Origin: Micromonospora pallida
GTDB lineage: Bacteria > Actinomycetota > Actinomycetes > Mycobacteriales > Micromonosporaceae
Length of the DNA stretch: 64,000 nucleotides
Direction: 5' to 3'
Assembly (NCBI RefSeq): GCF_900090325.1
Contig: NZ_FMHW01000002.1
Span: forward strand, 620,001 to 684,000
The notes beneath the pieces were generated by a model that searched no databases, was not told the DNA's origin, and worked only from the letters and a program-made list of their open reading frames with translations. The translations under genes and the position numbers were made by a program. Numbering within the stretch: position 1 is the first letter of the stretch; each line of letters opens with the position of its first letter. Below, piece by piece: positions 1 to 64,000 of this stretch.

Positions 1-1954
1 CGCCGAAGGCGGCGTGGGTCCAGTCCGCGTCGGCCAGGATCCGCGGCGACATCTCGACCGAGACCAACCTGGACACCCGGTCGGTGCCGAACAGGTCCAG
101 GTAGGTCCAGGCGACGCCGGCGCCGAGCGACCAGCCGACGAGCGTCACGTCCCGCAGCTCCAGGCGGTCGACGACGGACCGGACGGACCGGGCCGCGTCG
201 TCGATGGTCCAGCCCGGCGCCGGATCGGCGGTGCCCCCGTGGCCGGGCAGGTCCACCAGCACCACGTCGTGGTCCTGGCTGAGGTCCGCCGCCACCTCGT
301 CGAAGTACGCCGAGGTCATCGCCAGGCCGGGAACGAACAGCAGGGTCGGCGTCCGACTCAGTCGACGGTGTCGGATCAGGTTCGCACTCCGGTCTGCGGG
401 CACGACGGTTTCCCCTTCCGGCGGTTCCCCGGTCGGCGCGGACACCCACTGGCGGCGCAGGAGCGACTTGTGCGGCTTGCCGACCGCGGTGTAGGCGAGG
501 GCTTCCACGAGGTGGATCGGGCCGGTCAGGCCGTGTCCGTCGAGCACGGTCCGGATCGACGCCTCGACCTCCGTCCGGGCCGTCTCCGGCGCGGGCCGGG
601 CCACGATCACGACCTGGTTGCCGTACGCGCTGGGCTCGACCGGCAGGGTGACCGACTCTCGTACCGGGCAGCGCTGCTGGATCTCCTCGTCCAACATCGG
701 CGCGAGCAGCAGGCCCTCCCGCGCGGCGAGCGCCTCACTGACCCGACCCAGGATCCGGTACGAGCCGTCGGCGTTGCGTTGGGCGACGTCGCCGGTCCAG
801 TACTCGCCGTCGCGGAAGGTCCGCGCGTGCGCCTCGGGATTGTTGAGGTAGCCCTCGCTGGTGTACGCGGACCGCAGCACCAACTCCCCGACTGCATGCC
901 GGGCTGCGCCCGAACTCTCCCCGACTGCATGCCGGGCTGCGCCCGAACTCTCCCCGACCGCGTGCTGGGTCGTCGGGCCGCCGTCCGGCATCGGGTCGAG
1001 CCGGGCGCTCACCCCCCGTACCAGCGACATGTCCGCGTCGGTCTGCACCGTGTCGGTTAGGTTCACCGCGGCCAGGCCGAACTCGGTCGATCCGTAGAGC
1101 TGCCGGATCCGGACCCCGAGCACCGCGTCGCAGTCCCGGATCACCTGCGGGCTGACGTAGGTGCCGCCGCAGAAGGGCAGCCGCAGCGAGCTGACGTCCG
1201 CGTCGCCGTGCTGCCGGGCCGCCTCGATGAGCTGTTCGTAGTGGCGCGGCAGCGCACTCAGCACGGTCGCCCCGCTGTCCGCCAACGCACGTAGTTGCTC
1301 CGCCGGGCCGGCGTGCGGGTCGCCGAGCACGAGTTCGCCACCACCGAGCAGGGCGGCGAAGACGTGCAGGTCCGTGGCGTGCGCGACGTCCAGCGGGTGA
1401 CGGCAGAAGAAGACGTCCTGCGCGGTGAGACCGGTGTGTCGGATCCACCGGCGTCGCTCGGCCACGAACTTGTCCTGCCGCCAGGACATCATCTTTGGGA
1501 AGCCGGTCGAGCCCGAGGTCCACAGCAGCCGGAAGCGGCCCCGGTGGGACGGGCCGGGCGTGTCCGGCAGCGGGTCGGCGGTGAGCAGGTCGGCGAGGTC
1601 CAGCACCCGGGTGGTGCCGGGCAGGGGAGCGCGGCGGCCGTCCGCGACGACCACCGTCGGTCCGGTCAGGTCCAACGCCGTGCGTACGTCCTCGGCGCTG
1701 AACTCGCGGATCATCGGCACGTAGGTCGCCCCGAGCCGGGCGACCGCCAGGATCAGGGCGACGTACCCGATGCTGTTGTCCATCGAGACCGCCACCACGT
1801 GGCCGTCGCCCACACCAGCCCGGGCCAGGCCACCACCCACCCGGTCGGCGAGGGCGCACAGGTGGGCGTACGTCGCGGTGTCGCCGTCGGTGGTGCGGAC
1901 CGCAGAAGCCTGCGGATCGCGGCGGGCGACAGCGCGCACGGCGTCGTAGAGCAC
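1..1954 (-). CDS. AMP-dependent acyl/aryl ligase fused to alpha/beta hydrolase (3' end outside window)
   Basis: About 650 residues are visible and the frame runs off the left edge. The GTG start at 1954 is preceded by a GAGGGGGG ribosome site. Residues 1 to about 500 are an ANL-superfamily adenylation domain: P-loop LLWTSGSTGFPK, then QLYGSTEFG, YWTGD and a C-terminal AVGKPHKSLL with the likely catalytic lysine. After a short linker, from about residue 535, an alpha/beta hydrolase begins (LLFVPGLAMTS oxyanion region, GWSLG nucleophile elbow, DLPGHGG). I saw no carrier-protein motif between them. The ligase should activate a carboxylic acid as acyl-AMP, and the hydrolase could release or edit the product; the substrate is unknown. 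The methyltransferase 46 nt upstream is probably co-transcribed. Three 11-residue repeats (AVGESSGAARH-like) sit near positions 880-965. The fusion is read directly; the function is inferred. Confidence 0.85.
   Translation of the reverse strand, partial: MLYDAVRAVARRDPQASAVRTTDGDTATYAHLCALADRVGGGLARAGVGDGHVVAVSMDNSIGYVALILAVARLGATYVPMIREFSAEDVRTALDLTGPTVVVADGRRAPLPGTTRVLDLADLLTADPLPDTPGPSHRGRFRLLWTSGSTGFPKMMSWRQDKFVAERRRWIRHTGLTAQDVFFCRHPLDVAHATDLHVFAALLGGGELVLGDPHAGPAEQLRALADSGATVLSALPRHYEQLIEAARQHGDADVSSLRLPFCGGTYVSPQVIRDCDAVLGVRIRQLYGSTEFGLAAVNLTDTVQTDADMSLVRGVSARLDPMPDGGPTTQHAVGESSGAARHAVGESSGAARHAVGELVLRSAYTSEGYLNNPEAHARTFRDGEYWTGDVAQRNADGSYRILGRVSEALAAREGLLLAPMLDEEIQQRCPVRESVTLPVEPSAYGNQVVIVARPAPETARTEVEASIRTVLDGHGLTGPIHLVEALAYTAVGKPHKSLLRRQWVSAPTGEPPEGETVVPADRSANLIRHRRLSRTPTLLFVPGLAMTSAYFDEVAADLSQDHDVVLVDLPGHGGTADPAPGWTIDDAARSVRSVVDRLELRDVTLVGWSLGAGVAWTYLDLFGTDRVSRLVSVEMSPRILADADWTHAAFG
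890..966. repeat. 33-bp in-frame tandem repeat inside the ligase gene
   Basis: Two nearly perfect 33-bp copies plus a diverged third copy lie inside the adenylation domain, between the STEFG and YWTGD motifs. Because 33 is a multiple of three, they add an 11-residue peptide repeat (AVGESSGAARH) without breaking the frame. This looks like a recent slippage expansion in a surface loop. Confidence 0.8.
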
Positions 1955-2000
1955 GGCATTCCCCCCTCGATCGGTGCTGGTACGTCGCGCGGAGCCGGCG

Positions 2001-2687
2001 CTAGGCGGGCGCCCAACCCGCGTAGGTGGCGAACCGCCAGTCCTTGACCAGGCAGTCGACCTGGGCGAAACCGGCCTCGCGCAGCCAGCGCAACTGGCTG
2101 TCCAGGTCGGCGCAGATGTCGTGCTTCATGCGCTCCCGACCGGCCGCCCACTCGTCGGGCGGGGTGTCGGAGTCGACGACGTGCCGTTCGTGGCGTTGGT
2201 CGTAGACGGCTTCGAGCGCCGGGAAAGGGGCCAGGATCTGATCGACGTTGACGAACACGCCACCGGGGCGCAGCGCGCCCAGGATCCGCTTGAAGAGATC
2301 CTGCTTGTCGGTGTGGGGCAGGTGGTGGATCGCCAACCCGGAGACCACCGCGTCGAAGGGTTCCCCGGGCAGGGGCTGGGTGAGGTCGGCGACCCGGATC
2401 TCGATGTTCGGGTCACCAATGAAACGCTGCCGCGCCTTGGTCAGCATGAGTTCGGACCGGTCGACCAGGGTCAACCGCGCATTCGGCAGGCTGCGGCGCA
2501 GGATGGCGCTGAGCAGGCCGGTTCCGGCACCGAGGTCGAGGATCCGGCCGTCGGCCGGGACGTTCGCCGTGACGGCGGTCACCGCGCTCGAATAGAGCAG
2601 GTCGAACGAGGGGATGAGCTGACGTCGTAGTCCGTCGTACGACTCGGGATCCCACAGATCCTTGTCGTTGGCGGGCGGACGGGACAT
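2001..2687 (-). CDS. class I SAM-dependent methyltransferase
   Basis: A 228-residue Rossmann-fold methyltransferase. The SAM-binding motif ILDLGAGTGLL is near residue 58, followed by an acidic end of strand 2 (LTLVDRSELM) and a post-motif FDAVVSGLAIHHL. I place the start at the ATG at 2687 because AAGGAGG lies at good spacing; an upstream in-frame GTG at 2771 lacks this. The gene is followed after 46 nt by the ligase-hydrolase fusion, so the two probably work together, for example methylating an activated acid or its product. The acceptor (O, N or C) cannot be told from sequence. Confidence 0.85.
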   Translation of the reverse strand: MSRPPANDKDLWDPESYDGLRRQLIPSFDLLYSSAVTAVTANVPADGRILDLGAGTGLLSAILRRSLPNARLTLVDRSELMLTKARQRFIGDPNIEIRVADLTQPLPGEPFDAVVSGLAIHHLPHTDKQDLFKRILGALRPGGVFVNVDQILAPFPALEAVYDQRHERHVVDSDTPPDEWAAGRERMKHDICADLDSQLRWLREAGFAQVDCLVKDWRFATYAGWAPA

Positions 2688-2805
2688 GCGGCAGCCTCCT
2701 TGTGGGAGCTTGTGCACGGGGTTCGGCCGCAACGGCCGGTGATCGCGTGGTTGCGAAGGGCATCGTGACATGGCCCGCCGGAGATCAGAGCCCCCGGATC
2801 GGCAG

Positions 2806-2838
2806 ACGTTATTAAATCGAAATATTTACATACGATGG
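2806..2838. promoter_or_regulatory. AT-rich upstream region of the methyltransferase-ligase operon
   Basis: Within a very GC-rich window, about 30 bp here are mostly A/T (attaaatcga, aatatttaca). It lies about 120 bp upstream of the methyltransferase and just beyond the aconitase terminator, so it is the best promoter candidate for the leftward operon. I could not assign -35/-10 boxes with confidence. Confidence 0.4.
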
Positions 2839-2884
2839 CTGCTGTGAGGGCTTTCGTCTACTTTGGACACCCGCCCCAAAGAAC

Positions 2885-2920
2885 GGCCCCCGTCTCGTCG
2901 GGAACGACGAGACGGGGGCC
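2885..2920 (-). terminator. hairpin terminator of acnA
   Basis: Perfect 16-bp inverted repeat (GGCCCCCGTCTCGTCG and its complement) with a GGAA tetraloop, starting 21 nt after the acnA stop. There is no U-tract, as is usual in high-GC actinobacteria. Confidence 0.85.
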
Positions 2921-2941
2921 CTCAGCAGCGAACGGGTACGG

Positions 2942-5785
<2,844 letters not shown>

Positions 5786-5854
5786 GTCGTACTCCTTCAC
5801 ACCAGCGACCGTGAGTAGTCCTGAGCAGTCTGTCGCACCGCTCGGGGTGCCGCC

Positions 5855-5876
5855 CTGGTTAGGCAACACTTACCAG
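5855..5876. promoter_or_regulatory. imperfect palindrome upstream of acnA, iron-box-like
   Basis: CTGGTTAGG-CAAC-ACTTACCAG is an imperfect inverted repeat 70-90 nt upstream of the acnA start. The GGTTAGGC half resembles part of the DtxR/IdeR consensus I remember (TTAGGTTAGGCTAACCTAA). It fits an iron-dependent Fe-S enzyme, but the match is partial. Confidence 0.3.
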
Positions 5877-6012
5877 CGATTCCGCAGTCCTACAAAACCG
5901 TACGTCCGTCTTGCTATGAACGCAACCGCGCCCCAACCCCTGAGACAGCAAGCCCCCACCCCGCAGCGCAGCCCCGTTGGGGGTGGGGGTGGGGATTCGG
6001 GGAGACGACGGC

Positions 6013-6043
6013 GGGCCGGCTCCCTGTTGCAGGGGGCCGGCCC
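6013..6043 (-). terminator. hairpin terminator of the first C39-like gene
   Basis: A 14-bp stem (GGGCCGGCTCCCTG pairing with CAGGGGGCCGGCCC, one G-T pair) and a 3-nt loop, just after the stop at 6060. A near-identical hairpin follows the paralogue at 7800-7829. Confidence 0.8.
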
Positions 6044-6059
6044 GGTCGTGTTGTTGTCG

Positions 6060-6731
6060 TCAGGCGGAGTAGCCGCGGGTGGCGGTCCAGTCGGCGAGGT
6101 TGTCGGTGGTGATCCAGTAGGAGGACTGGTCGGGGTTGGCGGAGTCGGAGATCTTCACGGTCTCGCCGCCGTCACGGTATCCCACGACGCTGATGTAGTG
6201 GCCGCCCTCGAAGGAATGGACGCCGCCGTCGGTGTCGGTGGCGGTGCCGGCGATGTTCGCCACGATGCCGTGTCCGTTGTCGACGGCCTTGATCACGTCC
6301 TTGCGGAGGGTGTCGGTCTGCTTGTCGTCCGCGGTGGGAGTGGAGATCTCCACGGTGCGGAAGGTGTCCTTACCCGCCTTGACGTTCAGCGCCTTGGTGA
6401 TCTGATGCGCCGAGTCGGTGCCGTTCTCGGTGGTGCCCATCTCGCGGGCCATGTCGTCCTGCGAGACGTTCTTGTCCATCGTGGTCAGCGCGTTACGCGC
6501 CGCGGCGGGACCGCAGTAGAAGAAGTTCGGCTGGGCCTCGTAGCGGACCCGCAGTTCCTTACCACCCTTACCACCACCGTCACGGTCGTGGCCGCGGTCA
6601 GTGGTCACCGAGGCGGTCGGGGCGTGCGTGCTGGCGGGGGCGGCGAAAGCAGTGGCCGGGGCGGCCAGGGCGCCACCGACGAGAGCGGCACCAGCAGCGG
6701 TCAGAGCAGCCTTACGGATCAGCGTGGTCAT
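6060..6731 (-). CDS. secreted C39-like cysteine peptidase-fold protein, copy 1
   Basis: A 223-residue protein with a Sec signal peptide (residues 1 to about 31, AAPATAFAA cleavage region), then a charged Gly/Asp/Lys linker and a papain-like C39 domain. The likely catalytic Cys73 lies in FFYCGPAAARNAL, the His in GGHYISVVGY, and the third residue in ISDSANP. It is therefore probably an exported peptidase or a peptide-binding relative; no substrate is known. The start at 6731 follows AGGA and fits the signal peptide. A paralogue at 7846-8508 is about 90 percent identical over the mature domain by eye. Confidence 0.85.
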   Translation of the reverse strand: MTTLIRKAALTAAGAALVGGALAAPATAFAAPASTHAPTASVTTDRGHDRDGGGKGGKELRVRYEAQPNFFYCGPAAARNALTTMDKNVSQDDMAREMGTTENGTDSAHQITKALNVKAGKDTFRTVEISTPTADDKQTDTLRKDVIKAVDNGHGIVANIAGTATDTDGGVHSFEGGHYISVVGYRDGGETVKISDSANPDQSSYWITTDNLADWTATRGYSA

Positions 6732-6852
6732 GGGGGTGTCCTGCCTTTCCGTCACGGGGGATGACGCGGGGCGCGGGGACGCCACACGTACTGGGGAAGA
6801 AGATCAGGGGCACGGTCCCGGGGCCTCAGCCCGCACGGGTGTGCGCCAGCCA

Positions 6853-6868
6853 TATACAACACCCGCGG
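6853..6868 (-). promoter_or_regulatory. shared upstream motif of the C39 paralogues, copy 1
   Basis: TATACAACACCCGCGG (plus-strand reading) matches TGTACAACAGCCGCGG at 8738-8753 upstream of the paralogue in 14 of 16 positions. On the coding strand it reads CCGCGG-N-TGTTGTAYA. A partial copy, TGTACAACACCC, lies at 7025-7036. The surrounding sequence does not match, so the motif may be a conserved promoter or operator. Confidence 0.45.
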
Positions 6869-7096
6869 ACCGGCCCACATTCCACGAGCCGGGCGCCGGC
6901 CTGCACGGCACACACAACACCGGCCCGGGAGCCGGCGTGCACGACGCCAGCCGGAGCCAGCGCGCATGACGCCGCCCGGGGTGCCGGCATGATGACGCCG
7001 GTCGGGGTGCTCGGGGGTGAACCCTGTACAACACCCCCACCCCCAAGCCGATTCCCGCCCCGCCCCGCCCGGCCCCGTCCTGCCCTGCCCTGCCCC

Positions 7097-7171
7097 GTCG
7101 ATCATGGAGTTGTGGTGCCACGTTTGGCGACGATTGCGAGGTTTGGGCGGTACCACAACTCCATGATCGAC
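7097..7171. repeat. long inverted repeat (REP/MITE-like palindrome)
   Basis: Two 23-nt arms (7097-7119 and 7149-7171) are complementary at 22 of 23 positions and flank a 29-nt spacer. Each arm contains GATCATGGAGTTGTGGT or its complement. No gene lies inside. It stands between divergent genes and is followed directly by an 8-bp tandem repeat. It resembles dispersed intergenic palindromes that I remember from Micromonosporaceae, but copy number must be checked. Confidence 0.7.
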
Positions 7172-7219
7172 GAGGTGGCGAGGTGGCGAGGTGGCGAGGT
7201 GGCGGGGTGGCGGGGTGGC
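7172..7219. repeat. 8-bp tandem repeat (GAGGTGGC/GGGGTGGC)
   Basis: Four GAGGTGGC units followed by two GGGGTGGC units, directly after the palindrome and 45 nt before the ArsC-like gene. Length is likely to vary between strains. Confidence 0.8.
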
Positions 7220-7263
7220 GGGGGTGGGAGGGGAAGGGGGAAGGGGGAAGGGGGTCTGTCACG

Positions 7264-7647
7264 ATGCGGGGTATGGAGATGTGGCACAACCCGTCCTGTT
7301 CGAAGTGCGTTGGTGCGCGGGAGACCCTGGACGCCGCGCGTGTGCCGTACCGGCTGCGGGCCTACCTGGAGCAGCCGCCGAGCGCGGCGGAACTGACCGA
7401 GGTGCTGCGCCGCCTCGACGCCCGGCCGTGGGAGATCTGCCGGCTCGGCGAGCGGGCCGCCGTCGATCGCGGCATGGCCGACTGGCCGCGCGACGAGGCG
7501 TCCGTACCCCGCTGGATCGAGGCGATGGTGGCCGCACCGGAGCTGATCCAACGGCCGATCCTGCTGCTGGACGACGGCGGGGCGCTGGTCGGTCGTACGG
7601 CCGAGGCGTTGGCCGAGGCGGTGGACCGGGCCGACACGCCAGGCTGA
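7264..7647 (+). CDS. ArsC/Spx-family thioredoxin-fold protein
   Basis: A 127-residue protein with the N-terminal motif WHNPSCSKCVGARETLD, typical of the ArsC-like (arsenate reductase/Spx/MgsR) family, here with a CSKC pair. A C-terminal IQRPILLLDDG segment, equivalent to the conserved RP region, is present. It may be a thiol-disulfide reductase or arsenate reductase relative; no arsenic operon is nearby. The ATG at 7264 follows a G-rich ribosome site; an in-frame ATG at 7273 is an alternative. It sits between two leftward C39 paralogues and is the only rightward gene there. Confidence 0.8.
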   Translation: MRGMEMWHNPSCSKCVGARETLDAARVPYRLRAYLEQPPSAAELTEVLRRLDARPWEICRLGERAAVDRGMADWPRDEASVPRWIEAMVAAPELIQRPILLLDDGGALVGRTAEALAEAVDRADTPG

Positions 7648-7809
7648 CGGGCTGGCGGGCCGGGACATACGGCGACGGGCCCACCCGACGGGCTGGCGGG
7701 CCGGGACATACGGCTACGGGCCGATACGACAGGCTGGCGGGCCCGGACATACGGCTACGGGCTGGCCCGATGGGCTGACGGATCCGGACACACGGCAACG
7801 GGCCGGCCC
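7646..7809. repeat. four 41-bp tandem repeats
   Basis: Four imperfect direct repeats of 41 bp begin at 7646, 7687, 7728 and 7769. The first overlaps the stop codon of the ArsC-like gene. The shared core is GGCTGGCGGGCC-GGACATACGGC. Units are contiguous with no spacers, so this is not a CRISPR array. Confidence 0.85.
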
Positions 7810-7829
7810 CCAGGTGTGGGGGCCGGCCC
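7800..7829 (-). terminator. hairpin terminator of the second C39-like gene
   Basis: A perfect 13-bp stem (GGGCCGGCCCCCA and its complement) with a GGTG loop, 16 nt after the stop at 7846. It may also serve the rightward ArsC-like gene. Confidence 0.8.
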
Positions 7830-7845
7830 GTTGGTCTGATCACGG

Positions 7846-8508
7846 TCAGGCGGAGTAGCCGCGGGTGGCGATCCAGTCGGCGAGGGCGTCGGTGGTGATC
7901 CAGTACGAGGACTGGTCCGGGTTGGCGGAGTCGGAGATCTTCACGGTGTCGCCGCCGTCGCGGTAGCCCACGACGCTGATGTAGTGGCCGCCCTCGAAGG
8001 AGTGGACGCCGCCGTCGGTGTCGGTGGCGGTGCCGGCGATGTTGGCCACCACCGCGCGCCCGTTGTCGACGGCCTTGACGACATCCTTGCGCAGGGTGTC
8101 GGTCTGCGCGTCGTCGGCCTTGGCGCCGGAGATCTCGATGGTGCGGTAGGTGTCCTTGCCGGCCTTGATGTTCAGCGCCTTGGTGATCTGGTGGGCGCTG
8201 TCGGTGCCGTTCTCGGTGGTGCCCATCTCGTGGGCCAGGTCGTCCTGGGTGACGTTCTTGTCCATCGTGGTCAGCGCGTTACGCGCCGCAGCCGGACCGC
8301 AGTAGAAGAAGTTCGGCTGGGCCTCGTAGCGGACCCGCAGTTCCTTGCCGCCCTTACCGTGGCCGTGGCCACGCTCGGCGTTCATCGTCACCGGCTTCGG
8401 GTTCGCGTCGACGGCGGCGCTCGCGGCGACCGGGCCGGCGATCATCCCACCGGCGAACACGGCGCCGGCAGCGGTCAGGACGGTCTTGCGGAACAGATCG
8501 GTACGCAT
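7846..8508 (-). CDS. secreted C39-like cysteine peptidase-fold protein, copy 2
   Basis: A 220-residue paralogue of the 6060-6731 product. It has a signal peptide (MRTDLFRK then a hydrophobic stretch to about residue 32), a GHGHGKGGK linker, and the same domain with Cys70 in FFYCGPAA, GGHYISVVGY and ISDSANP. Differences from copy 1 are mostly conservative and lie in the middle of the domain, while signal peptides differ much more. The start at 8508 follows AGAGGTGA. The 5' flank carries the same CCGCGG-N-TGTTGTAYA motif as copy 1. Substrate unknown. Confidence 0.85.
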   Translation of the reverse strand: MRTDLFRKTVLTAAGAVFAGGMIAGPVAASAAVDANPKPVTMNAERGHGHGKGGKELRVRYEAQPNFFYCGPAAARNALTTMDKNVTQDDLAHEMGTTENGTDSAHQITKALNIKAGKDTYRTIEISGAKADDAQTDTLRKDVVKAVDNGRAVVANIAGTATDTDGGVHSFEGGHYISVVGYRDGGDTVKISDSANPDQSSYWITTDALADWIATRGYSA

Positions 8509-8895
8509 GTCGTCACCTCTCGCTCGGGGGACGCGGCACCCGGGGGGATCCGGGGGTGGGGCGCCACGCGAGGAAGGGGTTTCGCGCGTCGGAGAGCCGG
8601 AGGGCGTCTCCGATCGGGGTTCCGGGAGATGTAACCAACCCGCCGGGCCGGCCATTCCGGCCCCACGAGGTCGGGGGCGGCATACCGTGAAGGCCGGGGC
8701 GGCACCCCTTGAGGTCGGGGCTCGGGCGGTTACCCCCTGTACAACAGCCGCGGGGTCGCGTCCATGCCCGCCGTACGGTGACCGGGGTCACCACCGGGCG
8801 GCGTGAACCGGACAAACAACCCAGGCGGCCAGACCTCCCTACCGTTGGACAAACCGCCCGAAGACTGGCCCGCGAATACACCGAGCGGTGCGGTG
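8509..8895. other. intergenic region with shared motif, no gene seen
   Basis: 387 bp between two leftward genes. It holds the C39 upstream motif at 8738-8753 and a G-rich direct repeat (GAGGTCGGGG) near 8668 and 8711. Open frames here have no ribosome site and no recognisable protein. Confidence 0.6.
8738..8753 (-). promoter_or_regulatory. shared upstream motif of the C39 paralogues, copy 2
   Basis: TGTACAACAGCCGCGG, matching the element at 6853-6868 in 14 of 16 positions, about 230 nt upstream of the copy 2 start. See copy 1. Confidence 0.45.
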
Positions 8896-9084
8896 TCAGC
8901 TTTCGTCGTCCGCCGGTGCGGTCCCACTGGCCTTGGCGTGTCGGTCGCGCAACCGGGTCCGGATCTCCTCCGGGGTGTACGCCCGGCGCCGCCGCTCCGC
9001 GCGGGCGACCACCACGCCGGTCGCCGCGACCCCGACCACGCCGGCCAGTCCGAGGAGTTTCCACCACTGCATCCGTTGCCGCAT
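8896..9084 (-). CDS. small single-pass membrane protein
   Basis: A 62-residue protein. One transmembrane helix (about residues 9-27, KLLGLAGVVGVAATGVVVA) is followed by a basic RAERRRR stop-transfer and a charged cytoplasmic tail (YTPEEIRTRLRDRHA). Function unknown. No Shine-Dalgarno is visible, but TACCCT lies 6 nt before the ATG, suggesting a leaderless transcript. It is divergent from the YiiX-like gene with a 19-bp gap. Confidence 0.7.
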   Translation of the reverse strand: MRQRMQWWKLLGLAGVVGVAATGVVVARAERRRRAYTPEEIRTRLRDRHAKASGTAPADDES

Positions 9085-9103
9085 GGGCCTAGGGTAATGC
9101 GCC
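9085..9103. promoter_or_regulatory. compact divergent leaderless promoter
   Basis: The 19 bp between the two divergent start codons contain TAGGGT (9090-9095) 8 nt before the rightward ATG and TACCCT (9096-9091) 6 nt before the leftward ATG. Neither gene has a ribosome site. Both -10 boxes share the same bases, so the two transcripts may exclude each other. Confidence 0.45.
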
Positions 9104-9871
9104 ATGAGTATCAGCCTGGACGAGGCGGTCGAGCTGACCCGGACCGGCGACGTGTGGGTGTTCCGGGGGCGGAGTGTGCCGGACCGGGCCATCCAGCTCA
9201 CCACCAACAGCCCGGTCAACCACGTCGGCATGGCGGTGGTGCTGGACGACCTGCCGCCGCTGATGTGGCACGCCGAGCTGGGCCGCTCCCTGCCGGACAT
9301 GTGGACCGGCACCCACCAGCGTGGCGTGCAACTGCACGACCTGCGCGACGCCGTCTGCGTCTGGGCCAACCGGTACGGCCAGCAGGCCTGGCTGCGGCAG
9401 CTCGAACCGCCGGCCGGGCCGGCGATGGAGGACGCCGTGCTGCGTACCGTCGCCCGACTCGACGGCACGCCCTTCCCGTCCACCGCCCAGCTCGCCTGGC
9501 GTTGGTTGCGCGGGCGGGCCCCGGCGATCCCCCGACCTGTGCTGCCCGGGTGGAGCCGCCCCGCATCCCTCGCAGCCGACGCCAAGGAGCAGCGCGGCGA
9601 CGCGAGGCAGCTCGCCGCCAAGGAACAGCCCGCTGATCTCGAGGGGCAGCTCGCCGGCTCCGAGGGGCCGGGCGCCGCGCCGAACCGGTCTCTGGAGACC
9701 GCGTACTGCGCGGAGGTGGTCGCCGTGACCTACGAGGCGATGGGGCTGCTTCCGCCGGGGCGGCGCCCGAACTGGTACGACCCGGGCCGGTTCTGGAGCG
9801 GCGACGACCTCGGCCTCGATGCGGGGGCCACGCTGGGCGCGGAGATCGAGGTACGGATCCCGCCCCGGTGA
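9104..9871 (+). CDS. permuted NlpC/P60 (YiiX/YebB-like) papain-fold protein
   Basis: A 255-residue protein with the circularly permuted NlpC/P60 order: the conserved His comes first (SPVNHVGMAVVLDD, about residue 45) and the catalytic Cys late (ETAYCAEVVAVTYEAMGLL, about residue 204). No signal peptide is seen. Members are thought to be amidases, acyltransferases or peptidases; the substrate is unknown. A low-complexity insert (KEQRGDARQLAAKEQ-like) sits at residues 165-190. Confidence 0.75.
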   Translation: MSISLDEAVELTRTGDVWVFRGRSVPDRAIQLTTNSPVNHVGMAVVLDDLPPLMWHAELGRSLPDMWTGTHQRGVQLHDLRDAVCVWANRYGQQAWLRQLEPPAGPAMEDAVLRTVARLDGTPFPSTAQLAWRWLRGRAPAIPRPVLPGWSRPASLAADAKEQRGDARQLAAKEQPADLEGQLAGSEGPGAAPNRSLETAYCAEVVAVTYEAMGLLPPGRRPNWYDPGRFWSGDDLGLDAGATLGAEIEVRIPPR

Positions 9872-9908
9872 GGTTTGCCCGGCTGCCCGGGCGGCAACTC
9901 CTGTCGCC

Positions 9909-10298
9909 GTGACAGCCTCCACCGATCTCGACCGGCTCACCGACTTCTTCGACCGGTACGGCGTGGCCCTGACCACCGGCGATGTCTCCGCCATCGCCAG
10001 CTGCTACGCCCTGCCGGGGCTGGTGGTGGCTGACACCTACAGCTTCTCGTTCAGCTCGCCGGCGGCGGTGGCACTCTCCTTCGTGGGTGCCGCACCCGAC
10101 TACCAGGTCCGCGAACTGGTGGCCGCCAACGCGGTGATCCGCCGGGTGGAACCGGTCTCCCCGCTGCTGACCCTGGTGGCCGTGCAGTGGGAGTTCCTGG
10201 ACAGCGGGGGACAGGCGGTGCCGGGCGAGCGTTACCGCTACCTGCTGCGCGGCACCGACGACGGGCCGGTCATCTGCACCGTCATCCGGGCTGCCTGA
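9909..10298 (+). CDS. NTF2/SnoaL-like fold small protein
   Basis: A 129-residue protein with the pattern of the SnoaL-like/DUF4440 cone-shaped fold: N-terminal helix (LDRLTDFFDRYGVALTTGD), then YALPGLVVADT and a curved sheet ending in YRYLLRGTDDGPVICTVIRAA. It may be a ligand-binding protein or an isomerase-like enzyme. The GTG start at 9909 is chosen from the domain boundary; no strong ribosome site is visible, so the start is uncertain. It lies 37 nt after the YiiX-like gene. Confidence 0.65.
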   Translation: MTASTDLDRLTDFFDRYGVALTTGDVSAIASCYALPGLVVADTYSFSFSSPAAVALSFVGAAPDYQVRELVAANAVIRRVEPVSPLLTLVAVQWEFLDSGGQAVPGERYRYLLRGTDDGPVICTVIRAA

Positions 10299-10320
10299 AC
10301 CTCCGCCGGGGGCGCCGCTC

Positions 10321-10420
10321 CGCCGCCCGAACCCCTGCGCGGTGACGCCGCCCGAACCCCTGCGCGGTGACGCCGCCCGGATCCCTGTGGGGTGACGCCG
10401 TCCGGATCCGTGGGGCAGCG
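10321..10420. repeat. four 25-bp tandem repeats
   Basis: Four contiguous 25-bp units from 10321: the first two are identical (CGCCGCCCGAACCCCTGCGC then GGTGA) and the next two increasingly diverged. They are noncoding, between the NTF2-fold gene and the CBM2-like gene. Confidence 0.85.
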
Positions 10421-10573
10421 TCCCCGCAGCCCCGACGGATAGGGCACGACACCCTGGTGGACGAGGCCGTTTCCCGGTGGACACGCCCACGTGGCGGGCC
10501 GGACCCGAGTCGGACTCCGACTGGTCGTATCGGCTGGCTACGCTTCCCCGTCGGGATCCGACGAGGGAGGAAC

Positions 10574-11257
10574 ATGGCCAGCAGGCGTCGTGCGTGGAAC
10601 GGGTCTGGTGCGTTCCTGCTCTCGCCCTGGGCGGTGGTGTCGGTCGGTGTGCTGGTGATGGTCGTCCTGCTGGGCATCGCCCTGGGGGCGGTCGTCGGCA
10701 ACCGGTCGGAGCCCGGGCCGCCCCTGGCGACCGATCCGCTGCCGTCGGCCTCCGCGGCCTCCTTCGCCGCGTCGCGCAACGCGGCCCCGACGGCGAGCCG
10801 GACGGACCGTCCCTCCCCGACCCCTTTCGCGAGCCCGGCCCCCGTGGTGTCCCCGACCTCGTCACGCAGCCCGAGCCCGCCCGCCGAGCCGGCCGGGGCG
10901 CCGCTGCTGAGTCCTCCGCCGGCCGCGCCGGCCCCGCCGGGGCAGGTGACCGGGGTCTACCGGACGGTGACGACCTACGACAAGGCGTTCCTCGGCGAGG
11001 TGCGCCTGACCAACTCCTCCGACGTGCCCCGGAACTGGACGGTGCGGGTGGAGCTGCCCGGCACCCGTCTGGTGTCCTCCCTGGTGGAGGGGTTGGTCCA
11101 GGCGGAGGCCAGTGGTTCCCGGTCTCGCTTCACCTTCACCAGTGGCGTCGCCCTCGCTCCCGGAACCTCGGTGTCGCTGCGGTTCCACCTCTCCAACGCC
11201 GGCTCGGCCACCCGCCCGACGAGCTGCCGGGTGGACGACGTCCCCTGCGAGGGCTGA
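10574..11257 (+). CDS. membrane-anchored protein with CBM2-like domain
   Basis: A 227-residue protein. It has a short basic N-terminus, a transmembrane or signal-anchor helix (residues about 19-41), then a Ser/Pro/Ala/Thr-rich wall-spanning linker to about residue 118. The C-terminal 100 residues (VTTYDKAFLGEVRLTNSS, NWTVRVELPGTR, LAPGTSVSLRFHLSN) look like a carbohydrate-binding module of family 2 with a likely disulfide near the end. The ATG follows GGGAGGAAC. It may bind polysaccharide or act as a cell-surface structural protein; no catalytic domain is seen. Confidence 0.75.
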   Translation: MASRRRAWNGSGAFLLSPWAVVSVGVLVMVVLLGIALGAVVGNRSEPGPPLATDPLPSASAASFAASRNAAPTASRTDRPSPTPFASPAPVVSPTSSRSPSPPAEPAGAPLLSPPPAAPAPPGQVTGVYRTVTTYDKAFLGEVRLTNSSDVPRNWTVRVELPGTRLVSSLVEGLVQAEASGSRSRFTFTSGVALAPGTSVSLRFHLSNAGSATRPTSCRVDDVPCEG

Positions 11258-11259
11258 CC

Positions 11260-11330
11260 CCGTACCCACTTCCGCGACCGCCGCCCGGGGGCTCAGCCCG
11301 CGTCGGGCGGCGGCTCGGCTGTGGGTACGG
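11260..11330. terminator. nested bidirectional terminator
   Basis: Outer 10-bp arms (CCGTACCCAC, 11260-11269 and 11321-11330) enclose a second perfect 10-bp stem (CCGCCGCCCG, 11278-11287 and 11304-11313). It separates the rightward CBM2-like gene from the leftward RiPP operon end. The inner part repeats the 3' end of the metalloprotease gene (CTCAGCCCGCGTCGGGCG). Confidence 0.75.
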
Positions 11331-11339
11331 GGGCTCGGT

Positions 11340-12653
11340 TCAGCCCGCGTCGGGCGCGGGGCCGGCTGCCGGTGCGGGGCTGCTGGCCTTGGGGGTGACG
11401 GGCTCGGGGGTGCTGGCCTCGGGAGCGCCTTCGTCGGTGGCGGCTCGTGCCCGACGGCGGTACAGGTAGCCGATCGCGGCGACCACCAGGACCGCCTCCA
11501 CCGCCAGGATGGTGACCGCCCAGAAGGGACTTGTCCAGGTCGCCAGGGACACGTACCAGTAGCGCACCAGCAGCACCAGCAGGGTCACCCCGAACAGCAG
11601 CGAGGCCAGCCCGTACGTGGCGTAGACGACCCGGTCGCGCGGCCGGTATCCGGCCACCGTCCGGGGGCCGCCGCGCAGCAACCGGCCCCAGAACTGGTAC
11701 GAGTCGGCGCGCAGATCGACCAGGTTCAGCGCGTGGCTGAGCATGTAGTAGCCGTCCAGCCGCAGGAACGGCACCAGGCCGATGCTGGCGGCGGCGGTGC
11801 CGAAGAGCAGGATCGTGGCGGCCAGGTCACGCAGCACGCCGGGGTCGGCCCACAGCCAGATCGCGGCGAACGGCAGCAGCGCGAGCAGGCTCACGAAGAT
11901 CCCGGCGAAGGCGGTCGCCACCCGTCGGCGCGGGGTGAACAGCACCACGTCGTCGACCTTGCAGTACGGGGCGAAGATCGGGAAGCGCCACATCATGCCG
12001 ATCTCGGTGACCCGCCCGCCGAAGTGCCGGCAGGCCAGGCCATGCGCGCACTCGTGCAGGAAGACGATCGCCCAGGTGATCACCACGGCGGCGAGAATCG
12101 CGGCGAGCGGGCGATGCCCGCCGGTGACCACGGCGGTCAGCTCGGACAGGTGCAGCGCCACGTATCCGATCAGGGCCAGCACCGTGGCCAGCGCGGGGAT
12201 CACGAACCACCAGGTGAACACCGGACGCAGTGCGGGCAGCACCCGGTCGAAGAGCCGTTCCGGATCGAACAGCGGGATCCGGGCGGACAACGGACCCCGC
12301 TTGGCCTTCGCCGCGCTCTCGGCGGCGGTGGCGGCGAGCCGGGCGAGTTCCGCCGGGTCGGTCGCGCCATCGAGCAGTTGCCGCCGGTGCAGCATGCCGA
12401 AGAGCTGCTGCCAGCTCTCCGGGCCGAGCCGGCGGTGGAACACCTCGGCGTATTCGGCGGCCAACTCGTCGAGGGTGCGGGTGCCGTCCATCCGGGCCAG
12501 CAGGAAGTGCTCCCGGGGACCGACCCGGTAGTACCAGCCCGTCTCCGGGTCCTTGACGTGGTGGACGAGCTTCTCCCCGCGCCACTGCCCGGGGCCGAGG
12601 ACGATCCCTGGACGCAGCCGGGGCCGCGTCCAGGTGGTTTCGACCGTCGTCAT
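11340..12653 (-). CDS. PqqD-like/M50 membrane zinc metalloprotease of the RiPP cluster
   Basis: A 437-residue protein, last gene of the RiPP operon. Residues about 15-100 form a small winged-helix PqqD-like region (YYRVGPREHFLLARMDGTRT, LDELAAEYAEVF) of the kind that often recognises RiPP leaders. Then come about six to seven membrane helices with a zinc-protease motif HECAH at 200-204 and a third-ligand LDG at 299-301 (FLRLDGYYML), as in M50 site-2-type peptidases and YydH-like proteins. Key residues look intact. It probably cleaves the leader, processes or exports the product, or acts in protection. The ATG overlaps the previous stop (TGATG), implying translational coupling. The C-terminus is Pro/Ala/Thr-rich and disordered. 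Confidence 0.85.
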   Translation of the reverse strand: MTTVETTWTRPRLRPGIVLGPGQWRGEKLVHHVKDPETGWYYRVGPREHFLLARMDGTRTLDELAAEYAEVFHRRLGPESWQQLFGMLHRRQLLDGATDPAELARLAATAAESAAKAKRGPLSARIPLFDPERLFDRVLPALRPVFTWWFVIPALATVLALIGYVALHLSELTAVVTGGHRPLAAILAAVVITWAIVFLHECAHGLACRHFGGRVTEIGMMWRFPIFAPYCKVDDVVLFTPRRRVATAFAGIFVSLLALLPFAAIWLWADPGVLRDLAATILLFGTAAASIGLVPFLRLDGYYMLSHALNLVDLRADSYQFWGRLLRGGPRTVAGYRPRDRVVYATYGLASLLFGVTLLVLLVRYWYVSLATWTSPFWAVTILAVEAVLVVAAIGYLYRRRARAATDEGAPEASTPEPVTPKASSPAPAAGPAPDAG

Positions 12654-13732
12654 CACGCGCCGGCCGGGGCCAGGTCGTCGGTGGTCTCGGCCGGGTCCCC
12701 GGGCGCCATGTCGTCCAGCAGCGCGGTGCGGATCAGGTACGACAGGTAGATCTCGTCGAGAATGCTCACGCCGAGCCGGTTGTTGGTCATGTGCACGTAC
12801 GAGCTGAGCAGGATCGACATGGCCGCGTCCCGGTCCCGGACCACGGTCGGCTCCCCGCCGCCGCGCTGGAACACCAGGTCGCCCCGATCGGCGGCGGCCA
12901 GCACCCGGTCCCGCAGCTCGCGGCAGTGCGCCAGCCAGCGTCCCTCGATGCCGGTGACCGAGACGCCGGTGTCCCGGGCGGCGGCGCGGATGCCGGCGAG
13001 CCGCTCCCGCAGGGCGGCGTCCATCTTCCGGTAGCTGCTGTCGAAACTGGCGTGGTAGTCGTCGCTGGGCTCCTGGTAGGAGACCTCCCAGAACCGCCGG
13101 TACTCGTCGAGGAAGTCGGCGATGCGCCGGTCGTCGTCCAGGAACGCCGCGCACATCATCGTGGTGAGCTGCGTGGACAGGCCGAGCAGCACCGGTCGGA
13201 CGTGCACGTTGGTGGTGGCGAGCAGGTCCAGCACCACGTCGCTGGAGTGCTCGAAGTGCCACTCGGCCAGCTCGATGCCGGCCGGGCCGCCGTAGCGGCT
13301 GTACTCCCGCTCGTACGCGATGTGGTGGGCGCTGTTGTTGGCCCGCATCGGCATCACGCCGTCCGGCCCGTACTCGACGTCCCAGCGCTCCTGGCCGTAC
13401 TCGGCGAGGAACATCTGCTTGTAGAGACCGCCGAGCCCGTCGGCGTCCACCTCGTACAGCGCGGGGCGGCGACGCAGGAACGCCGCGAGCGCCTCGTCCA
13501 CCCGGGCCCGGACGAGCGCCGGGTCGACGCCGGGGGCGGGCAGCACCCGCAGCCGCACGTGCGGCCCCTCCATCCAGTACTTGATGAAGAAGTACCGGCT
13601 GATCAGCCCCTCCTCCCGCAGTTCGTCCACCAGCGGGCGGACCCCCTCGACCAGCATCGGGTTGGCGTTGCTGGCGTAGAAGACGTGGACGCTGAGCCAA
13701 CCGTGGTCCGTCGGGGACGGGAAGACAGTCAC
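12653..13732 (-). CDS. thiopeptide-type bacteriocin biosynthesis protein (SpaB_C domain)
   Basis: A 359-residue stand-alone SpaB_C-type domain: WLSVHVFYASNANPMLVEGV, FFIKYWMEGPHVRLRVL, and late MTNNRLGVSILDEIYLSYLI. In split LanB systems this partner eliminates glutamate from glutamylated Ser/Thr to give dehydroalanine or dehydrobutyrine; in thiopeptides a relative builds the pyridine ring. As it is the only such protein here and directly follows the glutamylating subunit, I infer the elimination role. The GTG start overlaps the dehydratase stop by 4 nt (GTGA). Its own stop overlaps the protease start. Confidence 0.85.
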   Translation of the reverse strand: MTVFPSPTDHGWLSVHVFYASNANPMLVEGVRPLVDELREEGLISRYFFIKYWMEGPHVRLRVLPAPGVDPALVRARVDEALAAFLRRRPALYEVDADGLGGLYKQMFLAEYGQERWDVEYGPDGVMPMRANNSAHHIAYEREYSRYGGPAGIELAEWHFEHSSDVVLDLLATTNVHVRPVLLGLSTQLTTMMCAAFLDDDRRIADFLDEYRRFWEVSYQEPSDDYHASFDSSYRKMDAALRERLAGIRAAARDTGVSVTGIEGRWLAHCRELRDRVLAAADRGDLVFQRGGGEPTVVRDRDAAMSILLSSYVHMTNNRLGVSILDEIYLSYLIRTALLDDMAPGDPAETTDDLAPAGA

Positions 13733-16488
13733 AGCTGCACCTTTCCGGCTCGTACGCCGTTGAGTTCGACGGTCAGTTCGGTGACGTGGGTGCCGGCGGG
13801 GCCGCGCAGCACCTGCTCGTCCCGGTCGGGCAGCATCTCGGTCAGCACCATCCGGCTGCCCGCTCCCCGGGCGGTGGCGTCCAGCAGTTGCAGCGAGAAG
13901 TGGCTGTCGAAGTCGACGTAGAGCGGCTTGTGGTCGGGCCGGCCGCCGGGCTGCGGCGCGTCGTCGGCGGCCGGGGTGAGCCGGGTGCCCTCCGGGGTGG
14001 CGAAGACCCGCCGGGGCAGGTTGTTCTCCCGCCGCCAGCGCTGCCAGCGCAGGAACCAGTCCGCCTCGCTCTGGTCCGGGGTGCGGGCCGGCGGCAGGAA
14101 GTCCGGGTGCAGCTTCCACATCCGCCGTTGCAGCACCAGGTCACCGTGCACGATGCGTGGGTAGCCGACCATGCCGGTGCCGGGCAGCGGCACGGTGGTG
14201 CCGGCCCACAGGTCCGGCTGGGCCATCCCCAGGTACGCGAAGGTGAGCAGCACCTGCTGCACCTCGGGCAACGCCATCGGCAGCAGGAAGCCCAGGTAGA
14301 CCGGGATCACCTCGGCGTCGAGCCGGCGGGAACGCAGCAGCAGCCGGTCCGTTTCCGGGTCGTGTTCGATGCTGAGGTCGTCCATGTGGATCTGCTCGGC
14401 TTCCGGCCGGAAGCTGATCTCGCCGGGGCAGACCAGCTCGTACGGGGTGACCACCGGGTGCAGGTTGAGGTTCGTGGCGTCGTAGCCGCCCTTCAGTTCA
14501 GCCAGCACCGCGCCGGGCGGGGCGAGCCGGGTCAGCTCGGCGCGGAGCCGGCCGGCCAGGTCCTCGTCGCCGAACAGGTGCGCGAACCGGGAGAAGAGCA
14601 GGGTCATTCCGGAGTAGATCCGGTTCACCACCACCCGGTTGCGGTCGCCCTGGTCGGCGATCTGGAGGAAGAACGAGCGCGGGTCGAGCACCCCGAGGGT
14701 CTCCGGCACCATGGCCGCGACGTCGGTCATGAAGGCGTCGTCGAGGACGAGTTCCTCGGCGTCCGGCGGCAGCGCGTCGTACGCCTCGTTCATCCGGCTG
14801 GCCACCTCCAGCCGGGCGTCGTCCAACGCGGTGATCTCCGGCTGCTTGAACCAGTTCTCCTGCCGGACGTAGTTGTTCTCCTCGTCGAACGCCCGGCGGC
14901 GCATCATCCGGCCGGTGTAGTGCTCGAAGAAGTCCTGCTGGAACTCGTGGGCGAAGGTGAGCAGGTCGTCGCAGCGCCCGCCGTCGCCGTACCGGGCCCG
15001 GAAGAAGCCCTTGGTGGCCAACCGGCGGGGCAGGTTGATGTCGAAGACCGGCATGATCCGGGCCAGCGCCCGCAGGCCGGGTAGCACCTCCCGCTCCCAG
15101 CGGCCCCGGTCCGCGGTCACCGGTTCCCGGGTGGGCAGCGCGGCGTCCTCGTAGAGCAGGGTGCGCGGCACCGGGATGTCGGCGCGGCCCAGGTCGGCGT
15201 GGGCGGCGGCGAGTTCGTCGCGGATCGCGGCAAGGGCGCGCCGCCGGCCGTCCACGTCGTGTTCCGGGTAGCCGGTGGCGAGCCGGTTGGCCACGTCGAC
15301 CCGTTCGGCGAGCTTGTCGGCCCAGCCCCGGCCGATGCCGTGCAGCGCCGTCCGGTAGCCGTCAACCGGGTCGTCGGCGTGGATGTCCAGGTGCAGGTTC
15401 GGCACCACCAGCAGGCCCACCCGGAGCAGGTGGTGCAGGTACTGCTCGACCTCGTCGGCGGGGCGGCCGTCGACGGCCAGTTCGGTGACCAGGTCGGCCA
15501 GCCGGCGGACGCGGCCGCCGTCGAGGGCGGCCAGGATGTCGTGCAGCATCCGGCCGGTGGGCAGGACGAACAGCGACTCGTGGATCGACTCCAGGGTGAT
15601 CGCGGCGTCGCCGTCCTCGGAGGCGGTACGGCGCCGGCGCAGGTAGCGCAGCCGGCCGCGCTCGATGCGCCAGCCGGTGGTGACGGTCACCGGCAGGTCG
15701 GGGCGGAGCGTCTCGTCGGCCAGGACGATCGCCGAGAGCCGGCCCAGGGCGGCCAGGTTGAGCCGCGCGCTGCCCCGCTTGGCCGCGCCCGGGACCGGGT
15801 CGACGCCGAGCAGGGTGCCGGTGCCGTCCGCGAGGGAGCCGACGTTGACCGTGGTCAGCCGGCTGAACGGGCTGGTCTTGCAGGCGGTGCGGAAGGCGTA
15901 CTCGAGCAGGGAGCGTTCCGCCCGGCGGGCCCGCTTGCCGAGCTTCGCCCCGGCGGTGAGGTAGCCGGGCAGGTACTGGTCCAGCGACGGGGACGCGAGC
16001 AGGATGCCGCCGCGCAGGTCCGGGTCGGCGGCCAGGTCCCGCAGCGTGGCCCGGCGCTCGGCCAGTTCGGCGTCGAGCACCGCCGCGCCGGCGGCCAGCT
16101 CCTGCCGGTACGCCGTCGAGGTGGCCAGCCACCGGGTGAGCAGATCGTGGGTGTCCGCGCCGAGCCGGTCGGCCGGCCAGGCGGCCGGGTCGGCGGGGCG
16201 GGGCTGGCGCAGGTTGTAGACGTCGCGCCGGAGTCGGATCAGCTTCTGCCGCAGCCCGTCGTCGTCGAGGTTGCGGGCCACCGCCGCCTGGAGCGCGTCG
16301 GCGAGTTCCCGGCCCGTCTCGCGCAGCCGGTCCTCCAGGTCCAGCACCCGGCGGGCCCAGGCGGCGGTGTGGTCGAAGGAGAGCCCGTCGGCGACCTCGA
16401 TCGGCAGCCCGGCGGTGCGCAGCATGAACACCTCGGGCATCCGCCAGGTCACGGGGCTCACCGTGGGAGCGGGCAGGGTCACCGTCAC
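13729..16488 (-). CDS. LanB-type dehydratase, tRNA-Glu-dependent glutamylation subunit
   Basis: A 919-residue lantibiotic-dehydratase N-terminal protein. Characteristic segments are EYAFRTACKTSPFSRLTTVNVG, here with the typical K-T-S-P-F-S-R stretch, and SLDQYLPGY, LYEDAALP, VFDINLPRR and MGYPRIVHGDL-like (VGYPRIVHGDLVLQRR) in the C-terminal part. It should glutamylate core Ser/Thr using glutamyl-tRNA. The GTG at 16488 is preceded by AAGGAG at 6 nt. An upstream GTG at 16533 that overlaps the sagB stop (GTGA) would add 15 residues and cannot be excluded. The elimination domain is split off as the next gene, as in thiopeptide and goadsporin clusters. Confidence 0.88.
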   Translation of the reverse strand: MTVTLPAPTVSPVTWRMPEVFMLRTAGLPIEVADGLSFDHTAAWARRVLDLEDRLRETGRELADALQAAVARNLDDDGLRQKLIRLRRDVYNLRQPRPADPAAWPADRLGADTHDLLTRWLATSTAYRQELAAGAAVLDAELAERRATLRDLAADPDLRGGILLASPSLDQYLPGYLTAGAKLGKRARRAERSLLEYAFRTACKTSPFSRLTTVNVGSLADGTGTLLGVDPVPGAAKRGSARLNLAALGRLSAIVLADETLRPDLPVTVTTGWRIERGRLRYLRRRRTASEDGDAAITLESIHESLFVLPTGRMLHDILAALDGGRVRRLADLVTELAVDGRPADEVEQYLHHLLRVGLLVVPNLHLDIHADDPVDGYRTALHGIGRGWADKLAERVDVANRLATGYPEHDVDGRRRALAAIRDELAAAHADLGRADIPVPRTLLYEDAALPTREPVTADRGRWEREVLPGLRALARIMPVFDINLPRRLATKGFFRARYGDGGRCDDLLTFAHEFQQDFFEHYTGRMMRRRAFDEENNYVRQENWFKQPEITALDDARLEVASRMNEAYDALPPDAEELVLDDAFMTDVAAMVPETLGVLDPRSFFLQIADQGDRNRVVVNRIYSGMTLLFSRFAHLFGDEDLAGRLRAELTRLAPPGAVLAELKGGYDATNLNLHPVVTPYELVCPGEISFRPEAEQIHMDDLSIEHDPETDRLLLRSRRLDAEVIPVYLGFLLPMALPEVQQVLLTFAYLGMAQPDLWAGTTVPLPGTGMVGYPRIVHGDLVLQRRMWKLHPDFLPPARTPDQSEADWFLRWQRWRRENNLPRRVFATPEGTRLTPAADDAPQPGGRPDHKPLYVDFDSHFSLQLLDATARGAGSRMVLTEMLPDRDEQVLRGPAGTHVTELTVELNGVRAGKVQL

Positions 16489-16529
16489 GGGGTTCTCCTT
16501 CGTCGGTGCGTCGGCGTGGGTCGGGGACG

Positions 16530-18245
16530 TCACAGCCGGTACGCCAGGTCGGCGGTGGCCTCGGGGTGCCGCCCGAGGAGCAGGAACAGCACGGTCCGCT
16601 CGTCGGTGTCGTCCAACCCGAGCGCGGTGTTCATAGCGACGTTGTCGAAGCCGAGCACCGCGCCGCAGCCGAGCCGCTGGGCGGTGGCCGACAGGTACGC
16701 CCGCTGGGCGATGGTGCCGATCTCGGCGTTGAGGACGCGGTAGCCGCGCGGGCCGAACACGTCGAGTACGGCGTCCGGGCGGCCGGAGATCGCCAGCACC
16801 GCCCCGACCTGGCTCATCGTGTAGTTGGTCAGGAAGTACTGCTGTTGCAGGAAGGCCGACATCCCGCCCTCGGGTTCCGGTCCGGCGGGCAGCAGCGCGT
16901 GCTGTCGTCCACAGTAGGCGTAGCTGCCGGTGTCGAGTCCGTCGACGTGGTTGGCGAAGACCCAGAGGCGGGTGAGCGCGGGGCCACCGTCGGGGCCCTT
17001 CACGTCGGCCGGGTGGTGCCCGCCGGCGGCGGCGAACGCCAGGGTGGTGCCGAGTTCGGCGGCGGTCAGCTCCGGCGGGCGGCGGAACCGGCCGAAGCTG
17101 CTGTTCCGGCTGGCCAGCACCGTCGACAGGGGCTGCGCCAGCCGGTCGATCTGGGGCGCGGGCAGCGCGACCGGGTCGCCGGGCAGGTCGACCGGTGCGG
17201 CGTCGGCGACCCGCCCCGGCGTGGGGGCGCTGTGCACCGCCGCCCGGTGCACGGTGGTGACCTGCGGGAACTCCAGCACCCGCTGGGAGCGCTCGAACGG
17301 CTCGTGCCGTACCCGCGGCCCGTCGGCCGGGCTGCCGGCGGGCCTGCTCAGAATGGCGGCGGGCGCGGTGGACGGCCCGGCCTGACTGGCGGCGGACGCG
17401 GCAGACGTGGTGGCGGACCGGGCGGCCGGCGCGGCGGTGGGGGCCGGGCGGCCGTCGTCGGTCCAGCGGACCGGGACGACCGTGAAGACGCTCTGCGCGT
17501 CGCTGTCGAAGCCGAGCAGCCGGTCCAGGGGAGCCGGGTCGAAGCGCAGGTGCCGGCGCAGCGGCCCGCCCAGCGCCGGGGCGAGCAGGTCCCAGGAGCC
17601 GAGCATCGCGCCCAGGTCCTGGGTGACCACGTGGTAGCAGAAGCTGTTGTACTTGAACGAGTTCTTCCAGAACCGGAGGGTGGCCAGCAGGAAGCTGTCC
17701 TCGGCGGCCGGCCCGTCCGGGGACGCGGCGTCGCCCAGGGCCGTCCGGACGGTGTCGGCGACGTCGGCGACGAGCAGCCGCTCCAGCACGTGCTGCCCGG
17801 TGTGGTAGTGGTACACCCCGGGCAGCAGCGGGCTGGACGCCCCGGCGACCAGGTAGATCTCCACCGGGTACATGCCGCCGCCGGAGGCGGTGCCCCGCCC
17901 CCAGACCGCGTGCTCGAAGTGCGCCCGCTTGGCGGCGTCCTGGTTCCAGTTGACGGTCATCCGCCGGTCGAGCACCCCGTACGACAGTCGCAGCAGGGTG
18001 GCCAGCCGGTCCAGCGACCAGCCCCGCACCGGGGGCAGGTTCTCCCCGGTGACCAGGTCCCGCAGGGTGGCCAGGTCCGGGACGGCCGTGGGCAGCGGCA
18101 GCCGGGGCGCGCCGGGGTAGGACAGGTGGCGGGAGGGCTGGTCGACCCAGTCCACCTCGAAGTTGAACGGCTCCATCGGTACCTGCGCCCGGCGGAACAC
18201 CGCCTCGGTGTACTCCCGGACGACCGCGACGGCCTCCTGCTGCAT
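16530..18245 (-). CDS. SagB-type FMN azoline dehydrogenase, tandem nitroreductase domains
   Basis: A 571-residue protein with two nitroreductase/SagB-like halves. Half 1 (about residues 65-260) has RGTASGGGMYPVEIYLVAG and LRFWKNSFKYNSFCYHVVTQ. A Pro/Ala/Thr-rich linker spans about 265-345. Half 2 (about 370-571) has RNSSFGRFRRPPELT, GGHHPADVKG, MSQVGAVLAISGR and EIGTIAQRAYLSATAQRLG, typical of FMN binding. It should oxidise thiazolines/oxazolines made by the YcaO enzyme to thiazoles/oxazoles, or oxidise only thiazolines. Most nitroreductases are homodimers, so this looks like a covalent pseudo-dimer. The ATG follows GTAGGAG; it starts 10 nt after the YcaO stop. Confidence 0.87.
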   Translation of the reverse strand: MQQEAVAVVREYTEAVFRRAQVPMEPFNFEVDWVDQPSRHLSYPGAPRLPLPTAVPDLATLRDLVTGENLPPVRGWSLDRLATLLRLSYGVLDRRMTVNWNQDAAKRAHFEHAVWGRGTASGGGMYPVEIYLVAGASSPLLPGVYHYHTGQHVLERLLVADVADTVRTALGDAASPDGPAAEDSFLLATLRFWKNSFKYNSFCYHVVTQDLGAMLGSWDLLAPALGGPLRRHLRFDPAPLDRLLGFDSDAQSVFTVVPVRWTDDGRPAPTAAPAARSATTSAASAASQAGPSTAPAAILSRPAGSPADGPRVRHEPFERSQRVLEFPQVTTVHRAAVHSAPTPGRVADAAPVDLPGDPVALPAPQIDRLAQPLSTVLASRNSSFGRFRRPPELTAAELGTTLAFAAAGGHHPADVKGPDGGPALTRLWVFANHVDGLDTGSYAYCGRQHALLPAGPEPEGGMSAFLQQQYFLTNYTMSQVGAVLAISGRPDAVLDVFGPRGYRVLNAEIGTIAQRAYLSATAQRLGCGAVLGFDNVAMNTALGLDDTDERTVLFLLLGRHPEATADLAYRL

Positions 18246-18255
18246 GACGGTGCTC

Positions 18256-20217
18256 CTACGGGAAGGGGTGCGGGTGGGGGTTGCGTGCGGTGGCGCCGAG
18301 CCGGTCGGGGCCCTGCTGTCCCCGAGCGAGGTGCTGGTCCAGCCGGTCGCTGTGGAGGATCCGCTGCCGCTGCCAGCCGAAGTCGATCGGGATCAGCCCG
18401 GGGGCGACGAGGGCCATCGTGTGCACCCCGGCGATCTCCTGCTCCGGGCAGGTCTGGTCGACGGCGAGGACGTCGCCGCCGAGTCCGGCGATCAGCCCGG
18501 CCAGGTACTCCACGTCGGCGGTCAGGTCGTCGTGGTCGGGGCGGACGGCCAGCCAGTCGCCGTACAGCTCGGTCATCGAACGCTTCGGCGGGTCGTCGAA
18601 GAGGAACGCCGCGTGCTGGGTCATCTCCGGCAGGCCGTAGAGCAGCGCATGGTGGCTCAGCTCGGTGACTCTCGTGTAGTCGCGGGTCATCTCATGCAGG
18701 TCCGGCAGGCTCGCCTCGACCCGCTCGTCGAAGCCGGGGACGTAGGAGGCGGTCTCGCAGACCGCCGCCCGGACCGCGTCGTCGGGGTCGAGGCTCGCCC
18801 CGGCGGCGAAGCAGAGCTGCCCCAGGCCCTCGCCGCGCTTGACCGCGACCGCAGTCACCACCGGTACGGGCAGGTCGGCGCGGGTGTCGAAGAGCCGGAT
18901 GTCGTACCCGAGCAGTTCGACCCGGTCGAGCATGAAGTGCACCTTCTCGTCCTGGCAGGTGGCCGGGTCGATCTCGGCCAGCCGGGACGAGCCGTACCAG
19001 GCGAGCAGGAAGGCGTCCCGTTCCACGAGTTCGAGCATGCCGTGCAGCAGCGCCTCCTCCGGGGAGCTGCCGCTGGCGCAGCCGTTGGAGCACTCCTGGA
19101 CGAACTTGCGCTGCTTCTCCCGCCGGTCCAGGTAGTAGACGAGCTGCTCGGGGACGAGTCGGGGCTGCTTGTCGCGCAGCGAGTAGCCCCAGACCCAGTG
19201 CATCGGCTCGGTCGGCGAGTACGGGGTGTAGTAGAGCCCGTGGCCCTCGTAGAAGGCCGGGTGGTAGCCGAGCCCGGCCGGGTCCATCGCGTCCGGGGCG
19301 AGGTTGGCGTAGCTGTCCACGACCTCGGTCCGCTTGGCCCGGGGGAACTGCCCGGCGTACCGCTCCAGCCCTTCGAGCAGCGCGTACGTCTCGCTGCTGC
19401 CGTAGCTGTTGGCGTGCCCGCTCCACCACATCTCGTGCAGGTCGAAGCGGCTGCGCACCCGGAAGTAGCCGGTCACCGGCGCGGTCGAGTTGGCGTTGTA
19501 CGCCCGCAGCGCGTTGCCGCCGAGCGTCCCGGCGACCGGGTTGGCCAGCGCGGCGACCGGCAGGTCCAGCTCGTCGGCGGAGCGCAGCCGGTACGTGGTC
19601 GGGCTCGGCTTGGGGCGGGGAACCAGCGGGATGATCGCCCGTTCGGCGGTGTCCGGGTGGACGGTGGCACAGGCGGGGCACTCGGAGTCGGCCATCACCT
19701 CGGCCACCGTGGTCTCCAGGGTGTCCATCCGCAGTTGGTACACCCGGCCGACGCCGGGGCGGGTGGCCTCCGGGGCGCTGGCGCGGACGAACAACTGCCA
19801 GATCGCCTCGACCGCGAACGGGGTCAGGTGCGGCAGCGGGCCGGCGACGCCGACTCGGGCGCCGTGTTCCAGGGCGTGCCGTTCGTCCCGTACCCGGATG
19901 GCCTGCCAGCGGCGCTGCACACAGAGCGGGCACGGGCCGGGGCGGGAGTCGGCGGCGGGGCCGGACCAGCGGGGGCCGACCAGCGCGGTCGCGCCGTGCA
20001 GCCAGATCGGGACGACCTCGCCGTCGGGTGCCCCGGTGGGGTCCTGGTTGACGTCGGTGAGGCCGAGCGCGGCGAGGCGGACGGTGACCCCGTCCCACGG
20101 CGACGCCGCGCGGTCCGATCCGTCGGCCGGGCGTTGGGCCCGTTCGTGGAACGCCTCCCCGAGCTGCTTGAGGCTGGTGTCCCACCCGGTGGAGGTGGTC
20201 CGGACGTCGACGATCAT
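18256..20217 (-). CDS. YcaO-domain azoline cyclodehydratase
   Basis: A 653-residue TOMM cyclodehydratase. The N-terminal third carries two CxxC pairs (CPLC 96-99, CPAC 180-183), a zinc tetrad as in ocin-ThiF/E1-like domains. The YcaO domain follows, with the ATP/Mg signatures SSETYALLEGLERYAG (274-289) and EALLHGMLELVERDAF (388-403), and a proline-rich C-terminus PHPHPFP matching the conserved PxPxP tail. It should use ATP to cyclise core Cys (and possibly Ser/Thr) to azolines. The ATG at 20217 is preceded by AGGTGA at 5 nt; GTG at 20226 would add three residues. It is separated from precursor 1 by a hairpin. Confidence 0.9.
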   Translation of the reverse strand: MIVDVRTTSTGWDTSLKQLGEAFHERAQRPADGSDRAASPWDGVTVRLAALGLTDVNQDPTGAPDGEVVPIWLHGATALVGPRWSGPAADSRPGPCPLCVQRRWQAIRVRDERHALEHGARVGVAGPLPHLTPFAVEAIWQLFVRASAPEATRPGVGRVYQLRMDTLETTVAEVMADSECPACATVHPDTAERAIIPLVPRPKPSPTTYRLRSADELDLPVAALANPVAGTLGGNALRAYNANSTAPVTGYFRVRSRFDLHEMWWSGHANSYGSSETYALLEGLERYAGQFPRAKRTEVVDSYANLAPDAMDPAGLGYHPAFYEGHGLYYTPYSPTEPMHWVWGYSLRDKQPRLVPEQLVYYLDRREKQRKFVQECSNGCASGSSPEEALLHGMLELVERDAFLLAWYGSSRLAEIDPATCQDEKVHFMLDRVELLGYDIRLFDTRADLPVPVVTAVAVKRGEGLGQLCFAAGASLDPDDAVRAAVCETASYVPGFDERVEASLPDLHEMTRDYTRVTELSHHALLYGLPEMTQHAAFLFDDPPKRSMTELYGDWLAVRPDHDDLTADVEYLAGLIAGLGGDVLAVDQTCPEQEIAGVHTMALVAPGLIPIDFGWQRQRILHSDRLDQHLARGQQGPDRLGATARNPHPHPFP

Positions 20218-20269
20218 CTGCGTCACCTGTCTGACGGGTCGGTACCGTGGTGCGGAGTCGAGGGTGGGA

Positions 20270-20298
20270 TCCCCGCCGGCAAGGCGCGCCGGCGGGGA
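20270..20298 (-). terminator. attenuator hairpin between precursor 1 and the modification genes
   Basis: An 11-bp perfect stem (TCCCCGCCGGC and its complement) with a 7-nt loop, 16 nt after the stop of precursor 1 and 52 nt before the YcaO start. Its position fits partial termination, giving more precursor than enzyme mRNA. Confidence 0.65.
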
Positions 20299-20313
20299 CG
20301 GTGGTGGGGCGGA

Positions 20314-20499
20314 TCAGCCCCCGCCACAACCGGTGCTGGTGCTGGTGCTGCAGCAGCTGGACGTGCTGCAGGAGCAGCAGCTGGAGCAGGAGCAGCTCGA
20401 GCTGGACCAGGCCATGACCATCGCGTCGACGGCGTCGACGTCCTCGATCTCGAAGGTCTCGGTCTCCAGCGCGCGGAGTTCCTCACTGAGTTCCGGCAT
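20314..20499 (-). CDS. RiPP precursor peptide 1, Ser/Cys/Thr-rich core
   Basis: A 61-residue precursor. The leader (about residues 1-31) is acidic and contains ALETETFEIEDVDAVDAM, the shared recognition motif of all three precursors. The core after about MVMAW is 30 residues, of which I count 14 Ser, 4 Thr, 8 Cys and 4 Gly; no other residue type occurs. It ends in GCGGG. The pattern includes CSCSSCCSCSTSSCC. This suits heterocyclisation of Cys and dehydration of Ser/Thr by the adjacent enzymes. The ATG follows GGGGAGGTG. It is closest to precursor 3 in both protein and DNA. The cleavage site is inferred, perhaps after Ala30 or Trp31. Confidence 0.9.
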   Translation of the reverse strand: MPELSEELRALETETFEIEDVDAVDAMVMAWSSSSCSCSSCCSCSTSSCCSTSTSTGCGGG

Positions 20500-20564
20500 T
20501 GTTCACACCTCCCCTCAACGCTCTCGGACCACGGCACCGCCGGACGAGCCGACGGCGCCGCGGT

Positions 20565-20783
20565 TCAGCTTGTGCTGCTGCAACTCGACGAGGTGCAGCT
20601 GCAACAACTCGACGTACTGCAGCTGGAGCAGCTCGAGGTGCTGGTGCTGCTGCTGCAGATGTCCATGACATCGGCGGACAGGTCCGCGATGTCCTCGACC
20701 TCGAACGTCTCGGTCTGGAGGTTCCGCAGCTCGCTGCGAACGGACTCCGGAAGCGCGACGGACGCGGGGTGCTGTGGTGCCAT
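20565..20783 (-). CDS. RiPP precursor peptide 2, uninterrupted Ser/Thr/Cys core
   Basis: A 72-residue precursor with a longer leader (about 42 residues: an extra N-terminal MAPQHPASVALPESV segment, then LRNLQTETFEVEDIADLSAD). The last 30 residues contain only Ser, Thr and Cys (7 Cys by my count). The block SCSTSSCC is shared with precursors 1 and 3, but Cys spacing elsewhere differs, so it should give a distinct product. The ATG at 20783 follows GAGGAGAGG. It is the middle of the three precursor genes. Confidence 0.9.
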   Translation of the reverse strand: MAPQHPASVALPESVRSELRNLQTETFEVEDIADLSADVMDICSSSTSTSSCSSCSTSSCCSCTSSSCSSTS

Positions 20784-20876
20784 GGGCCTCTCCTCGAGCC
20801 GCGGTGAAATGCCAGTCGTGGTCGGGTCCGGTCCGCACCACCACAGTGGACCGGTGGAGGCACGCGGGGGGCTGCT

Positions 20877-20898
20877 CGCCGGTCGCGGACGACCGGCG
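20877..20898 (-). terminator. hairpin between precursor 3 and precursor 2
   Basis: A perfect 9-bp stem (CGCCGGTCG and its complement) closed by a CGGA tetraloop, 74 nt downstream of the precursor 3 stop and about 95 nt before precursor 2. It could attenuate transcription or stabilise the precursor 3 message. Confidence 0.5.
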
Positions 20899-20971
20899 GC
20901 GGATGGTGCGGTTTCCTGCGGAGACCGGCTTCGGACTGGGGACGTCAGCGTGGGGTCGACCCCGGGCAGCC

Positions 20972-21154
20972 TCAGCCGCAGCTCGAGGTGCTGGTGCTGG
21001 TGGAGCAGCAGCTCGAGGTGCTGCAGGAGCAGCAGCTGGAGCAGGAGCAGCTGGAGCTGGTCGCGGCCAGCGCCTCGGCACCGTCCTCGACCTCCTCGAT
21101 TTCGAAGGTCTCGGTCTCCAGCTCGCGGAGCTCGTGGTTCAGGGTGATCGGCAT
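20972..21154 (-). CDS. RiPP precursor peptide 3, Ser/Cys/Thr-rich core
   Basis: A 60-residue precursor, first of the three in transcription order. The leader (about residues 1-31) has the motif ELETETFEIEEVEDGAEAL. The 29-residue core is Ser, Thr and Cys (8 Cys) except for a final Gly. Over most of the core it equals precursor 1 (SSSCSCSSCCSCSTSSCC then STSTST), and differs mainly at the end (SSCG instead of GCGGG). It has a near-perfect ribosome site (AAAGGAGGTGAAC), suggesting strong translation. It starts 54 nt after the ThiF/YcaO-like gene. Confidence 0.92.
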   Translation of the reverse strand: MPITLNHELRELETETFEIEEVEDGAEALAATSSSCSCSSCCSCSTSSCCSTSTSTSSCG

Positions 21155-21208
21155 GTGTTCACCTCCTTTCCGGGTCGCGTGCCTCGTGGGACCACTGTCG
21201 TGGTGGTT

Positions 21209-23356
21209 TCAGTCGGCCGTGGGGCGCTGGTGCAGCAGCACCACGCCGCTGCGGAACGCCCCGCTGGCCCGTACGTCCCGGGTGGTCGTCTCCACCAGCA
21301 GGGCGTCGGTCCCGCACGCGGCCAGGGCGGCGAGGACGGTCTCCCGGTCGGTGGCGGTCGGGGCCGCGCCGCTGGTGGTGGTCGCGGCGGCGGTCAGGGT
21401 CGCCGGGTCGAGGTCGACCAGGAACGGGTCGCCCGGGTCGGCCGAAACGCCCTCGAAGTGCCGTACCTGGATCAGGCCGACCAGGTCCCGGGCCGCCGCG
21501 CGGCGGGTGGTGACCGGGTCGAAGCCGGCGACCAGGGTCCAGAGCCGGTCGCCGCCGTCGGGCGGCGTGGTCACCGCGAGGACGGCGTGCGCCGGGGCCG
21601 CGCCGGCCAGTCCGTAGAGCGCGACCTGCCAGCCGAATCGGTGTGCCGCCTTGATCACCAGCGCGGTGTCCTCGTCGGCGACGAGGTCCTCCTCGGCGAT
21701 CGCGACGAGTCCGTCCCGGCCGCGCAGGGCGCCGGTGAGTGCCCGGTACGCCAGCGCGTCGGCGAGCCCCTGGTCGATCACCGCGTCGAGGGTGTCGCCG
21801 ACCGCCGCCCCGGCGGGGGTCCGCTCGGCGTAGCCGTCGGCGTTCGCCCCGGACAGCGGCAGCACCAGCGCGGCCGGCACCAGCAGCTCGACCGCGCCGT
21901 CGAGGGTCCGTGCCGGCACCCAGGTGGTGTGCCGGTCCGCGTCGTACGGCAGGGTCCCGGCGGCGGTGTCCAGTTGCGTCCACGGCACCGGGCGGTGACC
22001 GGCGGCGAGCAGCTCGGCGGCGGTGCCGTCGACCGCGCCGACCGGGCGGGCGTACCGGCCGACGTGCTCGCGGATCGCGACCCGGTACGCCTCGAGGCGG
22101 GCGCCCAGCACGGTGTGCACGTCGAAGGTGGTCAGCTCGCGTGGCCCCCGCCGGCCCGGCACCCGGAGCCGCGCCGTCTTCAGTGGAGACTGCTCCAGCG
22201 GGTCGTCGACGAACCGGGTGAAGACCCCGGCGTGGTCGGAGACCAGCACGCCGGCCCGCTGGTAGGTCTCGTCCTCGTCGGCGGCGGCGTCCTCGGTGGC
22301 CTCGGGCACCTCGACGTCCCGACAGACCGGGCAGGCCGGGTGGGGCAGGACCCGCTCGCGGCTGGACTCCAGGGTGGACTGGTCGAGCAGGAGCACCGAC
22401 GTGCCGGTGTCCGGGGCGAGGGCTCCGGTGCGGACCCGGAAGAGTTCGAAGGCGGCGGCGTTGCCCAGCGTCCGGGCGGTGACCTGGGGCAGGGCCGCCG
22501 GTTCGCCGCCGTCCGGTCCGACGGCGAGCCGGCGCCAGAACTCGGCGGCGACGGCGGGCTCGGCGGAGGCGGTGAGTCGGAACTGCGCGCAGAGCCAGCA
22601 GGGCGTCTGTCCGGCGGCGACGACGGGGCCGAGCACCGCCCGGTCGCTGTCGGCGTAGACCGGCACCAGGAGCGGGCCGTCCCGGTGGCAGGTGCGGGCG
22701 AGCTCGTGCAGGCGGGCCAGGTCGGTCCCGTCGGTGCAGTACACGACCGCGTCGACGCCGGTCGGGTCGAGCGGGCCGGTGTGCACCCGCACCTCGGCCG
22801 GTACGCCCTCGGCGCGCAGCTCGTCGACCTCCGCGGCCAGCGCGGTGCGGTAGGTCTCCGGGGCGTCGTCGGGGTAGACGTCCAGGGACACGCACCCGTT
22901 GCGCAGCAGTCCGGTGACCGCGGCGAGCAGGGTCTCCCCGGATCCGCCGAGCGCCACCCGGGTGGTGTGGAAGCGCGCGAAGCGGCCGGTGGGGTCGTCG
23001 GCGAAGTGGTCGACGAACTCGATCTGCGGGGCGAACCGGCGGGCCACCGGCTCGGCCAGGTCGGCGCGACCCCGGGCGTCCTTGGCGAAGCCGCGGCTGA
23101 CCAGGGCCCGGACCAGGCTGACCACGGTCCGCCGTTGGCTCTCGTCGAGGTCGGCGCAGAGCTGGCCCAGGCTGTGCTCGCCGTTGAGGTAGGGGCTCAG
23201 CGAGGACAGCCAGCGGAAGGCGGTGCGGCCCTTGATGAGGAACGCCGAGTCCGGTCCGCGCAGGTAGGCGCCGGCCGGAGCGTCGAGGAACACCACGTCA
23301 TGGCGCAGCTTGGGACGCATCTCAAGGGTCTGGTCACCGTCCGTTAGCACGCTCAT
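21209..23356 (-). CDS. TOMM leader-binding protein: ThiF-like plus YcaO-like domain
   Basis: A 715-residue protein, first gene of the RiPP operon. Residues about 15-95 form a PqqD-like leader-recognition region (LIKGRTAFRWLSSLSPYLNG, LVRALVSRGFAKD). An ocin-ThiF-like domain follows, with a degenerate nucleotide loop (VALGGSGETLL, about 134-144) and zinc CxxC pairs CWLC (253-256) and CPVC (342-345). From about residue 370 a YcaO-like domain begins (LGARLEAYRVAIREHVGRYA), but the acidic ATP-binding signatures of the neighbouring YcaO are not obvious. I infer it presents the leader and activates the true cyclodehydratase. The ATG at 23356 follows ATAGGAG. Confidence 0.85.
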   Translation of the reverse strand: MSVLTDGDQTLEMRPKLRHDVVFLDAPAGAYLRGPDSAFLIKGRTAFRWLSSLSPYLNGEHSLGQLCADLDESQRRTVVSLVRALVSRGFAKDARGRADLAEPVARRFAPQIEFVDHFADDPTGRFARFHTTRVALGGSGETLLAAVTGLLRNGCVSLDVYPDDAPETYRTALAAEVDELRAEGVPAEVRVHTGPLDPTGVDAVVYCTDGTDLARLHELARTCHRDGPLLVPVYADSDRAVLGPVVAAGQTPCWLCAQFRLTASAEPAVAAEFWRRLAVGPDGGEPAALPQVTARTLGNAAAFELFRVRTGALAPDTGTSVLLLDQSTLESSRERVLPHPACPVCRDVEVPEATEDAAADEDETYQRAGVLVSDHAGVFTRFVDDPLEQSPLKTARLRVPGRRGPRELTTFDVHTVLGARLEAYRVAIREHVGRYARPVGAVDGTAAELLAAGHRPVPWTQLDTAAGTLPYDADRHTTWVPARTLDGAVELLVPAALVLPLSGANADGYAERTPAGAAVGDTLDAVIDQGLADALAYRALTGALRGRDGLVAIAEEDLVADEDTALVIKAAHRFGWQVALYGLAGAAPAHAVLAVTTPPDGGDRLWTLVAGFDPVTTRRAAARDLVGLIQVRHFEGVSADPGDPFLVDLDPATLTAAATTTSGAAPTATDRETVLAALAACGTDALLVETTTRDVRASGAFRSGVVLLHQRPTAD

Positions 23357-23402
23357 GCAGGCTCCTATGCCATCGACTGTGGCCGTTCCAAAAGTGAGCA
23401 CC

Positions 23403-23431
23403 ATCGTGCACAAGACGTTCACGAGCGTCAA
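23403..23431 (-). promoter_or_regulatory. candidate promoter of the RiPP operon
   Basis: Leftward TTGACG (-35, 23431-23426), 17 nt, CACGAT (-10, 23408-23403), placing transcription start about 40 nt before the ThiF/YcaO-like ATG. An inverted repeat TTCACGA (23418-23424) / TCGTGAA (23441-23447) brackets the -35 box and may be an operator. No regulator gene is visible in the cluster. Confidence 0.5.
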
Positions 23432-23488
23432 ACAAATGTTTCGTGAAGCTGGTGGTACGCGGCAAGGTCCCTTGTTCTGGGCTGGGGT

Positions 23489-23527
23489 GGAAGAGGTCCT
23501 TCCGGACAATCCGGCGTGTGCTCTTCC
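23489..23527. other. nested hairpin in the divergent RiPP/ABC intergenic region
   Basis: GGAAGAG (23489-23495) pairs with CTCTTCC (23521-23527); inside, CCGGA-CAA-TCCGG (23502-23514) forms a second stem, with symmetric 6-nt internal loops. The 456-bp region 23357-23812 is less GC-rich than its surroundings and otherwise holds the two candidate promoters and a short upstream ORF. The hairpin may terminate, attenuate or bind a regulator. Confidence 0.4.
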
Positions 23528-23745
23528 ATGAAAGATCGACCTCGGCTAGCCTGTGGTCGGCATCCGGCTCTTTGCAGTTCAGGGGCCATGAAAGCGTGCT
23601 GTGTAAGGCCCTGTCGCACCGTCCACTCCGGACACGACCGGTTTGCTCCGGTCCACCGGACGGCCGCCGGGATTGATTCGTGCCGACGCCGCCATCGGAT
23701 TTGCAACAATCTCGATCGTGTTAACAGGAAAGCCGAGGTGGCCGG

Positions 23746-23820
23746 ATGAGGACGGAGACAATCTTGCCGACGTGTTCGCTTGAGCGTATTTCTTGGTCGT
23801 GGTGTCGGGCTGATGGGTGA
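23746..23820 (+). CDS. possible 24-residue upstream ORF overlapping the ABC ATPase start
   Basis: An ATG with GAGGTGG at 5 nt opens a 24-codon frame (MRTETILPTCSLERISWSWC then RADG) that ends at TGA 23818-23820, overlapping the ABC ATPase ATG (23813) by 8 nt. The ATPase itself has no good ribosome site, so translational coupling would explain its expression. Codon use is less GC-biased than neighbours. It may instead be a chance frame. Confidence 0.35.
   Translation: MRTETILPTCSLERISWSWCRADG
23764..23792 (+). promoter_or_regulatory. alternative promoter of the ABC transporter
   Basis: TTGCCG (23764-23769), 17 nt, TATTTC (23787-23792), about 20 nt upstream of the ATPase ATG. It lies within the possible upstream ORF, so only one of the two models may be right. 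Confidence 0.35.
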
Positions 23821-24769
23821 CGATTTCGCCATCGAGTTGGACGGCGTCACGAAGCGGTACCCGGGTGGGGTCACCGCCGTGGCTGACCTGCGCCTTCGGG
23901 TGCCGCGGGGAGAGGTCTTCGGCTTCCTCGGACCCAACGGCGCGGGCAAGACCACCACGATGCGGATGCTCGTCGGACTGGTCCGACCCACCAGCGGCCG
24001 GATCCGTGTCCTCGGACAGCCGCCCGGCACACCGGAACAGTTGGCTCAGGTCGGGGCCTTGATCGAATCTCCGACCTTTTACCCACACCTGTCCGGGCTC
24101 GACAATCTGCGCCTGGCGGCCCGGTACGCGGGCGTGCCGGAGAGCGCGGCCGAGCGGGTGCTGGCCGAGGTGGACCTCAGCGCGCGGGCCGGCTCCCGGT
24201 TCCGCGAGTACTCACTGGGTATGAAGCAGCGCCTCGGCGTGGCCGCCGCGTTGCTCAAGCAGCCGCACCTGCTGATCCTCGACGAGCCGACGAACGGGCT
24301 GGACCCGGCCGGCGTGTCGGAGATGCGCGAACTGCTGCGCTCGCTGGGCCAGCGCGGGCACACCGTGCTGCTCTCCAGCCATGTCCTCGGCGAGGTCGAG
24401 CAGGTCTGCGACCGGATCGCGGTGATCGACGGCGGTCGGCTCGTCGCCGACGGCACGCCCGACGAGCTACGGGCCCGCCTCGGTAGCGGGTCGCTGGTCA
24501 TCGTCGCCGATCCGGTGGACAAGGCAGTCGCCTGCCTGACCGACCATGCGGCCGTGCAACGGGTGGATACCGTCGACGACACGCTACGGGTCGCCACCGA
24601 CCCGGCGCTGGCCGCGGAACTCAACCGGCTCCTGGTCCAGGCCGGCGTCGAGGTCCGCGAACTGCGGCCGGTGCGCCACTCGCTGGAGGAGGCGTTCCTG
24701 GAACTGACCAAGGCCGAGCGGACCACCGGTGAGACGGGCCCGACGAGCCCGGGGGAGGGCGACAAGTGA
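23813..24769 (+). CDS. ABC transporter ATP-binding protein next to the RiPP cluster
   Basis: A 318-residue ATPase with all NBD motifs: Walker A GPNGAGKTT (40-48), signature YSLGMKQR (133-140), Walker B LLILDEPT (153-160) and switch His in LSSH. It belongs to the CcmA/NatA/BcrA-like drug and bacteriocin exporter group. The C-terminal 100 residues are the accessory domain seen in this group. The following permease overlaps by 4 nt (GTGA). Placement divergent from the RiPP operon suggests export or self-immunity. I chose the ATG at 23813 from the domain start; the ribosome site is weak. Confidence 0.9.
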   Translation: MGDDFAIELDGVTKRYPGGVTAVADLRLRVPRGEVFGFLGPNGAGKTTTMRMLVGLVRPTSGRIRVLGQPPGTPEQLAQVGALIESPTFYPHLSGLDNLRLAARYAGVPESAAERVLAEVDLSARAGSRFREYSLGMKQRLGVAAALLKQPHLLILDEPTNGLDPAGVSEMRELLRSLGQRGHTVLLSSHVLGEVEQVCDRIAVIDGGRLVADGTPDELRARLGSGSLVIVADPVDKAVACLTDHAAVQRVDTVDDTLRVATDPALAAELNRLLVQAGVEVRELRPVRHSLEEAFLELTKAERTTGETGPTSPGEGDK

Positions 24770-25608
24770 TCGCATCGGTACGTGCCGCCTGGTTCGCCGA
24801 CCGGAAGCGGCCGGCGGTCTGGACCGTCACCGCGACCTGGACGATCCTGGCCATCGCGTTCGGCATCGGCATCCCGTACATCGTGCACCTGGCCCTCTCC
24901 GGTGACCCGAAACAGGCCGAGGCGGCCGAGTCGCTGCTCACCACCGTGCTGCCGGAGAAGCTGGTGTCCACCGGGATCGGGCTCTTCCCGCTCTTCGGCG
25001 GCGCGATCGTGGTGATCCTCGGCGCGCTGGTCGTCGGCAACGAGTACCGCTGGGGCACGCTCAACCTGATCTTCACCCAACGACCCCGGCGGGCGCAGGT
25101 GATGCTCGGGCACGCCGTGGCGCTCTGCGGCCTCACCCTGCTGCTGGTGCTGATCACCTTCACCGCCCTGGCCGTGGTCACCGCGATCCTCGCCACCGTC
25201 GAGGGGCAGGGGCTCGACTGGCCGTCGGTTGGTTCGCTGGCCGGCGCGGTGGGGGCGGCCTGGCTGATCTGCACCGCGCACGCGAGCGTCGGCTACTTCC
25301 TGGCCATCGCGTTCCGCAGCACCGCGACCGCCATCGCGGTCGGTCTGGTCTGGACGCTGGTGCTGGAGAACGCGGTCAACGGCCTCGCCCTGGTGCTCGA
25401 ACCGTTGAAGGTGCTCCAGAAGGTGCTCCTGGCCCCGAGTTCCGGCTCGGTCGCCGGGGCGCTCGGCGCGCCCTCCCAGTTCGAGGGCGGCACGCCGGGG
25501 GTGATGGAGTCGTCGAGCGCCTGGTTGCCGGCTACCGTGCTGGCAGCCTACGTACTGCTCATGTTCGGCCTGGGTACCTGGGTCGCGGTGCGGCGCGACG
25601 TCAACTGA
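24766..25608 (+). CDS. ABC transporter permease (ABC-2 type)
   Basis: A 280-residue integral membrane protein with about six helices: ATWTILAIAFGIGIPYI, GAIVVILGALVVGNEYRWGT, LTLLLVLITFTALAVVTAI, an ALAFRST-like segment (LAIAFRSTATAIAVGLVW) and a last helix before VAVRRDVN. The GNEYRWGT-x-N-LIFTQRPRR stretch is typical of ABC-2 permeases of bacitracin/lantibiotic-type exporters. The GTG start overlaps the ATPase gene. It should form the pore for the cluster's product or another hydrophobic substrate. Confidence 0.88.
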   Translation: MIASVRAAWFADRKRPAVWTVTATWTILAIAFGIGIPYIVHLALSGDPKQAEAAESLLTTVLPEKLVSTGIGLFPLFGGAIVVILGALVVGNEYRWGTLNLIFTQRPRRAQVMLGHAVALCGLTLLLVLITFTALAVVTAILATVEGQGLDWPSVGSLAGAVGAAWLICTAHASVGYFLAIAFRSTATAIAVGLVWTLVLENAVNGLALVLEPLKVLQKVLLAPSSGSVAGALGAPSQFEGGTPGVMESSSAWLPATVLAAYVLLMFGLGTWVAVRRDVN

Positions 25609-25705
25609 CGAGCGGTCGTCGTCCGGCACGTCGACCAACGTGCCGGACGACGACCTGGACGGCAACGACGGGCCGGTCGTACGCCGGCCGACGGAAGGAG
25701 CCGGG

Positions 25706-25939
25706 ATGGAGTTCCTCCTCGCCTTCGTGGTGACCGGACTGGCGGCCAGCGGTGGCTGGATCGCCTGGGCCGGGGTCCGGGGCTGGAGCCGGTACCGCAA
25801 CCGCCGCCACGAGTTGGCGCTCGCCCGGGTCCGCGCCGAGGCGGTGGTGCGCCAGGCCGAGTTGGAGGCGCACGTCCGGGAGCTGGAACTGGCCAGCGAG
25901 ACGTACGAGGACTTCAAGCGCCGCCACCCCGAGAACTGA
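25706..25939 (+). CDS. small membrane protein with coiled-coil tail
   Basis: A 77-residue protein: one N-terminal helix (MEFLLAFVVTGLAASGGWIAWAG), then a basic stretch (RYRNRRHE) and an alanine/glutamate-rich helix likely to form a coiled coil (RVRAEAVVRQAELEAHVREL). The ATG follows GGAAGGAG. It lies 97 nt after the permease and before a strong terminator, so it may be part of the same transcript. Function unknown. Confidence 0.7.
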   Translation: MEFLLAFVVTGLAASGGWIAWAGVRGWSRYRNRRHELALARVRAEAVVRQAELEAHVRELELASETYEDFKRRHPEN

Positions 25940-25950
25940 GTCATCGACCG

Positions 25951-25992
25951 CCGACTGCCGTCGACCGGGTGCTTCCGGTCGACGGCAGTCGG
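25951..25992 (+). terminator. strong hairpin terminator
   Basis: A perfect 18-bp stem (CCGACTGCCGTCGACCGG and its complement) with a 6-nt loop, 12 nt after the small membrane protein stop. It ends the ABC transcript before the amylopullulanase. Confidence 0.85.
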
Positions 25993-25996
25993 TGTT

Positions 25997-26042
25997 CTGC
26001 AAGTGACCGCAACATTTCGACTTGGTTTGCAATCTATTGCAG
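25997..26042 (+). promoter_or_regulatory. TTGCA-type operator repeats upstream of the amylopullulanase
   Basis: CTGCAA (25997-26002), TTGCAA (26027-26032) and TTGCAG (26037-26042) occur within 46 bp, 57-102 nt upstream of the start, in an AT-richer stretch. Starch-utilisation genes of Streptomyces carry similar CTTGCAG/TTGCAA repeats bound by the LacI-type maltose repressor (family knowledge, from memory). This suggests repression relieved by maltose; the regulator is not in this window. Confidence 0.5.
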
Positions 26043-26098
26043 AATGTTTCGGCAAGGACTAGCGTGCGGGCCAATCTACGACCACGGAAAGGCCGTCG

Positions 26099-29000
26099 AT
26101 GAAACCCCCGCCACGATCCTCCAAGGCCCTGTTCGGCCTGGTTTCCCTACTTTCCCTGGCGCTCGTCGGCGCACCCGTCGCGGTGAGCCCCGCCAGTGCC
26201 GACGCCGCCGGGCGTCCCGACCCCCGCACCGCGGCCGGCGCGCCGCAGTGGCGCACCGAGCCCTCCGCCGAGGCCATGCTCCGGGCCGGCGCCGACGAGG
26301 CCCGCGCCGAGCAGTTCTACTTCGTCCTGCCGGACCGGTTCGCCAACGGCGACCCGCGCAACGACCGTGGTGGCCTGACCGGTGACCGGCTGAAGTCCGG
26401 TCTCGACCCGGCCGACAAGGGCTTCTACCACGGCGGCGACCTCAAGGGTGTGATCGACAAGCTCGACTACGTCGAGGGGTTGGGCACCACCGCGATCTGG
26501 CTCGCGCCGGTCTTCAAGAACCGACCCGTGCAGGGCGCCGGCGACGACGTCTCCGCCGGCTACCACGGGTACTGGATCACCGACTTCACCCAGGTCGACC
26601 CGCACTTCGGCACCAACGAGGAACTCGAGCGCCTGGTCGACCTCGCCCACCGGCGGGGGATCAAGGTCTACCTCGACGTCATCGTCAACCACACCGCCGA
26701 CGTCATCAAGTACGCCGAGGACAAGTACGCGTACGTCGACAAGAAGACCAGCCCGTACACCGACGCGCAGGGGCGCTCCTTCGAGGACCGCAACTACGCC
26801 GACGGCAGCCGGGACTTCCCGAAGGTCGACGCCAACTCCGGCCCGTACACCCCGACCTTCGCCACCGAGGCGGACAAGACGGTCAAGGTCCCGGCCTGGC
26901 TCAACGACGTGACCATGTACCACAACCGGGGTGACTCCACCTTCGCCGGTGAGAACAGCGAGTACGGCGACTTCTTCGGCCTCGACGACCTGTGGACCGA
27001 ACGCCCCGAGGTGGTCCAGGGGCTGACCAAGGTCTACGGCGACTGGATCGCCAGCACCGGCGTCGACGGGTTCCGCCTGGACACCGTCAAGCACGTCAAC
27101 CTCGACTTCTGGCCGCAGTTCAGCCGGGGCATCGAGCGCGCCGCAGAGAAGGCGGGCAAGAAGGACTTCTTCATGTTCGGCGAGGTCTACAGCGCCGACC
27201 CGGAGATCACCTCTACCTACGTTCGGCAGGGCGGCCTGCCGGCCACCCTGGACTTCCCCTTCCAGGACGCGGCCACCGGCTACACCGCCAGGAACGGCTC
27301 CGCCAAGGCGCTCGCCGACATGTACGCCCGGGACGACCTCTACTCCTCCCGGGACACCGACGCCGACCGGCTGACCACCTTCCTCGGCAACCACGACATG
27401 GGCCGGATCGGCTCGTTCATCGCGAACGGCGGCACCGACCCGGCCACCCACCTGCGCCGGGACCAGCTCGCCCACCAGCTGATGTTCCTCACCCGCGGAC
27501 AGCCGGTGGTCTACTCCGGGGACGAGCAGGGCTTCACCGGCCCGGGCGGGGACAAGGACGCCCGGCAGGACATGTTCGCCTCGAGGACGCCCGACTACCT
27601 CGACGACGACCTGATCGGCACCGACCGCACGCACGCCGTCGACCAGTACGACCGGAACCACCCGCTCTACCGCACCATCGCCGAGCTGGGCGCGCTGCGC
27701 AAGGCCCACCCGGCGCTGCGCGACGGCGTCCAGGTCACCCGGCACGCCGCCGACGGACCCGGCGTCTTCGCGTTCTCCCGGATCCACCCGAAGCAGCGCG
27801 TCGAGTACGTCGTCGCGGTCAACAACGCGGCCACCGCGCAGACTGTCACCGTGGACACCTGGTCGACGAACGCCACCTTCACCGGCGTCTACGGAGCCAC
27901 CGGCAGCAGCACCGCCACCGGTGACGGCAAGCTCACCGTCACCGTGCCGCCGCTGTCGGCGGTGGTGCACCGGGCCGGTACGGCGATCCCACAGCCGACC
28001 GCCGCCCCGGCCATCAGCATCACCGCCCCGGCTGCCGACGCCGCCGTCGTCACCCGTGCCGCGGTCACCGCCCAGGTGACCGGCGACCCGCTCGCCACCG
28101 TCGCGGTGGCCGCCCGGGTCGGCGGCGGCAACTGGACGCTGCTCGGCACCGCCGAGCAGGCCCCGTACACGCTGCACCACGACCTGACCGGGCTGCCCGG
28201 CGGTACCCGGATCGAGTACAAGGCCGTGGTCCGGGACAGTAAGAGTCGTACCGCGAGCACCCGCTCCACCGCCACCGTGGGCACCCCGGAACAGGGCGCC
28301 TCCCGGGACTGGGCGATCGTGCACTACCAGCGCCCGGACGGTGACTACGCCGACTGGAGCCTCTACGCCTGGGGCGACATCGACCCGGCGTACGTCACCG
28401 AGTGGCCCAAGGGCCAGCCGTTCGCCGGTGAGGACGCCTACGGCCGGTTCGCCTGGGTGAAGCTCAAGCCCGGCGCGCAGTCCGTCGGCTTCCTGGTGAT
28501 CGACAAGGACGGGAACAAGGACGTCGCCCAGGACCGGACCATCGACGTCACCCGGACCGGCGAGATCTGGATCAAGCAGGGCGACCCGACCGTCCACCTG
28601 AGTTACTCCGACGCCACCGGCGAGCCCGCGCCCCCGGTCGAGGAGGGCGTCGCGCTCCTCCACTACCGCCGGGCCGACGGCAACTACGACGGCTGGGGCC
28701 TGCACCTCTGGGACGGCGCGGCCAACCCCACCGACTGGGCCGCCCCGCTCGCCCCGACCCGGGTCGACGCGTTCGGCGCGGTGTTCCGGGTGCCGCTCGC
28801 GGCCGGAGCCACCGGGCTGAGCTACATCATCCACAAGGGAGACGAGAAGGACCTCCCGCAGGACCAGCGGCTCGACTTCGCCAGCGCCGGACGGGAGGTG
28901 TGGCTGCTCGCCGCCACCCCGGGCCGACTGCTCCCGGCGACCACCAGCGGCACCGCGAAGGACCTCGACATCACCAAGCAGAAGGCGCACTGGATCGACC

Positions 29001-31591
29001 GGTCCACCGTCGCCTGGGCCACCGGCCCGGCCGACGGCAAGACGTACGCCCTGGTCACCGCCCCGGCTGGTGGGGTGACCGTGGTCGACGGCGAGCTGTC
29101 CGGGACGTACACCTCGCTGCCGCTGACCGCGCAGCGCAACGGGCTCACCGAGACCCAGCGCGCGAAGTTCCCGCACCTGTGGGCGTACCAGACGTTCCGC
29201 CTCGCTGACCGGGATCTGGCGAAGGTGCCGGCCGCGCTGCGCGGACAGCTCCTGGTGACCGAGCGGGACCACGAGGGCAACCTGCTCTCCGCGACCGGCG
29301 TGCAGATCCCCGGCGCGCTGGACGACGTCTACGCCCGGGCCACCTCGGCGAAGCTCGGCCCGACCTTCGACGGCAACCGGCCGTCGCTGGCGGTCTGGGC
29401 GCCCACCGCCCGGACCGTCGCGCTGGAGCTGTTCGATTCGCCGACCGCGCAGCCGACGACCGTGGCCATGCGCCGGGACGACCGGACCGGCGTCTGGTCG
29501 GCGCGCGGCACGCGGGACTGGACCGGCAAGTACTACCGGTACCGGGTGGAGACCTGGCAGCCGGCGGCGCAGCAGGTGCGCACCGTGTCGGTCACCGACC
29601 CGTACTCGGTGGCCCTCGCCCCGAACTCCACGCACAGCCAGCTCGTCGACCTCGACGACCCGGCGCTCGCGCCGGCCGGCTGGGCGAAGCTGCGCAAGCC
29701 GGCGGCGGTGCCGTCGTCGAAGGTGCAGATCTCCGAGCTGTCGGTGCGGGACTTCTCTGTCGCCGACAGCAGCGTCCCGGCCGAGCGACGGGGCACCTTC
29801 CTCGCCTTCACCGACCCGGCCACCGCCGGCATGACCCACCTGCGCAAGCTCGGTGCCGCCGGGGTCACCCACCTGCACCTGCTGCCCGCGTTCGACTTCG
29901 CCACCATCCCCGAGCGGCGCGGTGAGCAGCAACAGCCCGCCTGCGACCTGACGAAGCTGCCGCCGGACTCCGACCAGCAGCAGAAGTGCGTCGCCGGGGT
30001 CGCCGACACCGACGGCTACAACTGGGGGTACGACCCGCTGCACTACACCGTGCCGGAGGGCGGCTACGCCGTCGACCCGAACGGCGCCAAGCGGACCACC
30101 GAGTTCCGGCAGATGGTCGCCGGGGTCAACGCCGCGAACCTGCGCGTGGTGATGGACGTGGTCTACAACCACACTTCGGCCGCCGGCACCGACCCGAAGT
30201 CGGTGCTCGACCAGGTGGTGCCCGGCTACTACCACCGGCTGCTGGAGGACGGCGCCGTCGCCAACTCCACCTGCTGCGCCAACACCGCCCCCGAGCACGC
30301 CATGATGGGCAAGCTGGTGGTCGACTCCATCGTCACCTGGGCGAAGGCGTACAAGGTGGACGGCTTCCGGTTCGACCTGATGGGTCACCACCCGAAGGCG
30401 AACATGCTCGACGTGCGCCGGGCGCTGGACAAGCTGACCGTCGCCCGGGACGGGGTGGACGGGAAGTCCATCCTGCTCTACGGCGAGGGCTGGAACTTCG
30501 GCGAGGTCACCAACGACGCCCGGTTCGTCCAGGCCACCCAGGCCAACATGGCCGGCACCGGCATCGGCACCTTCAACGACCGGCTCCGGGACGCGGTGCG
30601 CGGCGGCGGGCCCTTCGACGCCAACCCGCGCGTCCAGGGCTTCGCCTCCGGGCTCTTCAGCGACCCGAACGGCGACCCGGTCAACGGCAGCGCCGAGCAG
30701 CAGCGCGCCCGGCTGCTGCACTCCCACGACCAGATCAAGGTCGGCCTGGTCGGCAACCTCGCCGGCTACCGGTTCACCGACACCCAGGGCCGGACGGTGA
30801 CCGGCGCGCAGGTCGACTACAACGGCTCGCCGGCCGGCTACACCGCCGCGCCGGGGGAGGCGGTCACCTACGTCGACGCGCACGACAACGAGATCCTGTA
30901 CGACGCGTTGGCCTACAAGCTGCCGCAGGACACCCCGATGGTGGACCGGGCCCGGATGCAGGTGCTCGCCTTCTCCACGGTGCTGATGGGGCAGGGCGCC
31001 GGCTTCGTCACCACCGGCACCGAGCGGCTGCGGTCGAAGTCGCTGGACCGCAACTCGTACAACTCCGGTGACTGGTTCAACCAGATCCGGTGGGACTGCG
31101 CCCAGGGCAACGGCTTCGGCGCCGGCCTGCCCCCGGCGGCGGACAACGAGGACAAGTGGTCGTACGCCAGGCCGCTGCTGGCGGACGCGAAGCTGGTGCC
31201 GGACTGCGCGGCGATCAACCTGACCGACGCCCGGTACGCCGAACTGCTGCGCGTGCGGGCCTCCTCGCCGGTGTTCGGGCTGACCGACGCCAGCGAGGTG
31301 CAGCAGCGGGTGGCCTTCCCGCTCTCCGGTCCGCAGGAGACCCCCGGCGTACTCACCATGACGCTGGACGGTCGCGGCCTGGACCGGCAGTGGAAGTCGG
31401 TGACCGTGGTCTTCAACGCCACCCCGCAGTCGGCGACCCAGCAGGTAACCGGCCTGCGGGGCGCGGACGTGACCCTGCACCCGGTGCTGCGCACGTCGGC
31501 GGACCCGGTGCTGCGGACCGCCTCGTTCGACGCGGCCAGCGGCACGTTCACCGTTCCGGCCCGTAGCGTGGCGGTGTTCGTCCAGCGCTGA
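26099..31591 (+). CDS. secreted amylopullulanase with two GH13 catalytic domains
   Basis: A 1830-residue exoenzyme. A Sec signal peptide spans residues 1 to about 35. GH13 domain 1 (about 70-620) is alpha-amylase-like: [11 protein letters not shown] (Asp328), MFGEVYS (Glu362), LGNHDMGRI (Asp433). Then come an Ig-like domain (about 635-725) and two CBM41 starch-binding modules ([38 protein letters not shown]). A pullulanase N-terminal/CBM48 region precedes GH13 domain 2 (about 1250-1760): [11 protein letters not shown] (Asp1426), [10 protein letters not shown] (Glu1463), DAHDNE (Asp1596). It should hydrolyse alpha-1,4 and alpha-1,6 bonds of starch or glycogen outside the cell. The start follows GGAAAGG. 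Both triads look complete. Confidence 0.93.
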
Positions 31592-31635
31592 TGACCGGAC
31601 GGGAAGCCGCCTGCCGGTGACCCGTGGACATGCGT

Positions 31636-31680
31636 CCGGCCCCGCCCGGGTGGTCCTGTGGACCACGTGGGCGGGGCCGG
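31636..31680. terminator. bidirectional terminator with internal hairpin
   Basis: A 12-bp stem (CCGGCCCCGCCC and its complement) encloses a second hairpin GTGGTCC-TGT-GGACCAC. It lies between the convergent amylopullulanase and beta-helix genes. Confidence 0.8.
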
Positions 31681-31722
31681 CTCGTCGTGCCCCGGTCGGT
31701 GCCGGGTGTGCTCACCCGTCGG

Positions 31723-33363
31723 TCAGCCCTGGCAGTTGAGGATCGCCCGGCCGCCGCAGTTGGTCGAGTTGTTACCGACCACCCGCGACTGGAGGTCGAC
31801 GGTGGCTGCCCCGGACGGGGCCATGTGGTGGATGCCGCCGCCGGCAGTCCGGGCCTGGTTCAGGGTGATGTTCGTGCCCACCAGGGTGAGGACACCGGTG
31901 GCGCCGTTGTGGATGCCACCCCCGGTCGTGCCGGCCTGGTTGCCGGTGAGCTCGCCGCCGTTGACGGACAGCGAGCCGAGGTTGGCCACACCGCCACCGG
32001 CACCCAGGTAGGCGCTGTTGCCGGTCAGCCGGACGCCACTGAGGGCGGTCACCGTGCTCTCCGGGCCGTTGTAGATTCCGCCGCCGCCCGGCGCGGTGCC
32101 GGCCACCGTCGCCGCGGTGTTCTCCAGCAGCGTGACCTCCCGCAGCCGGAGCTGGGCGCCACCCTCGTTGGCGACCGCGCCGCCCGAGGAGGCGGCGGTG
32201 TTCGCGGTGAACTGGGAGTCACCGACGTCGACCGAGCCGCCGGCGACGTACAGGGCACCACCGTTGCCACCGCTCTCGTTGCCGAGGAACCGGCCTTTTC
32301 GGATGGTCGCCGTCCCGGTGCTCTCGAGGGCACCCCCGCCACGGGTGACGGTGCCGGTGACCGGCGCGATCGACTTGTTGGCCTCGAACAGGCTCTCCTC
32401 CGCCACCAGGGTGCCGGTGTTGCGGACGGCGCCCCCGCCGACGGCCGCGTGGTTGAGGGCCAGCCGGGTGTTGCGCAGCGTGGTGACGCCGGCGTTCTCG
32501 ACGGCGCCGCCGGTGCCCGCGCTCCCCACCGCGCCGTTGCCGGTCAGGGTGCTGTTCTCGATGACCGCCTCACCGCCGGCCTGCACCAGGACCGCGCCCC
32601 CACGGTTCGTTCCCGAGACCAGGCCGTTGCGCAGGGTCACGTCCCGCAGCGTCAGGTGGCCGCCGTTGTCGACCTGGAAGAAGCGGAACAGGGTGGTGCC
32701 GGCGTTGGGCAGGCCGTAGGCCCGCTCGATGACCGACCGTTCACCCAGGATGGTGATCCGGCTGGTGATCGGCGGGAGGGCGTTCGGGCCGGTGGCCGTC
32801 CGCAGGTCGTACGTGCACTCCGTGGCCAGCCGCAGCGTGCCGCCCTGCCGGGCGTTGGCCTGGTTGATCGCCGCGAAGAGCGCGTCGCGGTTGCAGGGCA
32901 CCGCCGTGGCCTGCTGAGCCTGCTGTTGGCCCTGCTGCGCCTGCTGGCCTTGCTGGCCGTTCTGGCTCTGTTGCCCTTGCTGGCCCTGGCCGTTCTGCCC
33001 CTGCCCTTGCTGGCCCTGTTGCCCCTGCTGGCCCTGGCCGTTCTGACCCTGTGGCCCCTGGCCCTGCTGGCCTTGCTGTCCCTGGCCCTGCTGGCCGCGC
33101 CAGTCGCCCTTTCCGTGGTGGCCCTTGTCCGCCTTGTGGCCGCCCTCCGGCGACGAGCCTTCACCCGTGAGGATCGACTGCGCGCTCGCCCAGGTCAGGC
33201 CGGTGAGGCCGGGCACCCCGGCGGTCGCGGCAACACCGATCGCGCCCACGCTGACCACACCGGCCAGGCCCGCAGCGCCGGTGGCCAACCAGAGCCGACG
33301 ACGGTTCCTCGGTGGCACCGCCTCCGGGGCGACTTCCTCATTGTTTCGAAGGTAGTTGGACAT
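31723..33363 (-). CDS. exported beta-helix protein on a Gln/Gly-rich stalk
   Basis: A 546-residue surface protein. After a cytoplasmic start (MSNYLRNNEE) a signal/anchor helix spans about residues 24-47. Residues about 80-140 are a low-complexity stalk of GQQGQ/GQNGQ repeats. A CSLREAIxxAN-like motif (CNRDALFAAINQANA) opens a right-handed beta-helix of many GGA-V-N/TG-rich rungs (GGAVRNTGTLVAEESLF, GGGIHNGATGVLTLVG), as in pectate-lyase-like and Pmp-like proteins. No catalytic residues are evident; adhesion, polysaccharide binding or surface coat are plausible. The C-terminus has a Cys pair (CGGRAILNCQG). Start chosen at ATG 33363. Confidence 0.8.
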   Translation of the reverse strand: MSNYLRNNEEVAPEAVPPRNRRRLWLATGAAGLAGVVSVGAIGVAATAGVPGLTGLTWASAQSILTGEGSSPEGGHKADKGHHGKGDWRGQQGQGQQGQQGQGPQGQNGQGQQGQQGQQGQGQNGQGQQGQQSQNGQQGQQAQQGQQQAQQATAVPCNRDALFAAINQANARQGGTLRLATECTYDLRTATGPNALPPITSRITILGERSVIERAYGLPNAGTTLFRFFQVDNGGHLTLRDVTLRNGLVSGTNRGGAVLVQAGGEAVIENSTLTGNGAVGSAGTGGAVENAGVTTLRNTRLALNHAAVGGGAVRNTGTLVAEESLFEANKSIAPVTGTVTRGGGALESTGTATIRKGRFLGNESGGNGGALYVAGGSVDVGDSQFTANTAASSGGAVANEGGAQLRLREVTLLENTAATVAGTAPGGGGIYNGPESTVTALSGVRLTGNSAYLGAGGGVANLGSLSVNGGELTGNQAGTTGGGIHNGATGVLTLVGTNITLNQARTAGGGIHHMAPSGAATVDLQSRVVGNNSTNCGGRAILNCQG

Positions 33364-33569
33364 CGGAGCTCTCTGCCCTCTCCTCGTACCAGACAAGGTC
33401 GCTCCGCCATGGCGAGGCGGCCTTCGCTACAAATCGGTTGTAGCTGCTGAACCACACCGTATGAGAATGTTCCTCACTATGACCGCCTAATCCGAAAGTT
33501 GCCCATATTGGGTGGCATTCTGGCAGGAGGGTGCGGTCCGGTCGTGGCTGGGCCGCGATCGGACACCGG

Positions 33570-33607
33570 GCGACCCCTCTCCGGGACGCGTCCGGGAGAG
33601 GGGTCGC
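33570..33607. repeat. 38-bp near-perfect palindrome
   Basis: GCGACCCCTCTCC (33570-33582) pairs with its complement at 33595-33607 around a central GGACGCGTCC; only one base pair mismatches. It could be a terminator, a cruciform or a dimeric regulator site. Confidence 0.7.
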
Positions 33608-33903
33608 TCTGGGTTTATGTGGATCAGCCGGTACACCACGGGGGATGCCGGCGGTGGGTCCCCGCGTCGGCGCCTGCGCGCGGGCCGCGGGGGGAAGGGA
33701 CCGGGCGGACGGAGCGAATCGCACGCGACCCGTCCGGACCGCCACGAACGGGAAGAACTTTCTGAACAAACCGTAGGGGATGGATCGCCCTAGGGTGCGG
33801 GTTTCCCGGGGTAACACCGCAATACGGCAAGATCTGGGCAGATTGGGGCGGAACCGGTCACGGGTGGCGGCCATCCACGCGAAGAGACTCAGTCATTACG
33901 CGA

Positions 33904-33955
33904 CGGACCCCGCCGACGGGGACCCGATTACCCGGGCACCGGTCGGCGGGGTCCG
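33904..33955 (-). terminator. hairpin terminator of the aminopeptidase gene
   Basis: A perfect 14-bp stem (CGGACCCCGCCGAC and its complement) with a 24-nt loop, 16 nt after the stop. Confidence 0.7.
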
Positions 33956-33970
33956 CCAGAGCAGTCGCGG

Positions 33971-35452
33971 TCAGCCCGGCAGGCGCGGGCCCGCCTCACG
34001 CTGTTCGGCCAGCCAGCTCTCCACCTCGTCCGCGCTCCGGGGCAGACCCGCGGAGAGGTTCACCGCGCCGGTGGCGGTCACCAGGACGTCGTCCTCGATC
34101 CGGATGCCGATCCCGCGCAGCTCCTCCGGCACCAGCTCGTCCTCCGGCTGGAAGTAGAGCCCCGGCTCGACGGTGAGCACGTACCCCTCGCCGAGGACGC
34201 CGTCCCGGTACACCTCCTTGCGGGCGTTCGCGCAGTCGTGTACGTCGAGGCCGAGCATGTGCCCGAACCCGTGCAGCGTCCAGCGCCGGTAGATCGTCGA
34301 CTTCTCGTCCATCGCCTCGTCCACGCTCACCGGCAGCAGGCCCAGGTCGGCCAGCCCCTCGGCGAGCACCCGCATGCAGGTCAGGTGGACGTCCTTGAAC
34401 TTCACGCCCGGCCGGATCGCCTCGATCCCGGCCTGCTGCGAGGCGTACACGACGTCGTAGACCCGACGCTGGAGGGCGGTGAACCGGCCGCCCACCGGCA
34501 GCACCCGGGTGACGTCGGCGGTGTAGAGGTGGCGGTTCTCCACCCCCATGTCCATCAGCAGCAGCTCACCCGGGCGGGTGGTGCCGTGGTTGTGCACCCA
34601 GTGCAGGATCGTGGCGTGCTCGCCGGCCCCGACGATCGAGCCGTACCCCACGTCGTTGCCGTCGTGACGGGCCCGCAGCGCGAAGATCCCCTCGAGCAGT
34701 CGCTCGGACACCCCCCGGTCGGCCGGGAGCACCCGGGCGACGTCCTCGAAGCCCCGGACGGTCGCGTCGACCGCGTCCTGGAGCTGCGCGATCTCCCACT
34801 CGTCCTTGACCAGCTTCAGCTCCGAGACGGCGATGGCCAGCTCCCGGTCCCGCGCCGGCTGTCCCTCGGCGCGGGGACCGTCCCAGGGGCGCACGGCCGC
34901 GTCCACCCGGGCGTCGAACCCCCGCAACACCCGGGTACGCCCCGGCGCCAGGTCGGCCAGCACGGCGTCCAGTTCGGTCAGGTCGGCGGTGGGCAGGCCG
35001 AGCTCGCTGGACTTCTCGGTGAGGGTGTGCCGCCGTCCCACCCACAGCTCGCCGTGCCGGCTGCGGAAGAACTCGTCGTTGTCCCGAGAGGAACGCGGAC
35101 GCATGTAGAGGACGGCGTCGTGCCCGGACCCGTTCGGCCGCAGCACCAGCACGCTGTCCGGGGCGTGGTCGCCGGTCAGGTAGACGAAGTCGCTGCCGGG
35201 CCGGAAGCGGTACTCGGTGTCGTTGGCGCGTACCTGTTCCCCGCCGGTCGGGATCACCAGCGTCTCGCCCGCGAAGGCAGCGGAGAGCGCGGCCCGTCGC
35301 TTGGCGTAGTTGGGCACCTCGGGGCGGGGACCCACCGGCAGGGTGCTGTCCCGCCAGCCCTGCCGCATGAAGGCCAGGAAGGCTTCCGGGAAATCCGGGT
35401 CGTGCGATTCGGTGCCGTCCGTCGGCGTCGTGTCGGTCCGCTTCTCAGCCAT
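33971..35452 (-). CDS. pepP: Xaa-Pro aminopeptidase (aminopeptidase P)
   Basis: A 493-residue M24B metallopeptidase that removes an N-terminal residue before proline. An N-terminal creatinase-like domain (about 30-220) precedes the pita-bread domain. The dinuclear metal ligands are visible: MDMGVENRHLYTADVTR (two Asp), HGFGHMLGLDVHD (His), LTVEPGLYF (Glu) and IGIRIEDDVLV (Glu). The ATG at 35452 follows GGAGGGAG; the longer frame to 35746 overlaps the opposite asparagine synthase gene and is not supported. It is divergent from that gene with a 112-bp shared upstream region. Confidence 0.93.
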   Translation of the reverse strand: MAEKRTDTTPTDGTESHDPDFPEAFLAFMRQGWRDSTLPVGPRPEVPNYAKRRAALSAAFAGETLVIPTGGEQVRANDTEYRFRPGSDFVYLTGDHAPDSVLVLRPNGSGHDAVLYMRPRSSRDNDEFFRSRHGELWVGRRHTLTEKSSELGLPTADLTELDAVLADLAPGRTRVLRGFDARVDAAVRPWDGPRAEGQPARDRELAIAVSELKLVKDEWEIAQLQDAVDATVRGFEDVARVLPADRGVSERLLEGIFALRARHDGNDVGYGSIVGAGEHATILHWVHNHGTTRPGELLLMDMGVENRHLYTADVTRVLPVGGRFTALQRRVYDVVYASQQAGIEAIRPGVKFKDVHLTCMRVLAEGLADLGLLPVSVDEAMDEKSTIYRRWTLHGFGHMLGLDVHDCANARKEVYRDGVLGEGYVLTVEPGLYFQPEDELVPEELRGIGIRIEDDVLVTATGAVNLSAGLPRSADEVESWLAEQREAGPRLPG

Positions 35453-35564
35453 GGTCCGCTCCCTCCGGTGGCGTCGCTGGTGCAGACGGTACCGCGCTAG
35501 CCCGGTGCGGGGAGAGCCCGTGGTGCCGCGACGGAGTGCTCGGGCGCGTGGAAAGATGGCCAAC

Positions 35565-37526
35565 ATGTGCGGACTCCTGGCCTTTTTCAGCGCGCGCGGC
35601 GACGCCGGCGCGCACCGCGACGCCATCGCCGGAGCGTTGGAATGCCTGCACCACCGTGGGCCCGACGAGACCGGTGTCGAGCTGGTCGGTGACGCCACCG
35701 GCCGGTACGCGGACGGGGTGTTCGCCCACAAGCGGCTCGCCATCATCGACGTGGCGTCCAGCCATGAGCCGCTGCCCTACGCGGGCGGCCGGTATCTGCT
35801 CACCTTCAACGGCGAGATCTACAACTACATTGAGTTGCGTGAGGAGCTGATCCGCAACTTCGGCGCCCAGTTCGCCACGGCGGGCGACGGCGAGGTGATC
35901 GTCGCCGGCTACCACTACTGGGGCGAGCAGGTGCTCACCCGGCTGCGCGGCATGTTCGCCTTCGTCATCTGGGACCGGCAGCAGCGGCGGGCCTTCGGTG
36001 CCCGGGACCACTTCGGCATCAAGCCGCTGCACTACCTGGAAACCATGGACGGTCTCTACCTCGCCTCCGAGAAAAAGGCCCTGCTGCCGTTCGCGCAGTC
36101 CGCGTACGCCGGGGACGCCGGGGTGGACACCGCCAACCTCTCGCACTACCTGACGTTGCAGTACGTGCCGGAGCCCGGCACGCTGCACCGGGGCATCAGC
36201 CGGATCGGATCGGGTGAGTACCTCACCTGGAGCCCGGGTGGCCGGATCGACGTACGGCGGTGGTACCGGCCGGTGTTCCGGCCCGCCCCGGTCTCCGACG
36301 AGCAGCGCCTCTACCACCAGATCCGGGAGACGCTGCGGGAGAGCGTCCGGATGCACATGCGGTCGGACGTGCCGGTCGGCTCCTTCCTCTCCAGCGGCAT
36401 CGACTCGACCGCCGTGGTGGCCCTGGCCCGCGAGTTCAACCCGAACATCCTCACCTTCACCGTCGGGTACGACGTTCCCGGCTACTCCGAGATCGACGTC
36501 GCCCAGGATTCGGCCCGACACCTCGGCGTGACCACCATCCCGACCAAGATCGGGCCGCAGGACATGATCGAGGCGTTGCCGAAGATCGTCTGGCACCTGG
36601 ACGACCCGGTGGCCGACCCGGCGCTGGTGCCGCTCTACTTCGTCGCCAAGAAGGCCGCCGAGCACGTCACCGTGGTGCTCTCCGGCGAGGGGGCGGACGA
36701 GTTCTTCGGCGGCTACACCATCTACCGGGAGCCGCTCTCGCTGAGCAGCGTCAACGGCCTGCCCGACGGGGTGCAGAAGGGCCTGCGCGCGGTGTCGAAG
36801 GCGATCCCGCAGGGCGTCAAGGGCAAGAGCTTCCTGGAGCGCGGCACCACCCCGATCGAGCAGCGCTACTACGGCAACGCCCGGATGTTCACCGAGGAGG
36901 AGAAGCAGCACCTGCTGCGCCGGTACGACCCCTCGGTGCGGTACACCGACGTCACCGCCCCGATCTACGCCGAGTGCACGGAGCTGGACGACGTCACCAA
37001 GATGCAGTACGTCGACCTCTACACCTGGCTGCGCGGCGACATCCTGGTCAAGGCCGACCGGATCTCGATGGCGCACTCGCTGGAGGTGCGGGTGCCCTTC
37101 CTGGACCGCGAGGTCTTCGAGGTGGCCGCCGGCATCCCGGTCGACCTGAAGCTGCCGCCCCGCTCGGAGGCCACCAAGTACGCCATGCGTCAGGCGTTGC
37201 AGGGCGTGGTGCCACCGGCCATCGTGAACCGGAAGAAGCTCGGCTTCCCGACCCCGACCCGGGTCTGGCTGCGCGGCGAGATGTACGAGTGGGCCCGTTG
37301 GGTGCTCAGCAACTCCGGCGCCGGTGAGCTGCTCGACCTGTCGTACGCGATGCGGCTGCTCGAGGAGCACAAGCGGGAGGAGGCGGACCACTCCCGCAAG
37401 GTGTGGACGGTGCTGATCTTCTGCATCTGGCACGCCATCTTCGTCGCGAAGACCCTCGACCCGGGTATCCAGCGCAACCAGTCCGCCCTGCTCACCAAGC
37501 CGGTGGTCGGCTCCATGGTCCGCTGA
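35565..37526 (+). CDS. asnB: asparagine synthase (glutamine-hydrolysing)
   Basis: A 653-residue class B asparagine synthetase. The glutaminase domain starts directly with MCGLLAFF, so Cys2 becomes the N-terminal nucleophile; HHRGPDETG and FNGEIYNY follow. The synthetase domain has the PP-loop SSGIDSTAVV (about residue 277) and LSGEGADEFFGGY. It makes asparagine from aspartate, glutamine and ATP. The start is fixed by the catalytic Cys; the ribosome site is a weak GGAAAG. Some relatives serve in cell-wall or antibiotic amidation, but nothing nearby suggests that. Confidence 0.93.
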   Translation: MCGLLAFFSARGDAGAHRDAIAGALECLHHRGPDETGVELVGDATGRYADGVFAHKRLAIIDVASSHEPLPYAGGRYLLTFNGEIYNYIELREELIRNFGAQFATAGDGEVIVAGYHYWGEQVLTRLRGMFAFVIWDRQQRRAFGARDHFGIKPLHYLETMDGLYLASEKKALLPFAQSAYAGDAGVDTANLSHYLTLQYVPEPGTLHRGISRIGSGEYLTWSPGGRIDVRRWYRPVFRPAPVSDEQRLYHQIRETLRESVRMHMRSDVPVGSFLSSGIDSTAVVALAREFNPNILTFTVGYDVPGYSEIDVAQDSARHLGVTTIPTKIGPQDMIEALPKIVWHLDDPVADPALVPLYFVAKKAAEHVTVVLSGEGADEFFGGYTIYREPLSLSSVNGLPDGVQKGLRAVSKAIPQGVKGKSFLERGTTPIEQRYYGNARMFTEEEKQHLLRRYDPSVRYTDVTAPIYAECTELDDVTKMQYVDLYTWLRGDILVKADRISMAHSLEVRVPFLDREVFEVAAGIPVDLKLPPRSEATKYAMRQALQGVVPPAIVNRKKLGFPTPTRVWLRGEMYEWARWVLSNSGAGELLDLSYAMRLLEEHKREEADHSRKVWTVLIFCIWHAIFVAKTLDPGIQRNQSALLTKPVVGSMVR

Positions 37527-37639
37527 CCTCCGCCGTCTCCACGCGTTGACCAGGCGGTTCGCGTCAGCCGGCGGTAGCTTCGGTGCCGCGAACCTCCTGA
37601 TCAACACGGGCAGCGGGGTGGGGCGAGAAAGGGGTTGGG

Positions 37640-38572
37640 GTGGGGTATTCGGTGGTGGTCGGTGAGGCGCTGGTCGACCTGCTCGACGGTCGGTGTGGCG
37701 ACGAGCCGGTCTACCGGCAGGCGATCGGTGGCGGGCCGCTCAACGTCGCGGTCGGGGTGGCCCGGCTCGGCGGCGACTCCCGGTTCGTCGGCTCCCTCGG
37801 TGACGACGCGCTGGCCGACCGGATCCGGGACTTCCTCACCGCGGCCGGCGTCGGGATCAGCGGGACGATCACCGTGCCCGCGCCGACCGCGCTCGCCGTG
37901 GCCACCTTCGCCGGGGCGGAACCCGACTTCCGCTTCTACGGTCAGCCGCCCTCCTACGGGCTGCTGACCGCCGACGACCTCGACGTCGCGCTGGTCGAGG
38001 GCGCCGACGTGCTCTACTGCGGATCGATCGTGCTGCTCTGCCCGGCGACCCTCGCCGCCGCCCGTCGGGCCTGGCGCCTGGCCACCGGGGTGCGGGTGTT
38101 CGACCCGAACATCCGTCCCCGGCTGCTCGCTGGCCCGGACGCACTCGACACGGTGCGACACACGACCGCCGAGTTCGCCGCCAGCGCGCATCTGGTCAAG
38201 CTCAGCGCCGCCGACGCCGAGGTGCTCTACCCGGGCGAGCCGGTCGAGCGGGTCGCCGTCCACCTGCGCGAGCTGGGCGCGGGCACCGTCGTGGTCACCC
38301 TCGGCCCGGACGGCGCGCTGGTCGCGGCCGGAGCCGACCCGGTACGCGTACCCGCGCCCACCATCCGGGCCGTCGACGCCACCGGGGCCGGTGACTCGGT
38401 GATGGCCGCGCTCGTCGCCGACCTGCTGGTCGACGGGCCACCCACCGACCCGGCCGGCTGGACCGACCGGGTGGCCTTCGCGCTCCAGGTGGCGGGCCTG
38501 GTCTGCGAGTCGCCCGGCGGTGCGGTCGCCATGCCGACCCGGGACGCGGTCGCCCGCCGATTCGCCACCTGA
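37640..38572 (+). CDS. PfkB-family sugar kinase
   Basis: A 310-residue ribokinase-fold kinase. The N-terminal GGGPLNVAVGVARLGG and the C-terminal signature DATGAGDSVMAAL with the catalytic Asp are intact. FDPNIRPRL is the typical middle motif of fructokinase-like members, so fructose or a related sugar is the likely acceptor. The GTG start follows a G-rich site (GAAAGGGG). It follows asparagine synthase by 113 nt. Confidence 0.88.
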   Translation: MGYSVVVGEALVDLLDGRCGDEPVYRQAIGGGPLNVAVGVARLGGDSRFVGSLGDDALADRIRDFLTAAGVGISGTITVPAPTALAVATFAGAEPDFRFYGQPPSYGLLTADDLDVALVEGADVLYCGSIVLLCPATLAAARRAWRLATGVRVFDPNIRPRLLAGPDALDTVRHTTAEFAASAHLVKLSAADAEVLYPGEPVERVAVHLRELGAGTVVVTLGPDGALVAAGADPVRVPAPTIRAVDATGAGDSVMAALVADLLVDGPPTDPAGWTDRVAFALQVAGLVCESPGGAVAMPTRDAVARRFAT

Positions 38573-38630
38573 CCGGCTCCCGCCGTCCCTGGGTAGGCCA
38601 ACCGACCCGCTGACACGTCGGACGGCGCCG

Positions 38631-38751
38631 GACGGTCAGGCCGTGCCGTCGGGTTCGGCGTCCCCGCGCCGGGCGGTCAGGCCGCCGTCGGGTTCGGCGT
38701 GCCTCTGCCGGACGGTCAGGCCGTGCCGTCGAGTTCGGCGTATCCGCGCCG
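38631..38751. repeat. three about 41-bp repeats spanning the 3' end of the hydrolase gene
   Basis: Copies start at 38631, 38672 and 38711 (41, 39 and 41 bp). The third is the coding end and stop of the metallo-beta-lactamase-fold gene; the other two are extra copies beyond the stop. Confidence 0.8.
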
Positions 38752-39546
38752 GGCGGCGACCAGCGCGGCGCGAGCCCCGAACGGCGCCTCGGCGGCGACC
38801 CGCTCCGGGGGCGCGCCAGCGGTGTGCCCGGCCCGGATCAGCCACGCCAGGCCGGCGAGCTGGTCGTGCTGGGCCTGGACGAACGCGGCGTCCACCAGGT
38901 CACCGTGCCCGGGCACGATCGCCGTGGCCGGGCCGGTGAGCCGCAGCAGCGCCGCCACCGCCTCCGGCCACTGCAACGGGTACGACTCCTCGAAGGCCGG
39001 GGGGCCACTCTGTTCCACCAGGTCACCGGCGACCAGGACGTCCGCGTCCGGTACGTGCACCACCAGGTCACCCGCGGTGTGCCCCCGTCCGGGATGGTGC
39101 AGCACCACCCGACGACCGCCCACATCCAGCGTCGTCTCGGTGTGCACGGTGTGGGTCGGGGCCAGCAGCGGTGTGCGGGTCAGCTCGGCGGCGAGGGCAG
39201 GCTGCTCCGTGTGCATCTCCTCGTACGCGAGGCGGCGCAGCTCGTCGGGACGGTCGCGGAGCCACTCGGCGGTCAGCGGGTGCGCGTACACCGGCCGGGG
39301 CGGGTCGGCGGCGAGGGTGGCGTTGCCGAAGCAGTGGTCGAAGTGGTGGTGGGTGTTGACCAGGGTCCACGGGTGCGGGGTGACCGCGCGTACGGCGGTG
39401 GCCAGCGCGGTGGCCTGCGCCGCCGTGGAGAGGGTGTCCACCAGCAGCGCCGCGCCGTCGCCGACGACCAGCGTGACGTTCACGTCGAGCAGCGGCTCGC
39501 GCAGCACGTGCACGCCCGCGCCGACCTCGACGAAGTGGCCGGTCAC
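38716..39546 (-). CDS. metallo-beta-lactamase-fold hydrolase
   Basis: A 276-residue MBL-fold enzyme with the zinc motif NTHHHFDHCFGNAT (HxHxDH), a third His in HHPGRGHTAGDLV, the bridging Asp in LVAGDLVEQ and a final His in IVPGHGDLV. The substrate is unknown; glyoxalase II-like or other thioester/lactone hydrolysis is possible. The GTG overlaps the stop of the hotdog thioesterase gene (GTGA), so the two are translationally coupled and may act on related thioesters. Confidence 0.88.
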   Translation of the reverse strand: MTGHFVEVGAGVHVLREPLLDVNVTLVVGDGAALLVDTLSTAAQATALATAVRAVTPHPWTLVNTHHHFDHCFGNATLAADPPRPVYAHPLTAEWLRDRPDELRRLAYEEMHTEQPALAAELTRTPLLAPTHTVHTETTLDVGGRRVVLHHPGRGHTAGDLVVHVPDADVLVAGDLVEQSGPPAFEESYPLQWPEAVAALLRLTGPATAIVPGHGDLVDAAFVQAQHDQLAGLAWLIRAGHTAGAPPERVAAEAPFGARAALVAARRGYAELDGTA

Positions 39547-39938
39547 GACTGTCCGGACGCGCGTTCCACGAAGCGCTGCCGATCCAGCAGCACCCGTTCC
39601 ACCCGTCCCTCGGCCACCGTCTCGGCGCCGTCGGTGACGGCGACGGTGAACACCAACCGCCGGCCGTCCACCTCGTCGAGGCGTGCCTCGGCCGCCACCG
39701 TCCGGCCGACCGGGGTGGGTGCCCGGTGCTCCAGCTCCACCCGGACGCCGACGGTGGTGGTTCCCGGCGGCAGGTGCCGCGCGGTGGCCGCGACGGTGGC
39801 CGCCTCGGCCAGCGCGAGGACCCGGGGCGTGCCCAGCACCGGCACGTCACCGGAGCCGACCGCCTGCGCGGTGTCGGCATCGGTCACGGTGAGTTCTACC
39901 CGGGCCTTGAGCCCGGGCGCGACAGTCTGGTCCGGCAT
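39543..39938 (-). CDS. hotdog-fold thioesterase family protein
   Basis: A 131-residue single hotdog domain (VPVLGTPRVLALAEAATVAAT, LPPGTTTVGVRVELEHRAPT, PVGRTVAAEARLDEVDGRRL), close to the FlK-like thioesterase group. It should hydrolyse a short or unusual acyl-CoA. TAGGCT ends 6 nt before the ATG and no ribosome site is seen, so the mRNA is probably leaderless. It forms an operon with the MBL-fold gene. Confidence 0.82.
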   Translation of the reverse strand: MPDQTVAPGLKARVELTVTDADTAQAVGSGDVPVLGTPRVLALAEAATVAATARHLPPGTTTVGVRVELEHRAPTPVGRTVAAEARLDEVDGRRLVFTVAVTDGAETVAEGRVERVLLDRQRFVERASGQS

Positions 39939-39944
39939 GCCGAC

Positions 39945-40006
39945 AGCCTACGCCGGACACCGGGATGCCGGTCGGCGTTCGTCGATGCGCCGACCGCCGT
40001 TAACCT
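39945..40006. promoter_or_regulatory. divergent leaderless promoter region
   Basis: TAGGCT (39950-39945) ends 6 nt before the leftward ATG at 39938. TAACCT (40001-40006) lies 5 nt before a GTG at 40012 and 8 nt before the ATG at 40015. Neither gene has a clear Shine-Dalgarno sequence. Confidence 0.45.
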
Positions 40007-40014
40007 GAACGGTG

Positions 40015-41109
40015 ATGGCCGTTGTCACTGACCCCCAGCCCCCTGCCCCGTCCGACTCGCCGGCGATGCCCGCGGGCGGACGCCCCCGCCTGGTCGCCAT
40101 GTCGATCTGGAGCGTCCTGTTCGTCGCCGGTTGGCTGACGATCGGTCTGCCGACAGACCCGGCGTACGCCTTCGTGTGGATCTGGTCCGCCGTGATCGCC
40201 TGGAACTGGGGCCGCCCGTGGCGCAGCCACCTGGGCTTCGCCCGGGACTGGCTGCCGGTGGTGCTGCTCCTCGCCGCCTACAACCTCTCCCGGGGCTTCG
40301 CCGACAACGGCGCGATCCCGTACTCCTACGACCTGATCGTCGCCGACCGGTTCCTGCTCGGCTGGGCGACCGGCGGCGAGGTGCCCACCATCTGGCTACA
40401 GGAGCGGCTCTACGAGCCGAAGGTGCAGTGGTGGGACGTGCTGGCGGCCTGGGTCTACTTCTCGCACTTCGTGGTGACGTTCGTGGCGGCGGTGGTGCTC
40501 TGGATGCGCGACCGCGCCCGCTGGGGGGCGTACATGCGGCGGTGGGGGTTCCTCTGCGCCGCCGGTCTGGCCACCTACTTCCTCTACCCGGCCGCCCCAC
40601 CGTGGTGGGCGGCGCAGAACGGGCTGCTCGCCGAGGTGGCCCGGATCTCCACCCGGGGGTGGAAGGAGTTCGGCATGCACGGCGCGGGCAACATGCTCAA
40701 CGCCGGGCAGATCGCCTCGAACCCGGTGGCCGCGATGCCGTCCCTGCACACCGCCTGGGCGCTCTTCGTGGTGCTGTTCTTCCTCACCTCGACCCGTCGC
40801 CGCTGGTGGCCGCTGCTGCTGGCGTACCCGCTGGCGATGACGTTCACCCTGGTGTACTCCGGCGAGCACTACATCATCGACGTGCTGGTGGGCTGGGCGT
40901 ACGTGGGGATGACCTTCCTGGTGGTCGGCCTCGCCGAGCGGTGGTGGGCGGCCCGCCAGGCCCGCCAGGCACGTCGGGCCCCGACGACGGAACTGGCCGG
41001 GACCGTCCCCGTCGACTCCGCGCCCCGGACGGACAGCGGAGACGCTGACGCCGGTGCCGACGACGGGTCGTCGCCGACCGGGGAGCCGTCGATCCCGGTC
41101 GCCCGCTGA
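40015..41109 (+). CDS. PAP2-family membrane phosphatase/transferase
   Basis: A 364-residue protein with about six to seven membrane helices. The PAP2 motifs lie late: AMPSLHTAWALF (motif 2 His) and YSGEHYIIDVLVGW (motif 3, SxxHxxxD). It resembles the inositolphosphotransferase/Aur1-like branch of PAP2 enzymes, which move phosphoryl groups on lipids at the membrane. The C-terminal about 60 residues are a charged, low-complexity cytoplasmic tail. The start could also be GTG at 40012, one codon earlier. Confidence 0.85.
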   Translation: MAVVTDPQPPAPSDSPAMPAGGRPRLVAMSIWSVLFVAGWLTIGLPTDPAYAFVWIWSAVIAWNWGRPWRSHLGFARDWLPVVLLLAAYNLSRGFADNGAIPYSYDLIVADRFLLGWATGGEVPTIWLQERLYEPKVQWWDVLAAWVYFSHFVVTFVAAVVLWMRDRARWGAYMRRWGFLCAAGLATYFLYPAAPPWWAAQNGLLAEVARISTRGWKEFGMHGAGNMLNAGQIASNPVAAMPSLHTAWALFVVLFFLTSTRRRWWPLLLAYPLAMTFTLVYSGEHYIIDVLVGWAYVGMTFLVVGLAERWWAARQARQARRAPTTELAGTVPVDSAPRTDSGDADAGADDGSSPTGEPSIPVAR

Positions 41110-41163
41110 GCCGGTCGCCCGTTGAGCCGGTCGCCCGTTGAGCCGGTCGCCCGTTGAGCCGGT
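41100..41163. repeat. four 16-bp tandem repeats at the PAP2 gene end
   Basis: CGCCCGYTGAGCCGGT occurs four times in a row; the first copy contains the stop codon of the PAP2 gene. Confidence 0.9.
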
Positions 41164-41194
41164 CAGGCGCCGGGCTGGTCAGTCGCTGAGTCGG

Positions 41195-42739
41195 TCAGCT
41201 GCCGAGCCGGGCCGCGCGGGAACGCGCGGTCAGCTCGGCGGCGAGGGCCCACGCCTCGGCCACGTCCCGGTGCAGCGCCGCCGCGCCGGCGCCACCGGCG
41301 GTGTCGGCGTGCACGGTGGCCAGCCCCAGACGCCGCTGGACCGGCCCCTGGACCACCCGGACGCTCTGGATCCGGGCGTACGGCACGATGGCGAGCTGGC
41401 GGGTGAGCAGGCCGGAACGGACGGCGAAGACCCGGTCGGCCAGGCCGGCGCCGAGGGCGCGGCTGCTCAACGGCCGCAGCCAGCGGGCCTGGGGTGGCGG
41501 GGCGGTCAGCGGCAGGGCGGAGACGGCCACGCCGGGCAGCACCTCGGCGGTGATCATCTCGCCGGTCGCCAGGTCGCCGACGGGCAGCAGCCGGTCCGGG
41601 CGGTTGCGGTCGTCCGGTTCGGCCGCCGAGTAGCCGGCGACCTCCAGCCGCAACCGCAGCCAGCCTTTGGTCCGCCAGAGCAGTGGCCAGGTCACTCCGA
41701 CGGCCTGCACGCGGTTGATCGGGACGGTCTGCGCGCGGGTCTCCAGCAGGCCGTTGCGGATACGCAGCCGGTCGGAGTCCCGGTCGAGCCGGAAGTTCCA
41801 GTCGTCGAGGACCCGCCGGATCGGTTGCAGCAGCACCCCGGCCATCGCGGTGACCGTGCTGGCCACCGCGATGAACGACCAGGAATCCTCGGAGAGGAAC
41901 TGCACCACTACGAACGCGACGCCCACCGGCAGCATGAACGCCTGCGGGGTGAGCAGTTGGCTGACCAGCAGGTCGCGGTTGCCGACGGAGTGCAGCGGTC
42001 GACCGCTCGGCACCGCCGCCGTCGTCCCCGTCCCCGTCGTCCCCGTCCCCGTTGTCGTCGCCGGCTCGGGTGCGCCAGTCGGGGCACGTCCGGCCAGGTC
42101 GAGCAGGCGGGTCCGCAGGGCCGTCGCGTCGGCCACGCTCAGGAAGGCCAGCGGCGCCTCGGTCTTGCCGCCGCCCACCACCTCGAGGCGTAGTTCGGCC
42201 AGGCCGGTGAGCTGGGCCAGCAGCGGACGGACCACCTCGACGGCCTGCAACCGCTCCAGTGGGATGGCCCGGGTACGCCGCCACACCAGTCCCTCGTAGA
42301 CGCGCAGTTCCCGACCGACCACGTGGTAGCCGGTGTTGTACCAACTGACCACCGCGAGCACCGTCGCGCCGAGCGCGAGCACCGTGGCCAGCACCGCGAA
42401 CGTGCCGAACCCGACCCGGGACAGGGTCGACCAGGAGAGGCCGGCGATCACCACCACCAGGGACTTCGCCCCGTGCAGCGCCGGGCTCAGCGGATGCAGG
42501 CGTTGCCGTGGCTCGACGGGCGCCGGCCCGAAACCGGGAACGGCCGGCCATGGGTACGGCCCGACCGGCCCTGGCTGCTCGGCCGGAGCTAGCTGCTCGG
42601 CCGGCCCTGGCTGCTCGGCCGGCCCTGGCTGCTCGGCCGGCCCTGGCTGCGCGACCGGTCCTGGCTGCTCGGCTGGCCCTGGCTGTTCGGCCGGGCCGGT
42701 CTGCTCGGCCGGGCCGGCGTCGGGCGGGCCGCTGGTCAC
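41195..42739 (-). CDS. PH-domain membrane protein, YdbT-like
   Basis: A 514-residue protein. The N-terminal about 60 residues are PAEQPG repeats. Then come two to three bacterial PH (bPH2/YdbT) units each after membrane helices: YHVVGRELRVYEGLVWRRTRAIPLERLQAVEV, FRLDRDSDRLRIRNGLLETRAQTVPINRVQAV and VFAVRSGLLTRQLAIVPYARIQSV. In Bacillus the YdbS/YdbT pair affects cell-envelope antibiotic resistance (family knowledge). The GTG start overlaps the stop of the small PH gene upstream (GTGA). A TG-rich linker (TTTGTGTTGTGTT) lies mid-protein. Confidence 0.85.
   Translation of the reverse strand: MTSGPPDAGPAEQTGPAEQPGPAEQPGPVAQPGPAEQPGPAEQPGPAEQLAPAEQPGPVGPYPWPAVPGFGPAPVEPRQRLHPLSPALHGAKSLVVVIAGLSWSTLSRVGFGTFAVLATVLALGATVLAVVSWYNTGYHVVGRELRVYEGLVWRRTRAIPLERLQAVEVVRPLLAQLTGLAELRLEVVGGGKTEAPLAFLSVADATALRTRLLDLAGRAPTGAPEPATTTGTGTTGTGTTAAVPSGRPLHSVGNRDLLVSQLLTPQAFMLPVGVAFVVVQFLSEDSWSFIAVASTVTAMAGVLLQPIRRVLDDWNFRLDRDSDRLRIRNGLLETRAQTVPINRVQAVGVTWPLLWRTKGWLRLRLEVAGYSAAEPDDRNRPDRLLPVGDLATGEMITAEVLPGVAVSALPLTAPPPQARWLRPLSSRALGAGLADRVFAVRSGLLTRQLAIVPYARIQSVRVVQGPVQRRLGLATVHADTAGGAGAAALHRDVAEAWALAAELTARSRAARLGS
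42575..42718. repeat. eight 18-bp in-frame repeats in the PH-domain gene
   Basis: Eight units of the type CTGCTCGGCCGGCCCTGG, encoding PAEQPG-like hexapeptides at the N-terminus of the YdbT-like protein. Central copies are identical and outer ones diverged, as expected of a slippage array. Confidence 0.85.
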
Positions 42740-43263
42740 AATCCCTCCGCGCGGTTCTCACCGAGCGCGGTGAGCCGGTCGCGCAGGCGGGAGGCCTCGG
42801 CCGGGCGCAGCCCGGGTACCCGGGCGTCGCTCGCCGCGGCGGCGGTGTGCAACTGCACGGTGGCCAGCCCGAAGGCCCGTTCCAGTGGGCCGGCGGTGAC
42901 GTCGACGAACTGCATCCGGGCGTACGGCACGATCGACAGTCGTCGTACCAGCAGCCCGTGCCGGACCAGCAGGTCGTCGTCGCGTTCGGCGTACCCCCAG
43001 GCATGGACGGCCCGGACGATCGCCACCGCCCGCCAGAGGCTCAACAGCGCGACGACGCCCAGGACGGCCCCGAACGGCCAGAGCCCGGTCAGCGCCCAGG
43101 CCACCGCGAGCCCGGCCGTCACGACGAGCACGCCGATGCCCAGCCGGACGAGTTCCACCCAGATCAGGTCGGTGGAGACGCGCTGCCAGTCGACCGTCTC
43201 CGGCCACGGTTCGAGCGGATCGGCCGGGGCGGGGGTAGGCCCGTCGGCGTGTTCCGTGTTCAC
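42736..43263 (-). CDS. PH-domain membrane protein, YdbS-like
   Basis: A 175-residue protein. A Pro/Asp-rich cytoplasmic start is followed by two helices (IWVELVRLGIGVLVVTAGLAV; FGAVLGVVALLSLWRAVAIV) and one bPH2 domain (WGYAERDDDLLVRHGLLVRRLSIVPYARMQFVDV). It is the small partner of the YdbT-like protein and is translationally coupled to it. The GTG start at 43263 is chosen from domain layout. Confidence 0.85.
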   Translation of the reverse strand: MNTEHADGPTPAPADPLEPWPETVDWQRVSTDLIWVELVRLGIGVLVVTAGLAVAWALTGLWPFGAVLGVVALLSLWRAVAIVRAVHAWGYAERDDDLLVRHGLLVRRLSIVPYARMQFVDVTAGPLERAFGLATVQLHTAAAASDARVPGLRPAEASRLRDRLTALGENRAEGL

Positions 43264-43281
43264 CGGTGTGCCCCGCTGCGC

Positions 43282-43518
43282 TTACTCACCCGTTGAGCGT
43301 AACGACGCGGGCAACGGTTCGACCTCCCGGAGGAAGCTCCGCGCGGTGAGAAAGTCACCGAGCGTGCTCCGGTGCTCGGCGCAGGCGAGCCAGGTCTTGC
43401 GCCGTTCGGGGTCGTGCAGCCGGGGATTGTTCCACCGCAGGGACCAGGCCGCCGGGGCCCGGCAGCCGCGCGCCGAACAGACGGGCAGGTCGGTGGGGGC
43501 GGGCGAGGACTCGGTCAC
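43282..43518 (-). CDS. small Cys-rich protein, possible zinc-binding
   Basis: A 78-residue protein with CSARGC near residue 13 and CAEHRSTL near residue 46, a possible Cys3-His zinc site, plus W-containing strands (AAWSLRWNNPRLHD). Such short proteins are widespread in actinobacteria, and their function is unknown. The GTG is preceded by TAGACT at 7 nt and no ribosome site, so a leaderless mRNA is likely. It ends 19 nt before the YdbS-like gene and may belong to the same operon. Confidence 0.7.
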   Translation of the reverse strand: MTESSPAPTDLPVCSARGCRAPAAWSLRWNNPRLHDPERRKTWLACAEHRSTLGDFLTARSFLREVEPLPASLRSTGE

Positions 43519-43785
43519 CCGGGCCAGTCTAGGTGGCGAGCCGGGAGGCCGAGCACGGAGAGTTGAGTGTCGGGAAGTAGAGCGCCGGGCGGCCACGGGG
43601 GGAGCCGCCCGGCGACGGCTGAATCGTACACGCAGCGGAGGCGCTCGGACACCCCCGCCGGCGATTCGCGCGTCCGGACGCGGCGTGATGACAATCGGTT
43701 GCTCGCCCGGTTGGCTTTCAGCCGGGCATGCGAGGCTTGACCCGCACCTCGTCGCCAGAGATCACGAGCACGCTGTGGAGGACCG

Positions 43786-44937
43786 GTGGCCCAGCCGACC
43801 ACGCCCGACCCGACCGCGACCGACGCCGCCCCGGCGCCACCGAGCACACCCGCCGAGGACGCGACCCTCCTGGAACGGGCGCTGTTCGAGATCAAGCGGG
43901 TGATCGTCGGGCAGGACCGGATGGTCGAGCGGATGTTCGTCGCCCTTCTCGCCCGGGGCCACTGCCTGCTGGAAGGGGTGCCGGGGGTGGCCAAGACCCT
44001 GGCCGTGGAGACCCTCGCCAAGGTCGTCGGCGGCTCGTTCGCCCGGGTCCAGTTCACCCCCGACCTGGTGCCCGCCGACATCATGGGCACCCGCATCTAC
44101 CGGCAGTCCAGCGAGAAGTTCGATGTGGAGCTGGGGCCGGTCTTCGTCAACTTCCTGCTGGCCGACGAGATCAACCGGGCGCCCGCGAAGGTGCAGTCGG
44201 CGCTGCTGGAGGTGATGAGCGAGCGGCAGGTGTCGATCGGCGGGGAGACCCACCGGGTGCCGGACCCGTTCCTGGTGATGGCCACCCAGAACCCGATCGA
44301 GCAGGAGGGCGTCTACCCGTTGCCCGAGGCGCAGCGGGACCGCTTCCTCATGAAGATCATCGTCGGCTACCCGACGGACGCCGAGGAGCGGGAGATCGTC
44401 TACCGGATGGGGGTGAGCCCGCCCGAGCCGGCGCCGGTGTTCACCACCACCGACCTGCTCGCCCTGCAACGCAAGGCCGACCAGGTCTTCGTGCACAACG
44501 CCCTGGTCGACTACGCCGTCCGGCTGGTGCTGGCCACGCGCACCCCGGCCGAGCACGGGATGCCCGACGTCGCCCAGCTCATCCAGTACGGGGCCAGCCC
44601 CCGGGCGTCGCTCGGCCTGGTCCGGGCCACCCGCGCGCTGGCCCTGCTGCGCGGCCGGGACTACGCGCTGCCCCAGGACGTGCAGGACATCGCCCCGGAC
44701 ATCCTGCGGCACCGGCTGGTGCTCAGCTACGACGCGCTCGCCGACGACGTCCCGGCCGACCACATCGTGCACCGGGTGATGTCGACCATCCCGCTGCCCT
44801 CGGTGGCTCCCCGGCAGCAGGCGACGCCGCAGGGCGGGCCCCATCCGGGCGGACAGCCGCAGGGCGGGCCGCACCCGGGCGGACAGCCGCACCCCGGCCC
44901 GCCGCCGGGTGCCGGCTGGCCCGGGCAGCGGCCGTGA
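43786..44937 (+). CDS. MoxR-family AAA+ ATPase
   Basis: A 383-residue AAA+ chaperone-like ATPase: Walker A EGVPGVAKTL, Walker B LLADEINRAPAKVQ, sensor 1 MATQNPIEQEG, and a C-terminal lid. After residue 345 a Gly/His/Pro/Gln-rich tail (GGPHPGGQP repeats) is added. MoxR proteins help assemble or activate complexes with VWA partners. The GTG follows GGAGGACCG. It is followed by DUF58 and VWA genes with 4-nt overlaps, a classic conserved operon. Confidence 0.92.
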   Translation: MAQPTTPDPTATDAAPAPPSTPAEDATLLERALFEIKRVIVGQDRMVERMFVALLARGHCLLEGVPGVAKTLAVETLAKVVGGSFARVQFTPDLVPADIMGTRIYRQSSEKFDVELGPVFVNFLLADEINRAPAKVQSALLEVMSERQVSIGGETHRVPDPFLVMATQNPIEQEGVYPLPEAQRDRFLMKIIVGYPTDAEEREIVYRMGVSPPEPAPVFTTTDLLALQRKADQVFVHNALVDYAVRLVLATRTPAEHGMPDVAQLIQYGASPRASLGLVRATRALALLRGRDYALPQDVQDIAPDILRHRLVLSYDALADDVPADHIVHRVMSTIPLPSVAPRQQATPQGGPHPGGQPQGGPHPGGQPHPGPPPGAGWPGQRP

Positions 44938-45905
44938 CCCCACCCGTCCGCCGGTCGGCCGGCGTCACCCCCGGTCGCAGCGAGGCGGTCCTCTCCCGGC
45001 TCCAGCTCCTGGTCACCCGCAAACTCGACGGCCTGCTCCAAGGCGACTACGCCGGGCTCCTGCCGGGGCCGGGCAGCGAGGCGGGGGAGTCCCGCGAGTA
45101 CCGCCCCGGTGACGACGTCCGCCGGATGGACTGGCCGGTCACCGCGCGGACCACGATGCCGCACGTGCGGCGTACCGTGGCCGACCGGGAGTTGGAGACG
45201 TGGCTCGCGGTGGATCTCTCGGCGAGCCTGGACTTCGGCACCGGGCAGTGGCTCAAGCGCGAGGTGGTGGTCGCGGCGGTGGCGGCCCTGGCACACCTGA
45301 CCGTCCGGGGTGGCAACCGCATCGGCGCGGTGGTCGGTACCGGCGGTCCGCCGTCCGCGTCCCGGCGGGGCATGCCGCCCGCCGCCCCGGTCGTGCGGCG
45401 GCTGCCGGCCCGCACCGGGCGCAAGGAGGCCCAGGGCCTCGTACGCGCCATCGCCGGCACCGAGATCGGACCGGGACGCGCCGACCTCGGCGCCCTGGTC
45501 GACCTGCTCAACCGGCCGCCCCGGCGGCGGGGCGTGGCGGTGGTGATCTCCGACTTCCTCGCGCCGCCCGAGCAGTGGGGGCGGCCGATCCGTAAGCTGC
45601 GGGTCCGGCACGACGTGCTGGCGATCGAGGTGGTCGACCCGCGTGAGCTGGACCTGCCGGACGTGGGGGTGCTGCCGGTGGTGGACCCGGAGACCGGGGA
45701 ACTGCACGAGGTGCAGACCGCCGATCCGAGGCTGCGCCGCCGGTACGCCGAGGCGGCCGCCGCCCAGCGCGCGGCGATCGCCCGGGAACTGCGGGCGGCC
45801 GGCGCCGCCCACCTGCGTCTGCGTACCGACACCGACTGGCTGCTGGACATGGTGCGCTTCGTGGCCGCGCAGCGGCACGCCCGCACCCGGGGGACGACTC
45901 GATGA
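44934..45905 (+). CDS. DUF58 domain protein (MoxR partner)
   Basis: A 323-residue protein with the DUF58 signature REYRPGDDVRRMDWPVTARTT followed by a VWA-like fold (LETWLAVDLSASLDFGT, VVISDFLAP). DxSxS is present, so it may bind a metal. It is thought to act with MoxR. The GTG start overlaps the moxR stop by 4 nt. Confidence 0.9.
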   Translation: MTPPVRRSAGVTPGRSEAVLSRLQLLVTRKLDGLLQGDYAGLLPGPGSEAGESREYRPGDDVRRMDWPVTARTTMPHVRRTVADRELETWLAVDLSASLDFGTGQWLKREVVVAAVAALAHLTVRGGNRIGAVVGTGGPPSASRRGMPPAAPVVRRLPARTGRKEAQGLVRAIAGTEIGPGRADLGALVDLLNRPPRRRGVAVVISDFLAPPEQWGRPIRKLRVRHDVLAIEVVDPRELDLPDVGVLPVVDPETGELHEVQTADPRLRRRYAEAAAAQRAAIARELRAAGAAHLRLRTDTDWLLDMVRFVAAQRHARTRGTTR

Positions 45906-46852
45906 TCCGTTTGATGCAACCGTGGTGGCTGCTGACCCTGCTGCCCGTGCTCGCCGTCGCGGCGCTGTATGTCTGGCGGCAACGCCACCGCCGGGCGTAC
46001 GCGATGCGCTTCACCAACGTGGACCTGTTGCGGACGCTCGCGCCGAAGGGGCTGGGCTGGCGGCGACACGCGGCGGCCGGCGCGCTGCTGCTCTGTCTGT
46101 TGACGCTGGCCACCGCGACCGCCCGGCCGGCGGTCGACACCGAGGAGCCGCTGGAGCGGGCGACCATCATGCTCGCCATCGACGTGTCGCTGTCCATGCA
46201 GGCCGACGACGTGACCCCGAACCGGTTGCAGGGCGCCCAGGAGGCGGCGAAGCAGTTCGTCGCCGAGCTGCCGGAGACCTACAACCTGGGACTGGTCTCG
46301 TTCGCCAAGTCGGCGAACGTGCTGGTGCCGCCGACGAAGGACCGGGCCGCCGTGACGGCCGCCATCGACGGGCTGGTGCTGGCCGAGGCGACCGCCACCG
46401 GTGAGGCGGTCTTCACCTGCCTGGAGGCGATCCGGTCGGTGCCGGCCGACGGTGCGGCGGGCCTCCCGCCGGCCCGGATCGTGCTGCTCTCCGACGGGTT
46501 CCGCACCGCGGGGCGGTCGGTGGAGGAGGCCGCGGCGGCGGCGCAGGCGGCCAACGTTCCGGTCTCGACGATCGCGTTCGGCACCGATTCGGGGCAGGTG
46601 GACATCGGCGGTCAGGTGCAGCGGGTGCCGGTGGACCGGTTGGCGCTGGCCGACCTGGCGGAAACCACCGAGGGGCACTTCTACGAGGCGGCCTCGGTGA
46701 CCGAGTTGAAGCAGGTGTACCAGGACATGGGCAGCTCGATCGGATTCCGTACCGAACCCCGGGAGATCACCCAGTGGTACGCCGGCGTGGCGCTGCTCTT
46801 CGCCCTCGCCGCAGCCGGCGCGAGTCTGCTCTGGACGCCGCGCCTGCTCTGA
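45902..46852 (+). CDS. VWA-domain membrane protein (BatA-like)
   Basis: A 316-residue protein with two N-terminal helices (about 8-24 and 60-76), a VWA domain with the MIDAS motif LAIDVSLSMQADD, later threonine TATGEAV and LLSDGFRTAG, and a C-terminal helix. It resembles aerotolerance protein BatA and is the membrane-bound metal-binding partner of the MoxR system. The ATG overlaps the DUF58 stop by 4 nt. Confidence 0.9.
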   Translation: MIRLMQPWWLLTLLPVLAVAALYVWRQRHRRAYAMRFTNVDLLRTLAPKGLGWRRHAAAGALLLCLLTLATATARPAVDTEEPLERATIMLAIDVSLSMQADDVTPNRLQGAQEAAKQFVAELPETYNLGLVSFAKSANVLVPPTKDRAAVTAAIDGLVLAEATATGEAVFTCLEAIRSVPADGAAGLPPARIVLLSDGFRTAGRSVEEAAAAAQAANVPVSTIAFGTDSGQVDIGGQVQRVPVDRLALADLAETTEGHFYEAASVTELKQVYQDMGSSIGFRTEPREITQWYAGVALLFALAAAGASLLWTPRLL

Positions 46853-46946
46853 ACCCGGTCCGCGCGGTGCGGGGCTGCCGTCGTACGTGCCCGATGGTGG
46901 TCCCGCACCGGCACCGGTCGGCGACCGTCCGAACGGGGCCGGTGGG

Positions 46947-47033
46947 TCAGTGGCTTCCGCTGGTGAGGACGAAGAGGACGGCGACCCAGACGGCGGCGAG
47001 GGTGAAGCCCAGCGGGGCGACGTAGCGGCTCAT
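46947..47033 (-). CDS. possible 28-residue membrane microprotein
   Basis: MSRYVAPLG followed by FTLAAVWVAVLFVLTSGSH: one clear hydrophobic helix, ATG preceded by GGAG at 8 nt. The frame is short enough to be chance, but start, ribosome site and hydrophobicity agree. It lies between the convergent VWA gene and the divergent fabG gene. Confidence 0.45.
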   Translation of the reverse strand: MSRYVAPLGFTLAAVWVAVLFVLTSGSH

Positions 47034-48175
<1,142 letters not shown>

Positions 48176-48214
48176 CGCGGCCACCCGCACCGACACAACC
48201 ACGGAGGGACCCAC

Positions 48215-48982
48215 ATGTCCGGACTGCTGGCCGGTAAGCGGCTGCTGGTCACCGGCGTCATCACCGACGCCTCGATCGCCTTCTCGGTGGCGAAGCTCGC
48301 CCAGGAGAACGGCGCCCAGGTCGTGCTCACCGGCTTCGGCCGCCTCTCCCTGGTCGAGCGGATCGCCAAGCGGCTGCCCGAGCCCGCCCCGGTGATCGAA
48401 CTCGACGTGACCAACGTCGAGCACCTGGCCGGTCTCGCCGACAAGGTCCGCGAGCACGTCGACGGCCTGGACGGGGTGGTGCACTCGATCGGCTTCGCCC
48501 CGCAGAGCTGCCTCGGCGGCGGCTTCCTCGACGCGCCCTGGGAGGACGTGGCCACCGCGCTGCACGTCTCCACGTACTCCTACAAGTCGCTGGCCATGGC
48601 GGCGCTGCCGCTGATGGCCCCGGGCGGCTCCGTGGTCGGCCTCACCTTCGACGCCACCAAGGCGTGGCCGGTCTACGACTGGATGGGCGTGGCCAAGGCC
48701 GGGCTGGAGTCCGCCTCCCGCTACCTGGCGCTGCACCTCGGCCCGAAGGGCATCCGCAGCAACCTGGTCGCCGCCGGCCCGCTGCGCACCATCGCGGCGA
48801 AGTCCATCCCCGGGTTCGACCAGTTCGAGACGGCGTGGACCGAGCGGGCCCCGCTGGGCTGGAACCTGACCGACCAGGAGCCGGCCGCGCGGGCCTGCCT
48901 GGCGCTCCTCTCCGACTGGTTCCCGGCCACCACCGGCGAGATCGTCCACGTCGACGGCGGGTACCACGCCCTCGGCGCCTGA
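48215..48982 (+). CDS. inhA: enoyl-ACP reductase (InhA/FabI)
   Basis: A 255-residue NADH-dependent enoyl-ACP reductase, the last step of each fatty-acid elongation round. Visible are the divergent nucleotide motif LLVTGVITDASIAFSVA, HSIGFAP, and the catalytic YDWMGVAK with the Tyr-x6-Lys spacing of this family. The length and sequence are closer to mycobacterial InhA than to E. coli FabI. The ATG follows GGAGGG. The operon ends at a strong hairpin. Confidence 0.95.
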   Translation: MSGLLAGKRLLVTGVITDASIAFSVAKLAQENGAQVVLTGFGRLSLVERIAKRLPEPAPVIELDVTNVEHLAGLADKVREHVDGLDGVVHSIGFAPQSCLGGGFLDAPWEDVATALHVSTYSYKSLAMAALPLMAPGGSVVGLTFDATKAWPVYDWMGVAKAGLESASRYLALHLGPKGIRSNLVAAGPLRTIAAKSIPGFDQFETAWTERAPLGWNLTDQEPAARACLALLSDWFPATTGEIVHVDGGYHALGA

Positions 48983-48990
48983 CCGCGTCA

Positions 48991-49030
48991 CGACGCCCCC
49001 GCTGTCGGCTCCGCCACAGCGGGGGCGTCG
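48991..49030 (+). terminator. hairpin terminator after inhA
   Basis: A perfect 15-bp stem (CGACGCCCCCGCTGT and its complement) with a 10-nt loop, 8 nt after the inhA stop. Confidence 0.85.
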
Positions 49031-49092
49031 TGCGTGCGCGGGACGAGGGGCCGTCGCGGGACGACCCCGGTGCGCGGGGAACAATGGGGGGC

Positions 49093-50118
49093 ATGGCGTA
49101 CGACGCGGTGGTGCTGGTCTCCTTCGGCGGCCCGGAGCGGCCCGAGGACGTGATGCCGTTCCTGCAGAACGTGACCCGGGGCCGGGGGGTTCCCCCGGAG
49201 CGGCTCGCCGAGGTCGTCGAGCACTACCAGCACTTCGGCGGGGTCTCCCCGATCAACCAGCAGTGCCGTGACCTGCTCGCCGCGATCCGGGCCGACTTCG
49301 CCGCGCACGGGCTCGACCTGCCGGTGTACTGGGGCAACCGCAACTGGCACCCGATGCTCGCCGACACCGTCGCGCAGCTGCGCGACGACGGAGTACGCCG
49401 GGCGTTGGCCTTCGTCACCAGCGCGTACGGCGGCTACTCCTCCTGCCGGCAGTACCAGGAGGACATCGCCGCGGCCCGGGCGGCGGTCGGGCCGGACGCG
49501 CCGGTGATCGACAAGCTCCGCCAGTTCTGGGACCACCCCGGCTTCGTCGAGCCGCACACCGACGCGGTCCGGGCCGCGCTGGCCCAGCTCGACCCGGCGA
49601 GGCGGGCCACCACCCGCCTGGTCTTCACCGCGCACTCGGTGCCCACCTCGATGGCGGCCACCGCCGGCCCGCACGGCGGCCGGTACGAGGCACAACTGCG
49701 CGAGACCGCTCGGCTGGTGGCCACGGCGGCGGCGCCCGACCTGCCGTACGACCTGGTGTGGCAGAGCCGCTCCGGCCCGCCGCAGGTGCCCTGGCTTGAG
49801 CCGGACGTCAACGACCACCTCGGCAAGCTGGCCGGGGACGGTGTCACCAGCGTGGTGGTCAGCCCGATCGGGTTCGTCTCCGACCACCTCGAGGTGGTCT
49901 GGGACCTGGACACCGAGGCGCTGGCCACGGCCAGACAGCTCGGCCTGGACTTCGTCCGGGCCGCCAGCCCCGGCACCGATCCCCGGTTCGTGACGATGGT
50001 GCGGGAACTGGTCACCGAGCGGCTCGACCCGGCCGGGCCAGCACCGCGCCGGCTCGGGGAACTGCCCGGCTGGGACACCTGCCCGACCACGTGCTGCGTA
50101 CCCGCCCGCCGCCCCTGA
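49093..50118 (+). CDS. hemH: ferrochelatase (coproporphyrin III type)
   Basis: A 341-residue ferrochelatase with the catalytic His in FTAHSVPTSM and the Glu in IGFVSDHLEVVWDLD. The C-terminus WDTCPTTCCVPARRP contributes a CxxxCC cluster, as in actinobacterial ferrochelatases that carry a [2Fe-2S] centre. Actinobacterial members insert iron into coproporphyrin III (family knowledge), so cpfC is the more exact name. The start could be ATG 49084, three codons earlier; 49093 has GGGGGG before it. Confidence 0.92.
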   Translation: MAYDAVVLVSFGGPERPEDVMPFLQNVTRGRGVPPERLAEVVEHYQHFGGVSPINQQCRDLLAAIRADFAAHGLDLPVYWGNRNWHPMLADTVAQLRDDGVRRALAFVTSAYGGYSSCRQYQEDIAAARAAVGPDAPVIDKLRQFWDHPGFVEPHTDAVRAALAQLDPARRATTRLVFTAHSVPTSMAATAGPHGGRYEAQLRETARLVATAAAPDLPYDLVWQSRSGPPQVPWLEPDVNDHLGKLAGDGVTSVVVSPIGFVSDHLEVVWDLDTEALATARQLGLDFVRAASPGTDPRFVTMVRELVTERLDPAGPAPRRLGELPGWDTCPTTCCVPARRP

Positions 50119-50168
50119 CCCGTCCCGCGTCCCACCGACCGGAGACTCCGAGCACCCCGAGGGAAGAG

Positions 50169-50948
50169 ATGATCGAGCGGAAGCCGGTGGCCAGTTGGCT
50201 CACCGACATGGACGGCGTGCTGGTGCACGAGGGCCAGCCGGTGCCGGGCGCACCGGAGTTCATCAACCGGCTGCGTGCCTCCGGCAAGCCGTTTCTGGTG
50301 CTCACCAACAACTCCATTTACACGCCGCGTGACCTGTGCGCCCGGCTCAACCGGATGGGCTTCGAGGTGCCCGAGCACGCGATCTGGACGGCGGCGCTGG
50401 CCACCGCCCAGTTCCTGGTCGACCAGCGGCCGGGCGGCACCGCGTACGTGATCGGCGAGGCGGGGCTGACCACCGCGCTGCACGCGGTCGGGTACGTGCT
50501 CACCGACTTCGAGCCGGACTACGTGGTGCTGGGGGAGACCCGCACCTACAGCTTCGAGGCGATCACCAAGGCCGTTCGGCTGATCAACGGCGGGGCCCGG
50601 TTCATCTGCACCAACCCGGACGTCACCGGCCCCTCGGTGGAGGGCGCGTTGCCGGCGGCCGGCTCGGTCGCGGCGATGATCTCCAAGGCGACCGGGGTGG
50701 AGCCGTACTTCGTCGGCAAGCCGAACCCGATGATGATGCGTTCGGCGCTGAACACCATCGAGGCGCACTCGGAGAGCACCGCGATGATCGGCGACCGGAT
50801 GGACACCGACGTCCTCTGCGGCCTCGAGGCCGGTCTGGAGACCATCCTGGTGCTCACCGGCATCAGCACCCGGGCGGAGGCGGAGCGGTACCCGTACCGG
50901 CCGTCGCGGATCGTCGACTCGGTGCTCGACCTGATCGACGAGATCTGA
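50169..50948 (+). CDS. HAD-IIA family sugar-phosphate phosphatase
   Basis: A 259-residue HAD hydrolase of the NagD/PGP group. Motif I is DMDGVLVHEG, motif II VLTNNS, the cap is C2 type, and motif III/IV is YFVGKPNPMMM with MIGDRMDTDVLCG. The first Asp of the usual DxDxT/V motif is present (D-M-D). It should dephosphorylate a small sugar or nucleotide phosphate. The ATG follows GAGGGAAGAG. Confidence 0.88.
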   Translation: MIERKPVASWLTDMDGVLVHEGQPVPGAPEFINRLRASGKPFLVLTNNSIYTPRDLCARLNRMGFEVPEHAIWTAALATAQFLVDQRPGGTAYVIGEAGLTTALHAVGYVLTDFEPDYVVLGETRTYSFEAITKAVRLINGGARFICTNPDVTGPSVEGALPAAGSVAAMISKATGVEPYFVGKPNPMMMRSALNTIEAHSESTAMIGDRMDTDVLCGLEAGLETILVLTGISTRAEAERYPYRPSRIVDSVLDLIDEI

Positions 50949-50950
50949 GT

Positions 50951-50998
50951 CGCCCCCGGCCGTGCGTCCCGTCAGCGGGCCGCAGGTCGCCGGGGGCG
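50951..50998. terminator. bidirectional hairpin
   Basis: A 10-bp stem (CGCCCCCGGC and its complement) with a 28-nt loop between the convergent HAD gene and the next leftward gene. Confidence 0.6.
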
Positions 50999-51003
50999 TC
51001 CGG

Positions 51004-51795
51004 TCAGGGGCGCAGCGGGGCGTTGCAGGCGGCGACGAGGGCGCGTCGGCAGGCGGTGGTCAGCGGCCGGAGCGCCGCGTCCCGTTGCTGCGCCTCGTAC
51101 CCGTTGACCGCGCCACCCGGGGCAGCGTGCTCGGCCAGCGCGAGCACCCGGTCGAGCACGGCGGCCCGGGCGAACAGCCGCCGGGACCGCGGATCGAACC
51201 CGGGCGGCAGGTCGGTGGTGCCGTCCGGGCGGCGCAGCGCGGCCAGCGCGCCGGCCAGCTCGGGCCGCCACTGGGCGACGTCCAGCCGGGTCAACGCGGC
51301 GGTGGTCTCGGCCAGCGCGGTGGCCAGCTCCGCCTCCGCCTCGGCGGCGCCGGGCATCGTCAGGGACGCGGCGGGGGCGTTGGGCGGCAGCGGATAGCAC
51401 CGCCACAGCACCGTCTCCCAGGTCATCCCGGAGCCGGAGGTGTGCGTCCGGACCTCCGGGATCAGGCCCAGCCCACCGGCGACGACCGCCTCACCGGCGA
51501 CCAGGGCCGCCCCGGTGAAGTCACCCGGGCCGGGCAGGCCGCGTGGGTCGCCCGGCGCGGGCAGCACCAGTCGGATCTCGTCCGGCGAGAGCCGGGCCAG
51601 GGTGGGCAGCGCGTCGCGCAGGGGCACGTCCGTCCAGGTGCCGGGAGCGTCCGCGACGAGGTGCTCCTCGTTACCGGCGACGGCGTCGGGCACCTCGTCG
51701 AACGGGACCAGCCCGGCGCGCCACGCGCGTACCCAGGCCACGAAGCGGCTCGACCGGCGCGGCGCGAGAGTGACCGCGTCCGTTGCGGGAGACAT
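51004..51795 (-). CDS. conserved actinobacterial protein of unknown function
   Basis: A 263-residue cytoplasmic protein I could not place in a named family. It has RFVAWVRAWRAGLVPFDEV near the N-terminus and an acidic/alanine-rich helical C-terminal half. There is no signal peptide or membrane helix. The ATG at 51795 is preceded by TACCCT at 7 nt and no ribosome site, suggesting a leaderless mRNA. It is divergent from the DUF3097-like gene. Confidence 0.75.
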   Translation of the reverse strand: MSPATDAVTLAPRRSSRFVAWVRAWRAGLVPFDEVPDAVAGNEEHLVADAPGTWTDVPLRDALPTLARLSPDEIRLVLPAPGDPRGLPGPGDFTGAALVAGEAVVAGGLGLIPEVRTHTSGSGMTWETVLWRCYPLPPNAPAASLTMPGAAEAEAELATALAETTAALTRLDVAQWRPELAGALAALRRPDGTTDLPPGFDPRSRRLFARAAVLDRVLALAEHAAPGGAVNGYEAQQRDAALRPLTTACRRALVAACNAPLRP

Positions 51796-51950
51796 GCAGA
51801 GAAGGGTACGTCCTGACGGCGGCTCTGTCTCGACCGTCGTTGGGGGCGTACCGCCTGCCCTGGATTGCCCCTTTTCGCCCGGCGGTGGCCCGGCCAGCGG
51901 GCGGCGCGCCTGCCTCCGGCCGGCCGACCGGGCGGTTACCGTCACGGGCC

Positions 51951-52763
51951 ATGGGGAGGCGATACGGCGAGGACGTGCTCGCGGGAGACTGGCGACGGCG
52001 CAGGGTGATCCCCGAGGTGGACGCCGAACCCGAACTGGTGGTCGAGGACGCCGACTCGGGCTTCTGCGGCGCGGTGGTCGGGTTCGAGGCCGGTGCGGTG
52101 GTGCTGGAGGACCGGCACGGCCGGCGGCGCAACTTCCCGCTGCTGCCGGCGGCGTTCCTGCTCGATGGGGAGCCGGTCACGCTGCGCCGGCCGACCCGCG
52201 CGCCGGTGCCGTCCGCCCGACGGCGCACCGCCTCCGGATCCATCGCCGTCGAGGGGGTACGCGCCCAGGTGGCGAAGGCCAGCCGGATCTGGGTGGAGGG
52301 GGTGCACGACGCCGCCCTGGTAGAACGGATCTGGGGCGACGACCTGCGGATCGAGGGCGTCGTGGTGGAGCCGCTGGACGGCATCGACGCCCTCGCCGAG
52401 GAGGTTCGCGCCTTCGCGCCCGGGCCGGGCCGGCGGCTCGGGGTGCTCGTCGACCACCTGGTGCCCGGTTCCAAGGAGAGCCGGATCGTGGCCCGGGTCG
52501 ACTCGCCGCACGTGCTGGTGACCGGCCACCCCTACGTCGACGTCTGGCAGGCGGTGAAGCCGGCCGCGCTCGGCATCGCGGCGTGGCCGGTGGTGCCGCC
52601 GGGACGGCCCTGGAAAGAGGGGGTCTGCGCCGCCCTCGGGGTGGCCGACCCGGCGGACATGTGGCGGCACATCCTGTCCCGGGTGGACAGCTTCGCCGAC
52701 GTGGAGACCCCGCTGATCAACGCGATGGAACGCCTCATCGACTTCGTCACCGACCCGGCGTGA
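51951..52763 (+). CDS. DUF3097-like conserved actinobacterial protein
   Basis: A 270-residue protein with the pattern of the actinobacterial DUF3097 family: RYGEDVLAGDWRRRRVIPEV, WVEGVHDAALVERIWGDDLR, LVDHLVPGSKESRI and HVLVTGHPYVDVWQAVKP. The middle resembles Toprim-type DNA/RNA-binding folds (inference). The ATG has TACCGT 8 nt upstream and no clear ribosome site. Confidence 0.85.
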   Translation: MGRRYGEDVLAGDWRRRRVIPEVDAEPELVVEDADSGFCGAVVGFEAGAVVLEDRHGRRRNFPLLPAAFLLDGEPVTLRRPTRAPVPSARRRTASGSIAVEGVRAQVAKASRIWVEGVHDAALVERIWGDDLRIEGVVVEPLDGIDALAEEVRAFAPGPGRRLGVLVDHLVPGSKESRIVARVDSPHVLVTGHPYVDVWQAVKPAALGIAAWPVVPPGRPWKEGVCAALGVADPADMWRHILSRVDSFADVETPLINAMERLIDFVTDPA

Positions 52764-52796
52764 GGCGTCGGCTGAGCTGGTAGCCGGGCGGCGTCG

Positions 52797-52866
52797 GCTG
52801 GGGTGGTAGCAGGGGACCCTTGTTACCGCTTTTTGACGTGCAGGGGACCCCTGCTACCAGCCCAGC
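52797..52866. repeat. inverted repeat (REP-like) after the DUF3097-like gene
   Basis: Two 23-nt arms (52797-52819 and 52844-52866) pair at 21 of 23 positions; each contains GGTAGCAGGGG or its complement. It may serve as a bidirectional terminator. A partial direct repeat (GTCGGCTGAGCTGGTAGC) precedes it. From memory, palindromes of the AGGGGACCC type are common in Micromonosporaceae intergenic DNA. Confidence 0.65.
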
Positions 52867-52890
52867 CGCCCCACCCTCAGCGGGCGACCG

Positions 52891-54207
52891 TCAGGGCTCT
52901 TCGTCCGGGGTGCGGGTGAGGACGAAGGTCGCCACGTCCAGAGCGACTGCCCGGCCGTCGCCGTCGCGCAGCACGGCGAGTAGCTCGCCGTTCTCCTCGG
53001 CGGAGCAGCCCCGCCACCGGTCCGGCCCGGCCGGCGCGAACCGGAGCATCCGCTCGCCCCGCCGGTACGCCACCAGCTGGCCCGCGCCGGCGTCCCAGGT
53101 GACGTCGGTCGGGTGCCCCATCCACCACCAGCGCCCGGTCAGCTCGGCCACCTCGGCCGGCGGCGCAGCGGTGGCCGGTCGCCAGGGCGTGGCCAGGGCC
53201 GGTTCGGCGTCGAGCACGGTGGTGAGCACCTGCTGGCCGAGCAGACTGATCCCGCCGACCCGGAAGCCGTACGAGTTGGCGAAGCCGACGACGCCGGTGC
53301 GGGACGGCCGGTGCACCGCCAGGGCGGCGACGTAGCCGGGCATCGAGCCGCCGTGGCCGACGTACACCCGGTCGCCCTGGCGGTAGAGCTCCAGCCCGAG
53401 GCCGTGGCCGCCGCGCCAGGAGTCGAGGTCGCTGATCACCACGGGCGCGCACATCTCGGTCAGGCTCGCGGCGGCGAGCACCCCCGGTGCCGGGTCGGCG
53501 AGGAAGGCCGCCCAGGTGGCCAGGTCGGCGGCGGTCGCCCAGAGCTGGCCGGCCGGGGCCATCGCCCCGGTGTCGGTCCGGGGCTCCTCGCGGAGCGTGT
53601 CGTGCCAGGGGTGCACCACGTAGCCCCGGGCGAACGGCTCGGTGGCCTGGTACGTGGTGCGGCGCATGCCGAGCGGGTCGAGGATCCGCTCCCGCAGCAG
53701 GTCGAACCAGGGCTTACCGGTGAGCCGTTCCAGCACCCCGCCGAGCAGCCCGTACGCCAGGTTGGAGTAGTGGTAGCTCAGGTGCGGCGGGTACGCGATC
53801 TTGTCCGCGCTCAGCCCGGCGAGCAGGGTGGCCAGGTCTCCGCCCTCGGCGCGTTCCCACCACTGGCCGTCCGGCTCCCGTTGCAGGCCGCTGGCGTGGC
53901 CGAGGAGTTGGCGCAGGGTGAGCGCGCCGAGCGGGGTGCCGGGCAGGTGCCGGTCGAGGGGGTCGTCCAGGGTGAGCCGTCCGGCGTCGCGCTCCTGCAT
54001 GACCAGCACGGCGGTCATGGTCTTGCTGATCGAGCCGAGCCGGTACTGGAGGTCGACGTCCGGGCGTGGGTGCTCCCCGGCGACGCCAAGGTGGATCAGT
54101 GCCCCGTCGCGGACCACGCCGATCAGCAGGGAGGGGGCGTGACCGGCGGCCTGCGCCTCGGCGACGAGGCCGTCCACCCGACGGGCGGTCTCCGGTGACA
54201 GGGACAT
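52891..54207 (-). CDS. serine beta-lactamase-like hydrolase (class C/DD-peptidase fold)
   Basis: A 438-residue penicillin-binding-protein-like serine hydrolase: SISK (nucleophile Ser and Lys), YSN (about residue 146) and HGG (KTG equivalent). A C-terminal lipocalin-like beta domain follows (TGRWWWMGHPTDVTWDA). No signal peptide is visible, so it may be cytoplasmic, as for many esterase-like members. The start follows GGAGGAACG. Confidence 0.9.
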   Translation of the reverse strand: MSLSPETARRVDGLVAEAQAAGHAPSLLIGVVRDGALIHLGVAGEHPRPDVDLQYRLGSISKTMTAVLVMQERDAGRLTLDDPLDRHLPGTPLGALTLRQLLGHASGLQREPDGQWWERAEGGDLATLLAGLSADKIAYPPHLSYHYSNLAYGLLGGVLERLTGKPWFDLLRERILDPLGMRRTTYQATEPFARGYVVHPWHDTLREEPRTDTGAMAPAGQLWATAADLATWAAFLADPAPGVLAAASLTEMCAPVVISDLDSWRGGHGLGLELYRQGDRVYVGHGGSMPGYVAALAVHRPSRTGVVGFANSYGFRVGGISLLGQQVLTTVLDAEPALATPWRPATAAPPAEVAELTGRWWWMGHPTDVTWDAGAGQLVAYRRGERMLRFAPAGPDRWRGCSAEENGELLAVLRDGDGRAVALDVATFVLTRTPDEEP

Positions 54208-54297
54208 GTCGTTCCTCCAGGGCCGGTACGGGACGTCGGCCCGAGCTTACTGATCTCCAAATAGGTGGGGGTGCGCTCACGTGCGAGTATCGAAGGC

Positions 54298-54768
54298 GTG
54301 GACGCGGTGCTCTGGATCGTGCTGGGTGTGGTGCTGGCGGTCGCCGAGATCTTCACGACGACGCTTTTCCTGATCATGTTCGGGGTGGGCGCGTTCGCCG
54401 CCGCCGGCGCGGCGGCGCTGGGCGCCCCGGTGGGCGTCCAGGCGATCGTCTTCGCGGCCGTCTCGGCGCTGACCGTCCTGGCGGCCCGGCCGACCATCCA
54501 GCGCCACCGCCGCTCGGCGGTGGAGAGCGGCGAGCAGCCGTTCGGGGTGGAGGCCCTGGAGGGGGCGTCCGCGCTGGTGCTGGAACGGGTCGACACCGAC
54601 GGCGGCCTGGTCAAGATCGACGGCGAGTTGTGGAGTGCCCGGTCGTACGACGCCGCCCAGGTGTTCGCGCCGGGCCAGCGGGTGCAGGTGATCCAGGTCC
54701 GGGGCGCGACCGCCCTGGTCTGGCGGGACGACATCTCCCCGGGCACGCTGCCCGGGTCGGAGGGGTGA
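54298..54768 (+). CDS. NfeD family membrane protein
   Basis: A 156-residue protein with three N-terminal helices and a C-terminal OB-fold (SALVLERVDTDGGLVKIDGELWSA, VQVIQVRGATALV). NfeD proteins pair with SPFH proteins, as here with the next gene 4 nt downstream. They are thought to organise membrane microdomains. The GTG start is inferred from the helix position. Confidence 0.88.
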   Translation: MDAVLWIVLGVVLAVAEIFTTTLFLIMFGVGAFAAAGAAALGAPVGVQAIVFAAVSALTVLAARPTIQRHRRSAVESGEQPFGVEALEGASALVLERVDTDGGLVKIDGELWSARSYDAAQVFAPGQRVQVIQVRGATALVWRDDISPGTLPGSEG

Positions 54769-54772
54769 GCGT

Positions 54773-55882
54773 ATGGAACTGGTGATCGCGGTGCTGTTCG
54801 GCGCCATGGCGCTGATCGGGGTGGTGGCGCTGGCGAAGTCGGTGCGGATCGTGCCGCAGCAGCGCCAGGACGTGGTGGAACGGCTCGGCCGCTACAAGCG
54901 CACCCTCAATCCCGGGCTGAACCTGCTGGTGCCGTTCATCGACGCGGTCCGGACCAAGGTGGACCTGCGCGAGCAGGTGGTCAGCTTCCCGCCCCAGCCG
55001 GTGATCACCTCGGACAACCTGGTCGTCTCGATCGACACGGTGCTCTACTTCAAGGTGGTCGACTCGGTCCGGGCCACCTACGAGATCTCGAACTTCCTCC
55101 AGGCGATCGAGCAGCTCACCGTCACCACCCTGCGGAACGTGATCGGCTCGCTGGACCTCGAGCGGGCGCTGACCAGCCGGGAGGAGATCAACCGACACCT
55201 GTCCGGGGTGCTGGACGAGACCACCGGCCGCTGGGGCATCAAGGTGACCCGGGTGGAGATCAAGGCGATCGAGCCGCCGCCGAGCATCCGCGACTCGATG
55301 GAGAAGCAGATGCGCGCCGAGCGGGACCGCCGGGCGGCGATCCTCAACGCCGAGGGGCACAAGCAGTCGCAGATCCTCACCGCCGAGGGTGAGAAGCAGG
55401 CGGCGGTGCTGCGGGCCGACGGTGACCGGCAGGCGCGGATTCTCCAGGCCGAGGGCCAGGCGAAGGCGATCCGTACCGTCTTCGACGCGATCCACCAGGC
55501 GAACCCGAGCCAGAAGGTGCTCGCCTACCAGTACCTCCAGGCTCTGCCGCAGATCGCCAACGGCACCGCGAACAAGGTCTGGATCGTGCCGGCCGAGCTG
55601 ACCAAGGCCCTGGAGGGGATGGGCGGCGCGCTCGGCGGGCTGAGCCAGATGGTCGGGGACGCGCCGTCGCCGCAGGCCGCGTCCGGGGCGAGCGACGTGG
55701 AGCGGGAAGCGGCGGCGGCCGCGCAGGCCGCCGCGGCCGCCGCCCGGGAGATCCACGACGAGGTACGCGTCGCCGAGGCGCAGGCCACCGGCGGCAACGG
55801 CCCGCAGGGGCTGCCCGCCCCGGAACCGGTCTCCCCGCACAGTCTGCTCCAGGACCCGGCCGACCACCGCGAACGGGGCTGA
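54773..55882 (+). CDS. SPFH/stomatin-like protein
   Basis: A 369-residue membrane-microdomain scaffold. An N-terminal helix (about 4-21) leads into the SPFH domain (RIVPQQRQDVVERLGRYKRT, VDLREQVVSFPPQPV) and a coiled coil of Ala/Glu/Gln-rich heptads (GHKQSQILTAEGEKQAAVLR). The last 70 residues are a low-complexity tail. It pairs with the upstream NfeD gene. Confidence 0.92.
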   Translation: MELVIAVLFGAMALIGVVALAKSVRIVPQQRQDVVERLGRYKRTLNPGLNLLVPFIDAVRTKVDLREQVVSFPPQPVITSDNLVVSIDTVLYFKVVDSVRATYEISNFLQAIEQLTVTTLRNVIGSLDLERALTSREEINRHLSGVLDETTGRWGIKVTRVEIKAIEPPPSIRDSMEKQMRAERDRRAAILNAEGHKQSQILTAEGEKQAAVLRADGDRQARILQAEGQAKAIRTVFDAIHQANPSQKVLAYQYLQALPQIANGTANKVWIVPAELTKALEGMGGALGGLSQMVGDAPSPQAASGASDVEREAAAAAQAAAAAAREIHDEVRVAEAQATGGNGPQGLPAPEPVSPHSLLQDPADHRERG

Positions 55883-56096
55883 CCAGGGCGAACCGGCGCT
55901 GACCCCGGGGCCGGGGGCAAAAAGCGAATATCACTCATACGGCGCTCCGGTGCCTGCCACGATCGGTACGTGAGGACCGATGGTGACCAGGTGCCGGGGC
56001 GCCGTACGCGTCCCCCGGCACCGGGCCGGGCCGCCTCGCCGATCTTCCTTCGGCCGACGGCGTCGACCGGCTCCGGAGCAGTGAGCGAGGTGACGC

Positions 56097-56879
56097 ATGA
56101 ACGATCCGACGAATCCGGTCCGTTCCCGCGCGGCCGTCCCCGGGGCGCACGATCCACTCGGACCACTCGGCTCGCGCCGTACTGGGGGCGGGTTCGGGGT
56201 GTTGCCCTTCGTCGTGGAACCCACCCCGACCGGCCCGGCCACCGACGCCACCTGGGCCTGGTCGATGCGGCGGCTCGCCCGCGCGTCGGTGTGGCTGCTC
56301 CCGGCGTACGCGATCCTCTACGGCGTGGTGGCCCTGGCCAGCGACGGCGGCGTCGGCAACGACCCGTACCCCGCCGACGGCCGGCCGCTCTACCTGGTCG
56401 GCTGGGTAGGGGCGGTCTGGATCGGCCTGCTCGCCCTGCTGGCGCTGGCCGGGCTGCTGGTCACCACCCGCAGTCGCCGCAGCGCCGCGACGGGGCTGCT
56501 GGTCAGCCTTGCCGGCACGGTGCTCATGCTGCCGTTCGCCGGCCTCGCCGAGCAGACCCCGGTCTTCGGCGCCACCGCCCGCAGCCTGGTCCTGGTCGGT
56601 GCCACCTGCTACAGCGTCGGCTGGGCGCTCACCGGCTGGGCGGTCGGCCGGTCCGGGGTGTTCAGCATCGGTGACGGTGTGCTGCTGGCAATCGCCGCGC
56701 CCCTGCTCGGCCTCGGCGGTGCCCTGGTCGGCTCGCTGCAGACCTTCGGCGCCATGTTCGCGCTGATCGCCGGGATCGGCATCGCCTACCGGGCGGGTCG
56801 GCTGGTGCCGAAGCAGATCGCCCGGGACGCCGCCGCCGCGAGTCTCGCCACCCCCACACCGCCGGCCGGCACCCGATGA
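56097..56879 (+). CDS. polytopic membrane protein of unknown function
   Basis: A 260-residue protein with a 50-residue disordered cytoplasmic start and about six membrane helices (for example SVWLLPAYAILYGVVALAS, LYLVGWVGAVWIGLLALLAL). A short basic C-terminus follows. I recognise no named family. The ATG follows AGGTGA. The next gene overlaps by 4 nt, so it may work with the penicillin-binding protein. Confidence 0.75.
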   Translation: MNDPTNPVRSRAAVPGAHDPLGPLGSRRTGGGFGVLPFVVEPTPTGPATDATWAWSMRRLARASVWLLPAYAILYGVVALASDGGVGNDPYPADGRPLYLVGWVGAVWIGLLALLALAGLLVTTRSRRSAATGLLVSLAGTVLMLPFAGLAEQTPVFGATARSLVLVGATCYSVGWALTGWAVGRSGVFSIGDGVLLAIAAPLLGLGGALVGSLQTFGAMFALIAGIGIAYRAGRLVPKQIARDAAAASLATPTPPAGTR

Positions 56880-59209
56880 CCGCGGCGCCGTCCGGACGAA
56901 CCGGACAGCAGCCACCACCGCGTACCGGATGGCCGGCCCGGCTACGGCGCGTCGCCGTGAGTTTTCTGGCAACCCTGCGGAAAGAGTGGGCGCTGCTCGC
57001 GACACCGCGTCAACCTGGGGAAATGCGCTTGCGATCGTTGCTGGACCGGCTGGTCACCGTGGTGCTCTGCGGGGTCCTCGCCGGCCTCTTCCTGGCCGCC
57101 GCCGCGTTTCCCGGCAACCTGGTGGCCGGGCTCGGCGTGAAGGCGGCCAGCGAGCTCTGGGGCGACCTGCCGGCGCAACTGCGCACCCCGACCACCGGCC
57201 AGCGCACCGCCGTCTACGCCAACGACGGTCGGACGTTGATCACCAGCTTCTACGACGTCAACCGCCGGGATGTGCCGCTGACCGAGATCGCCCCGGTGAT
57301 GCGCCAGGCGATCGTGGCCGCCGAGGACCGCCGCTTCTACTCCCACGGCGGGGTCGACCTGCGGGGCCTGGCCCGCGCCCTGGTCAGCAACGCCAGCGAG
57401 GGCACCACGCAGGGCGCGTCCACGCTGACCATGCAGTACGTGCGCAACGTGCTCAAGAGCGACCCGGAGCGCACCGCCGAGGAGCGGGAGAGCGCGACCG
57501 AGGTGAGCGTCGGCCGCAAGCTCCAGGAGATCCGGTACGCCGCCGCGCTGGAGCAGACCCTCGACAAGGACGAGATCCTCGCCCGCTACCTCAACATCGC
57601 GTACTTCGGCTCCGGGGCGTACGGCATCGCGGCGGCCAGCGAGCGGTACTTCAGCGTCACCCCGGCGGAGCTGACCCTCGACCAGGCGGCGCTGCTGGCC
57701 GGGTTGGTGCAGTCGCCGAACGAGTACAGCCCGATTGACGGCGACCTGGAGGCGGCCCTGGTCCGCCGCTCGTACGTGCTCGACTCGATGGTGGCCACCG
57801 GCGCGATCACCGCCGAGCAGGCCGACCAGGCCCGGGCCGAGGAGGTGACCCTCGATCCGACCGAGCAGCCCAACGGTTGCACCGCCATCGACGGCGGGCA
57901 CGCCGACTGGGGCTTCTTCTGCGACTACCTGCGCACCTGGTGGTTGCACCAGCCGGCCTTCGGCAGCACCGCCGACGAACGGGAGCAGGCCCTGCGCCGG
58001 GGCGGCTACACCATCGTCACCTCGCTGGACCCGGAGGTGCAGGCGAGCGCGCTGCGGCAGTCGCTGGCGGTCTTCGACCGGGACGAGCCCCGGGCGCTGC
58101 CGATCGCGGCCGTCGAGCCGGGCACCGGCCGGGTGCTGGCGATGGCGGTCAACCGGAACTACAGCCTGGACGCCAACCCGGACGGGCAGGACAACCGGCC
58201 GAACACGGTCAACCAGCTGGTGGCCGGCGGCGGGGCGATCGACGGCTACCAGGCCGGATCGACGTTCAAGCTGTTCACCATGCTGGCCGCCCTGGAGTCG
58301 GGGCTGCCCCTGGCCACCGGCTTCGACGCGCCGACCCGGCTGGCCACCCGGCACCCCGCCGAGGGGTCGACGGCGGCGTGCGGCGACCGGTGGTGCCCGT
58401 CCAACGCCGACCCGGCCAGCATGAACGGCTACCGGACCATGTGGGACGGCTTCGGCCGCTCGGTGAACACGTACTTCGTGTGGTTGTCCGAGCGAATCGG
58501 CCCGGCGAAGGTGGTCGAGATGGCCCAGCGGCTCGGCATCACGTTCCGTTCCGACCTGGACGAGGAACTGGCCCGGACCGAGCCCACCGAGTGGGGGGCG
58601 TTCACCCTCGGCGTGTCGGCCACCACGCCGCTGGACCTCGCCAACGCGTACGCCACGGTGGCCGCCGAGGGCACGTACTGCGAGCCGTTGCCGGTGCTCT
58701 CGGTCGCCGGCCCGGACGGCGCGAAGCTGCCCGTCGGCGACCCGTCCTGCCGGCGGGTGCTCAACGCCGACGTGGCACGGGCGGCCACCGACGCGGCCCG
58801 CTGCCCGGTCGGTCAGGACCCCGCCTTCGGCCGGTGCACCGGCGGCACCGCCACCTCGGTCGACCGGATCCTCGAGGGGCGCCCGGTGGCCGGCAAGTCG
58901 GGCACCTCGGACCAGGACGCCACCAAGTCGTTCGTCGCCTACACACCGCAGGTCGCGGTGGCCGGCATCGCCGCCAACCCCGACGACCCGACCGACCGGG
59001 TGGGTATCTCGGCGCAGTCCGGCGTGGTGTCGGCGGTGGCCCGGGTCATCGCGATGGCCACCGCGGGCCGGCCGGAGGCCGACTTCACCCCGCCGAGCCG
59101 GCAGATCGCCCTCGGCAACGAGCCCGATCCCCGCTCCTCACCCCTCACCCGCCCCGACGACGACCTGGACCTCGGCAGCTGGCTGGACCGCCTCGGCATC
59201 CCCCGCTGA
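56876..59209 (+). CDS. bifunctional penicillin-binding protein (GT51 plus transpeptidase)
   Basis: A 777-residue class A PBP. A cytoplasmic basic start and a membrane anchor (about 60-82) precede the GT51 glycosyltransferase domain: AEDRRFYSHGGVD (catalytic Glu), QGASTLTMQYVRN, and ARYLNIAYFG. The transpeptidase domain has AGSTFKLF (Ser-x-x-Lys), GRSVNTY (SxN) and GKSGTSD (K-S-G-T). It polymerises and crosslinks peptidoglycan. The ATG overlaps the upstream membrane gene stop by 4 nt. Confidence 0.95.
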   Translation: MTAAPSGRTGQQPPPRTGWPARLRRVAVSFLATLRKEWALLATPRQPGEMRLRSLLDRLVTVVLCGVLAGLFLAAAAFPGNLVAGLGVKAASELWGDLPAQLRTPTTGQRTAVYANDGRTLITSFYDVNRRDVPLTEIAPVMRQAIVAAEDRRFYSHGGVDLRGLARALVSNASEGTTQGASTLTMQYVRNVLKSDPERTAEERESATEVSVGRKLQEIRYAAALEQTLDKDEILARYLNIAYFGSGAYGIAAASERYFSVTPAELTLDQAALLAGLVQSPNEYSPIDGDLEAALVRRSYVLDSMVATGAITAEQADQARAEEVTLDPTEQPNGCTAIDGGHADWGFFCDYLRTWWLHQPAFGSTADEREQALRRGGYTIVTSLDPEVQASALRQSLAVFDRDEPRALPIAAVEPGTGRVLAMAVNRNYSLDANPDGQDNRPNTVNQLVAGGGAIDGYQAGSTFKLFTMLAALESGLPLATGFDAPTRLATRHPAEGSTAACGDRWCPSNADPASMNGYRTMWDGFGRSVNTYFVWLSERIGPAKVVEMAQRLGITFRSDLDEELARTEPTEWGAFTLGVSATTPLDLANAYATVAAEGTYCEPLPVLSVAGPDGAKLPVGDPSCRRVLNADVARAATDAARCPVGQDPAFGRCTGGTATSVDRILEGRPVAGKSGTSDQDATKSFVAYTPQVAVAGIAANPDDPTDRVGISAQSGVVSAVARVIAMATAGRPEADFTPPSRQIALGNEPDPRSSPLTRPDDDLDLGSWLDRLGIPR

Positions 59210-59226
59210 CGGTGGCCCGGCGGAGC

Positions 59227-60024
59227 TCAGGCGCGGGTGATCAGGTGGGCGGCCCAGGTCGACCATGCCTGGGTTTCGCGGTCTCGGGTGGCGGGGCCCT
59301 GGTCGCCGTAGAGGTACCAGCGGATCAGGACGGACGACGTGCCGGCGTACGTCATGGTGGCGACCTCGGCGACGCCGGGCGGCTCGTGCGTGCGGACGGT
59401 GACCGACGTGTCGTCGATCTGCTCGACCACGCCGGCCAGCAGCGGTGCCGGCTCGGACGTGGCGACCTCGTCGCCGACCTTTCCGGTGCGCAGTCCGGCC
59501 GCCGCCACGGCATCCGGCGCCTCGATGGACTCCGGCACCTCGTGCTGCACGAGCAGCGTGGTCACCGGCAGGCCGGCGAAGTGGGTGAGGTAGAGCCGCA
59601 TGAGGCGCAGCGCGGCGGTCCAGCCGCCGAGGGTCTGGTCGACGTGCTCGCGCCACTCGTCGCCGTCGACAAGGAAACCGCTGGTCAGCCGGACGACGCA
59701 GGTGTCGCCGGAGCGCGCCTCGACCAGGATCTCGGTGTTCCACGTCCGGCTTCGCTCATCGATTTCCTCGGGCTCGTCGAAGACGATCCGGCGGGGCGGG
59801 TCCCAGGCGGTGATCGTCCCCTCGGAGGAGCCGTAGGAACCGTGGTGGGTGACGATCCGACCGCCCGGACCGGGCTCGACCTCGGCCGGGACGAACCAGG
59901 CCTCCAGGCCCGGGCCGGTGGCGATCAACTCCCAGACCTGCTCGGGGGTGCCCGGCATGTCGGCCTCGACGACCGCGCGGTACCGGCCGTCCTCGTCGTC
60001 GATGGACGCGCGAATGTCAGCCAA
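59227..60024 (-). CDS. SRPBCC (AHSA1-like) protein
   Basis: A 265-residue START/SRPBCC-fold protein with RYRAVVEADMPGTPEQVWELIATGPGLEAWF near the N-terminus and a second shorter beta-rich part. It is paired with the ArsR-type regulator, as is common in actinobacteria, and may bind a hydrophobic ligand. I infer a TTG start at 60024, overlapping the regulator stop by 8 nt; upstream in-frame codons run into the repeat-rich regulator gene. Confidence 0.75.
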   Translation of the reverse strand: MADIRASIDDEDGRYRAVVEADMPGTPEQVWELIATGPGLEAWFVPAEVEPGPGGRIVTHHGSYGSSEGTITAWDPPRRIVFDEPEEIDERSRTWNTEILVEARSGDTCVVRLTSGFLVDGDEWREHVDQTLGGWTAALRLMRLYLTHFAGLPVTTLLVQHEVPESIEAPDAVAAAGLRTGKVGDEVATSEPAPLLAGVVEQIDDTSVTVRTHEPPGVAEVATMTYAGTSSVLIRWYLYGDQGPATRDRETQAWSTWAAHLITRA

Positions 60025-60724
60025 CGTTCTGCTCCTTGCTCGGGCCAGCGTCCGCTGGCAGGTTCTGCTCCTTGCTCGGGCCAGCGTCCGCTGGCAGGTT
60101 CTGCTCTTCGCTCGGGCCAGCGTCCGCTGGCGCGTTCTGCGGAATCGGGTAGGCGCCGATGACCAGCCGGTGCCGTCGTCCGGTCGACCCACTCTCGACG
60201 TGGTGCCGGGCGATCACCGTGGCGACGGCTTCGGTCAGGTCGCGGACGAAGTCGGCCCGCGCCGACGGGGTGCGGAAGGTGATGTCGGCGTCGATAGTGA
60301 ACGTCTCGGCCGGCCGTCCGGTCTCCCGGGACCGGCGTAGCAGGGCACCGACCTCCTGGACGACCCGACCGGCGAGCGCGACGAGGTAGGCGGCGGAGAG
60401 CCGGTCCGGGCGGTCGCCCGGCGTCGGGCGGGCGGCGGCGGCCCCGAGCACCTCGGGCGAGACGAGGTACGCCCCGGCGGTGGCCACGAGCAGCCGTTCG
60501 GTGAGCCCACCCCAGCGCCGCTCGCCCGCGCCGGTCACCAGGCCCTGCGCCTCGAGTTGCCGGACGTGGTAGTGCACCCGCTGGCGCGGCAGGTCGAGCG
60601 TACGGGCCAGTTCGGTCGCCGACCGGGGCTCGCGCAGTTCGGCGAGGAGGCGGGACCGGACCGGATCGAGCGCCACGATCGCCGCGGCGGGGGCCGCGAT
60701 GACTTCCACAGCTTCGACGGACAT
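60017..60724 (-). CDS. ArsR-type winged-helix regulator
   Basis: A 235-residue regulator. The winged helix is at about residues 20-80 (SATELARTLDLPRQRVHYHVRQLEAQGLV). A longer C-terminal domain follows (LVALAGRVVQEVGALLRRSRE). The last 40 residues are three copies of NLPADAGPSKEQ (first copy NAPADAGPSEEQ). No ribosome site is seen, and the -10 box lies 6 nt before ATG 60724, suggesting a leaderless, autoregulated gene. It controls itself and the SRPBCC gene (inference). Confidence 0.85.
   Translation of the reverse strand: MSVEAVEVIAAPAAAIVALDPVRSRLLAELREPRSATELARTLDLPRQRVHYHVRQLEAQGLVTGAGERRWGGLTERLLVATAGAYLVSPEVLGAAAARPTPGDRPDRLSAAYLVALAGRVVQEVGALLRRSRETGRPAETFTIDADITFRTPSARADFVRDLTEAVATVIARHHVESGSTGRRHRLVIGAYPIPQNAPADAGPSEEQNLPADAGPSKEQNLPADAGPSKEQNVG
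60026..60133. repeat. three 36-bp in-frame repeats in the regulator gene
   Basis: Units at 60026, 60062 and 60098. They encode the 12-residue repeat at the C-terminus of the ArsR-type protein and lie just upstream of the overlapping SRPBCC start. Confidence 0.9.
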
Positions 60725-60730
60725 GACCCC

Positions 60731-60759
60731 ACCCTGCCCTTGACAACAAATCCTGTCAA
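60731..60759 (-). promoter_or_regulatory. promoter/operator of the ArsR-SRPBCC pair
   Basis: Leftward TTGACA (-35, 60759-60754), 17 nt, CAGGGT (-10, 60736-60731). TTGACA-GGATTTGT-TGTCAA (60759-60740) is a perfect inverted repeat of 6-bp arms that overlaps the -35 and the spacer, as expected for an autorepressor site. Confidence 0.6.
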
Positions 60760-60804
60760 TGGCAACACGAGGGAGGCCGGTGACACGGCCCCGCAGGTGG
60801 CGTG

Positions 60805-63800
60805 TCAGGGGCGAGAGAATGCCTCCGGGCCGACGAGGGCGGCAGTGAGCAGGTCGACGTACTCGGCACACCAGCGGGCCACGGTGGAGCGGTCGTACAG
60901 GTCGGTGGAGTACTCCACCACCCCGCGCAGCACCGACCCGACCGGTGAGACCACCACCCCCAGGTCGCGGCGGGCACAGGCCAGGCCCTGGTCCGTCACC
61001 TCCGTGTCGAGGCCCGGTAGGCGCAACTCCGGCACGCCCGGGTTCCAGCCGAACAGCGCGGTGCCGACCGGCGGCGGTTCCCCGGGACGCCACCGCGGGT
61101 CGACGGCGGAGTAGATCGCGGCGGCCGGGGCGGGCTGGTGGCGCAGTGCGTCCAGGAACACCCGGTCGGTGCGGGCCACCAGGTCGGCGAAGGAACCCCC
61201 CTCGGCCAGCGGCACCCGCAGCGGGACGACGCTGGTGAAGAGGCCGACGACCGGTTCGACGTCCCGGCTGTCCCGGTGCGCGTACGAGGCGGCGAGCACC
61301 ACGTCCGTCGCCCCGGTGAGCCGGCGCAACAGCAGCGCCCACCCGCTGGCCAGGACGGGCAGCACGCTGCCGGACGGCCCGGCGGCCCGGCGTACCCGCT
61401 CGGCGAGGTCGGCGGAGAGGTCGAAGGCGTACTCGTCGCCGTCGCCGCTGAGCGCCGTCGGCCGGGGCCGGTCGGTGGGCAGCGGCACGGTACGCGGCGC
61501 GCCCGTCAACTGCTCCCGCCAGTACCGCCGTACCGGCTCGGGCGTGGCGGCGGCCCGTTGCCGGCGGGCGTACCCGGTGTACCGGAGGCCGTCCGCCGAC
61601 TCCCGGGAGACGGAGCCGCCGGCCCGCAGCGCCGGGTACGCCTCCTCAAGTTCCCGCAGCAGGTGCTGGATGGACCAGCCGTCGCCGTTGAGGTGGTGGA
61701 TCACCAGCATCAGCACGTGCCGGTCGGCCGCCAGCCGGGCCAGCCGGGCGCGTAGCCACGGCCCGTCGTCGGGGAACGGCTCCCGGCCGGTCGCCACGCA
61801 CCAGGCGTCCACGTCCGCTTCGGGCATCTCCGTCACGGGCAGGTCGAGCGGCCGGTGCGGGAGGATCTCCTGCGTCAGCGTGCCGTCCCGGTCCACCAGC
61901 CGGGTGCGCAGCGCGCCGTGCCGGGAGACCAGGGCGTCCAGCGCCGCGCGCAGGGCCGGCACGGCCAGGTCGCCGGTGATGTCGACCCGGACCGGCATGT
62001 GCACGGCCGCCGGGTTCGGCGCCCGTCGCTGCCCGTGCCACATCAGTTCCTGCTGGTACGTCGCCGGCGCGCTCTCCTCGACCGGCGCGGCCCTCGTTTC
62101 GGGCGCGACCTCCCCGCGTGGCGCGACCTCCGCGTCGGGCGCGGCCGGCTCGACCGGTGCGCTACGTCCGGTCGCCGGGCTCTCCTCGACGGGGGCAGAT
62201 GGTCCGGTCGGGGTGGTCTCCCCGGTGGGGGCGGTAGTGGTCAGGGCGGTCGTCAGGGCCCGGATGCCGGGCGCCTGGAGGACCCGGTGCACGCCGACCT
62301 CGGTGCCGAGCAGTCCGGTCAGCCGGTTGGCGAGGCGGACGGCGGCCAGCGAGTGTCCACCGGCGGCGAAGAAGGGTACGTCCAGCGGCAGTCGGGACAC
62401 GCCCAGCTCGGCGCACCAGGCGTCGTGGACGAGCTGTTCGGTGCCCGGCTGCGGACGCTGGTCGCCGGCCGGCGCCTCCGGGGCAGGCAGCCGGGCCACG
62501 TCGATCTTGCCGGTGCCCCCGGTGGGCAGCACGTCCAGCAGCACCCACGCCCGGGGCACCAGGTACGGCGGGAGCCGGTCGGCCAGGGCGGCGGTCAACC
62601 GGGCCGTGCGTTCGGCCGGTGGCTCGCCGTCGTCGACCGGCACCACGTACGCGGCGAGGTACGGCTCGTCGCCCCGGTCGTGCCGGGCGACGACGGCGGC
62701 CTGCCGCACGCCGGTCAGCCCGGCGAGCACAACGGCTGCCTCACCCGGCTCGACCCGGTGGCCGGCGATCTTGACCTGGTCGTCGAGGCGGCCGAGGAAC
62801 TCCAGGTTCCCGTTGCCGCGTACCCGTACCCGGTCACCGGTGCGGTACATCCGCGCTCCCGGCACTGGCGAGTACGGGTCGGGCGGGAAGGCGGCGGCAG
62901 TCTCCGCCGGCCGACCGAGGTAGCCCCGGGCCAGCCCGTCGCCGCCCACGTACAGCTCGCCCACCGCGCCGGGCGGGACGGGCCGGCCGTCCGGGTCCAG
63001 CACGTACAGCCGATGGTCGGCGGCGGACACGCCGATGTCGACCGGGCCGGTCCCGTCGGGCGGCACCGGCCCGGCGGTGGTGACGATGGTGGCCTCGGTC
63101 GGGCCGTACGCGTTGATCACAGTGGCGGGGAAGCCGGCCGGCGGCCGGCGGCGGAGCTGGCTGCCCCCGACCACCAGGGTCCGCAGCGTGGCGGCGGGTG
63201 GCGTGGGCAGCGCGAAGACCAGCTCCGCCAGGGGCGCCGGCAGGAATGCCACGGTCACCCGGTGTTCGGCCCACCAGGCGCGCAGCGCGGCCGGGTCGGC
63301 GCGCACCGCGTCCGGTACGAGGTGGACGGTCGCCCCGGCGGCGAGCGCCGGCCAGATCTCGGCGAGGTTCGCGTCGAACCCGAGTCCGAGCCCGTGGGCG
63401 ACCACGTCCGAGCCGGTCAGCCCGAGCGCCTCCGCGTGCCAGGTGACCGACCGGACGGCCGCGCGGTGCGGCACCAGCACCCCCTTGGGGTGTCCGGTGG
63501 AGCCAGAGGTGTAGACGCACCAGGCCAGGTGCTCCGGGCCGAGGCCGGCGGTCGATGCGGGGCCGGCTGTCCGGAACGCCGGGAGGGTGTTCGACTGCGG
63601 GGTGGCCGCCGGCGACCGATCCTCGTCGGCATCCTCGTCGACCGTGAGTTCGGTGACCTCCTCGACCGTGAGCCGGGGCGGGTTCGTCGGGTGGTCGACC
63701 GCCGTCGAGGTGACCAGCAGCCGGGCGCCGCTGTCGGCGAGCAGGGCGGCCAGCCGGGCGGGCGGCAGATCGGGGTCGAGCGGCAGGAACGCCGCCCCGG

Positions 63801-64000
63801 CCAGCAGCACCCCGAGCTGCGCCGCGACCAGTTCCGGCCGGCGGGGCAGCAGCACCGCGACCAGGTCGTCCGCCCCGACGCCGGTGGCGGCGATCCGGCC
63901 GGCCAGCGCCTCGGCCCACACCCGCAGCTCCCGGTACGTCCAGCGGCTCCCGCCGCCGACCACCGCCGGTGCGTCCGGCGTCCGACCGGCCTGCCGGAGA
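60805..64000 (-). CDS. non-ribosomal peptide synthetase, A-PCP-C end (5' part outside window)
   Basis: At least 1065 residues; the frame is open at the right edge. Adenylation domain: CVYTSGSTGHPKGVLV, GLGFDANLAEIWPAL, INAYGPTEATIV, GDGLARGYLGRPAET, MYRTGDRVR, and GRLDDQVKIAGHRVEPGE, with a late TGKIDVARLP. Carrier domain: PFFAAGGHSLAAVRLANRL with the phosphopantetheine Ser. After an Ala/Pro/Thr/Glu linker a condensation domain ends the protein (VIHHLNGDGWSIQHLL, intact HHxxxDG). By hand alignment to PheA the specificity residues read approximately D-A-A-P-L-V-A-I-V-K; I do not assign a substrate. A terminal C domain must pass the chain to another protein beyond the window. Confidence 0.92.
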   Translation of the reverse strand, partial: LRQAGRTPDAPAVVGGGSRWTYRELRVWAEALAGRIAATGVGADDLVAVLLPRRPELVAAQLGVLLAGAAFLPLDPDLPPARLAALLADSGARLLVTSTAVDHPTNPPRLTVEEVTELTVDEDADEDRSPAATPQSNTLPAFRTAGPASTAGLGPEHLAWCVYTSGSTGHPKGVLVPHRAAVRSVTWHAEALGLTGSDVVAHGLGLGFDANLAEIWPALAAGATVHLVPDAVRADPAALRAWWAEHRVTVAFLPAPLAELVFALPTPPAATLRTLVVGGSQLRRRPPAGFPATVINAYGPTEATIVTTAGPVPPDGTGPVDIGVSAADHRLYVLDPDGRPVPPGAVGELYVGGDGLARGYLGRPAETAAAFPPDPYSPVPGARMYRTGDRVRVRGNGNLEFLGRLDDQVKIAGHRVEPGEAAVVLAGLTGVRQAAVVARHDRGDEPYLAAYVVPVDDGEPPAERTARLTAALADRLPPYLVPRAWVLLDVLPTGGTGKIDVARLPAPEAPAGDQRPQPGTEQLVHDAWCAELGVSRLPLDVPFFAAGGHSLAAVRLANRLTGLLGTEVGVHRVLQAPGIRALTTALTTTAPTGETTPTGPSAPVEESPATGRSAPVEPAAPDAEVAPRGEVAPETRAAPVEESAPATYQQELMWHGQRRAPNPAAVHMPVRVDITGDLAVPALRAALDALVSRHGALRTRLVDRDGTLTQEILPHRPLDLPVTEMPEADVDAWCVATGREPFPDDGPWLRARLARLAADRHVLMLVIHHLNGDGWSIQHLLRELEEAYPALRAGGSVSRESADGLRYTGYARRQRAAATPEPVRRYWREQLTGAPRTVPLPTDRPRPTALSGDGDEYAFDLSADLAERVRRAAGPSGSVLPVLASGWALLLRRLTGATDVVLAASYAHRDSRDVEPVVGLFTSVVPLRVPLAEGGSFADLVARTDRVFLDALRHQPAPAAAIYSAVDPRWRPGEPPPVGTALFGWNPGVPELRLPGLDTEVTDQGLACARRDLGVVVSPVGSVLRGVVEYSTDLYDRSTVARWCAEYVDLLTAALVGPEAFSRP

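Follow-up and report, generated by a model that had tools for sequence, protein, structure and literature searches.

The window, a stretch of 64,000 nucleotides from Micromonospora pallida, carries a RiPP cluster of about 14.6 kb with three precursor genes (Table 1). The first-pass annotation had confined this cluster to 11340..23356. We retain that core part, 23356 being the start of the F gene, and move the right edge to about 25939 to take in an ABC ATPase, a permease and a gene for a 77-aa membrane protein that was missing from the earlier list of parts. The membrane metalloprotease is likewise present as claimed, with the gene shorter than the open frame first assigned to it.

Table 1. 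Genes of the RiPP cluster and their positions in the window
Feature	Position	Strand	Basis
M50-type HExxH membrane metalloprotease gene	11340..12653	-	motifs, hydropathy, profile scores
Stand-alone SpaB_C (Lant_dehydr_C) protein gene	12653..13732	-	PF14028 164.5 bits
LanB N-terminal (glutamylation) protein gene, TbtB-like	13729..16533	-	PF04738 131.9 bits
SagB-family azoline dehydrogenase gene	16530..18245	-	TIGR03605 136.1, PF00881 46.8 bits
YcaO cyclodehydratase gene	18256..20226	-	TIGR03604 295.6, TIGR03882 74.4, PF02624 277.6 bits
Precursor C	20314..20499	-	NF033400 35.2 bits; core kept in 20/20 genomes
Precursor B	20565..20783	-	core identical in 15/20 genomes
Precursor A	20972..21154	-	core kept in 20/20 genomes
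F protein gene	21209..23356	-	TIGR03693 102.2, TIGR03882 72.8, PF02624 32.2 bits
ABC ATPase gene (open frame from 23780)	23816..24769	+	PF00005 100.1 bits
ABC-2 type permease gene	24766..25608	+	PF12679 33.5 bits, over cut-off
77-aa membrane protein gene	25706..25939	+	hydrophobic segment; co-occurrence with cluster

Of 160 Micromonospora genomes, 21 carry the cluster, in one case as a broken copy; it is common and compact enough for expression. Micromonospora gifhornensis (L006) is among the carriers. All eight loci compared have an identical set of eight protein genes plus three precursors, with core B truncated in one of them (L005), and among 19 sister loci each cluster gene was recovered in 18 or 19. 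The G+C content of the cluster (0.68-0.76) is similar to that of its flanks, so base composition does not point to recent transfer. Over longer times the cluster has probably moved, because the flanking pullulanase gene recurs in only two of 20 sister loci (L053 and L054; 0.6-2 kb were available past the 77-aa gene, and none in truncated loci) and because a Streptomyces plasmid carries a related cluster, 8-11 kb from transposase genes. Plasmid records gave three matches to YcaO and none to precursor A with the low-complexity filter on, the viral contigs searched gave no match, and no known RNA element reached the gathering threshold between 11000 and 26200.

The three precursors are as first described, each with a LETETFEIE-type leader (LETETFEIE in A and C, LQTETFEVE in B) and a core of 29-30 residues, all Ser, Thr or Cys apart from 0-4 Gly. 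With core starts placed by conservation, core A is TSSSCSCSSCCSCSTSSCCSTSTSTSSCG (29 aa, 1 Gly), core B is CSSSTSTSSCSSCSTSSCCSCTSSSCSSTS (30 aa, 0 Gly) and core C is SSSSCSCSSCCSCSTSSCCSTSTSTGCGGG (30 aa, 4 Gly). Each core thus holds 26-30 Ser/Thr/Cys residues, including 7-8 Cys that are all invariant across the Micromonospora sequences counted. A ribosome-binding-like sequence was seen by eye upstream of all three minus-strand precursors. Precursor C passes the NCBIfam cut-off for NF033400, 'thiazolylpeptide-type bacteriocin' (35.2 vs 30), and precursors A and B score under the cut-offs of NF033400 and TIGR03892. The earlier statement that no characterised product has such cores agrees with the open-access library searched, in which we found none, and needs qualifying for precursor C in view of its NF033400 score. 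When the core letters themselves were sought in papers, the sole match was an unrelated bridging code in a lanthipeptide paper.

Family profiles and PDB matches bear out the proposal of a full azole set combined with a split LanB dehydratase, and Pfam/NCBIfam profiles place F, YcaO, SagB, the LanB N-part, SpaB_C and the metalloprotease all beside the precursors. The F protein consists of a leader-binding domain, a ThiF-like part with two CxxC motifs and a degenerate YcaO-like C-terminus. It scores over the cut-off of TIGR03882 (36.9) and under that of TIGR03693 (561.9), and its N-terminus matches the PbtF structure 8t19 (E 1.3e-5). The YcaO protein, with an N-terminal partner part bearing two CxxC motifs and the C-terminus NPHPHPFP, exceeds the cut-offs of TIGR03604 and TIGR03882 and matches MusD, LynD and TruD in the PDB. 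SagB has two nitroreductase-like parts, exceeds the TIGR03605 cut-off in two stretches and also has PDB matches. A YcaO with its partner and a SagB-type dehydrogenase, as expected of linear azole/dehydroalanine (Dha) peptides (LAPs), are therefore both present by profiles over cut-off.

The LanB N-terminal protein, whose true start may lie downstream of the annotated one, has a single PDB match, 6ec7 (E 1.2e-39), which we take to be TbtB. The stand-alone SpaB_C protein scores 103.6 of 325 with the pyridine-synthase model NF045556. In the thiopeptide cluster L051, used as a control, the first SpaB_C protein scores 101.8 bits and the pyridine synthase (the second SpaB_C) 479.6 bits. The pallida protein carries YEREYSRYGG and HMTNNR, motifs common to the lantibiotic dehydratase 5ehk, presumably MibB, in which we assume their role to be elimination. 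Judged by its sequence, it is of the glutamate-elimination type and no pyridine synthase. A whole-genome PF14028 search revealed two further genes outside the cluster, one in a 1132-residue open frame and the other adjoining a LanC-like gene and lacking an NF045556 match at E 0.1. With NF045556 and PF14028, no gene for a [4+2] pyridine synthase was found in the cluster or the whole genome, an absence that had been overlooked. Separate LanB glutamylation and elimination proteins (PF04738, PF14028) with no pyridine synthase (NF045556) are the arrangement expected of goadsporin-type LAPs, and the dehydratase proteins match LanB-type models only, not the LanM type (DUF4135) with a fused cyclase domain of dehydrazoles.

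The metalloprotease, a protein with six hydrophobic segments, carries HECAH at residue 200 and LDG at about residue 300, and was found in 19/19 sister loci. Its scores remain under the cut-offs of PF02163 (22.3 vs 27.2 bits) and NF041824 daptide_HExxH (166.3 vs 300), so it is not an equivalog of the latter; it is probably the leader protease, this role and the cleavage site being guesses. The ABC ATPase has as its best NCBIfam match the lantibiotic protection ATPase TIGR03740 (229.5 bits, under the cut-off of 309.75), and a role in export or immunity is probable. The permease, also with six hydrophobic segments, was found in every one of 19 sister loci except L056, which is cut by a contig end. 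The 77-aa protein comprises a single hydrophobic segment followed by a charged stretch and has no Pfam/NCBIfam match over cut-off. Its gene was found in 20 of the 160 Micromonospora genomes, all within the 21 cluster carriers (it is missing in G096), and in 0 of the 139 without the cluster. All four f34 loci that have these core types show a weaker homologue next to the protease gene (E 4e-8, 6e-7, 3e-5 and 0.006), and there is no convincing match in L034, L040, L041, L042, L095, L096 and L097. The protein is probably an immunity or export accessory.

Selection on the cores was estimated from 20 Micromonospora genomes in which the precursor region could be read. Cores A and C are found in all 20 and core B is intact in 15, being truncated, decayed or not seen in the other five. 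Mean pairwise dN is 0.041, 0.000 and 0.016 for cores A, B and C, and mean pairwise dS is 0.314, 0.474 and 0.340 (20 A, 14 B and 19 C sequences; B and C of L069 left out). The dN of core A is about that of the leader part measured alongside (0.044), so within Micromonospora only cores B and C are more constrained than their leader part. Past position 1, the 20 A cores differ from one another only at positions 21 and 25, where Thr and Cys replace each other between invariant Ser. Because dN is far below dS and the same cores recur in another order, we rule out that the cores are chance, low-complexity sequence.

From the genes, families, co-occurrence and core selection observed here we infer a series of chemical steps, a modification pattern and a function. 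The F protein would bind the LETETFEIE leader and hand the core to YcaO, which would cyclodehydrate Cys and, within Ser-Thr pairs, Thr; SagB would oxidise the products to thiazoles and methyloxazoles. Ser residues immediately preceding an azole would next be glutamylated by the LanB N-protein, and elimination of the glutamate by the SpaB_C protein would give Dha. Given the Ser-Cys/Ser-Thr arrangement, most of each core would become a run of Dha-azole pairs, and the rule applied throughout predicts 12, 10 and 12 azoles and 10, 9 and 9 Dha in cores A, B and C, respectively. With the core starts used here, the calculated monoisotopic mass of core A is 2709.82 unmodified, 2549.61 with 8 thiazoles and 2289.40 under the full rule; the corresponding values are 2810.89, 2690.73 (6 thiazoles, its first residue remaining Cys) and 2448.53 for core B, and 2692.81, 2532.60 (8 thiazoles) and 2290.40 for core C. 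The membrane M50-type protease would cut off the leader, and the ABC-2 transporter would export the products, protect the producer or both, probably with the 77-aa protein as accessory. Taken together, we estimate a probability of about 0.77 that this is a complete cluster for three LAPs of the goadsporin biosynthetic type.

The order of steps follows related enzymes: in goadsporin, Dha at positions 4 and 14 requires azoles at 5 and 15 and GodF needs azoles (PMC5303826), and TbtB is described as active only on heterocyclised substrate (PMC10676384). The cores show a matching dipeptide bias. In 26 related cores, copied by hand and some near-identical, 153 of the 205 Cys and 103 of the 126 Thr stand right after a Ser, where shuffled sequences gave means of 108 and 64.5. 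Neither count was reached in any of 2000 shuffles, a figure that is not a probability since the cores are related, and the bias could come partly from common descent. In core A, 5 of the 15 Ser stand neither directly before Cys nor before the Thr of a Ser-Thr pair; these may become oxazole or Dha or stay unmodified.

Linear peptides joining azoles and Dha are already known, which limits the novelty first claimed for the locus: goadsporin, the spongiicolazolicins and carnazolamide are examples, and coryneazolisins with similar C/S/T cores have been predicted. Goadsporin (Streptomyces sp. TP-A0584), compared by description only, is likewise linear and carries azoles along with Dha made by split LanB proteins (PMC5303826, PMC4603692). 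It is described there with one precursor (30-aa leader, 19-aa core), a fused cyclodehydratase and N-terminal acetylation, whereas the pallida cluster has F plus YcaO, three 29-30-residue S/T/C cores and no acetyltransferase among its genes. Spongiicolazolicins A and B (Streptomyces sp. CWH03), likened here through other papers' descriptions, are large goadsporin-related linear azole peptides of 28-29 residues (PMC8838263, PMC10676384). PMC11583998 compares their pattern to the triplets of Dha/Dhb, azole and natural residue that it describes, and gives them fewer dehydrated residues.

Coryneazolisins, predicted in 2015 from Corynebacterium, share azole genes and LanB-like dehydratases without a [4+2] protein, but are described with two YcaO (D) proteins and a shorter core of 10 C/S/T residues, Ile and then 5-7 C/S/T (PMC4603692). 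The window YcaO as query gave one whole-genome match, and the pallida cores contain no Ile. Two-YcaO relatives that we met in this analysis look closer to the coryneazolisins. Among dehydrazoles, carnazolamide is portrayed with a 30-residue core, 8 azoles, 8 dehydro residues and Dha only before azoles (PMC10676384); it differs in LanM-type dehydration and a long proteusin-like leader, against split LanB and a short leader in pallida.

Thiopeptides (thiomuracin, GE2270 and the L051 type) share F, YcaO, SagB, the LanB N-protein, an elimination-type protein and, going by the NF033400 score of precursor C, perhaps the precursor family, which raises the question of whether two Dha could be joined by [4+2] cycloaddition into a pyridine macrocycle. 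The recognition of precursor C as thiazolylpeptide-type and the match of the LanB protein to 6ec7 fit such a product, as does the best PDB match of the SpaB_C protein by E-value, the pyridine synthase TbtD (E 4e-6 alone, 8e-15 as profile); the CCSCS of cores A and C also resembles, we presume, thiopeptide tails. The macrocycle is nevertheless very unlikely, because the lone SpaB_C protein of the cluster is of the elimination type by score. Neither of the two genomic PF14028 genes appears to supply the missing synthase, the related S/T/C-precursor clusters show one SpaB_C match each (tblastn; a strongly diverged second may escape), and the pallida cores are longer and S/T/C-only. We reject a thiopeptide for want of a pyridine synthase in the PF14028 and NF045556 searches. 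Thioether formation between Dha and Cys, giving a lanthipeptide-like product, would suit the class I type of the split dehydratase proteins but is hardly credible: the cluster proteins scanned with Pfam/NCBIfam include no LanC or other cyclase match, and YcaO, F and SagB would be left unexplained.

An improbable but more serious alternative is that azoles and Dha form at only a few positions, leaving other Cys thiols for metal binding or disulfides. The 7-8 invariant Cys per core would accord with this, and the Ser-before-azole rule is borrowed from other systems. However, the azole and dehydratase enzyme set is complete and conserved, the interchange of Thr and Cys at core A positions 21 and 25 fits heterocycles better than thiol chemistry, and no metal-transport family was found among the cluster proteins scanned.

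For the linear azole/Dha peptides that we favour, the most likely function would be growth inhibition or signalling between actinomycetes. The nearest large LAPs, the spongiicolazolicins, are reported without antibacterial activity (PMC8838263).

In general, the core of a RiPP is expected to change more quickly than its leader and its enzymes. Here all three core types are found again at 86-97 % identity in four loci of another order (25-28/29 for A, 27/30 for B, 28/30 for C), a conservation that the first-pass annotation had overlooked, while leader identity is 39-56 % and that of cluster proteins 30-61 %. In core B of the other order Ser20 is replaced by Gly and Ser24 by Cys, so some of the presumed Dha positions vary. 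When leaders were scored against core types across orders, A leaders scored best with A in 5 of 5 cases and those of B and C did not separate, so one-to-one orthology across orders is tentative. Such a fixed set of three cores, apparently more conserved between orders than its leaders and enzymes, is unusual, and on sequence grounds the near-unchanged recurrence points to a specific function. It is conceivable, and we suggest it tentatively, that the family makes one natural product of three fixed components: oligo(Dha-azole) peptides, modified almost throughout, whose exact sequence, beyond mere composition, is kept more tightly across orders of Actinomycetes than leaders or enzymes because they act together or each on one conserved target. 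Because its cores are held between orders so much more closely than its leaders and proteins, the family is a test case for the role of a dense Dha-azole chain, and its cores, with 26-30 Ser/Thr/Cys residues each, are a stringent substrate on which to study site selection by YcaO and LanB.

The cluster that the first-pass annotation had described, with three precursors whose cores are almost pure Ser, Thr and Cys, is real, complete and conserved. It lies in a genome of 7.76 Mb, and its biosynthetic genes form a single minus-strand series.

Features of the cluster and its left flank, with minus-strand genes in order of transcription
Feature	Position	Strand	Remark
F (leader-binding) protein	21209-23356	minus	first in order of transcription
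Precursor A	20972-21154	minus	
Precursor B	20565-20783	minus	
Precursor C	20314-20499	minus	
YcaO		minus	
SagB		minus	
LanB N-protein		minus	glutamylation protein
SpaB_C protein		minus	stand-alone Lant_dehydr_C protein
HExxH protease	end at 11340	minus	last of the minus-strand genes
ABC ATPase	23816-24769	plus	divergent from the biosynthetic genes
ABC-2 permease	24766-25608	plus	
77-aa protein	25706-25939	plus	one hydrophobic segment
Direct repeats	about 10320-10415		short (~25 bases, GGTGACGCCGCCCGAACCCCTGCGC type), intergenic, to the left of the cluster

Using the window YcaO as query we found eight related loci (seven named Micromonospora, one Micromonosporaceae). In all of them the eight protein genes are present and identically arranged, and there are three precursors, the B core of L005 being shortened to CSSTS. 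Among 160 genomes of the genus, 20 (own genome counted) have a continuous LanB match of at least 80 %; the match is broken in a 21st, G145, and a remnant is found in G082, while other LanB matches are at 27-52 %. The 77-aa gene is found only together with the cluster, in 20 of the 21 cluster-bearing genomes versus none of the 139 others. G145 holds both the broken window-type copy (L048, G145:C145), with precursors A and C still intact, and a second related cluster (L034, G145:C15).

We counted precursors in the window, 19 fetched loci and the broken G145 copy, leaving out L056 where the locus ends too early; the eight YcaO-related loci belong to the same genomes as the fetched loci and were counted once. 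Of the resulting 20 genomes with a readable precursor region, all have core A, all have core C and 15 have an intact and identical core B. Core B is truncated in L066, where most of it is lost, and a decayed remnant in L061; none was seen in the precursor regions of L068, L070 and L048. Since A and C are intact in both L066 and L061, precursor B seems dispensable.

Mean dN/dS values of the cores are 0.041/0.314 for A (20 sequences), 0.000/0.474 for B (14) and 0.016/0.340 for C (19). By the same measure the leader parts have a dN of 0.044 (A), 0.041 (B) and 0.026 (C); thus, within the genus, cores B and C are more constrained than the leaders that precede them, and core A is not. The only variable core positions in these Micromonospora sequences are 1 (T/S), 21 (T/C) and 25 (T/C) of A and 21 (T/S) of C; core B is invariant. 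The Thr/Cys exchange looks selected because ACC to TGC takes two base changes.

A sample of 394 genomes of the class gave a LanB match at E below 1e-130 in 19, own genome included. By our filter, S/T/C-rich precursors are present in 18 of the 20 loci of a second set (16 via the class search, 4 via the family search), with none in L094 and L100. A first set of 20 loci gave such precursors in 14, a thiopeptide-like precursor in L051, and none from L031, L044, L046, L049 and L052. All three core types occur in four loci (L083, L085, L086, L087) of family f34, which we place in another order because they are marked 'same class'. Their cores match those of the window at 25-28/29 (A), 27/30 (B) and 28/30 (C) residues; with one partner shuffled (three pairs), the means were 10-13 residues and no shuffle exceeded 22. 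The cluster proteins are only 30-61 % identical (F 30-31, LanB 43-47, SpaB_C 57-61) and same-type leaders 39-56 %. Between orders the cores are therefore better conserved than the biosynthetic machinery, and a defined set of three sequences was held while its surroundings diverged; the leaders do not prove one-to-one orthology of the precursors. Core dN is 0.07-0.23 and dS 0.28-2.1, noisy values from short sequences, and for one to three Ser per core the codon has changed from the TCN to the AGY family or the reverse. L099 is a fifth f34 locus, of the two-YcaO type and with a different core. In each of the four f34 loci with all three core types a weak homologue of the 77-aa gene (E 4e-8 to 0.006) lies beside that of the protease, and searches of L034, L040, L041, L042, L095, L096 and L097 gave no convincing one.

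In a LanB tree (FastTree, rooted on L051/L052, read without support values) the window groups with L034/L096, L040 and the f34 loci. Outward follow L041, L095 and L097, then L042 with L081, L082 and L084, then a large sister group. The motif CSTSSCC is found in cores of L034, L040, the f34 loci, L041, L042, L095, L096 and L097, and is absent from the printed cores of L081, L082, L084 and the sister group. A second YcaO gene is present in L081, L082, L084 and most sister-group loci. Sixteen sister-type loci (L035-L039, L043, L045, L047, L050, L088-L093, L098) have a different, short core, whose end is SSTTSTTSC followed by two more residues (SA in most); it is conserved in Micromonospora and in other families alike. 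Their gene set resembles that of the predicted coryneazolisins, with a second YcaO wherever gene content is listed (all but L037, L039 and L043).

A Streptomyces linear plasmid (NZ_CP108024.1, 315530-341374; L108) carries a related cluster in the order F, YcaO, SagB, LanB, SpaB_C, hypothetical protein, ABC and permease. The precursor MSVELRDELSALESATFEIEEMTDESVELAWSSSSCSCSSCCSCSTSSCCSCSSSTS is encoded between F and YcaO and is absent from the distributed gene table, which is incomplete as listed. Transposase genes lie in the same stretch.

The kinds nearest to the window cluster are goadsporin, spongiicolazolicins, predicted coryneazolisins, dehydrazoles and thiopeptides. A thiopeptide is ruled against by the sole SpaB_C in the cluster and its low score with the pyridine-synthase model NF045556 (103.6, cut-off 325; 80-104 for L034, L036 and L040). 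In the same-genus thiopeptide-type locus L051, used as a control, the first SpaB_C scores 101.8 and the second 479.6. With the SpaB_C family profile TbtD has the best E-value (8e-15, mainly through its N-terminus), followed by TsrE, the lantibiotic dehydratase structure 5ehk, 9g04, NisB and PbtD. The window motifs YEREYSRYGG and HMTNNR correspond to YDPEYERYGG and HMTCNR of 5ehk in the printed profile alignment. Outside the cluster the genome has two more PF14028 genes, one in a 1132-residue open frame and the other next to a gene that we recognised by reading as LanC-like; the model search gave no NF045556 match for the latter. Two LanB/SpaB_C-type genes of the same genome, one adjoining a LanC-like gene (G000:C2:913290-916119; L102, L103), are probably a class I lanthipeptide cluster.

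We propose that the F protein, whose N-terminus is similar to the PbtF structure 8t19, would bind the leader. Its C-terminal part contains a degenerate YcaO-like domain (PF02624, 32 bits), the true YcaO enzyme being encoded next door. YcaO would form azolines and SagB would oxidise them, after which Ser directly before an azole would be dehydrated. This follows goadsporin, dehydrated at Ser preceding an azole (PMC5303826), and TbtB, which acts after heterocyclisation (PMC10676384). In 26 cores, Cys follows Ser in 153 of 205 cases (shuffle mean 108) and Thr follows Ser in 103 of 126 (shuffle mean 64.5), while Thr-Cys (6) and Cys-Thr (4) are rare compared to 31 each in shuffles. The cores thus look written for a Ser-before-azole rule, with counter-examples in core B of f34 (Ser20 to Gly, Ser24 to Cys). 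The ABC pair, whose best NCBIfam match is to lantibiotic protection, below cut-off, may export the product and protect the producer, perhaps together with the 77-aa protein.

Precursor C is recognised by an existing NCBIfam model, so part of the family is already implicitly annotated. No paper containing the core fragments that we searched turned up in an open-access library, and a close match among the spongiicolazolicins is possible. The cluster is one for linear azole/Dha (dehydroalanine) peptides, a chemistry and function that we infer.
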